From Pirellula sp. (GTDB lineage Bacteria; Planctomycetota; Planctomycetia; Pirellulales; Pirellulaceae): a stretch of DNA of 35,058 nucleotides. Where the stretch lies: contig JALOQZ010000027.1 in NCBI GenBank assembly GCA_025459245.1, positions 1 through 35,058 of the forward strand. The letters run 5' to 3'. The position numbers and the translations under genes were made by a program. Positions 1-35,058 of this stretch are shown piece after piece; position 1 is the stretch's first letter, and each line of letters starts with the position of its first letter. Below the pieces are notes generated by a model. That model had not been told where the DNA came from. It did no database searches and saw only the letters and a program-made list of their open reading frames with translations.

Positions 1-1
1 G

Positions 2-100
2 AACGGGAGGGATACATTGCGAAGAAGCTTGCAAGCTTTGGCAAGCGAGCTTGTGTGCCTGATTCGGATGAGCAGCGACACCGCGATACTCGCATCTTGA
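2..100 (+). CDS. Possible 3' end of an upstream gene (partial)
   Basis: A reading frame open from the left edge ends at a TGA at 98-100, about 47 bases before the preferred start of the next gene. The visible residues (ending in a Ser-Ser-Asp-Thr-Ala stretch) match no family I recognise. Another frame, continuous with the next gene, is also open from the window edge, so the assignment is weak. It is kept only because a gene ending here would leave ordinary operon spacing to the nucleotidyltransferase. Confidence 0.2.
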   Translation, partial: NGRDTLRRSLQALASELVCLIRMSSDTAILAS

Positions 101-147
101 TTTTGAGCGAATCCTCTCCGCCATTCCCAACCGCATGGAGCTTATGT

Positions 148-903
148 ATGGCTGCGAACTCAACGGACTCTTACACGTCACGCGCCCCGTATGGACGTCA
201 GACCATTGCATTGATCGACTTAGCGATTTGCGATGATGCGAATGTGCCAGAGACGACACGGATCGATGGCGCGTTGCGACGGTTGGATGGATTGACTCTG
301 TTGGAGTGGTGTGTTCGACGTTTAGCTGAATCGACTTTGATCGATACCATCGTCGTAACCGGCCCTTTGGCGTACCGCAATCGGATATCGCAATCCGGAT
401 TGTGCCACGCGCGATGGGTGCCGAGCGTGCATGCTAGCCCCACCGAGCGGGCTTTAGAGATTGCAGAACGCTTCACGGCCGAATGGGTCGTATTTGCGAG
501 TCCGTTATGCCCGTTCACCGATCCGACATTGCTCGATCGCCTTGTCTCGCGCGGGTGGGCGAATCCCGAGGTCGATTTTGTCGGTTTCATGACACCGGCT
601 CAGCCCAGCTTTTCTTTGCAATCGCTGGGGTTGGTTGGAGAGATGTGCTCAGCCCGGGCGTTGAGCAAACTGCGAGATGCGAATTTGCATCGCGAGCCAT
701 GCGACGTACCGGCCGTGATCCGTAGGAATCCAGAGTTGTTCCAGTCGAAATGGATTCCGTTGCCGGAAGCTTTGTCCAGGGGAGGCCTCCGTTTCCGGCT
801 GGATTCCGCCGCAGATCGGGATCGAGCGGCATTTTTCTTGGAAGCGGCGGGAGAGGATTTGTGCTGGCAGCGATTGGCACAGGTCGCAGAGCGGATCTCC
901 TAA
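148..903 (+). CDS. SpsF/CMP-KDO synthetase-like nucleotidyltransferase
   Basis: This is probably a cytidylyltransferase-like protein that activates a sugar for surface polysaccharide or glycan synthesis in the cytoplasm. The N-terminal half has the family pattern of a short strand, then a GALRRLDGLTLLEWCVRRL segment, then an IDTIVVTG strand, as in SpsF and KdsB/NeuA-type enzymes. The C-terminus has RLDSAADRDRA, resembling the family's closing D-(S/T)-x-x-D helix. The classical N-terminal arginine/lysine-rich nucleotide loop is not obvious, so activity is uncertain. The frame is open upstream to a GTG at 55 and beyond. ATG 148 is preferred because GGAG lies at 137-140 with 7-base spacing, giving 251 residues. 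The sugar substrate cannot be told from sequence. Confidence 0.6.
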   Translation: MAANSTDSYTSRAPYGRQTIALIDLAICDDANVPETTRIDGALRRLDGLTLLEWCVRRLAESTLIDTIVVTGPLAYRNRISQSGLCHARWVPSVHASPTERALEIAERFTAEWVVFASPLCPFTDPTLLDRLVSRGWANPEVDFVGFMTPAQPSFSLQSLGLVGEMCSARALSKLRDANLHREPCDVPAVIRRNPELFQSKWIPLPEALSRGGLRFRLDSAADRDRAAFFLEAAGEDLCWQRLAQVAERIS

Positions 904-1052
904 AGCCGCTTGCGCATCGGCAAAAGCCGCACTGAATTCCAACGAAAAGCCCGCGAGCGGCGCTGCGATCCATCGACATTCGCCTATCAAGCAGTAAAAC
1001 TTGACGCCTTTGTTTCATTTCGTTGTTGCGGTTGCTAGATAGGTTTGAGTGC

Positions 1053-1093
1053 ATGCGTCCTTATCATGTCTGCGGTTTGGGAAACGCGATTGA
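1053..1093 (+). pseudogene. Out-of-frame 5' fragment of the PfkB kinase gene
   Basis: ATG 1053 opens a frame reading MRPYHVCGLGNAI, which is the conserved start of adenosine-kinase-like PfkB proteins (YDVxGxGNAxVD). It then runs out of frame with the kinase body and stops at a TGA at 1185-1187. The body frame can be followed back to FERGTM before an in-frame TGA at 1091-1093. Family members have roughly 20 residues between GNA and the M-x-L-V segment; here only 17 bases separate ATT and the ATG at 1109. Confidence 0.55.
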
Positions 1094-1108
1094 TTCGAAA
1101 GAGGGACG

Positions 1109-2026
1109 ATGCGATTGGTTGAGGCAGACGAGCAGAAACTGTTACTCGAAAAACTCTCGACGGGCGATCATGAGTTGCGATTGGTGAGTGGCGGCTCCGT
1201 TGCCAATTCAATCATCGGGCTTTCACAACTTGGAGGCCGCGGCGCTTTTATCGGGTGCGTCGGGGATGACCGATACGGCCTGCACTACGCAGAAGAGTTC
1301 AACGATCTTAAGATCAACATCGGTAACCCTATTGTTGTTGGCGAAACCACCGGCACTTGTTTGGCTCTCATCACTCCCGATGCAGAACGAACAATGCGGA
1401 CTTGCCTGGCTGTATCGAGCCACTTGGCCGCAAAGCATGTGGATGCTCGCCGCATCGCCGATTCGGAATGGCTGTTTATCGAAGGCTACGTCTTCGCAAA
1501 CCCAGCGACGGGTCAACATGCGATTCGCGAAGCGATTCAGAGCGCGAAAGCAGCTGGCACCAAAGTTGCGATCACTTGCTCCGATGCGTTTGTCCCTCAA
1601 GTCTTTGGCGATGCGCTGCGCGAGGCGTTGAAGAGTTGCGATTTATTCTTCTGCAATGCTCCTGAAGCGATGGCAGTCACCGAATCGACCAGCAGCGCTG
1701 CAGCGTTCGAACGATTGAAGCAAATGGTCCCGAACTGTGTCGTGACCGATGGCCCCCACGGCGCCTTTGTGTACTACCACGGCGAAGAGACACATGTCCC
1801 CGCGTTCGCTTGCCAACCGAAAGATCTCACCGGTGCAGGTGATATGTTCGCAGGTGCTTTCTTGTACGGCGTGACTCATGGTTATTCACCGGCAATCGCA
1901 GCGCGCGGCGCGAACTACATGTGTATGAATGTGATTACACAAGTTGGTGCTCGGTTGGTCGCGGATGCACCAACTCTTTGGCAGGAAGCACTGGAAGATT
2001 ATCGCGCCGACGATGTCGGAGGCTGA
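1109..2026 (+). CDS. PfkB-family (adenosine kinase-like) carbohydrate kinase, probably 5'-disrupted
   Basis: This is a ribokinase/PfkB-fold kinase, closest in style to bacterial adenosine kinase-like proteins that phosphorylate a nucleoside or sugar with ATP. SGGSVANSIIGLSQLGG at residues 27-43 is the first family signature region. DLTGAGDMFAGAFLYG at about 239-254 is the second, with the anion hole and Asp245 as the expected catalytic base. Starting at ATG 1109 gives 305 residues, but the first beta strand and its substrate-binding Asp (the D of GNAxVD) are missing. That sequence lies upstream in another frame. The product is therefore either a truncated, probably inactive kinase, or the window carries an assembly or sequencing error. 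The stop sits 5 bases from the stop of the convergent acetyltransferase gene. Confidence 0.75.
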   Translation: MRLVEADEQKLLLEKLSTGDHELRLVSGGSVANSIIGLSQLGGRGAFIGCVGDDRYGLHYAEEFNDLKINIGNPIVVGETTGTCLALITPDAERTMRTCLAVSSHLAAKHVDARRIADSEWLFIEGYVFANPATGQHAIREAIQSAKAAGTKVAITCSDAFVPQVFGDALREALKSCDLFFCNAPEAMAVTESTSSAAAFERLKQMVPNCVVTDGPHGAFVYYHGEETHVPAFACQPKDLTGAGDMFAGAFLYGVTHGYSPAIAARGANYMCMNVITQVGARLVADAPTLWQEALEDYRADDVGG

Positions 2027-2031
2027 TGCCC

Positions 2032-2454
2032 TCACTGACGTGGAATAAACCACGCGCTCGGGTGCGACTGCAAACCGATATGAGGATAATACGTTGTCGC
2101 CTTCGGGGCCGACAACAAGATCAACATGGTATGAAGCCCTGAGGCCTCATGGCTTTGTTGGATCAACTGCTTTCCAATACCTCGCCGCTGATAGGCTTCG
2201 TCTACGGCCAAATCGGATAGATAGGTGCAATAAGCGAAGTCCGTAATCGACCTGGCGACTCCCACCAGTACCCCCGACGGATTCCGCGCCGTTACGATGA
2301 CCTGAGCTTGGCGAAGCATCTTCTCGATCGTCTCAGGTTGATCGACGGGCCTTCGTTCTGCCAACGTCGATCGTTTCAGGCAATCGATAAACTCGAACGT
2401 TGTTAGATCAAGTTCAACAGCGTAACGAATTGGCTCTTCGCTGAAAGCATTCAT
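2032..2454 (-). CDS. GNAT family N-acetyltransferase
   Basis: This is a small cytoplasmic acetyltransferase of the GNAT fold that transfers acetyl from acetyl-CoA to an amine; the substrate is unknown. Motif A is clear: DLAVDEAYQRRGIGKQLI around residues 81-98, with the Q/R-x-x-G-x-G pyrophosphate loop as QRRGIG. The C-terminus has YYPHIGLQ, matching the usual Y-x-x-x-G-F end of the fold. The frame is open farther upstream, but ATG 2454 is chosen because it lies 8 bases after the MFS gene stop on the same strand and gives a compact 140-residue GNAT. An earlier start would add residues unlike the family. It is probably the last gene of the minus-strand operon and may be translationally coupled to the transporter. 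Confidence 0.85.
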   Translation of the reverse strand: MNAFSEEPIRYAVELDLTTFEFIDCLKRSTLAERRPVDQPETIEKMLRQAQVIVTARNPSGVLVGVARSITDFAYCTYLSDLAVDEAYQRRGIGKQLIQQSHEASGLHTMLILLSAPKATTYYPHIGLQSHPSAWFIPRQ

Positions 2455-2462
2455 GGATTGGA

Positions 2463-3749
2463 TCAAGGTTGCGAGGAAACGGTCGCTTGCGAAGTCGCTC
2501 TCTGGGGAACCGAGAAAAATGCGAGGATCAGAGCGATGATAAGGATTCCACAAGCGACGGCGAACGGCGCTCCCTGCCAAAACGTCGACCTGCCTGGATG
2601 GACCGACCAAGCGAAAACCGTGGCATAAAGCGACGGACCGATCAGCCCGGCGATTCCCATCATGGAACTATTGGCCCCCGACAATCGACCTTGCTCGGTC
2701 GGTCCCAGTCGGGTGGACATGACCCCATTGATCGATGCTTGAAAAAACCCCATCAACGCAAACAGAATGGTGCAGAGGTAGAATGTGGTTCCGTCGCGTG
2801 CGATAGTGTAAGCCGCAAAACCGAGAATCCCGCCGGTGAGCCCGACAAAGACTAACTTGCGTTCGCCAAATCGCCGTATCGCCGGGCGAATCAACCCTCC
2901 TTGAACAATCATATTCAGAATTCCGACCGTCCCGAGCGACAGCCCGATCTGCCAAGGCTCCCATCCAAAGTGAGTGTCGGTGTACAGGACAAACACGTTC
3001 TGAAACGCAAGGTGCGAGAGTTGGTAAAAGAACAGAATAATCGCCATAGGTAGCAAACCCGGCTTGGATCGGAGCAATTGAAGCGAGCCCAAAGGATTGG
3101 CTCTCTTCCAGCTAAAGGCGCTCCGTTTGTCTTTGGGGAGCGACTCGGGCAAGACGAAGTAGCCGTAAAAACCATTGGCGAGCGTCAATGCGGCCGACGC
3201 CCAAAACGGGAGACGCAAGTCGATGGAGCCGAGCATACCACCGACAGCAGGCCCCAAAACAAAACCGATACCAAACGCTGCACCAAATAATCCGAACGCA
3301 GCCGTTCTTCGCTCGGGGGGAGTGACGTCCGCAAGGTAAGCCTGCGCCGTCGAAAAGCTCGCTGCCGTCATCCCGGTGATGATTCGACCGATGAGCAACC
3401 ATGAAAGATTGGGAGCCAATGCGAGAAGGATGAAATCGAGCCCAAGCCCAAATGTCGAAACCAGCAAAACGGGGCGACGACCAAATCGATCGGAAAGAGC
3501 TCCGATGATCGGAGAACAAAAGAACTGCATCAACGCCCAAAGCGTTCCGAACAAGCCGATATAAAAAGCAGCGATCGACTCATCGCCGCCAACAAGCTCT
3601 TTGATCAGCTTTTGAAGAACCGGAATGATCAACCCCAACGACAAAACGTCGAGGATCACGGTGATCATGATAAACGCGATGGCGGCCTGGCGAGGCGGCT
3701 TGCTTGGAATGCTCGCTGTCGTATCGGGATTGCTTTGAGGATCAGACAT
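2463..3749 (-). CDS. MFS transporter, TetA/TCR-like
   Basis: This is a 428-residue inner-membrane protein with about 12 hydrophobic segments. After a polar 20-residue N-terminus comes a first segment with ITVILDVLSLGLIIPVL. MFS motif A, GALSDRFGRRPVLL, sits at residues 83-96 between segments 2 and 3. GFVLGPAVGG around segment 5 resembles the antiporter motif C of the drug:proton antiporter families. Overall it resembles class B-type tetracycline efflux (TCR/Tet) proteins, but many planctomycete members have unknown substrates, so a resistance role should not be assumed. It starts 12 bases after the upstream isomerase-like gene and is followed at 8 bases by the acetyltransferase. Confidence 0.85.
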   Translation of the reverse strand: MSDPQSNPDTTASIPSKPPRQAAIAFIMITVILDVLSLGLIIPVLQKLIKELVGGDESIAAFYIGLFGTLWALMQFFCSPIIGALSDRFGRRPVLLVSTFGLGLDFILLALAPNLSWLLIGRIITGMTAASFSTAQAYLADVTPPERRTAAFGLFGAAFGIGFVLGPAVGGMLGSIDLRLPFWASAALTLANGFYGYFVLPESLPKDKRSAFSWKRANPLGSLQLLRSKPGLLPMAIILFFYQLSHLAFQNVFVLYTDTHFGWEPWQIGLSLGTVGILNMIVQGGLIRPAIRRFGERKLVFVGLTGGILGFAAYTIARDGTTFYLCTILFALMGFFQASINGVMSTRLGPTEQGRLSGANSSMMGIAGLIGPSLYATVFAWSVHPGRSTFWQGAPFAVACGILIIALILAFFSVPQRATSQATVSSQP

Positions 3750-3761
3750 TCGGTGGTTGGA

Positions 3762-4718
3762 TTAAGGTTGATTCGTAGCCAGCTTGTCTCGAGCGGAGGC
3801 GAGCAGCGAGCGGAAGACTTGTGTCTGCTGCTTCATGGCAGCAACCTTGTCCTCTGGATTGGAGTGGGCCTCGAGCAATACCCATCCTTGATAGTTCGCT
3901 CGCAGCAACAGCGCAAACAGATCGGCGTAGGGATAATCGCCGTCATCGAGCTTGCGCACATGTGTTGTATCTCCCAACCGTGATTTCACCATTCCAAAAT
4001 TGGCCTCGAGCCCCGGTGAAGCCAAATCTTCTTTGTTGCTGTTCCAGCAGACGGCGGCGTTGGGATGGACGGCAACTCGAAAGATATCTCGGATGACTTC
4101 CAATCGACTCGTCTTGGATCCATGCACTTCCAACCGAATTTGTTGGCCATAGCCTTCTCCATACTCAGCGAGTTCCTGCAGCGCCCTGCCGATTTGCTCA
4201 ATTGTTTTCTCTTGCGGAATCCCATTGACGAATGCGTTGGGCTTCACTTTAACCCCGCTACCTCCGCAATCGTGCATCAAGTGAATCAGCTCTTTGACTT
4301 GCTCGATATTCTTTTTCACCACTGCGGGGTCGGCCGCATGAAACTCGCAATTGGATCCATACCCGATCAGCTCGACGCCGCTATCGGCAAACCTTTTCTT
4401 CACATCCGAGCGTTCGGCTTTGCTCAAACTCGGTTCGACCCGATGTTGATGCTCCGTCCTGAGCTCGACTCCTCCCATCTCGGCAGCTTGGCAAGCGGCG
4501 ATAACATCGGAGAGTGTCATATCCTTTCCCCACTGATACGTCACCAACCCAAATTTCAACTCTGCGGCGCCCGAGGAAATAGACGGGATCGCCGGCGATG
4601 CTTGAGTCCAGGACGACGTTCCTAACGTCGCCAGCCCCGCGATCGCAGTCGCACCTCCGGCTAAAAACTGACGACGATTCGAATCCGAAATGGATCGGAG
4701 ATGTAGGAGTGAGGACAT
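3762..4718 (-). CDS. Tat-exported sugar phosphate isomerase/epimerase-like TIM-barrel protein
   Basis: This 318-residue protein belongs to the xylose isomerase-like TIM barrel superfamily (AP endonuclease family 2 fold). A twin-arginine signal is visible: SNRRQFLAGG at residues 13-22, followed by a hydrophobic stretch and an Ala-rich cleavage zone near residue 40. The mature part begins with KFGLVTYQWGKDMTLSDVI, typical of these barrels. Later strands carry the acidic residues usual for metal binding (MGGVELRTEHQHR, IRLEVHGSKT, WVLLEAHSN). Planctomycetes encode many such exported proteins, mostly of undefined substrate. It leads the minus-strand operon ahead of the MFS transporter, suggesting sugar or sugar-derivative processing outside the cytoplasm (inference). 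Confidence 0.85.
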   Translation of the reverse strand: MSSLLHLRSISDSNRRQFLAGGATAIAGLATLGTSSWTQASPAIPSISSGAAELKFGLVTYQWGKDMTLSDVIAACQAAEMGGVELRTEHQHRVEPSLSKAERSDVKKRFADSGVELIGYGSNCEFHAADPAVVKKNIEQVKELIHLMHDCGGSGVKVKPNAFVNGIPQEKTIEQIGRALQELAEYGEGYGQQIRLEVHGSKTSRLEVIRDIFRVAVHPNAAVCWNSNKEDLASPGLEANFGMVKSRLGDTTHVRKLDDGDYPYADLFALLLRANYQGWVLLEAHSNPEDKVAAMKQQTQVFRSLLASARDKLATNQP

Positions 4719-4804
4719 AAAGTGTTGCCTTTTTGGAGACAGGTGTGCCTCAAACGAGACAGCGAATCCAAGGATTACGCGAAAAATCGGGAGTGTTTCA
4801 CCTC

Positions 4805-4852
4805 GGATCCGGGTACAAACCGCATTCGGGGAGTACTATAATACCCGGAACC
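4805..4852. repeat. 11-bp inverted repeat flanking a -10 element
   Basis: The arms GGATCCGGGTA (4805-4815) and TACCCGGAACC (4842-4852) are inverted repeats with one mismatch, separated by 26 bases. They bracket the promoter-like TATAAT at 4837-4842. The spacing suits a dimeric regulator or looping better than a terminator, since no T-run follows. It lies between two divergent operons. Confidence 0.55.
4814..4842 (+). promoter_or_regulatory. Candidate promoter of the DUF1501 operon
   Basis: A perfect TATAAT -10 box lies at 4837-4842. The -35 position, about 17 bases upstream, is poor (TACAAA). A start near 4849 would leave a leader of about 175 bases before ATG 5024. The opposite strand also offers TATAGT and TATTAT in the same place, so a divergent promoter for the minus-strand operon could overlap. 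The whole 4719-5023 gap holds no credible gene. Confidence 0.4.
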
Positions 4853-4860
4853 CCGCGGAG

Positions 4861-4875
4861 GACCTAGCATAGGTC
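4861..4875. repeat. Short perfect hairpin or palindrome in the leader
   Basis: GACCTA (4861-4866) and TAGGTC (4870-4875) form a perfect 6-bp inverted repeat around GCA, just downstream of the presumed transcription start. It could be an operator or a small leader hairpin. Confidence 0.4.
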
Positions 4876-5007
4876 TTCCCATCCTCCCGCCTTAAACTTG
4901 GACTGCCGTCTTCCCCGCACTATCTCGGCCCCTCAGGATGAGGATCGATAGTCCGGAATCAGTGTCGATGGCAAAGTGTTTGGTCAAACCCAATCGATTT
5001 TCTCAAC

Positions 5008-5014
5008 AGGAGAG
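5008..5014 (+). promoter_or_regulatory. Ribosome binding site of the DUF1501 gene
   Basis: AGGAGAG lies 9 bases before ATG 5024 and fixes the start. Clear Shine-Dalgarno sites are not present at every gene in this window, so this one stands out. Confidence 0.65.
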
Positions 5015-5023
5015 TAGGTCATA

Positions 5024-6325
5024 ATGCGATGTCTCGGTAATCCGCTTGGTCGTCGAGGATTTCTCACCGTAGGTGCTCTCGGAGGTTTGGGCCTTTCCAT
5101 GGGCGACCTATTCCGTTTACGAGCCCAAGCGGACCAAAAACACTATGACTTTATCGATGCCAAGGCAGATAGCGTCATCCACATTTTCCTCCCGGGGGGC
5201 ATCGCCCACCAAGAGACCTTCGATCCAAAGCCCTACAGCCCACTCGAGTACCGAGGCGAACTGGGTACGATCAAAACCAAGACGGGCGATGTCTTCTGCG
5301 AAACGCTCCCTCGGCTCGCTTCCCTTTCCGATCGACTCACCGTCATTCGCTCGGTGACTCACGGGGAAGCGGCCCACGAACGGGGTACGCACAACATGTT
5401 CACCGGATACAAGCCATCGCCGGCCTTGGTCTTCCCGAGCTTCGGTTCAGTGATTAGTCACGAATACGGGCCCAAGAATAACTTGCCACCGTATGTGGCG
5501 ATCCCAAATGCAGCAAACGAATACGCGGGAACGGGTTATCTCAGTTCTTCATTCGGTCCATTCAGCCTCGGTGCCGATCCTGCGAACAAAGGGTTCCGCG
5601 TCCAAGATCTCAACTTGCCAAACGGTGTCGACATTCCCCGTTTCGAGCGACGTCGCTCTGCGTTGGAGGCTGTCAACATGCACTTCCAGAAGAAGCAGAA
5701 TGCGGACGCCATCAACGCGATGGACACCTTCTACCAACGCGCTTACTCGCTGATTAGCAGCGAAAAGGCTCGTGAGGCCTTCAACATCGAAGCTGAAGAC
5801 AACGGCCTGCGAGACAAATACGGACGCAATGCAGCAGGTCAACGATTGCTTATGGCCCGACGGCTTGTAGAGGCAGGTGTGCGATTCGTCTCCGTGACCT
5901 ACGGCGGTTGGGACATGCACAACCAGATTTCCGCCGGTATGCGTCGCGATACTCCACCTTTGGATCAAGCCATCGGTACCTTGATCGAAGATTTGGAATC
6001 GCGAGGGCTTTTGTCGCGCACACTGATTATGGTCAGCAGCGAATTCGGTAGAACTCCGAAGATCAACAATGAGGCAGGTCGCGACCACTGGCCCAAGGTC
6101 TTCTCTGTCATGCTCGCCGGTGGGGGTGTGAAGGGTGGATTGGTTTACGGTTCATCCGACGCAACCGCGACCGAGCCTGAATTCGATCCCGTTTCGCCAG
6201 AAGATTTGGCGACCACCATGTATCACTTGCTCGGTATCGTCGCAGACAAGGAGTTGATGGCTCCTGGCGATCGCCCTATCGAAATCTGCGATGGTGGCAA
6301 AGTTCTTACCGACATTCTTGCCTAA
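5024..6325 (+). CDS. DUF1501 domain-containing exported protein
   Basis: This is a 433-residue member of the DUF1501 family, which is related in fold to sulfatases/alkaline phosphatases and is abundant in planctomycetes without a firm function. A Tat-type signal is seen at residues 10-36 (RRGFLTVGALGGLGLSMG). The domain signatures follow: FLPGGIAHQETFDPKP near 53-68, the RSVTHGEAAHERGTHNMFTGY block, VRFVSVTYGGWDMHNQ, and the SSEFGRTPKINNEAGRDHWP block near 340. Most family members have GGPSQ-type residues where this one has GGIAH. It is the first gene of a likely four-gene operon, 9 bases before the PPC gene. The protein is expected outside the cytoplasm; enzymatic activity is not shown. Confidence 0.9.
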   Translation: MRCLGNPLGRRGFLTVGALGGLGLSMGDLFRLRAQADQKHYDFIDAKADSVIHIFLPGGIAHQETFDPKPYSPLEYRGELGTIKTKTGDVFCETLPRLASLSDRLTVIRSVTHGEAAHERGTHNMFTGYKPSPALVFPSFGSVISHEYGPKNNLPPYVAIPNAANEYAGTGYLSSSFGPFSLGADPANKGFRVQDLNLPNGVDIPRFERRRSALEAVNMHFQKKQNADAINAMDTFYQRAYSLISSEKAREAFNIEAEDNGLRDKYGRNAAGQRLLMARRLVEAGVRFVSVTYGGWDMHNQISAGMRRDTPPLDQAIGTLIEDLESRGLLSRTLIMVSSEFGRTPKINNEAGRDHWPKVFSVMLAGGGVKGGLVYGSSDATATEPEFDPVSPEDLATTMYHLLGIVADKELMAPGDRPIEICDGGKVLTDILA

Positions 6326-6334
6326 TCGGTCTTC

Positions 6335-8779
6335 ATGGACTCCACGATGAAAATGAATCTTTGGCGCAATCTATTTCTAGGACTGGGATTCGCGTCGGCG
6401 GGGGCTTTGTGCACCTCGCCGACCCATGCGAGTCACCCGGACGCGAACGTTTTATCGCTCCCAGGTATCCAACGCGGCACATCCGCCGAAGTGACCATCT
6501 CGGGAGCACGACTCGGGGACGCCAAGTCGCTGCTGTTTTACTCGCCAGGCCTAACGGCTACGAATATTACCAAGGTGGATGCGAACGTTATCAAAGCGAC
6601 GATCTCCGCCGACGCTAACGTCACACCTGACTTGCATCCGTTCCGCGTGATCACCGACACAGGTATCAGCAATTTGCGTCTGTTCAATGTTTCGGCGATG
6701 CCAAGCGTCGCAGAAGCAGAACCGAACAACGAATTTGCTAAGCCTCAGCCTATCCCGGTGAACTCAACCATCGATGGCGTCGTGCTAAGCGAAGATGTCG
6801 ATTACTTTGAAGTCGAACTAAAACAGGGACAGACTTTGCATGTCGAGATGGAAGGTCTTCGTCATGCGTATCTGAACGATTTCTTTGATCCGTTTGTTGC
6901 TATTTACGACGACAAACGATTCGAGATTGCATCGAGCGATGATTCGGTGTTTCTACAGCAAGACTGCTTGGCCTCGATCGTTGCTCCTCGCGACGGGAAA
7001 TACGTTATTGAAGTCCGCGAGAGCAGCTTCGGCGGAAACGACCGGATGAAGTACCGACTCCACATTGGAGGATTTCCTCGCCCGGTCGCGATGGTTCCCA
7101 GCGGAGGTCGTCCAGGCGAAAAGCTCGAGGTGACTTGCATCGACAATCTTGGCAACACATGGAAGGAAACATTTCAACTTCCGAGCGAGCCAAACGAGGC
7201 GTTCAAAGTTTGGTCCCAAAAAGACGGCCTCATCGCTCCTTCGCCCAACTTTCTTCGCGTCGTGGATGTTCCCAACGTTTTGGAATCGGAGCCCAACGAG
7301 GACCATAACAAGATCGAGATCGCCAGCCAAGTGCCCGCCGCTTTCAATGGGATTCTCGAATCCGAGAAAGATAGGGACTTCTGGGTCTTCGAAGCGAAGA
7401 AAGACCAGCAATTGGAGGTTCGCGTTCATGCTCGCAATCCGATGCGATCGCAAGTCGATCCCGTCTTGCAGATCTGGAAAGTAGGAGGCGGCGCATTGGC
7501 AGGAAACGATGACACTGGTGGCCCCGATAGCTACCTGCAGTTCAAGGTTCCTGCGGATGGTAAGTATGCGGTCTGCGTTTACGACCACTTGGGCCGCTTT
7601 GGTAAGCACTTCGCATACCGTGCAGAAGTCTTGCTGCAGAGCCCGGCGATCGATGTCTCGATTACCGAGCAAGAACGTTATGTTGCCCAAACCGTTGAAG
7701 TGCCACGAGGCGGTCGCATGGCAGTCGTCGTCAATGTAGGGCGACGAGCGATCGGCGGAGAGGCAACGATCGAAGCATTGGATTTGCCACCCGGGTTGAC
7801 TCATGTTGAAACGAAATGCGATGCGGATCTCGGCAACATCCAAATGCTTTTCAAAGCCGATGCGAACGCGGCTAATGCGGCGAAGATCGTCGACTTCATC
7901 GCTTCGATCCAAGCTTCTCCAGAACAGAAGATTGTTGGAAAGCTCAAGCAACGATCCATGTTGGTGAGGGGCCAGAACAACGTCGATGTCTGGGGACAAA
8001 CCGATCATCGATTGCCCGTAGCACTGATCGATCCGGCTCCGTTTGATATCGAAGTCGTCCAGCCTCAAGTTCCCTTGGTTCGAAATGGCTCTCTTCCGTT
8101 GACCATCAACATCAAACGCAATCCAGGATTCGACAAACCCGTCAATATAAGATTGCTAAACCCGCCCCCAGGTGTGGGTGCTTCTACGGTAACTATCCCC
8201 GGGGACAAATCCACCATCGACATGCCTTTGACCGCGAATGGCGGAGCAGCGATTCGCAAATGGCCATTGTTGGCAATCGCGACAACCGACATCGGTTATG
8301 GTCCGATTGTTTTGTCCAGCGAGTTCTTTCATATCGATGTGACCGAGCCCCTCTTTGAATTCAAGTTCGCGAAAACAATGGCAGAGCAAGGGAAACCTGC
8401 GGATGTAATTGTAGGCGCGAAACTGAAGAAACCTGTCGAGGGGAAGGTAGAGATTGAAATCCTAGGAATTCCACCAGGAACAACCGCAACGGCTCCAAAG
8501 CAGGAGCTGACTCCGGACAAGGAGCGGCTTGCATTCACTCTTCAGATCCCTGCGGAAACACGTGCCGGGAACTACAAGACAATCGTTTATCGCGGGACCG
8601 TAACCACCGATAAAGGTGTGATCACGCAAACGAATGGAAACTCCGAAATCCAGATCGACGTTCCGATTGCACCGCCCGCAACTGCCGCTGCGGCGACCAC
8701 TGCCGCCGCGACACCTGCTCCACCAGCGGACAAACCGCTTACGAGGTTGGAGCAGCTCAAACAACAACGCGGCAGGTAG
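6335..8779 (+). CDS. Exported PPC-domain protein with two pre-peptidase C-terminal domains
   Basis: This is an 814-residue secreted protein. A signal peptide covers about residues 7-33 (NLFLGLGFASAGALC). Residues 38-120 look like an IPT/TIG-type beta domain (SLPGIQRGTSAEVTISG). Two PPC-like beta domains follow, each opened by the typical E-P-N motif: AEAEPNNEF at 126-134 and LESEPNEDHN at 316-325, each ending in a GKY(V/A) strand. The C-terminal half is further beta sandwich-like sequence, then an Ala/Thr/Pro-rich linker and a basic tail (LEQLKQQRGR). No catalytic motif was recognised; PPC domains usually serve binding or secretion. It lies 9 bases after DUF1501 and is probably co-transcribed. 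ATG 6353 is an alternative start that would shorten the n-region. Confidence 0.85.
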   Translation: MDSTMKMNLWRNLFLGLGFASAGALCTSPTHASHPDANVLSLPGIQRGTSAEVTISGARLGDAKSLLFYSPGLTATNITKVDANVIKATISADANVTPDLHPFRVITDTGISNLRLFNVSAMPSVAEAEPNNEFAKPQPIPVNSTIDGVVLSEDVDYFEVELKQGQTLHVEMEGLRHAYLNDFFDPFVAIYDDKRFEIASSDDSVFLQQDCLASIVAPRDGKYVIEVRESSFGGNDRMKYRLHIGGFPRPVAMVPSGGRPGEKLEVTCIDNLGNTWKETFQLPSEPNEAFKVWSQKDGLIAPSPNFLRVVDVPNVLESEPNEDHNKIEIASQVPAAFNGILESEKDRDFWVFEAKKDQQLEVRVHARNPMRSQVDPVLQIWKVGGGALAGNDDTGGPDSYLQFKVPADGKYAVCVYDHLGRFGKHFAYRAEVLLQSPAIDVSITEQERYVAQTVEVPRGGRMAVVVNVGRRAIGGEATIEALDLPPGLTHVETKCDADLGNIQMLFKADANAANAAKIVDFIASIQASPEQKIVGKLKQRSMLVRGQNNVDVWGQTDHRLPVALIDPAPFDIEVVQPQVPLVRNGSLPLTINIKRNPGFDKPVNIRLLNPPPGVGASTVTIPGDKSTIDMPLTANGGAAIRKWPLLAIATTDIGYGPIVLSSEFFHIDVTEPLFEFKFAKTMAEQGKPADVIVGAKLKKPVEGKVEIEILGIPPGTTATAPKQELTPDKERLAFTLQIPAETRAGNYKTIVYRGTVTTDKGVITQTNGNSEIQIDVPIAPPATAAAATTAAATPAPPADKPLTRLEQLKQQRGR

Positions 8780-8819
8780 TGCGATCGCCTGATTTGGCCA
8801 AAACATTGAATCCAGCTAC

Positions 8820-8848
8820 GAGATCTTGTCCATTGGCGGTGAGATCTT
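8820..8848. repeat. Two GAGATCTT direct repeats 21 bp apart
   Basis: GAGATCTT occurs at 8820-8827 and 8841-8848, a period of 21 bases or two DNA turns. Each contains the palindrome AGATCT. They lie in the 138-base gap before the DUF1549/DUF1553 gene, where a regulator could bind the same DNA face twice. Confidence 0.4.
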
Positions 8849-8917
8849 ACACAAGCGAGGGAGATATCCCTGGCTCACTAACATTAAGCAGTTGTTTACC
8901 TTTAGGCTCGTAAACCT

Positions 8918-11452
<2,535 letters not shown>

Positions 11453-11468
11453 TTTGATGCACAGCAAC

Positions 11469-13796
11469 ATGAAGAAGCGTCTGTTTTTCGTCACTACTTT
11501 CATTGCAATCGGCTGCACTACGTCTTTGGCGCAAGAGCCAGCAAAGATAACCTATGACGACCATATTAAGCCGATCTTGCGCGAGCATTGCACCTCGTGT
11601 CATAATGCCAACGACAAGAAGAGCGGCCTGGCTTTAGACTCCTATCAAGCGTTGATGGCGGGTGGGAGTGGCGGCGAGGTCGTCGTAGAAGGGGACTTGG
11701 ATTCCTCTCGTTTGTACGCGTTGACAGCGCACAAAGAACAGCCTTACATGCCCCCGAACCAAGACATGATCGCCCAAGCCAAGGTCGATCTGCTCAAGAC
11801 TTGGATCGAGCAAGGGATGCCTGAAAACAGCGGCTCGGAAATCAAGAAACCCAAGGCGAGCGCGATGGCTCTGTCGGTAAAGATAGGGAGGCCCGAAGGC
11901 GCCCCTCCTATGCCGACAACCGTACTGAAACAGACTCCATTCGCCACCCAGCGTGCTGCGACGACATCGGCAATTGCTGCCAGTCCATGGTCGCCTCTGG
12001 TCGCGGTCGGTGGACAAATGCAAGTTTCGCTATATCACAGTGAAACCGGCAAACTGCTGGGTATCCTACCTTTCCCTGAAGGGGAGCCTCAGTCGATCAC
12101 CTTCTCTCGCGACGGTAAGCTGATCCTGATCGGTGGCGGTAAACATAGCCACTCAGGGTACGCTGCACTCTACGAAATTGAGACGGGGAATCGGATCGCT
12201 CGCGTAGGTGATGAACTGGACATTGTTTTGTCTGCGGACATCAATGATAACAACCAGCTTATCGCACTGGCCGGTCCACAAAAGCTTATCCGCGTCTACG
12301 ACACTCTCAGCGGTGAATTGAAATACGAGCAAAAGAAACACACCGATTGGGTCTACGCGGTTCGATTCAGTCCCGATGGTTTGCTACTTGCGTCGGCGGA
12401 CCGAAGCGCTGGGCTGGTCGTGTGGGAAGCTGACTCGGGACGATTGTACTTGGACCTGCAAGGTCACAAGGGAGAGATACGCTCTCTCGCATGGCGTCCG
12501 GACTCCGCGGCCCTCATCAGCGCTTCCATGGACGGCACGCTGAAAATGTGGGAAATGAACGAAGGAAAAGTGATCAAGTCGTGGGACGCGCATGGCGGCG
12601 GTGCAATGGCTATCGACGTTTGCAACGACGGCACCATGGTTTCTACAGGCCGCGATAACAAGGTCAAGGTTTGGGACATCGCTGGCAATGCCGCAGGGGA
12701 GATGCCCGCACTCGTTGAAGCAGGGCATGAAGTTGCTATCACCGTCGATGGAAAACAGATCGCTGCGGGCGATTGGGCCGGAAACGTTCGGCTATGGCAG
12801 AGAGCAAATCCAAAGGACGAGAGAAGCATTCCGGCCAATCCCCAACCTCTTGAAAATTTGTTGGCCGCAGCCCAAACAGAACTGCAACAAGCTACCTCAA
12901 AGCAAACCGAACTCGGAAATGATTATGCGGCCAAGAGCTCGCAAATCACAGCCATCCAACAGCAGCTCACCGAATTGCAATCGCAGCTGACCAAAACCGA
13001 AGAGCAACTCAAAGCGTCAGCCGAAAAGCAAACGCAGCTCAAGCCAACCTTCGAGTCGCTATCAGCTTTGTTCAAAACAAAAACCGAGGAGCTACAAAGC
13101 CTTCGCGCTCAAGTCGCTCCAAAACAGAAACTGATTGAAGTCGCAAGTGAGAACAAAAAGAAGCTGGACGAAGAAGCCAGCGTTCTCACAAAGCAGAAAT
13201 CCGAGCCGGGTGCGGACGTTCCATCGATCGAGGGCAAGCTGCAGGCAACGCAACTGCAGATCGCTATTCAGGTCGCTGCATTGACGCAGATCCAAGAAGA
13301 GGTTGCTCCGCTCGCAGGTCAGCTTGTAGCACGAGAACAAGAGATGTCAGAGCTTCAACCGAAGTTCGAAGCTACCAACAAAGATTGGATGGAAACGTCA
13401 GCCTCGGTGACTCAGCTCACGGAAATGCGAAATGGGCTTGCCCCACGCGTTGAGTCGACCACCGCTGCACTCAAGGCGGCTAGCGACGCCGCAGCCGCTG
13501 CCAAAGCGCAAGTGGATTCGATCGCTGCCCAGGTGGCCGCGATGCAGGCGAGGGTGGCGGAACTCCAAGCCGATCTTCAAGCGTTCAACAATCGACCAGC
13601 GGAACTGGCAAACAAAAAGACCGCGATCGAACAGTCGCTCGCCGCCGTTCAGCAACAGATTCCTGCTGCCGAGTCGTCAATAACAGAGACCAAGACTCAG
13701 GCCGATGCCCTCGCCGCAGAGATTGGAAAGCTGGAAATGCAATTGGCCGAGGGCTGTAACGAACGACATGAACGCAAAGCAGGAGTCGCTTGGTAA
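11469..13796 (+). CDS. Exported c-heme/WD40/coiled-coil protein, frameshifted near its 3' end
   Basis: This exported multi-domain protein starts at MKKRLFF (ATG 11469); ATG 11457 is a nearby alternative. The signal peptide ends at about residue 22 (TTSLAQ). A planctomycete cytochrome-type domain follows, with CTSCHN at 41-46, the heme motif of PSCyt1 (an MPP segment near 94 may supply the distal Met). WD40-type repeats fill about residues 150-455, with clear units such as GHKGEIRSLAWRPD and DGTLKMWEM. From about 465 to the end is a long coiled coil rich in Gln, Ala, Glu and Lys. The frame ends at 13796 after an odd CNERHERKAGVAW tail. Removing one base near 13767 would join NER directly to MNAKQESLGK and extend the coil to 13890, giving 806 residues. 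A protein-protein scaffold with a heme site is the likely role. Confidence 0.85.
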   Translation: MKKRLFFVTTFIAIGCTTSLAQEPAKITYDDHIKPILREHCTSCHNANDKKSGLALDSYQALMAGGSGGEVVVEGDLDSSRLYALTAHKEQPYMPPNQDMIAQAKVDLLKTWIEQGMPENSGSEIKKPKASAMALSVKIGRPEGAPPMPTTVLKQTPFATQRAATTSAIAASPWSPLVAVGGQMQVSLYHSETGKLLGILPFPEGEPQSITFSRDGKLILIGGGKHSHSGYAALYEIETGNRIARVGDELDIVLSADINDNNQLIALAGPQKLIRVYDTLSGELKYEQKKHTDWVYAVRFSPDGLLLASADRSAGLVVWEADSGRLYLDLQGHKGEIRSLAWRPDSAALISASMDGTLKMWEMNEGKVIKSWDAHGGGAMAIDVCNDGTMVSTGRDNKVKVWDIAGNAAGEMPALVEAGHEVAITVDGKQIAAGDWAGNVRLWQRANPKDERSIPANPQPLENLLAAAQTELQQATSKQTELGNDYAAKSSQITAIQQQLTELQSQLTKTEEQLKASAEKQTQLKPTFESLSALFKTKTEELQSLRAQVAPKQKLIEVASENKKKLDEEASVLTKQKSEPGADVPSIEGKLQATQLQIAIQVAALTQIQEEVAPLAGQLVAREQEMSELQPKFEATNKDWMETSASVTQLTEMRNGLAPRVESTTAALKAASDAAAAAKAQVDSIAAQVAAMQARVAELQADLQAFNNRPAELANKKTAIEQSLAAVQQQIPAAESSITETKTQADALAAEIGKLEMQLAEGCNERHERKAGVAW

Positions 13797-13890
13797 GTTA
13801 AAGGATCAAGCTTCCCAACTGGAGTCCGATGCGGCCGCCTCCGCCGCCCAACTAGAGTTGTTCCAACAGGCTTTCGGCAAAAAGCAATAA
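13768..13890 (+). pseudogene. Out-of-frame C-terminal tail of the coiled-coil gene
   Basis: The +1 frame reads MNAKQESLGKLKDQASQL and continues as an Ala/Gln-rich helix to FGKKQ and a stop at 13888-13890. The composition and heptad pattern match the preceding coiled coil exactly. With no Shine-Dalgarno site it is best read as the true C-terminus of the upstream gene, displaced by one extra base (for example C13767). Confidence 0.65.
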
Positions 13891-13893
13891 TTG

Positions 13894-14709
13894 ATGCCCC
13901 CACATGCGATTAAGAATCAAGGGCCGATGGGAACCTTTTGTTTCCACCGGCCCTTTTTAATGCTCTCCGCGCTCGCAGCCATTATTCTGATTCCCTTAGA
14001 GAGCAATCGAGCTGGTGGCGAGCAACCTAAATGGCGACGAATCAGTGCCGCACCAGATCCGGATGCAGAAGGACCTGCCGAAATCTCCTTGAAATCACCC
14101 GAGCATCATGCGAGGGAAGCACGGTTTCTCGCTGCGATGAACACGAACGCTTGGACCATGCTACCTGACACTCAAACGGGAGAAACCCCGGGATATGTGG
14201 TGGACGGTTATGCAGATGTGAAAGGCTGGGCTTTCACCGGAACGCGGTTGGTGAGCCCGCCCGAACAAGGGTATTGGACGGTTTGGCAAGAAAGCGATGG
14301 GCGAATTCGAATCGAGTCAGCTGCACCGGAACTAATAGAAGATCGCACCAAAGTTAAATGGGCGATCGCTGGATTTGGCGGTATTCTTAAAAATAGCAAA
14401 AAGATCGTGAAGCCGAGCAAGGTGTTGCACCCGAGAACAGCTTTGGGAGTTTCGCATGAAGGGAAACGAATGGTTTGGACGGTCGTCGATGGACGCCAGC
14501 CAAAAGTTAGCGAGGGTGTCAGTGAGGAAGAACTGGCCGAACTGATGCTGGAGTCGGGCTGCGAGGACGCAATCAACTTGGATGGAGGTGGTAGCTCGAT
14601 CCTTTTAATGACCAGCGAAAAGGGACAATTGCGAATTGCGAATCGGCCATCGGGGCTTCTACCACGCCCCGTCCCTGTGATGCTAGGGATTCCAGCGCCG
14701 AAGCCATAG
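13894..14709 (+). CDS. Exported phosphodiester glycosidase (NAGPA/DUF2233-like) family protein
   Basis: This protein belongs to the phosphodiester glycosidase family (the domain of the mammalian uncovering enzyme NAGPA and of bacterial exopolysaccharide proteins), which cleaves or handles sugar-1-phosphodiester links. The diagnostic C-terminal blocks are present: HPRTALGVS, then VWTVVDGRQP, then SEGVSEEELAELMLESGCEDAINLDGGGSSIL, with the NLDGGGSS signature. A hydrophobic signal segment (FLMLSALAAIILIPL) lies near the N-terminus. The start is uncertain: ATG 13894, 13927 and 13960 are all in frame, and a strong terminator-like hairpin covers 13919-13958. ATG 13927 gives the most normal signal peptide; 13960 lies just after the T-run. 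Its 3' end overlaps asnB convergently by 27 bases. Substrate is unknown. Confidence 0.8.
   Translation: MPPHAIKNQGPMGTFCFHRPFLMLSALAAIILIPLESNRAGGEQPKWRRISAAPDPDAEGPAEISLKSPEHHAREARFLAAMNTNAWTMLPDTQTGETPGYVVDGYADVKGWAFTGTRLVSPPEQGYWTVWQESDGRIRIESAAPELIEDRTKVKWAIAGFGGILKNSKKIVKPSKVLHPRTALGVSHEGKRMVWTVVDGRQPKVSEGVSEEELAELMLESGCEDAINLDGGGSSILLMTSEKGQLRIANRPSGLLPRPVPVMLGIPAPKP
13919..13958 (+). terminator. Intrinsic terminator after the coiled-coil gene
   Basis: The arms AAGGGCCGATGG (13919-13930) and CCACCGGCCCTT (13944-13955) pair with a single A-C mismatch around a 13-base loop, and T13954-13958 follow. This is a strong GC-rich hairpin with a T-run, 28 bases after the restored stop at 13890. 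It overlaps the possible 5' coding end of the NAGPA-like gene. Confidence 0.75.
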
Positions 14710-16605
14710 CTCGAAGGTCAGTAAGTTCCAGAGCCTGTAGGCTTGGTTCTCTCGTCCCGACATATGGGCATCGACGAGCGATCGGATGGTATCCTCGCGA
14801 AAGAACTGATGACATTTTGTGTCGGCAGATAATAGCGCATCATAGGTGCGGTCTCGAAGTGATGTTCGAAACCACTTGGCAATCGGGACCCCAAACCCCA
14901 TCTTTGGACGATTCCATATCGCGGCAGGCAAAACATCCGCAAAGGTCTCGCGAAGTAAATACTTGCCAATGCGACCACGCAATTTGAATTGACTGGGGAG
15001 CGATACGGCCCATTCGATGAGCCGATAGTCCAGAAGAGGTTGTCTAGCTTCGAGGGAATGAGCCATCGAAGCGATATCGACTTTGGTCATCAAGTCGCAT
15101 GGCATGTATGTCTGCAGATCAGCCGATGTCGCGCAGCTCACCAAATCACGCTTACCGGCAGCACGCCAAGCATTTCGCAGAAAGTCCACCGGGTCTCGAT
15201 CGGGCAGCTCGGGCACAAAATCATCTCGAAACAGCTCCAGCCGTTGAGCTTCACCGAAAATCTGAATCCAATTCATATACCGATCTACCGGCCCCTGCCC
15301 AAGAGCTTCGCAAAAACGTCGGACTCTTCTCAGAAGCGAACGTCGTGCGGTGGAGTCGGGCAAGCGTTGCAGAATCCCAGAGTTTTGAATCCACTTCACC
15401 GGAAACCATCGCTGCATTCGCTGGCTGAGCACCAGTGCGCGATAGCGTTCGTATCCACCAAAGAGCTCATCCCCGCCGTCGCCGCTTAGTGCTACTGTTA
15501 CATGACGACGTGTCAGTTCCGAAAGATACCAAGTGGGAACTGCGGATGAATCGCTAAAGGGCTCGTCGTACTGGTAGGAAAGTTTGTCAACGATATCCAG
15601 CGCATCGGGCGTTACCTCAAAACGTTGATGCGTTGTACCCACATGTTCGGCGACCTGTTGCGCGAATTGCGTTTCATCAAAGTCTGCCTCGGAGAACCCG
15701 ATCGAAAAAGTTTGGATCGGTTGCGAAAGTTCTCGCTGAGCTAGTGCGACAACAAGCGAAGAATCGATTCCCCCAGATAAAAATGCTCCAACGGGTACAT
15801 CGCTTCGCAATCGCAAGCGAATGGAGTCCGAGAGAAGCTCTTTCAGTTGTGCTTTGGCATCGGATAGAGTGATCTTTCTTTCGAAAGCCCAGTCGATAGC
15901 CCAATAGTTGGCAACTTGGAGCTGACCATGTTCGAACACGGCGCAGCAGCCCGGCTCAAGTTTGCGGATGCCTTTGTAGATCGTATGGGGATGCGGGATG
16001 TATTGGTAAGTCAAATAGAGGTCGATGCTACCCGGATCGATCTCGCGACGAATCGATGGGACTTCCAGTAAACTCTTAAGCTCACTGGCGAAGTAAAGAG
16101 AACCATTTTGAATGGTGTAAAAGAGGGGCTTCTTACCCATCCGATCCCGAGCGAGGATCAATCGATCTCTTTTGGAATCCCAAATGGCGATCGCAAACAT
16201 CCCATTGAGGTGTTCAAAGCATTGCAACCCCAAGTCTTCGTAAAGGTGAACAATCGTTTCGGTGTCGGATTGAGTTTGGAACCGATGCCCCGCCCCTTCG
16301 AGACGATGACGCAATTCGCGGTAGTTGTAGATCTCACCGTTGAAGACGATTTGAACCGACCCGTCTTCATTGCCGAGAGGCTGATGGCCCGTCGATAGGT
16401 CGATGATCGAGAGCCGTCGAAATCCCAGAGCGACTCCATGTCGAGCTTTCGAATCGGTATGAAGATGAATGGATTCCGCCGGAGCGATCCAAGCCCCCTC
16501 GTCGTCTGGCCCGCGATGGGCCAGTGCATCGGTCATACGTCGAAGGGTTTCTTTGTCGAGCTCATCGGAGCCGAATGGCCAGACGCCTCCTGCGATGCCA
16601 CACAT
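14683..16605 (-). CDS. asnB: Asparagine synthetase (glutamine-hydrolysing)
   Basis: This is a class II glutamine amidotransferase/asparagine synthetase of 640 residues. It hydrolyses glutamine in an N-terminal Ntn domain and uses the ammonia to amidate an ATP-activated carboxylate. Cys2 of MCGIAGG is the nucleophile. RLSIIDLSTGHQP at 64-76 and FNGEIYNY at 88-95 line the glutaminase site. The synthetase domain has the PP-loop SGGIDSS at 277-283 and the ALSGDGGDELFGGYERY block. The family also includes paralogues acting in surface glycan or exopolysaccharide synthesis, so a role other than free asparagine synthesis is possible. It starts 48 bases after the floA stop on the same strand and ends inside the convergent NAGPA-like gene. 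Confidence 0.93.
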   Translation of the reverse strand: MCGIAGGVWPFGSDELDKETLRRMTDALAHRGPDDEGAWIAPAESIHLHTDSKARHGVALGFRRLSIIDLSTGHQPLGNEDGSVQIVFNGEIYNYRELRHRLEGAGHRFQTQSDTETIVHLYEDLGLQCFEHLNGMFAIAIWDSKRDRLILARDRMGKKPLFYTIQNGSLYFASELKSLLEVPSIRREIDPGSIDLYLTYQYIPHPHTIYKGIRKLEPGCCAVFEHGQLQVANYWAIDWAFERKITLSDAKAQLKELLSDSIRLRLRSDVPVGAFLSGGIDSSLVVALAQRELSQPIQTFSIGFSEADFDETQFAQQVAEHVGTTHQRFEVTPDALDIVDKLSYQYDEPFSDSSAVPTWYLSELTRRHVTVALSGDGGDELFGGYERYRALVLSQRMQRWFPVKWIQNSGILQRLPDSTARRSLLRRVRRFCEALGQGPVDRYMNWIQIFGEAQRLELFRDDFVPELPDRDPVDFLRNAWRAAGKRDLVSCATSADLQTYMPCDLMTKVDIASMAHSLEARQPLLDYRLIEWAVSLPSQFKLRGRIGKYLLRETFADVLPAAIWNRPKMGFGVPIAKWFRTSLRDRTYDALLSADTKCHQFFREDTIRSLVDAHMSGRENQAYRLWNLLTFELWLRRWNP

Positions 16606-16653
16606 GGCCAGAACCCTGCTGAGTGAAGAGGCTTGTGAACGAAATGGGAACGG

Positions 16654-17637
16654 CTAGCTGGCAGCCTGGAAATGCCCCGCGATGAAGGCCTTTGCCATGG
16701 CTTTGGGAACCTCGGCCTCAGCCAACACAAGATTGGATCGGTTCTCAGCAACCTTCGCCTTCATGACTTGCTCCTGCGCAATCGCTTCCGCGCGACGTTG
16801 TTCGGCTTGAGCTCTCGCCATCCGCACGTCCGCCTCCGCTTGGTCGGCACGGAGACGAGCGCCAATGTTCTGTCCCACTTCGATATGAGCGATGTCGATC
16901 GAAACGATGGTAAACGCAGTCTGATTATCCAAGCCACGCTTCAAGACGGTTCGCGTGATCAAGTTGGGATTCTCGAGAACGACCAAATGGTTTTCCGAGG
17001 AGCCAATCGAGCTGATGATGCTTTCACCGACGCGTGCAATCACCGTTTCTTCTGTGGCGCCACCAATCAACTGAGCCAGGTTTGTTCGAACGGTCACTCT
17101 CGCCTTGACTTTGAGTTCGATTCCATTCTTTGCAATCGCCGACAGAAACCCATTGCCGCTGTGCCGCGGATCTGGGCAGTCGATAACACGCGGATGCACC
17201 GAAGTCTTCACCGCATCGAGGACATCGCGTCCCGCAAGATCAATTGCAGCAGCTCGGTCAAAGTCGAGATCGATTCCAGCTCTCTGGGCGGCGATGATCG
17301 CGTTGATCACATTCATCACGTTGCCTTCGGCCAAGTAATGCGCCTCGAGGTGCTGGGTTGTAATCCCAGTCCGGCGGCTCGTATCAAGCCCCGCTTGCGA
17401 AGCCATGATGATAGCGTTCACGATGACGTGCGGGCGGACCTGTCGAAGATACATTCCGACCAAGCTGAGCATGGTAACATCGGCGCCGCTCGTCTTCGCT
17501 TGAAGCCACAAACTGCCAAAATTCCAGAAGATGACCAACGCGATCAAGCCCACGACGAAGGCGCCGATAGCCAGCCCAATCATGAGGATGCTTCTAAAGT
17601 CCAATTGGATGTTTTGAGCGAGGAGCAAGAAGTCCAT
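16654..17637 (-). CDS. floA: Flotillin-like membrane scaffold protein FloA
   Basis: This is a 327-residue FloA (YqfA/UPF0365) homologue, near the usual family length of about 330. A membrane-embedded hydrophobic segment covers about residues 17-38 ([21 protein letters not shown]). The family block [22 protein letters not shown] is present around residues 54-76, then the SPFH-type beta-rich part ([31 protein letters not shown]). A C-terminal Ala/Glu/Arg-rich coiled coil ([17 protein letters not shown]) mediates oligomerisation. It organises membrane microdomains. No NfeD-like partner gene lies beside it here, unlike the common arrangement in other bacteria. A 423-base gap lies upstream; asnB follows downstream. 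Confidence 0.93.
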
Positions 17638-18060
17638 GAAGCGGTCCGCGATATGATCGTGAATGAAGGATAGATGGGTCGAGAACTACGGTTTTAAGCC
17701 AGACAAGTCAAAAGCTCGGCTGGCTAGCGGCATCGGCAGCATGCAGGTGAATTCGTTGGGCGATCCACCTGGAGCGTCGTTACGATCGCTACCGCCCGAT
17801 TATTTTGTCGCTATTGGCTCTGTCAGTATAGCACGGAATTCGCAGCCGGAAGGAATAGGCGGTAGATCGAATGGCGGCGTGTTTTCGAACCGATATCGGC
17901 AATTCCGCACGGCTGCCCATTTTTGGCACTACAATGAAAGCCCGCTCCGGACACTGGACAGCTTGCTGGGGCGTTCCCACCCTATTTCCAACGCATTCCT
18001 ACCGTTTTCCCACCTCAATCTTTTTTCCATCTGTTTCTTGCAGAGGAGCATTGAATCATC
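17638..18060. other. Divergent 423-base intergenic region
   Basis: This gap separates floA (-) from the Gfo/Idh/MocA gene (+). Several open frames cross it, but none has a start signal, recognisable residues or a sensible composition. On the minus strand a TATACT -10-like element occurs near 17825-17835 with only a weak -35 match. AGAGGAG at 18042-18048 is the likely ribosome site for GTG 18061, at a rather long 12-base spacing. I see no RNA gene or repeat here. Confidence 0.4.
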
Positions 18061-19404
18061 GTGCCATCTCAGATCGCTCGCCGTCGCGTTCTCCAGTCCG
18101 CCGTCGCCACTGGAACTTTGCTCGGTCTATCTCCGCTCCATTACGGTCGGGTCAAAGGAGCCAATAGCAGGCTGCGCATTGCTAGTATCGGAACGGGGGG
18201 AAAAGGATGGAGCGATTTGCTGGGAGTAGCTGCCAGCCCCGCGGTGGACGTCGCAGCCCTCTGCGATGTCGATAGTTCGAAAGAGCATCTCGGGCGAGCT
18301 GCGGAAAAGTATCCTGCCGCGAAGACCTTTGACGATTGGCGTCGGGTCCTTGATAGCATGAAGGATCTCCACGGTGTTTTGGTGTCGACCCCGGACTTCA
18401 TGCACGCTCCGATTTCGCTTGCTGCCATACAACTGGGAAAGCATGTTTTTTGCCAAAAGCCACTGACCCATACCGTTTTTGAAGCCAGACAAATGAGACT
18501 GGCTGCCCAAAAAGCAGGGATCGTGACGCAGATGTGCAATCAAATCCAATCCCATTCCGCCTACCGAACCGCAGTTCACTGGGTTCATTCCGGTCTCATC
18601 GGCAAGGTGCGCGAGGTTCACTCCTGGCAATCCAACAATCCAAGCTGGCCACGGCATATCGACACCCCTTCAGGAGCGGACCCTGTACCCTCTCATGTTC
18701 GGTGGGATCTTTGGCAAGGTGTGGCTGCGGAAACCGCTTACAAAGCGAATCTCTATCACCCCTTCAATTGGCGAGGCTGGCAAGCGTTCGGGACCGGCCA
18801 ATTGGGAGACTTCGGATGTCACATCCTCGACCCCGTCTTCAAAGCTTTGAAATTGACCTCTCCGGTCTCCTTACAAGTCTCTGCACCTGCGATCAAGAAA
18901 GAAAGTTGGACCGATCGTTGCACCGTCCAATATCTATTCCCGGGCACAACCTTTACAGCAGGGGACCGTCTCCCGGTGACTTGGTACGATGCGGCTGGAG
19001 TCGAGCCACCTCGCGATCGCATTACGGATATACCAGCCGATGTGGCTTTGCCCAAAGCGGGATCCGTATTAATCGGCGAGAAAGGGACTCTGGTTATCCC
19101 TCACGTAGCTATGCCGACCATTTATCCGAAAGAACGGACCGGTCCTGAGAAACTTGAGACGCTACCGAATGTTGACCACTATACACAGTGGGCCGACGCT
19201 TGCCTTGGGAACGGTGAAACCACATCCCACTTTGACTATGCAGGACCGTTGACAGAAACCGTACTGCTCGGGACGATTGGAATTCGATTCCCCGAGCAGC
19301 GACTGGAATGGGATGCAGAAAAATTGCGAATCACCAACGTCGCAGCGGCCAATGATTATCTCACGAAGCCTTACCGCAAGGGCTGGGAGCCAGCTTGGGT
19401 TTAG
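18061..19404 (+). CDS. Tat-exported Gfo/Idh/MocA family oxidoreductase
   Basis: This 447-residue protein is an NAD(P)-dependent dehydrogenase-fold protein exported by Tat. The start is GTG 18061. RRRVLQSAVATGTLLGLS at residues 7-24 is the twin-arginine signal. The Rossmann domain begins with LRIASIGTGGKG (38-49), continues with VAALCDVD (64-71), and has the family's catalytic-type loop as KHVFCQKPLTHT (127-138). That loop usually reads E-K-P in cytoplasmic members; here it is Q-K-P. The C-terminal alpha/beta domain follows (GDFGCHILDPVF). Exported members are numerous in planctomycetes and probably act on sugars or glycosides with tightly bound cofactor, but no substrate can be named. It ends 6 bases from the convergent sigma factor stop. 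Confidence 0.9.
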   Translation: MPSQIARRRVLQSAVATGTLLGLSPLHYGRVKGANSRLRIASIGTGGKGWSDLLGVAASPAVDVAALCDVDSSKEHLGRAAEKYPAAKTFDDWRRVLDSMKDLHGVLVSTPDFMHAPISLAAIQLGKHVFCQKPLTHTVFEARQMRLAAQKAGIVTQMCNQIQSHSAYRTAVHWVHSGLIGKVREVHSWQSNNPSWPRHIDTPSGADPVPSHVRWDLWQGVAAETAYKANLYHPFNWRGWQAFGTGQLGDFGCHILDPVFKALKLTSPVSLQVSAPAIKKESWTDRCTVQYLFPGTTFTAGDRLPVTWYDAAGVEPPRDRITDIPADVALPKAGSVLIGEKGTLVIPHVAMPTIYPKERTGPEKLETLPNVDHYTQWADACLGNGETTSHFDYAGPLTETVLLGTIGIRFPEQRLEWDAEKLRITNVAAANDYLTKPYRKGWEPAWV

Positions 19405-19410
19405 CCCCTC

Positions 19411-20193
19411 TTAGCCCATCTCGACGCGACGGCGTCCCAGTTGTTCTTGCAAACGCTGAACGATGCTGGTGTGCATTTGACTAACGCGACTCTCGCTCAA
19501 ATCGAGGGTTGCGCCAATCTCCTTCATCGTCAACTCCTCGTAATAGTAGAGGATGATGATCAAGCGTTCGTTTCGGTTTAGTCCCTTGGTCACCAATCGC
19601 ATCAGATCGCTCTTGCTGATCCGGCGAGTAGGGTCTTCGCTTCGCTTATCTTCGAGGACGTCTATTTCTCGGACGTCTTTGTAGCTGTCGGTTTCATACC
19701 ACTTCTTGTTAAGCGAAACCAAACCGACGGCAGCAGCATCGCTCTTCATCTTCTCCAGCTCATCGATGGAGATGCCCATGTAGGCCGAGAGTTCGTGGGT
19801 CGTTGGTGCTCGTCCATACTTAGCTTCGAGCAGCTTCGTCGCTTCGTTCAGCTTGCTCGCTTTGCTTCGAACCAATCGAGGGACCCAGTCCATCGTGCGA
19901 AGCTCATCGAGCATGGCACCGCGAATACGAGGAACACAATAGGTTTCGAACTTCACACCTCGCTCCATATCAAACGCATCGATGGCATCCATAAGGCCAA
20001 AGATTCCGGCGCTGATCAAGTCGTCAAGCTCGACTCCTTCAGGGAGTTTGGCTCGAAGACGTTCGCCGTTAAAGCGTACGAGAGGCATGTAGCGTTCGAT
20101 GAGAATATTTCTCAAATCCACATTGCTTGGATCCGCTTTGAATTTATTCCAAACGTCCGCAATGTCGATATTCGATGCTACAGTGGTCGCCAT
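19411..20193 (-). CDS. fliA: FliA/WhiG-type RNA polymerase sigma factor (sigma-28 family)
   Basis: This 260-residue group 3 sigma factor binds core RNA polymerase. Region 2 is DLISAGIFGLMDAIDAFD followed by VKFETYCVPRIRGAMLDELR, closely matching FliA/WhiG. Region 3 is visible in the APTTHELSAYMGISIDELEKM helix-turn-helix-like part. Region 4 is LTMKEIGATLDLSESRVSQMHTSIVQRL near the C-terminus. An open frame extends upstream to 20298, but ATG 20193 is chosen because GGAGG lies five bases before it and the family N-terminus fits. In motile bacteria it would drive late flagellar genes, yet no flagellar gene lies in the window. The symbol is by family resemblance. A 269-base gap separates it from the small membrane gene upstream. 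Confidence 0.88.
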   Translation of the reverse strand: MATTVASNIDIADVWNKFKADPSNVDLRNILIERYMPLVRFNGERLRAKLPEGVELDDLISAGIFGLMDAIDAFDMERGVKFETYCVPRIRGAMLDELRTMDWVPRLVRSKASKLNEATKLLEAKYGRAPTTHELSAYMGISIDELEKMKSDAAAVGLVSLNKKWYETDSYKDVREIDVLEDKRSEDPTRRISKSDLMRLVTKGLNRNERLIIILYYYEELTMKEIGATLDLSESRVSQMHTSIVQRLQEQLGRRRVEMG

Positions 20194-20198
20194 CCGAT

Positions 20199-20203
20199 CC
20201 TCC
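20199..20203 (-). promoter_or_regulatory. Ribosome binding site of the sigma factor gene
   Basis: GGAGG on the minus strand with 5-base spacing to ATG 20193. It decides the start against the longer open frame beginning at 20298. Confidence 0.7.
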
Positions 20204-20462
20204 GTGATTGCTATGGCAAGTTGTTCGAGACACTCGTGAGTCAGTCTCGTTTGATTCGTAAGACCAAGTACCCAGTTTGAGCCGGGGAGCGCTACCAAGC
20301 ATCCTGCCAGATAGCGTTCAAGGTCGTCGCGAACGTCAATTCGTCGTGGTGCGTCTCGCGGATGGGGACTCTACCGAGTTGCCTTGGCGAGTTCTACGTC
20401 AGTTAGTCAAAGATTTAGTTGCCCAATCCCCTGCCTTCGCTGACTTACCCAATCCCTGCGAT

Positions 20463-20711
20463 TTACTCGCTGGATGCACCGGATTTTCGTTGACGCATTC
20501 GCTCGATCGTAGCCCTATAGTTCCACTCCATGCTCTGTCGGACAATAGTTTCGGCCGTGTTACCCACGACCCACCCAACCGCCGCGAAAACAAAAAGCAT
20601 GCAAATGGCTCGGACTAAGATTTCCTCCGTGGGGGCTGACACCATCAGTCCATAGCCAATACAGCTTGCGAGCGCCAAGCACCCCAAGCAAGCGGCATAT
20701 GCACGACCCAT
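20463..20711 (-). CDS. Small two-helix membrane protein upstream of the sigma factor
   Basis: This 82-residue protein has no family I recognise. Residues 4-24 (AYAACLGCLALASCIGYGLMV) and about 32-50 (LVRAICMLFVFAAVGWVVG) form two predicted membrane helices, joined by a short acidic loop (APTEE). A basic cytoplasm-type tail ends in RMRQRKSGASSE. Its reality rests on a strong GGAGG five bases before ATG 20711 and on the clean two-helix pattern. It lies 269 bases upstream of the FliA-type sigma gene on the same strand and might be co-expressed, which would suggest a membrane sensor or flagellar accessory role (inference only). It is divergent from the rhodanese gene. Confidence 0.65.
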   Translation of the reverse strand: MGRAYAACLGCLALASCIGYGLMVSAPTEEILVRAICMLFVFAAVGWVVGNTAETIVRQSMEWNYRATIERMRQRKSGASSE

Positions 20712-20716
20712 GTTGA

Positions 20717-20721
20717 CCTCC
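20717..20721 (-). promoter_or_regulatory. Ribosome binding site of the small membrane protein gene
   Basis: GGAGG on the minus strand, five bases before ATG 20711. It is the main support for this short gene and sets its start. Confidence 0.65.
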
Positions 20722-20743
20722 AAAAGGGATACCTCGAGCGACA

Positions 20744-20771
20744 TCTCGCAACGCGTTAAAACGCTGCGAGA
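20744..20771. repeat. Strong imperfect hairpin in the divergent intergenic region
   Basis: TCTCGCA (20744-20750) pairs with TGCGAGA (20765-20771), and GCGTT (20753-20757) with AACGC (20760-20764). The two stems are separated by a 2-base bulge and closed by a 2-base loop. It lies about 33 bases upstream of the small membrane gene's ATG and has no T-run on either side, so an operator or leader structure is likelier than a terminator. Confidence 0.5.
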
Positions 20772-20910
20772 CACGAGACCCGTAGATGGAGTATCGGCAG
20801 TGGATGGGCCGGTTCTTCAGCCCGTTGCGAAAAAATTCAAGTTTCGGTCGAATGACGTCTGTTACGTTTTAACTTCCTTACCAAAACCTCTTGAAACAGC
20901 GAACGTTCGT

Positions 20911-21285
20911 ATGGCAAAGCAACATGCACCTCGATTCCTCGCGTTGGTCGAAAGCGTTCGACCTCACATTCGCGAATGCTCGATCGCCGAGCTGAAACAA
21001 CGGCTCGATGCCAAGGAATCGCTTCACTTAATCGACGTCCGAGAAGAAAGCGAATTCGCAGCGGGACATATCCCCGGAGCTATTCATTTAGGAAAGGGGA
21101 TCATCGAAAGAGATATCGAGGGTGCGATAGCCGATACCCACGCCCCTATTCTCCTTTATTGCGGTGGAGGATTCCGATCCGCTTTGGCCGCTGCGAATTT
21201 GGCGAAGATGGGTTACACCAATGTCACCAGTGTCGATGGCGGCTGGCGTGGATGGACCGAAGCAGGCCATCCGATTACCAAGTAG
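20911..21285 (+). CDS. Rhodanese-like sulfurtransferase domain protein
   Basis: This is a 124-residue single-domain rhodanese that carries sulfane sulfur on an active-site cysteine. The domain is complete: LHLIDVREESEFAAGHIPGAIHLGKG contains the CH2A-type DVRE-E-x-x-x-GHIPGA motif, and the active-site loop is YCGGGFRS, with Cys as the nucleophile. The C-terminus has the usual GG-W-x-x-W (VDGGWRGWTEAGHPI). The open frame extends upstream to 20710, but those residues are unlike the family. ATG 20911 is preferred, although no Shine-Dalgarno site is seen. It lies 76 bases before ispE on the same strand. A cytoplasmic sulfur-relay or detoxification role is likely; the partner is unknown. Confidence 0.87.
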   Translation: MAKQHAPRFLALVESVRPHIRECSIAELKQRLDAKESLHLIDVREESEFAAGHIPGAIHLGKGIIERDIEGAIADTHAPILLYCGGGFRSALAAANLAKMGYTNVTSVDGGWRGWTEAGHPITK

Positions 21286-21361
21286 AAGGGGTGACTGCCG
21301 TGCATTACAGCCGACCGAATTGCCGAACAGGCTGTCGACATACTTATAGGTCATTGCCTTT

Positions 21362-22363
21362 ATGAAAATTGAATTCGCCGAGGGGGAGCTCCAAGCCACC
21401 GTACCTTGTAAAGTCAACCTCTTCCTGGAGGTACTCGGGAAACGTCCTGACGGTTATCACGAACTGGACTCGGTGATGCTAGCGCTCTCGCTTTGCGATC
21501 GTTTAACCCTTCGCCCCGACCGATCTGGTGAATTTCGTCTCGAACTGACGTTCGAAGATGGCGAGCCCCTCACGGATTCCGATCCCGCTTGGAACATTCC
21601 AACCGATGGAAATAATCTCGTAATTCGAGCTATGGAAATGCTCCGGAATCGACTTGGACTTCTACCGAACCTCGGGGGGAAGATTCGTCTGCACAAACGG
21701 ATCCCCTCCATGGCAGGGCTTGGTGGAGGAAGTGCCGACGCGGCCGCGGCTCTCCTTGTTAGTTTGCTAGCACATCAACTAACCCCCGATGCTACAGAGG
21801 CTGCTTGGGGAATACTGCTGGACTGCGCCGGAAAGCTGGGGAGCGATATCAATTTCTTTTTGGAAGGGGCGAATACCGACGACTATTGGATAGCGAGATG
21901 CAGAGGACGCGGAGAGCGAGTCGAACCTTTACCAGGCGATCTACACGATTGGTCCTTCGTCGTGGTTCACCCGCCGGTAGGTTGCGGAACTGCGGACGTT
22001 TTCTCGAAAGTTCGCGTAGTAACCAGCCAGACACGCTCCCCCGAGAGGCTTATCACTTCGCTAGGATGTAGCGACGCGCAGGAAACAGGCAAAGAGCTTT
22101 ACAACGCACTGGAGTACCCAGCGGAACAGGTCACCGACTGGATTTCTCGTGCGGGAAGATGGATTGATCGTTATGATCAGTTCGGTCAAGCGTTGTCTGG
22201 GAGCGGATCGGCCCGGTTTTGCTTGTGCCGAAGCTGGGAGCAAGCCGAGAGAGTAGTTATGGAGTTAAAGAGTCAGGGAACCGTGCGAGCATACGCCGTG
22301 CGACCATGGTGCCAGCCACATCCGAAGGGGTTCACGCAGATCGCAGCGGGGCGATCCCCGTAA
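21362..22363 (+). CDS. ispE: 4-diphosphocytidyl-2-C-methyl-D-erythritol kinase
   Basis: This is IspE of the non-mevalonate (MEP) isoprenoid pathway, phosphorylating CDP-methylerythritol at O-2 with ATP in the cytoplasm. It is a GHMP kinase of 333 residues, slightly longer than the usual 280-310. PCKVNLFLEVLGKRPDGYHEL at residues 15-35 is the family opening, with Lys17; Cys16 replaces the common Ala. The ATP-binding GHMP motif is PSMAGLGGGSADAAAAL at 115-131. The catalytic Asp is in KLGSDINFFL (Asp162), and the third motif is ALSGSGSARF near 280. The C-terminus has a short extension (QPHPKGFTQIAAGRSP). spoVG follows 37 bases downstream, an order also known in Bacillus. Confidence 0.93.
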   Translation: MKIEFAEGELQATVPCKVNLFLEVLGKRPDGYHELDSVMLALSLCDRLTLRPDRSGEFRLELTFEDGEPLTDSDPAWNIPTDGNNLVIRAMEMLRNRLGLLPNLGGKIRLHKRIPSMAGLGGGSADAAAALLVSLLAHQLTPDATEAAWGILLDCAGKLGSDINFFLEGANTDDYWIARCRGRGERVEPLPGDLHDWSFVVVHPPVGCGTADVFSKVRVVTSQTRSPERLITSLGCSDAQETGKELYNALEYPAEQVTDWISRAGRWIDRYDQFGQALSGSGSARFCLCRSWEQAERVVMELKSQGTVRAYAVRPWCQPHPKGFTQIAAGRSP

Positions 22364-22400
22364 CAAGTCGCTGTTGGTCGAAAATGGAGTGCGGGAAACG

Positions 22401-22988
22401 ATGGAAATCACCGAGGTTCGAATCAAATTGATGGAGGAATCGGAGGATCGGCTCCGAGCGTTCTGTTCGATCACCATCGACCATTGTTTCGTCATCCGAG
22501 ACTTGAAGATTATCGAAGGGACGAATGGTCCCTTCGTAGCCATGCCCAGCCGAAAAATGTCTGCTCGCTGCGGTCGTTGTGGCAACAAAAACCATTTGCG
22601 CAGCCAATACTGCAACCAGTGCGGCTCCCGGCTGCGAGGCCCACAGGATCTGAGAGAGGTCGAGGGAGGAAACCCCAACAAGCTTTACGCCGATATCGCT
22701 CACCCGATCAACCAAGCCTGCCGAGATCTCATTCAAAGCTCCGTGATCGGCGAATATATGCTCGAGTTGGAGAGAGCCAAGCTTCCTGGGTACAAGTCGC
22801 GATACGACGATGAATATGCCGACAGCGGCCCGGAGGGGAGCGAGGGAAGCAGCGTCCCTCCTTCTGGTCCAGCCCCTGCGAGCGGAGGACACAGTATCCC
22901 CAAACCCCATATGCTCGAACCTCCATCGTCCTCCACGTCGAAACGGCAGGACAAACGTCACTTCGGCGATGGAATTTTCGAAGGCTGA
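22401..22988 (+). CDS. spoVG: SpoVG family protein with an inserted four-cysteine zinc ribbon
   Basis: SpoVG is a small nucleic-acid-binding regulator in Firmicutes. The domain is recognisable at MEITEVRIKLM (start ATG 22401) and FCSITIDHCFVIRDLKIIEG, through GPFVAMPSRK (residues 43-52), and resumes at YADIAHPINQACRDLI. Between these the usual short T-P-D-G-E-F loop is replaced by about 45 residues with Cys57-x2-Cys60 and Cys71-x2-Cys74, a zinc-ribbon pattern (CGRCGNKNHLRSQYCNQCGS). A disordered acidic, Ser/Pro/Gly-rich tail follows from about residue 135, ending KRHFGDGIFEG. The 195-residue length is about twice the Bacillus protein. A nine-residue longer GTG/ATG-type start is possible but does not fit the family. 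Its role in planctomycetes is not known to me. Confidence 0.88.
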   Translation: MEITEVRIKLMEESEDRLRAFCSITIDHCFVIRDLKIIEGTNGPFVAMPSRKMSARCGRCGNKNHLRSQYCNQCGSRLRGPQDLREVEGGNPNKLYADIAHPINQACRDLIQSSVIGEYMLELERAKLPGYKSRYDDEYADSGPEGSEGSSVPPSGPAPASGGHSIPKPHMLEPPSSSTSKRQDKRHFGDGIFEG

Positions 22989-23105
22989 ACCGCGCCAAAT
23001 CGAACATAAATTCCCATCCGTGCGGTATGATCGCTGCAGAAACCGTTTCTAGGGTATGGCTCCACCGCACGCTCGCTTCTAGCCCATACTCATCGAGATC
23101 ACGCA

Positions 23106-23131
23106 TAGACCTTGATCACTCCTAGACCTTG
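23106..23131 (+). repeat. TAGACCTTG direct repeat, 17-base period
   Basis: TAGACCTTG occurs at 23106-23114 and again at 23123-23131, in the gap between spoVG and radC and about 45 bases before the radC GTG. It may be chance or a paired binding site. Confidence 0.3.
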
Positions 23132-23176
23132 CTGCGGGGAGCCTTTTGCGCACGCCTCATCGCAAGGACCATTTGG

Positions 23177-24121
23177 GTGAACCACGAAAGAACACGCCGA
23201 CTTCGTTCCATCCTGTATGCCATTCAACAATTGGATGAATTCTCGCCAACGATCGCAAAGCTTCAGTGCAGCGATGCAGCCCCTGCCTATGTGACTCGAG
23301 TTCTCAAGCAGCTCACTCAAGCAGGCCACTTGGACCGATTCCAGGAGGAGAGCCAAGAGGTTTATCGCTGGTCCAAAGCAAAGCCTCTCGATCCCGATCA
23401 ATGGGTGAATCAACAGGTCTTTGGCGACCAAGTCAAACAGTCTCCCGAACAGGATCGCCCTCGCGAGCAACTGATTCTTCATGGCCCCGACTCCCTGACG
23501 ACAGCTCAACTGATCGCCATTCTCATTCGTGTGGGAGTCACGGGGGATTCGGCAGTGCAAGCTGGCCGCCGGATTGCCAATCAGTTCTCCGAGGCAGATC
23601 TGAGTCGTTTGCCCGATGCGAGCCTGTCCGAACTCAAGCTGATCAGCAAAGCTATTCGAAAGGACAGTTATGCGCAAATCATGGCCGGGATTGAATTGGG
23701 GCGTCGCATCGCTTGCTTACGAGATCACAACACAAAAGCACCAGTTCGCATTCGAGGATCGGAGGATGCGATCCAATACTGCATGAAAGCATTTCATCGG
23801 CTGGCGATCGATGGCAAGCAGGAAGAGTTTCACATCGTTACTCTCGACACACAGCTCGGTCCGATTCGAACCCATCACATCACAACGGGCACGCTGGACG
23901 CGAGCCTGGTACACCCACGCGAGGTCTTTCGAGCGGCGATTCGCGATAGCGCGTCAGCCATTCTGCTTGTCCACAATCACCCATCTGGCGATCCCACTCC
24001 TAGCCGCGAAGATCGAGCGGTTACCGACAGATTGAGCCAGGCGGGCGAACTGATCGGCATACGAGTTCTCGATCACATCGTCGTCGCCAAGGAGCGCGGG
24101 CGAAGCGTACTGGCTGGTTGA
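23177..24121 (+). CDS. radC: RadC/JAMM-domain protein with N-terminal winged-helix-like domain
   Basis: This RadC-family protein has a C-terminal MPN+/JAMM metalloprotease-like domain; the biochemical role of RadC is unsettled. The JAMM motif is HNHPSGDPTPSRED at residues 266-279. Upstream is FHIVTLDTQ and the HHITTGTLDASLVHPREVFR block typical of the family. Residues about 5-68 (RTRRLRSILYAIQQLDE through VLKQLTQAGHLDRF) look like an added winged helix-turn-helix. The usual RadC opening appears only at about 94-120 (RPREQLILHGPDSLTTAQLIAIL). The usual G-I-G of the helix-hairpin-helix is absent, replaced by ISKAIRKDSYAQ. GTG 23177 with AAGGA at 23164-23168 is preferred over the TTG at 23129, giving 314 residues against 220-230 typically. 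The gap before it is 188 bases. Confidence 0.88.
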   Translation: MNHERTRRLRSILYAIQQLDEFSPTIAKLQCSDAAPAYVTRVLKQLTQAGHLDRFQEESQEVYRWSKAKPLDPDQWVNQQVFGDQVKQSPEQDRPREQLILHGPDSLTTAQLIAILIRVGVTGDSAVQAGRRIANQFSEADLSRLPDASLSELKLISKAIRKDSYAQIMAGIELGRRIACLRDHNTKAPVRIRGSEDAIQYCMKAFHRLAIDGKQEEFHIVTLDTQLGPIRTHHITTGTLDASLVHPREVFRAAIRDSASAILLVHNHPSGDPTPSREDRAVTDRLSQAGELIGIRVLDHIVVAKERGRSVLAG

Positions 24122-24219
24122 ATCCTTCGCAGCCGAGCTGTTCCGTGTCGCGTTTCGTTGCAATCGCCTAGTTCAACCTGTAGATTGATCAGCTGGTGGG
24201 TGTGACTTCAACGACGAAA

Positions 24220-25179
24220 ATGAGCGCTGCAATGAAACAGGAAACGTCGGTGGGCTGGATCGACATGGCAGCCATCATGCGGATGGACAATCTCCAGTGG
24301 AGAGCCAAACGAATTGTCGATGGTTTTCACAGTGGATTGCATCGCTCTCCGCGGCATGGCTTCTCAGTCGAGTTTAGTGAGTATCGCCCCTTCAGCGAAG
24401 GAGATGATCCTCGCACAATCGACTGGAAACTCTACGCGCGAAGCGACCGATACTACATCAAGAAGTTTGAAGATGAAACGAATCGGCGCTGTTACTTGGT
24501 GGTCGATCAAAGCCAGTCGATGCGACATGGTACGTTGAGTTACACCAAACTGGACTACGCGCGAACCTTAGCTGCCACACTCGCCTACTACTGGAATCAA
24601 CAACGCGATGCTGTCGGGTTAGTGACCTTTGATCAAACGATTGCCGACGTTCTACCAGCTCGCTATCGCACCGGCCAGCTAAAGCGCATTCTTACAATGC
24701 TAAGCAGGGATTCCAGCGGTGAAGCGACCAATTTGGAAGCACCTCTCAGGCACTTGGCCGAGCTCGTTCGCCATCGCAGTTTGATTGTGATCGTGTCCGA
24801 TTTTCTGGTCTCACCAGAGCCGCTCAAACAAGCCTTAGGATTTCTTGGAGCCAGACGGCACGAACTACTCTTAATCCAAACGTTGGATCCCTCGGAAAAA
24901 CGATGGATGTTTGACAAGCCTGTGATGGTTCAGGACTTGGAGTCAGGGAGAGAAATCTTCGTCGATGCGGCTCAAGCTCAAAAGCAATACGCGGCTCGAT
25001 TCGATCAACACCAAAAATCGTGGTCGTCGATTGCAGGCTCGCTTGGGATCGGATGGCTGTCGCTGGAAACGAATGAGTCGATTGAATGGGCACTCTGGGA
25101 GTTGCTTCAACGGCAGCAACGAACCGGTAGCGGCGGAGCTGTTCCATCGCGATCTATCGCATCGCAAGGAGCCAGCTGA
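24220..25179 (+). CDS. DUF58 domain-containing protein
   Basis: This is a cytoplasmic or membrane-associated DUF58 protein with a VWA-like fold, usually encoded with a MoxR AAA+ ATPase and VWA membrane proteins. The family hallmark is present: HRSPRHGFSVEFSEYRPFSEGDDPRTIDWK, then YYIKKFEDETNR. The MIDAS-like site follows as VVDQSQSM, with D-x-S-x-S altered to D-Q-S-Q-S. ATG 24220 gives 319 residues; GTG 24196 would add eight. Its TGA (25177-25179) overlaps the next ATG by one base (TGATG), which implies translational coupling to the VWA gene. No MoxR gene lies upstream; radC occupies that place. Confidence 0.9.
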   Translation: MSAAMKQETSVGWIDMAAIMRMDNLQWRAKRIVDGFHSGLHRSPRHGFSVEFSEYRPFSEGDDPRTIDWKLYARSDRYYIKKFEDETNRRCYLVVDQSQSMRHGTLSYTKLDYARTLAATLAYYWNQQRDAVGLVTFDQTIADVLPARYRTGQLKRILTMLSRDSSGEATNLEAPLRHLAELVRHRSLIVIVSDFLVSPEPLKQALGFLGARRHELLLIQTLDPSEKRWMFDKPVMVQDLESGREIFVDAAQAQKQYAARFDQHQKSWSSIAGSLGIGWLSLETNESIEWALWELLQRQQRTGSGGAVPSRSIASQGAS

Positions 25180-27308
25180 TGAATTTCCTCTCGCCGCTTT
25201 ATGCGCTCGCAGCCTTCGCCGTGATCGCGCCCGTCGTCTTCCATCTCGTGCGAAGACGACCCAAAGAAAAAATAACCTTTAGCACCTTGATGTTTTTGGA
25301 TCCGGCACCCCCGCGATTGACGCGAAGCTCGCAGATCGATCATTGGGTTCTGTTGCTGCTACGAGCCGCCGCATTGCTCCTCGTCGCTGCGGCTTTCTCA
25401 CGACCTTACTGGGACTCTCCAATGGCAGCGAGTTCTTCCCAATCAGGCATCCGACGCGTTCTGCTAATTGATACGAGCGCGAGCATGAGACGCGACGGGA
25501 TGTTGGACGCTGCTAAAGAACGTGCCGCGGAATGGATTCGCAAGACAAGTAATAGTGACATCATCTCTGTCTACGCATTTCATGAACAAGTCGAATCCCT
25601 TTTTTCGTTGAGCGAGTCTCTGGACTCGAAGGAAGGCCAGCGACAAACGCTGGCGATTCAATCCCTCGATCGATTGAAACCGACTTGGTTTGCCGCCGAC
25701 TTGACCAAGGCAATCGGTTTCGCGCTAGATACCGCTCAAACGGACAGTGAAGCCGAATCGGATGCCCCTCCTCAACAAGCGGAATTGGTTGTCATCTCCG
25801 ATTTCCAACAATCGATGAAGCTTGATGAATTGGCGTCGATATCTTGGCCCAAAGGAACCCAATTGGTGCCGATGATCTTGCCGCAAACCCCCGATCAAGC
25901 CAGCAATGCTCGAGCCTTGCTGCTCGAGGATGTCGATGCAAATAGCGATTCCCCTGAGGTCGTCTCGATGATTCCAGGTTCGGCTGCTACCGAGTTCCGC
26001 GCCAGGATATCAAACGGAAACGAAAGCAAGACAGAGCGATTTCAATTGACTTGGCTGGATTCGCAATCCAAGCCCATCGAAGTTAACCCCTCCTTGGAAT
26101 CGACCGTCCTGCGAGGGAAATCGCAGATTGTTCGAGTAGGAGCCATTCCCGAAAATGCTACCTGCCTTGAACTAAAGGGAGACACTGTCGCGTTTGATAA
26201 CCGCTTCTACTTCGCACCGAAGAAGCGAATCCCCAAAAAGGTACTGGCGATAGAAAAGGCTGCCAGCGAACCCTCCGACGAACTGAGCTATTTTCTAAAA
26301 CAAGTCCCAATGAGTGGCGACAAGTACGAAGTTGAGTTCCAACGAGTCGATTCTCTACAAGACATGAATGACGAGCAATGGAAAGATATTGTACTCGTTT
26401 TTGCTTCGGCGCAGGCAAGTGTTCAAGACATGCGACGATTGAAGATTTTCGCCGATGGCGGAGGACATGTGGTTTGGGTTTGGGATGAACCCCTTAGCGA
26501 TGCCACACCCGATTTGGAGGGAATTTACCAACAAGTTTTTGGGGAGCCGATCGGCAAGATCACCGAGGCGTCTGTCAAGCAGTATGCAATGCTGGAGCGT
26601 ATTCAATTTTCCAGCTACTTGTTTCAGTCCCTATCGGATCCCAAGTTCAACGACTTCACCAAAATTCGGTACTGGAAACACCGCGATGTGGAGCTTTCAC
26701 AGCCCGAATCCTGGCAGATTCTTGCCTCGTTCGACAATCGAAAGCCTGCCATGTTGGAGAGAAAGGTTGGTACCGGAGTTTGGACCATCCTGACCGCAGG
26801 TTGGCAACCGCGAGAAAGCCAGCTAGCTTTATCCAGTAAATTCGTTCCGATCGTCGTAAATCGAGTCCAAGCGTCGCTCCCTGTCGCAAATCACGCCAAC
26901 CAAATGCGAGTGGGCGATTCGATCGTCGTATCCGAAGGGACTAGGTTGCTCAATGTCACAGGTGGAAACTCAGAAGTCGTTCGACCGAACGGGGAGAGAG
27001 CGTGGAAAGCAGACAAGCCAGGACTCTTCGCCCTAGAAGACGAAGAAGATAAGCTGACCTACATCGCTGTCAATTTATTGGAATCAGAGTCCGTGTCGGC
27101 TCAACATGACATCCAGAGAATTTCACAAACAGGTGCACCTTTGTCCGAACCGGGAGATTCGGAGCAAGCAGCCGGTTTACAGCGTCAGATGCGAGCCGTG
27201 GAACTGGAGTCTACCCAGAGCGGATGGCGATGGCTCCTATGCTCAGTCCTCGGATTGATCGGCCTCGAATCCCTTTGGAGTATCAGAAGACGCGTTGCGG
27301 TAGCCTAG
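25179..27308 (+). CDS. BatA-like membrane protein with N-terminal double-TM and VWA domain
   Basis: This 709-residue inner-membrane protein pairs with the DUF58 gene. The N-terminus is the BatA-type double-transmembrane domain: FLSPLYALAAFAVIAPVVFHLVRRR (3-27), then PRLTRSSQIDHWVLLLLRAAALLLVAAAF (45-73). A VWA domain follows with the MIDAS motif DTSASM at 98-103. The middle to C-terminal portion (about 270-670) is periplasmic-type beta-rich and glutamine-amidotransferase-like in style, without motifs I can name. A last hydrophobic segment WRWLLCSVLGLIGLESLW lies near 683-700. The family is often linked to MoxR-dependent chaperone or stress functions. It starts inside the TGATG overlap with DUF58 and ends 67 bases from the convergent phage-type gene. 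Confidence 0.87.
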   Translation: MNFLSPLYALAAFAVIAPVVFHLVRRRPKEKITFSTLMFLDPAPPRLTRSSQIDHWVLLLLRAAALLLVAAAFSRPYWDSPMAASSSQSGIRRVLLIDTSASMRRDGMLDAAKERAAEWIRKTSNSDIISVYAFHEQVESLFSLSESLDSKEGQRQTLAIQSLDRLKPTWFAADLTKAIGFALDTAQTDSEAESDAPPQQAELVVISDFQQSMKLDELASISWPKGTQLVPMILPQTPDQASNARALLLEDVDANSDSPEVVSMIPGSAATEFRARISNGNESKTERFQLTWLDSQSKPIEVNPSLESTVLRGKSQIVRVGAIPENATCLELKGDTVAFDNRFYFAPKKRIPKKVLAIEKAASEPSDELSYFLKQVPMSGDKYEVEFQRVDSLQDMNDEQWKDIVLVFASAQASVQDMRRLKIFADGGGHVVWVWDEPLSDATPDLEGIYQQVFGEPIGKITEASVKQYAMLERIQFSSYLFQSLSDPKFNDFTKIRYWKHRDVELSQPESWQILASFDNRKPAMLERKVGTGVWTILTAGWQPRESQLALSSKFVPIVVNRVQASLPVANHANQMRVGDSIVVSEGTRLLNVTGGNSEVVRPNGERAWKADKPGLFALEDEEDKLTYIAVNLLESESVSAQHDIQRISQTGAPLSEPGDSEQAAGLQRQMRAVELESTQSGWRWLLCSVLGLIGLESLWSIRRRVAVA

Positions 27309-27365
27309 TAGCATCTCCGAAAACCATTGTCCGTTCCGACGTTAGCCCCGATTCCCGATGAGGTT

Positions 27366-27384
27366 CGAAAAGGCTCTAAGCCTC
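27366..27384 (-). terminator. Weak hairpin at the end of the phage-type gene
   Basis: AGGCT (27371-27375) and AGCCT (27379-27383) form a 5-bp stem; on the minus strand the loop is the TAG stop itself and T residues follow. The short stem makes it only a candidate terminator. Confidence 0.3.
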
Positions 27385-27669
27385 GCCTCGAGCGCGACGA
27401 ATACGATCGATTTCCGCGGCGATAAGGGCGCCAGCCTTCGCCAATTCCTCGATGCGATCGTTCGGGGAAGGAGACCATTGGTCGAGTGACCAAGGCCAAT
27501 CTTGGGGAATTCCGAAGGTGTCAAACATGCGACGATCTGGCGGGGTGGCGTAGACGGTTGCCGCCAAAGCCAACTCGGCGTTGTCCAATTCGTCATCCTG
27601 TTCGATGGTGCGTCCCGCGAGTTTTGACTGTCGCCCGAATTCCAAAGCGATCCGTTCCAGTCCGTTCAT
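27376..27669 (-). CDS. Small phage-type conserved protein of unknown function
   Basis: This 97-residue cytoplasmic protein resembles a hypothetical family common in phages and prophages. Family-like parts are ERIALEFGRQ near the start, a central ELALAATVYATPP, a WPWSLDQWSPSPNDRIEELAKAGALIAAEIDRIRR block, and a short tail. Function is unknown to me; the resemblance is by remembered pattern, not a search. ATG 27669 is preferred over 27711 because GAGGAG precedes it at five-base spacing. It stands alone behind an AT-rich 175-base leader in an otherwise metabolic neighbourhood, with no other phage gene visible. Confidence 0.7.
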   Translation of the reverse strand: MNGLERIALEFGRQSKLAGRTIEQDDELDNAELALAATVYATPPDRRMFDTFGIPQDWPWSLDQWSPSPNDRIEELAKAGALIAAEIDRIRRARGEA

Positions 27670-27674
27670 TTCAT

Positions 27675-27680
27675 CTCCTC
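27675..27680 (-). promoter_or_regulatory. Ribosome binding site of the phage-type gene
   Basis: GAGGAG on the minus strand, five bases before ATG 27669. It argues for the 97-residue product rather than the one starting at 27711. Confidence 0.6.
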
Positions 27681-27789
27681 GGGCGCCTTCATGATTGAGG
27701 TTGATTAACAACTGACAATGCGTGTAGGCGCTAACGTGGTCTAGAGCGTTGGAGTGGGGCTATATGAAATTTGTGATATGAATCGAAAT

Positions 27790-27820
27790 TGTGCAAGTTC
27801 AATTCTGCAAGAGTGTGCAA
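27790..27820 (-). repeat. Triple TTGCA(C/G) repeat in an AT-rich patch
   Basis: GTGCAA, CTGCAA and GTGCAA occur at 27791-27796, 27805-27810 and 27815-27820 (plus strand). They lie in an AT-rich stretch between the MFS stop and the phage-type gene. They may be binding sites for that gene or mark a junction. Confidence 0.3.
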
Positions 27821-27844
27821 TAAGGACACAATTTTAACAGTTGC

Positions 27845-29134
27845 TCATCGACTTGCATTCGATTCAGCTGCTTGCGCATCGACCACCGATGCACTTTGGA
27901 CCGAGATGTCGAGAGGTTCCGAATAACGCTTCAGTCGCAATGAAATTGCGATGGCGACGCATCCACAAAAGGAAGCGATGATGCCGGCCGTACCAAAATG
28001 CGTCAAAGGCCCCCCTGGCGATGTCTCGCCGACGATGGCCCCCGTAATCGCTGGTCCGATCGCGGTCCCAAAATGGGTTACCGCCGTATTGAGGTTCATA
28101 AACGCACCTCGCAATTTGGGATTGGAGGACTGCAGCATCATGGCTTGAGCAGGAACGCTTCGGCCACTAGCGAGAACCATAAAAAGGCTCGTTACCGCTG
28201 CGGCCCCCCACAGGGAAACGGGAGGTAGATGTGTGATCGTAAGTGTCATGACGACAGCCCCCGCTGCACAAAACATGAACAAGGGTTTGGCTCCGAATCG
28301 GTCGGTTCCCCATCCGATCAAATTGAGAGAAATCAAGGTGAATGCTCCTGCCATGGAGTAGATGATCGGTAAATCCTCAGCACTCCGACCACAATTCGCT
28401 TGTAGATAGGGAGCGATGTAAGGAACGATCGTGAATGTGCCGAGGACCGTTGCAAGCATCATCGCGAATGCCCATCCATGATTCGGCTCTTTTATGACCT
28501 TCGCAAATTGAACGATTGGGGGATGACGAACTTCGGTGCGATGTGTTGTCAAAGACGGCAGAAACACCCAAGCAACAAGCCAAACGAAAACAGCGAGAAT
28601 ACCAATTCCGATAAACGGCGCATTCCAATGCTTGAACACAATTGCGAGACTTAAACCGATCGGAAGCCCAATGATTGACGCCACTGCGAAGGAGGATGTT
28701 ACGACTCCAATCGCTTTACCGCGCTGCCGATCCGCGAAGACGTCGCCAACAATCGCCATCACACTGGATGCCGCTAATCCGCCAAACAACCCGGTGAAGC
28801 TGCGTGCTGCCAGTAGATGCTCATAGCCGGGCGCCAAACCGCAGTAAAAGGTTGCGACGACGAACCCGCCAAAAGAAACCACCAGCACTTGCTTTCGATC
28901 AAACGAATCAATGATCGACGAGCTGAGAATGCCGGTTACCATCGCCGCAATTCCATACGCGGAAACGATCATCCCGAATTGCTGCGGATCGATACTTAGC
29001 TGCCGCCGAAGATGGTCCCCGAGCGGCATGACAATCACGAAGTCGAGGATGTGAGTGAACTGAATCGCCGCGAGAACAAAAAGAATTCCCCACTGCTGCC
29101 GAGTAAATCGTAACTGACCGGACGACTGATCCAT
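27845..29134 (-). CDS. MFS transporter, AraJ-like
   Basis: This is a 429-residue inner-membrane permease with about 12 hydrophobic segments. The first is ILFVLAAIQFTHILDFVIVMPLG, the MVMPLG-type opening of AraJ-like sugar/multidrug exporters. A degenerate motif A appears as SIIDSFDRKQVLV around residues 73-85. The segment VGDVFADRQRGKAIGVV corresponds to the helix 4-5 portion. The C-terminus is cytoplasmic and polar. The substrate cannot be deduced; efflux of sugars or small metabolites is plausible for the family. The gene starts 57 bases after the aminotransferase stop and is probably part of the same minus-strand transcription unit. It is not closely similar to the TetA-like transporter at 2463-3749. 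Confidence 0.87.
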   Translation of the reverse strand: MDQSSGQLRFTRQQWGILFVLAAIQFTHILDFVIVMPLGDHLRRQLSIDPQQFGMIVSAYGIAAMVTGILSSSIIDSFDRKQVLVVSFGGFVVATFYCGLAPGYEHLLAARSFTGLFGGLAASSVMAIVGDVFADRQRGKAIGVVTSSFAVASIIGLPIGLSLAIVFKHWNAPFIGIGILAVFVWLVAWVFLPSLTTHRTEVRHPPIVQFAKVIKEPNHGWAFAMMLATVLGTFTIVPYIAPYLQANCGRSAEDLPIIYSMAGAFTLISLNLIGWGTDRFGAKPLFMFCAAGAVVMTLTITHLPPVSLWGAAAVTSLFMVLASGRSVPAQAMMLQSSNPKLRGAFMNLNTAVTHFGTAIGPAITGAIVGETSPGGPLTHFGTAGIIASFCGCVAIAISLRLKRYSEPLDISVQSASVVDAQAAESNASR

Positions 29135-29191
29135 CGAAGACTGCCTTCTGCTTCTTCATCGAAGGCGTGATCGATGCCTCCTAGGTAACGG

Positions 29192-30052
29192 CTATTTGCT
29201 GTGTACTAACTTTTTAAATGCGTCAAGTAGCTGTCGGGTAACAGGCCCCACAGCACCGCCGCCGACAGGCCTGCCGTCGATCGTAACAACCGGAATGACT
29301 TCAGCTGCACTTCCTGTCAGGAAACACTCGTCGGCGACGAAGAGATCGTGGCGAGTCATTGTTTGCTCGAACGCGATTATTCCAAGCTCCTTCGCCAAAT
29401 CCAAAATGGCATTTCGTGTGATGCCCTCCAGGATCCCAGCATCTTTAGGAGGGGTCATGAGCACGCCACTCTTGACGATAAAGATGTTATCTCCGGTGCA
29501 TTCGGCTACTTCACCTTTGTGATTGAGCATCAACGCTTCAATGCATCCGGCTTGCAAGCCCTCGATTTTCGCCATGATATTGTTCAAATAATTCAATGAC
29601 TTGATCCGCGGACTCAATGCGGCGGGATGATTTCGAATGGTGGAGGCGGTGATGATCTTGAGACCCTTATCATAGAACTCCGCAGGGTAGAGAGAGATCG
29701 AGTCCGCGATAATGATGACCTGCGGGTCACTGGTCTTATTAGGATCCAGCCCAAGCGACCCTGCCCCTCGCGTTACAATCAAACGGATGTAAGCATCGAC
29801 CAAGCTATTCTTCTGAAGTGTTTCGTAAGTTGCCTTTTCCATGTCCGCCTTGGACATCGGTATTTCAAGGCAAATCGCGCGAGCAGATTCGTAGAGTCGA
29901 TCCAAATGCTCCTTGAGCCGAAACACTTTTCCAGAGTAACTTCGCATCCCCTCAAAGACCCCATCGCCGTACAAAAGACCATGGTCATAGACGCTGATCT
30001 TCGCATCTTCTTTGTCATAGAATTTGCCGGTGATGTAGATTTGAAGGGCCAT
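29192..30052 (-). CDS. ilvE: Branched-chain amino acid aminotransferase (class IV, PLP)
   Basis: This 286-residue fold-type IV PLP aminotransferase interconverts branched-chain amino acids and keto acids with glutamate, in the cytoplasm. The opening IYITGKFYDKEDAKISVYDHGLLYGDGVFEGMR matches IlvE. The PLP lysine is Lys151 in SPRIKSLNYLNNI. The cofactor-binding GEVAECTGDNIF and TPPKDAGILEGITR blocks follow, and GSAAEVIPVVTIDGR is near the C-terminus. D-amino acid aminotransferase and aminodeoxychorismate lyase are related, but the length and the VFEGMR and R-G-x-G-x-L-G-L-D motifs favour IlvE. No Shine-Dalgarno site is seen. It lies 66 bases after the nagA stop, 57 before the MFS gene. Confidence 0.88.
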   Translation of the reverse strand: MALQIYITGKFYDKEDAKISVYDHGLLYGDGVFEGMRSYSGKVFRLKEHLDRLYESARAICLEIPMSKADMEKATYETLQKNSLVDAYIRLIVTRGAGSLGLDPNKTSDPQVIIIADSISLYPAEFYDKGLKIITASTIRNHPAALSPRIKSLNYLNNIMAKIEGLQAGCIEALMLNHKGEVAECTGDNIFIVKSGVLMTPPKDAGILEGITRNAILDLAKELGIIAFEQTMTRHDLFVADECFLTGSAAEVIPVVTIDGRPVGGGAVGPVTRQLLDAFKKLVHSK

Positions 30053-30118
30053 AACAATGCTTTTTCTTGTCGAATAGGTAACGGGTTGCTCAAGGTCAAT
30101 GAATGTAACAAAACAGGG

Positions 30119-31324
30119 CTAATTTGTCAGGGCAATCTTTCCGCCGACAATGACCTGGCGAACTTGCAATTGGTTCGTCAAAACCACGAGATCCGCCCTC
30201 TTTCCGACCGCGATCTCCCCCGTTCTATCGGAAATTCCTGTCCTCTCCGCCGGCGTAAAAGATGCCATTCGAACCGCGTCGACTAGCGGAACACCAACGG
30301 CGATATGCATGTGCCGCACCATACTGTCCAAAGCGACGACCGAACTCGCTAACCCACCATCAAGCCCCCGACCAACCTTTCCGTCGCTCAAAATCCAACC
30401 ACCGTCTTCGGCATCTCCAAACAAGTACCGTCCAGGTGGCATGTCCATCGCTCGATTGCAGTCGCTGACCAAGCAAAGTCGCTCCACCCCCTTCATACGC
30501 CAAGCGAACCGAAGCAACTCCGGGCTGAGATGCCAACCGTCGGCAATGACCTCTGTGCTCATCTCGGGTGTGCCTAAGACGAACTCCAACATGCTTCCCT
30601 GCATGGGAGTCCCAAGCCTGGAACGAACGGATTGCACCGAACTCATCGCGCACCAAAAGTGATCGACATGCCTCATTCCCGCTTCAAAGGCTCTTTCCAT
30701 TTCTGTCCAACTGGAATTGGAATGTCCACATGTGACCAAGCACCCCCACTCCTTGGCGGCTCTATAAAAGGATTCCGCACCCGCTAGCTCGGCCGCGCAA
30801 GTCGCAATCTTGATAAGGCCGGTTTCAAAATAGCGCTCGAACTCCGAGGGCGATGGTGCTCGGCATGCCTCCTTATTATGGCAACCAGACTTCTCTGCAG
30901 CGAAATAAGGGCCATAAAGATGGATCCCCTCAATGCGAGGTAAAGGCCATTGCCCCGTCGGCGACTCGATCGCTTTCCTTGCCGAATCAAGGGCTCGCAA
31001 AATCTGCTCCTCGCTCGCAGTCGTCGTCGTCGGGAAGAGCGTCGTCACTCCATGCTTCAAGTGAGCGAAACACGCAAGCTCCATCGCCTCCTGAGTACCA
31101 TCCATGAAATCAGCACCTAATCCACCATGAAGATGGATATCGATAAAGCCCGGAGAAAGATAGCAGCCCCCCAAATCGACGACGTCGTATTGGTCGCCGT
31201 GCTCTGGTTCGTTCCTCTCGGAGTCGCGGATCTCAACGATACGATCCCCTTCGCAAACCACGATTCCGTTATCTAGAATTCGATCCCGAAGAATGACTCG
31301 AGCGTTCCGAAAGACTTGCTTCAT
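30119..31324 (-). CDS. nagA: NagA-like N-acetylglucosamine-6-phosphate deacetylase (atypical)
   Basis: This is an amidohydrolase-superfamily protein of 401 residues like NagA, which deacetylates GlcNAc-6-phosphate in the cytoplasm. The metal-binding start is GFIDIHLHGGLGADFMD, with His64 and His66. Later residues are His201 (CGHSNSSWTEM), His222 (HVDHFWCAMS) and Asp288 (CLVSDCNRA). The usual metal-ligand Glu of HLEGP is Tyr137 here (EGIHLYGPYF), so this belongs to a variant subfamily and the substrate may differ. The C-terminus closes with GEIAVGKRADLVVL, typical of amidohydrolases. ATG 31324 is chosen over the upstream frame opening at 31378, because MKQVFRNARVI is the family start. It overlaps the upstream ATPase gene by 56 bases. 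With the nearby sulfatases it suggests amino-sugar use. Confidence 0.82.
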   Translation of the reverse strand: MKQVFRNARVILRDRILDNGIVVCEGDRIVEIRDSERNEPEHGDQYDVVDLGGCYLSPGFIDIHLHGGLGADFMDGTQEAMELACFAHLKHGVTTLFPTTTTASEEQILRALDSARKAIESPTGQWPLPRIEGIHLYGPYFAAEKSGCHNKEACRAPSPSEFERYFETGLIKIATCAAELAGAESFYRAAKEWGCLVTCGHSNSSWTEMERAFEAGMRHVDHFWCAMSSVQSVRSRLGTPMQGSMLEFVLGTPEMSTEVIADGWHLSPELLRFAWRMKGVERLCLVSDCNRAMDMPPGRYLFGDAEDGGWILSDGKVGRGLDGGLASSVVALDSMVRHMHIAVGVPLVDAVRMASFTPAERTGISDRTGEIAVGKRADLVVLTNQLQVRQVIVGGKIALTN

Positions 31325-31952
31325 AGTTCTGCCACCAATCATACATATCGAACAAGGACTCGCGCATATTCGAACCATGACGCAATCGAGATTGCCTCCA
31401 ATGTTCCGATGAAAATGCGGCCTGAATCATTTCTTCCGGCTGCCCTTCCAGCAGTTGCCTGACGACATGCTGCTCGACCTGCGTGTCCATTCGAGTTTGC
31501 CACAATGCCGTAAAACCTAAATGCATTCGATGCGATGTCGCGATACAACGCAATCCTCGTCCCCTCGTTTGCTGCAAAATGCGAGCGCGACGAAACACCG
31601 TGACTTGCTCCAATCCGTCGATGAAAACCCATCTAGCCGATCGAAGTGCTTTCCAATCGGGCTGTTCATTCAACGGTATTTCTCGCTCTTTATGACACGA
31701 AAAAAACAATACACGGTCATTAGCGATCACGCTCAAAGCATGCTGATACAAGTGCTGTAACAGCGTCGACTTCCCCGTCCCATGAGGACCGACAATGAGA
31801 TGGCATCGACCAGGCTGATCGGCACGGCGCACCAGTTCCTCGAGCGATCCCTCTTCACCAAAATGAAACGGGATCGCTCCTGGCTGAAAACAGCGGGTGG
31901 AAAAGGGATTCGATTGCACTGCGGAGAGAGTGTGTTTGGGTGTTTCGAGCAA
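31269..31952 (-). CDS. Small P-loop ATPase of unknown function
   Basis: This 227-residue cytoplasmic nucleotide-binding protein has no close family I can name. Walker A is GPHGTGKST at about 55-63, Walker B WVFIDGLEQ at about 108-116 with Asp112 and Glu115, and a sensor-like strand CIATSHR lies near 136-142. The fold suggests a AAA+/DnaA-type or ABC-like core without an obvious partner domain. The C-terminus is tryptophan/serine-rich (YDWWQNYEASLSERS). It overlaps nagA by 56 bases in another frame, so the two are probably co-expressed. It is divergent from the first sulfatase gene across a 165-base gap. A regulatory or motor role is possible; I cannot tell which. Confidence 0.7.
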   Translation of the reverse strand: MLETPKHTLSAVQSNPFSTRCFQPGAIPFHFGEEGSLEELVRRADQPGRCHLIVGPHGTGKSTLLQHLYQHALSVIANDRVLFFSCHKEREIPLNEQPDWKALRSARWVFIDGLEQVTVFRRARILQQTRGRGLRCIATSHRMHLGFTALWQTRMDTQVEQHVVRQLLEGQPEEMIQAAFSSEHWRQSRLRHGSNMRESLFDMYDWWQNYEASLSERSSHSSGSNSR

Positions 31953-32117
31953 TCGGCATATTCTAGTCGATTCCTCGCCTCCATTATGCGCAGAATACTC
32001 GCTATGCCAAAGTTCCGGCCAAGGCGCCTGCTTACCAAATGAACCATACTGATGAGCACATTGTCGTGACTCGGCTGGCTGCTAGCCGTGACAACTCCCA
32101 CGGAGCCCTGAACTGGT

Positions 32118-33758
32118 ATGAAGCAAATTTGGAATTCATTCGAAATCGGCTCTCATCGTATGAGCTGGACAATGCTTACATTAGGTTGGCTAACGCTTGG
32201 TTTGGCATTTCCCTGCGTATTCCACACGCGAGCCATGGCTGCAGAATTGCCAAACATTGTTTATGTCCTGGCGGATGATCTGGGGTACGGCGATCTCGGA
32301 AGCTACAACCCCGATTCTAAGATCCCTACTCCGAGGCTTGATCAACTGGCTCGAGATGGGATGCGATTCACCGATGCGCATTCCCCATCCTCCGTCTGTT
32401 CACCTACTCGCTATGCGCTGCTCACGGGACGATACGCATGGCGCACCCGGCTCCAACGCAATGTCCTCGGACCGTGGGACAAACCTCTCATCGCTCCCGA
32501 TCGATTGACCGTCGGCAAATTACTTCAAAAACACGGCTATGAAACGGCTTGCATCGGCAAGTGGCATTTGGGTCAAAACTACATCACCAAAGATGGCAAA
32601 CCTCCGATGGGAGGTGTCAAAAACGCGCTGAGCAATGTCGACTTCACACAACCGATCGGGGAAGGCCCTGTCTCGAGAGGCTTTGATCATTACTTCGGCA
32701 CGATTGTGCCCAACTACCCCCCTTATTGCTTCATCGAAAACGATCGCACAATCGGTATCCCCTCGCTGCTGGCCAAGGGCGGTAACTTCAATATCCCCGG
32801 CCCTATGGTTCCTGATTGGAAACTGGAAGAAATCCTTCCTCAGCTCACGTCGCATGCAGTGAAGTGGATCGAGGATAGGTCGCATTCCAAGAGACCGTTT
32901 TTTCTCTACTTTCCTTTGACTTCGCCGCATTACCCCGTCGTGCCATCAAGCGAGTTCGTCGGAAAGACCGAGGCCGGTGCCTACGGCGACTTTGTCTTTC
33001 AAACTGACTGGTGTGTTGGGCAAGTTCTCGATGCGTTGGAGCGAGCGGGCTTATCGGATAACACGCTCGTGATCTTCACCAGCGACAATGGTTCGGAAGT
33101 TACGGGCGAAGTGAAACCAGGTGTTTATGATCGCGTTCAGCAGTATGGACATCGCAGCTCCGGCGAACTTCGCGGTGCGAAGAGGGATGCTTGGGAGGGA
33201 GGGCATCGCGTTCCATTCATCGCTCGATGGCCGGGCAAAATTCCGGACGGCGAAGTATGCGATGAAACGATCTGTCACGTTGATTTCATGGCGACCGTGG
33301 CAGAGATCTTAGGTGAGGCATTACCCGATAATTCCGCAGAGGATAGCGTGAGCATCCTCCCCGCACTGCTAAATCGAACTCGAATTGGCACCATTCGAGA
33401 GGCAACCGTCCATCACAGCGCGAGAGGCAAGTTTGCTATTCGTCGCGGGGACTGGGTCCTAATCGATGCCCCGACTGGGGACGACAACGCTGCCAATGGA
33501 GAGCCCCAATGGCTCAAAGCGGAGAGACAATACACGCCGCACAATTTGAAAGGGGAACTCTACAATGTCCGTGAAGATCGTGCACAACGCTATAACCTGT
33601 ATGCAGAAAAGCCTGTGCTCGTTGAGGAATTGAAAACACTTCTTGAAAAGTACATCCGAGAGGGACGCAGCACTCCAGGAACTCCACAACGCAACGATGT
33701 GGAAGTACAGCCATTCTCCTCGCAACCCGCTCCCGCCAAACCCAACACTGCCCCATGA
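32118..33758 (+). CDS. Exported sulfatase (FGly type)
   Basis: This 546-residue arylsulfatase-type enzyme hydrolyses a sulfate ester, probably on a polysaccharide, outside the cytoplasm. The signal segment is TMLTLGWLTLGLAF, with cleavage near TRAMAAE (37-43). ATG 32160 is a shorter alternative start. The metal-binding opening is YVLADDLGYGDLGSY (Asp53-Asp54). The formylglycine motif is Cys94-Ser-Pro-Thr-Arg98, followed by ALLTGRYAWRT. The second family signature is IGKWHLGQ, and FTSDNGSE supplies the later metal ligands. The cysteine-type motif needs a formylglycine-generating enzyme, not seen in this window. It sits divergent from the ATPase/nagA operon and 104 bases before a second sulfatase. 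Confidence 0.93.
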   Translation: MKQIWNSFEIGSHRMSWTMLTLGWLTLGLAFPCVFHTRAMAAELPNIVYVLADDLGYGDLGSYNPDSKIPTPRLDQLARDGMRFTDAHSPSSVCSPTRYALLTGRYAWRTRLQRNVLGPWDKPLIAPDRLTVGKLLQKHGYETACIGKWHLGQNYITKDGKPPMGGVKNALSNVDFTQPIGEGPVSRGFDHYFGTIVPNYPPYCFIENDRTIGIPSLLAKGGNFNIPGPMVPDWKLEEILPQLTSHAVKWIEDRSHSKRPFFLYFPLTSPHYPVVPSSEFVGKTEAGAYGDFVFQTDWCVGQVLDALERAGLSDNTLVIFTSDNGSEVTGEVKPGVYDRVQQYGHRSSGELRGAKRDAWEGGHRVPFIARWPGKIPDGEVCDETICHVDFMATVAEILGEALPDNSAEDSVSILPALLNRTRIGTIREATVHHSARGKFAIRRGDWVLIDAPTGDDNAANGEPQWLKAERQYTPHNLKGELYNVREDRAQRYNLYAEKPVLVEELKTLLEKYIREGRSTPGTPQRNDVEVQPFSSQPAPAKPNTAP

Positions 33759-33775
33759 TGCTTTGAGCATATCCG

Positions 33776-33821
33776 AAAGCCATTAGCCGCTCTGGCACTC
33801 GCCTCGGTTTCCGATGGCTTT
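33776..33821. repeat. 8-bp perfect inverted repeat between the sulfatases
   Basis: AAAGCCAT (33776-33783) and ATGGCTTT (33814-33821) are perfectly complementary around 30 bases. No T-run follows, so it may be a regulatory hairpin or a factor-dependent stop rather than an intrinsic terminator. Confidence 0.4.
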
Positions 33822-33862
33822 GGATTGACGCTTTCCTCAATACTAAAAAGGGATGATACGAG

Positions 33863-35058
33863 ATGAAATCGTTCTCTTGGATCGCTGCGTTTGTAGGCTT
33901 CGTCGCGTTTACAAACACAAACCATGAAATCGCAGCGGCAACGCAACCGAATGTTTTATTCATCGCCATCGACGACTTGAACGATTGGGTCGGCTGCTTG
34001 GGTGGGCATCCTCAAACGCTCACGCCAAACCTGGATCGATTCGCCGCAAGCGGTGTCTTGTTCCGGAACGCCTATTGCCCCGCCGCTTCGTGCAATCCAT
34101 CCCGTTCCGCCATCTTCAGCGGCCTTCCACCACATCGATCTGGGCTTTATCGGAACACGCAGAAGATGCGAGAGGTGATGCCGGACGCGGAGTTGATACC
34201 AAAGTACTTCTCGAAGCACGGCTACTGGTCGGCCGGATCGGGAAAGATGCTGCATTACGTGATCGACCCAACCTCGTGGGACGAGTACTTCCCAGATAAA
34301 TCAACGGACAACCCATTTCCTCGCACCTTTAACCCAAAAAATCGTCCAGTTAGCTTGCCGCGTGGTGGGCCTTGGCAGTACGTCGAAACCGACTGGGCGT
34401 CGCTCGATATCAGCGACGAGGAATTTGGTGGTGATTGGCTTGTTACGAAATGGGTTAGCGACCAATTGAACAAACCGGCCAACAAACCATTCTTCCTAGC
34501 CTGCGGAATCTACCGACCGCACGAACCTTGGTTTGTTCCGAAACAGTACTTCGAACCTTTTCCACTGGAAAGCATTCAGATCCCTCCCGGTTACAAACCG
34601 GATGATCTGGAGGATCTCCCGCCAGCGGCGACGCGGATCGCACGCAACCGTTACTTTGCCCACATCCAAGAACAACAGCAGTGGAAGCAGGGTATCCAAG
34701 CCTACTTGGCTTCGATTCACTTCTCGGATGCCATGCTAGGTCGAGTATTGGACGCATTAGACAAAAGCCCACATCGCGATAATACAATCGTTGTCCTATG
34801 GAGTGACCACGGTTGGCATCTTGGGGAAAAAGAGCATTGGCAGAAGTTCACTGGCTGGAGAGCGTGTGCGCGAGTCCCATTGGTAATTCGCGTACCCAAA
34901 GGGACCCCCGGCTTGAAATCAGGCACCCAAGCGGGAGGAGTCTGCGATCGACCCGTGAGTCTCGTGGACCTCTTTGGCACTCTCACCGATCTTTGCGGTT
35001 TACCAGCCAAGATGGATATTTCAAACCGTAGCCTCGTACCGCTTCTACAAGATCCCAA
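33863..35058 (+). CDS. Exported iduronate-2-sulfatase-like sulfatase (3' end outside the window)
   Basis: The gene runs off the right edge; 398 codons are visible. A signal peptide (SWIAAFVGFVAFTN) is followed by cleavage near IAAATQ. The metal-binding segment is VLFIAIDDLNDWVGCLGGHP (Asp37-Asp38). The formylglycine motif is Cys77-Asn-Pro-Ser-Arg81 in AASCNPSRSAIFSG. Features of the iduronate-2-sulfatase-like group are the DDLNDW opening, CGIYRPHEPWFVPKQYF, and SDHGWHLGEKEHWQKFT near the end of the visible part. Substrate is probably a sulfated glycan. It lies 104 bases after the first sulfatase on the same strand and may be co-transcribed, with an inverted repeat between. Confidence 0.92.
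   Translation, partial: MKSFSWIAAFVGFVAFTNTNHEIAAATQPNVLFIAIDDLNDWVGCLGGHPQTLTPNLDRFAASGVLFRNAYCPAASCNPSRSAIFSGLPPHRSGLYRNTQKMREVMPDAELIPKYFSKHGYWSAGSGKMLHYVIDPTSWDEYFPDKSTDNPFPRTFNPKNRPVSLPRGGPWQYVETDWASLDISDEEFGGDWLVTKWVSDQLNKPANKPFFLACGIYRPHEPWFVPKQYFEPFPLESIQIPPGYKPDDLEDLPPAATRIARNRYFAHIQEQQQWKQGIQAYLASIHFSDAMLGRVLDALDKSPHRDNTIVVLWSDHGWHLGEKEHWQKFTGWRACARVPLVIRVPKGTPGLKSGTQAGGVCDRPVSLVDLFGTLTDLCGLPAKMDISNRSLVPLLQDP

What the first reader, a model, noticed from the sequence alone, without database searches (positions are those of the whole stretch)
5024..13890. Four exported proteins forming a heme-motif cassette of unknown function
DUF1501, a double-PPC protein, a DUF1549/DUF1553 protein and a cytochrome/WD40/coiled-coil protein lie in one direction with close spacing and a terminator at the end. 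All have export signals, two have C-x-x-C-H type motifs, and none has a recognised catalytic core. The family set is known in planctomycetes, but I know of no assigned role. A surface or periplasmic complex joining a scaffold, a binding protein and a heme protein is plausible.
Basis: partly seen in the sequence, partly recalled or inferred. Interest (0 to 1): 0.58.

Follow-up and report, generated by a model that had tools for sequence, protein, structure and literature searches.

The report
Conserved planctomycete four-protein heme cassette
Four neighbouring genes for exported proteins, two of them with heme-attachment motifs, travel together as one unit across planctomycete bacteria and most likely build one redox machine outside the cytoplasm whose job nobody has yet determined.

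Summary
In detail: four exported-protein genes (DUF1501; double PPC; PSCyt2-PSD1; PSCyt1-WD40-coiled coil) lie head to tail and end at a strong hairpin plus T-run. Gene 4 carries a frame break near its 3' end.

The linkage is real and old. Of 80 named planctomycete loci, all 55 with at least 8 kb downstream keep the four genes in order. Around 38 loci no further family recurs. Members are fused elsewhere (PPC with PSCyt2-PSD1; PSCyt1-WD40 with PSCyt2-PSD1), and three genomes hold a diverged copy of the four-gene unit. This DUF1501 belongs to one clade without any of 35 own-genome paralogues.

"No catalytic core" is too strong. DUF1501 looks like an alkaline-phosphatase/sulfatase-superfamily protein with a conserved D-x-H/E/H set; a His sits where the nucleophile is expected. 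Its partner PSD1 is a distant DUF1800 relative, and DUF1800 sits beside DUF1501 in 29 of 30 loci.

Best reading: an extracytoplasmic redox complex, a metal hydrolase-like enzyme working with a diheme protein, fed by a cytochrome and held by a PPC scaffold. Substrate unknown. A DUF1501 module is already described in PVC bacteria without a function.

The parts
5024..6325 (+). Gene 1: DUF1501 protein, 433 aa; alkaline-phosphatase-superfamily-like fold; H118, D297, H299, R343, H355 kept in every aligned row, D67 and E340 in nearly every one
5048..5065 (+). Twin-arginine motif GRRGFL (residues 9-14); R10 R11 kept in 138 of 138 ortholog-like rows with letters there
   Evidence: TatC in genome
6335..8779 (+). 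Gene 2: secreted protein with two PPC domains, 814 aa, Pro/Ala-rich tail
8732..8776 (+). Conserved C-terminal peptide KPLTRLEQLKQQRGR of gene 2, possible docking peptide
   Evidence: no function tested
8918..11452 (+). Gene 3: Ig-like stretches (by PDB profile match) + C-x4-C-H cytochrome-like region + PSCyt2 (DUF1549) + PSD1 (DUF1553), 844 aa
9419..9439 (+). C-x4-C-H motif CNTGSCH (residues 168-174) of gene 3
   Evidence: 101 of 101 orthologs
10466..10480 (+). CxxCH motif CAQCH (residues 517-521) of gene 3, in PSCyt2
   Evidence: 66 of 66; 101 of 101
11457..13796 (+). Gene 4: PSCyt1 + WD40 propeller + coiled coil (ATG 11457 or 11469); frame closes early at 13796
11589..11603 (+). CxxCH motif CTSCH of gene 4 (PSCyt1)
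   Evidence: 90 of 96 distinct orthologs
13797..13890 (+). Continuation of the gene 4 coiled-coil coding pattern in another frame, to TAA 13888-13890
13920..13959 (+). Terminator-like hairpin followed by U-run
   Evidence: z -4.5

Best explanation
The cassette encodes the parts of one extracytoplasmic, heme-containing enzyme complex. Shown: four genes kept as a unit, fused members, conserved heme-type motifs, a fold and profile match of DUF1501 to the alkaline phosphatase/sulfatase superfamily. Inferred: gene 1 (DUF1501) is a Tat-exported metalloenzyme of that fold whose classic nucleophile position is a His; gene 3 is its partner, a helical protein related to DUF1800 that in planctomycetes carries two c-type heme sites; gene 4 is a His/Met-type c-type cytochrome on a WD40 propeller and coiled coil that passes electrons to or from gene 3; gene 2 is a secreted scaffold that holds gene 3 through its C-terminal region. 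Together they would carry out a redox-coupled change of a cell-envelope substrate. The substrate and direction of electron flow are not known.
For: Order D-PPC-PSD-WD in 55 of 55 named loci with at least 8 kb downstream; PPC 70 of 71, PSD 59 of 60 where room allows. Around 38 loci no family recurs in 6 or more outside the cassette span. Fusions: PPC + PSCyt2-PSD1 in one 1697-aa frame without the inner signal peptide (L153); PSCyt1 + WD40 + PSCyt2 + PSD1 in one 1732-aa frame beside a DUF1501 gene of the window's own genome (L197). A diverged four-gene copy in the same order in three genomes: L242, L243, L246. Heme motifs: 101 of 101 gene 3 orthologs; gene 4 orthologs 90 of 96, and 87 of 96 with a following MPP; a cytochrome c assembly gene is present. 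DUF1501: all 21 Foldseek matches at E <= 0.001 and the 50 VIA rows shown are alkaline-phosphatase-superfamily chains (a few by recall, not by title), top Z 10.5, rmsd 4.7, 255 aligned. Profile test independent of the model: DUF1501 against 22 sulfatase rows from the loci 92.2% local (E 5.9e-7; E340-F341 on the sulfatase SDNG motif), 71.9% global; controls against PSD1 and DUF1800 0.6% or less. Sulfatase profile hits a DUF1501 paralogue at E 6.7e-4, below cut-off. PSD1-DUF1800: hhalign 98.8% global, 96.7% local; control 0.5% or less; DUF1501 beside DUF1800 29 of 30.
Against: The DUF1501 model is poor (mean pLDDT 53.8), its Foldseek TM-scores are low (TMq 0.25-0.37 in the rows shown), and the ligand assignment rests on sequence motifs, partly recalled, not on coordinates. 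Heme binding, complex formation and co-transcription are untested. The cassette can be split: in L048, L135 and L137 gene 3 is missing beside gene 1 although it exists elsewhere in those genomes; L155, L158 and L170 lack a detectable gene 4. It is dispensable: G035 has no DUF1501 or gene 3 match at E <= 1e-60 and G027 has no close ortholog. DUF1800, the alternative partner, shows CxxCH in its matched region in 0 of 30 planctomycete loci, so heme is not needed for the DUF1501 pairing as such. The window's own gene 4 has a frame break.
Confidence: 0.5

Rival explanations
1. An electron-transfer conduit: the heme proteins pass electrons across the periplasm or envelope to an external acceptor, and DUF1501 and PPC are structural.
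For: Three c-type heme motifs across two proteins; the cited DUF1501 module is associated with PVC cell organisation.
Against: No further gene family, so no porin, recurs around 38 loci (porins were not searched for as such); few heme motifs per protein; DUF1501 keeps an enzyme-like residue set; DUF1800, the other DUF1501 partner, has CxxCH in 0 of 30.
Confidence: 0.15
2. A polysaccharide-processing unit: DUF1501 removes or transfers ester groups on glycans and the heme proteins oxidise them.
For: Sulfatase-like fold and profile; PSCyt genes next to sulfatases and carrying carbohydrate-binding domains in Verrucomicrobia (PMC5615132, section 13 read); DUF1501-DUF1800 next to bacterial chitin synthase (PMC5122149, passages); LamG domain in one paralogue of the own genome (L202).
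Against: The four proteins have no carbohydrate-binding domain among the Pfam matches shown (gene 4 shows 25 of 37 families) and no further family recurs nearby. In the own genome only three DUF1501 loci (contigs C290, C306, C416) have a sulfatase within 2 kb, about what 42 over-cut-off sulfatase matches in 4.5 Mb would give by my rough count.
Confidence: 0.2
3. The CxxCH-type motifs bind no heme; they are disulfide or metal sites, and the cassette is a structural surface assembly.
For: Pfam calls PSCyt2 and PSD1 domains of unknown function; the well predicted PSCyt2-PSD1 model has no PDB match at E <= 0.001, cytochromes included (the C-x4-C-H region was not in that model).
Against: PSCyt1 of gene 4 has cytochrome layout with CxxCH and a following MPP in 87 of 96; PSCyt2 CxxCH invariant in 66 of 66 diverse rows; PSCyt1 domains of paralogues also match Cytochrome_CBB3 weakly.
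Confidence: 0.12

Closest known systems
'DUF1501 module' of compartmentalised PVC bacteria (Kamneva et al. 2012; paper not held, known here through passages in PMC4452313, PMC5122149, PMC4960237)
   Same: DUF1501-centred gene clusters of PVC bacteria, several members with signal peptides, function unknown
   Different: Cannot be compared gene by gene here; the orthologous four-gene unit, fusions and DUF1800 relation were not in the passages seen
PSCyt2-PSD1 / DUF1501 gene pairs (both present in 26 of 38 own-genome stretches fetched)
   Same: PSCyt2-PSD1 next to DUF1501; four intermediate paralogues also have C-x4-C-H
   Different: PSD comes first in 24 of these 26; PSCyt1 lies inside the PSD protein in 4 of 6 scanned. 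The cassette runs DUF1501, PPC, PSD, WD, with PSCyt1 in gene 4
DUF1800-DUF1501 gene pairs (planctomycetes; other bacteria, PMC5122149)
   Same: PSD1 is a profile-level relative of DUF1800 and both sit beside DUF1501
   Different: DUF1800 has no CxxCH in the matched region (0 of 30); PPC or WD40 partners were not tested
Alkaline phosphatase / sulfatase / NPP superfamily
   Same: Fold and profile match of DUF1501
   Different: His at the recalled nucleophile position; SEFG where the sulfatase has SDNG

Membership tests
DUF1501 (PF07394) | Profile match over curated cut-off, full length | tested here: met
   376.9 bits, cut-off 27, profile 1-390 of 390
PSCyt2-PSD1 proteins (PF07583, PF07587) | Both domains over cut-off in one protein | tested here: met
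   171 and 157.3 bits
c-type cytochromes | CxxCH or CxnCH motif conserved in orthologs | tested here: met
   gene 3 101 of 101 for both motifs; gene 4 90 of 96
c-type cytochromes | Covalently bound heme | not testable with these tools
   needs heme stain or spectra
c-type cytochromes | Maturation machinery in the genome | tested here: met
   one Cytochrom_C_asm match, 69.8 bits over cut-off 29.9; other maturation genes not searched
Alkaline phosphatase superfamily (for DUF1501) | Alkaline phosphatase fold / sequence relation | tested here: met
   Foldseek best E 2.2e-5, VIA Z 10.5, but model mean pLDDT 53.8; profile match to sulfatases 92.2%, controls 0.6% or less
Alkaline phosphatase superfamily (for DUF1501) | Ser/Thr/Cys nucleophile and two full metal sites | tested here: inconclusive
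   H118 at the position expected from recalled motifs; D297, H299, H355 would fit one site; no coordinates to check
DUF1800 superfamily (for PSD1) | Profile-profile similarity above an unrelated control | tested here: met
   98.8%/96.7% against 0.5% or less for the control
DUF1800 (PF08811) | Match over Pfam cut-off | tested here: not met
   20 bits against 26.1
Tat substrates (gene 1) | RRxFL motif and TatC in the genome | tested here: met
   R10 R11 in 138 of 138; TatC 193.5 bits
Kamneva et al. 2012 DUF1501 module | Same gene set and order | not tested
   paper not held
Porin-cytochrome conduits | Porin gene linked to the cytochrome genes | tested here: inconclusive
   No family beyond the four recurs around 38 loci; the porin family itself was not searched for

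The most novel reading that the evidence does not exclude
DUF1501 with its DUF1800/PSD1 partner is an undescribed two-protein enzyme class: an alkaline-phosphatase-fold metalloprotein with His at the nucleophile position that works with a helical partner without a close PDB match; planctomycetes wired this pair to c-type hemes and kept one four-gene version as a near-universal part of their envelope biology.
Probability: 0.22. Interest if true: 0.8.

Novelty: new member of a known kind. Interest (0 to 1): 0.52.

Why it matters
Planctomycetes carry dozens of DUF1501 and PSCyt/PSD genes with no assigned role. This work singles out one orthologous, slowly evolving four-gene unit from about 40 DUF1501 matches in the genome (in seven genomes of other families of the order DUF1501 is 69-75% identical and the flotillin FloA 65-69%), names its likely enzyme and the residues to mutate, and ties the PVC module to DUF1800-DUF1501 pairs. 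That makes an open question testable in a planctomycete with genetic tools.

Tried and rejected

Sulfatase neighbourhood as support for a glycan role: no clear excess in the own genome by rough count.

PDB by sequence: the DUF1501 profile gives only E 0.01 or worse. The gene 3 profile hits teneurin-like proteins (E 2.8e-14, 3 stretches) and Ig-like domains (about 8e-4), best stretches in the N-terminal part; nothing convincing for PSCyt2-PSD1. PSCyt2-PSD1 model (pLDDT 91.9): no PDB match at E <= 0.001; the best VIA rows are phycobilisome linker domains, Z 5.1, rmsd 4.4-4.5, 106-115 aligned, below the level the tool calls meaningful.

The first count of the cassette by whole ORFs missed PPC or PSD in several high-GC loci because stop-to-stop frames are long; redone by tblastn. 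L047 counts as a gene 4 miss although its ORF matches at 499 bits. An idea of a DUF1800-DUF1501 fusion (L223) was dropped: two overlapping frames.

Comparison with P. limnophila essential genes: the passages seen name no DUF1501; supplements not open. T. immobilis proteome paper: no DUF1501, DUF1549 or DUF1553 in the main text; PMC5394234: no hit for the terms; PMC10540074: no DUF1501. Rfam on the window: nothing at gathering level. Promoter scan of 3000-16000: one minus-strand site only.

Not-in-print statements rest.

Full report
WHAT IS THERE. Gene 1 is a 433-aa DUF1501 protein with a twin-arginine motif. Gene 2 has two PPC domains and a Pro/Ala-rich tail. Gene 3 is PSCyt2-PSD1 with a C-x4-C-H motif at 168-174 and CxxCH at 517-521. 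Gene 4 has PSCyt1 with CxxCH, a WD40 propeller and a coiled coil. A hairpin with a U-run follows at 13920-13959 (z -4.5). Gene 4 closes at 13796 because of a frame break; the coiled-coil coding pattern goes on in another frame to 13890. Against the nearest relative (G006) the alignment shows gaps of 21 and 17 bases there. An assembly error and a real change cannot be told apart.

THE GENOME. The window is one contig of a 4.5-Mb, 82% complete genome. The closest named records with this gene are Pirellula MAGs. The genome holds 40 DUF1501 and 40 PSD1 matches, a few of them pieces of one gene. So the families are common; the question is whether this cassette is special.

THE CASSETTE IS A UNIT. 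All 55 loci of the 80 with at least 8 kb downstream keep the order DUF1501, PPC, PSCyt2-PSD1, WD40; PPC follows in 70 of 71 and PSCyt2-PSD1 in 59 of 60 with room; the misses are L084 and L103. These are the closest relatives, so the set is biased. The two sets overlap in part. Misses: L047 (gene 4 found by another method), L048, L135, L137, L155, L158, L170. Where gene 3 is missing beside gene 1 (L048, L135, L137), it is kept elsewhere in the genome at 54-60% identity, in G032 and G144 still near gene 4.

HOW OLD AND HOW CONSERVED. In a phylum sample of 294 genomes, 45 have a DUF1501 match of 460 bits or more and the next best genome has 367; all 21 rows marked own, family, order or class are among the 45, and the 20 non-matching rows shown are all 'same phylum' (216 more not shown). 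Among 40 genomes (39 relatives and the own), 35 have the PPC protein at over 480 bits. Of the other five, G004 shows genes 3 and 4 at a contig end plus a diverged four-gene copy, G031 has the genes on two contigs, G026 has only a diverged version, G027 and G035 lack a close one. DUF1501 is 82-98% identical in the genus and 69-75% in seven genomes of other families of the order, 63% in G031; FloA from the same window is 82-97% in the genus and 65-69% in those seven genomes, 63-70% over the order. In a tree of 112 DUF1501 sequences (188 filtered at 85%), the 73 scoring 500 bits or more form one clade (support 0.79; 0.95 without one member) that holds none of 35 own-genome paralogues.

FUSIONS AND A DIVERGED COPY. 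L153 (another class) has PPC and PSCyt2-PSD1 in one 1697-aa frame with the inner signal peptide gone. In the own genome, L197 has PSCyt1, WD40, PSCyt2 and PSD1 in one 1732-aa frame next to DUF1501. Three genomes hold a diverged copy of the four genes in the same order (L242, L243, L246; identity to the window's proteins PPC 25-28%, PSD 41-49%, DUF1501 51-54%). Around 38 loci no other family recurs in 6 or more loci outside the cassette span; the other repeated clusters are ORFs that overlap the four genes. Together these argue for one machine.

DUF1501 AS AN ENZYME. The AlphaFold model from 17 close sequences is poor (pLDDT 53.8, pTM 0.63). Still, all 21 Foldseek matches at E <= 0.001 are YejM/PbgA, LtaS-type or sulfatase chains (some named 'global domain' in the PDB and known to me as PbgA; TM-scores low), and the 50 VIA rows shown are alkaline-phosphatase-superfamily chains (top Z 10.5, rmsd 4.7, 255 aligned; 6s21 by recall). 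An independent profile test agrees: DUF1501 against 22 sulfatase rows from the loci gives 92.2% (E 5.9e-7, columns 309-409) and places E340-F341 on the sulfatase SDNG motif; controls against PSD1 and DUF1800 give 0.6% or less. The Pfam Sulfatase profile also touches a DUF1501 paralogue (E 6.7e-4, below cut-off), and the DUF1501 profile weakly touches an arylsulfatase (E 0.57). H118, D297, H299, R343 and H355 are kept in every aligned row of 140 ortholog-like, 15 intermediate and 33-36 (of 46) distant sequences; E340 in all but one, D67 in all but two (redundant rows not removed). In DUF1800-linked DUF1501s the C-terminal half keeps D297, H299, E340, R343 (29 of 29 aligned) and H355 (28 of 28); the N-terminal half did not align. 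From the recalled sulfatase/NPP motif (CxPxRxxLLTG) H118 falls on the nucleophile position. That is inference.

THE PARTNER. PSD1 is a distant relative of DUF1800: weak Pfam hit (20 bits, below cut-off), hhalign 98.8% global and 96.7% local against 0.5% or less for a control. DUF1501 lies beside DUF1800 in 29 of 30 planctomycete loci examined, and DUF1501 and DUF1800 are found in the same two of 14 control genomes, PSD1 in none. DUF1800 has CxxCH in its matched region in 0 of 30. So the pair looks like the core and heme an addition. The PSCyt2-PSD1 model is confident (pLDDT 91.9) and has no PDB match at E <= 0.001.

HEME. Gene 3: both motifs in 101 of 101 distinct orthologs (5 short ones dropped), and a His in an H[ST]GG setting 40-75 residues on in 98. 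Gene 4: CxxCH in 90 of 96, and 87 of 96 with MPP after it. PSCyt2 CxxCH is invariant in 66 of 66 diverse rows. A cytochrome c assembly gene and TatC are present. Heme itself is not shown.

PPC TAIL. [ST]RLE[QK]L[RK] lies in the last 70 residues of 96 of 133 PPC-matching ORFs (paralogues and cut ORFs included); [ST]RLEQLR occurs in none of the other ORFs of the 11,629. In the L153 fusion this peptide leads straight into gene 3, which hints at a docking role.

WHAT IS KNOWN. Papers seen as passages: PMC4452313, PMC5122149 and PMC4960237 cite a conserved DUF1501 module of PVC bacteria (Kamneva 2012, not held; I recall that its abstract suggests membrane targeting and electron transport). PMC5615132 section 13, read, reports conserved PSCyt gene arrangements with no known function. 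PMC2754498 (passage) names a PSD1/PSCyt2 gene under an ECF sigma factor in the stress response of Rhodopirellula baltica. PMC5587647 (passages) notes DUF1501 near WD40 genes. None of the passages seen assigns a function (searches).

VERDICT. A real, conserved member of the known DUF1501 module, most likely one extracytoplasmic redox enzyme complex; complex formation and the heme are likely, the chemistry is open.

Noticed in passing
13740-13890: Gene 4 coiled coil has a frame break; aligned to G006 the window shows gaps of 21 and 17 bases there. Assembly error or real change unresolved.
   Followed up: partly
13960-14709: Phosphodiester glycosidase (NAGPA) gene just after the terminator; found next to the cassette in G006 but not reported in the other loci (for the family).
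   Followed up: partly
L242 4668-12360, L243 7263-14891, L246 3914-11544: A diverged four-gene cassette in the same order in three genomes.
   Followed up: partly
L197 334-5529: Own-genome single frame with PSCyt1, WD40, PSCyt2 and PSD1, beside DUF1501.
   Followed up: partly
G030:C1:5301769-5304111: PPC ortholog with one TAG inside the match.
   Followed up: no
16654-17637: Flotillin FloA gene with a 333-aa antisense ORF (16672-17673) without any Pfam match at E <= 0.001.
   Followed up: no
11213-11449: PSD1 C-terminal helices resemble phycobilisome linker domains weakly (Z 2-5).
   Followed up: no
32118-33758 and 33947-34999: Two sulfatase genes in the same window, 18 kb from the cassette.
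   Followed up: no
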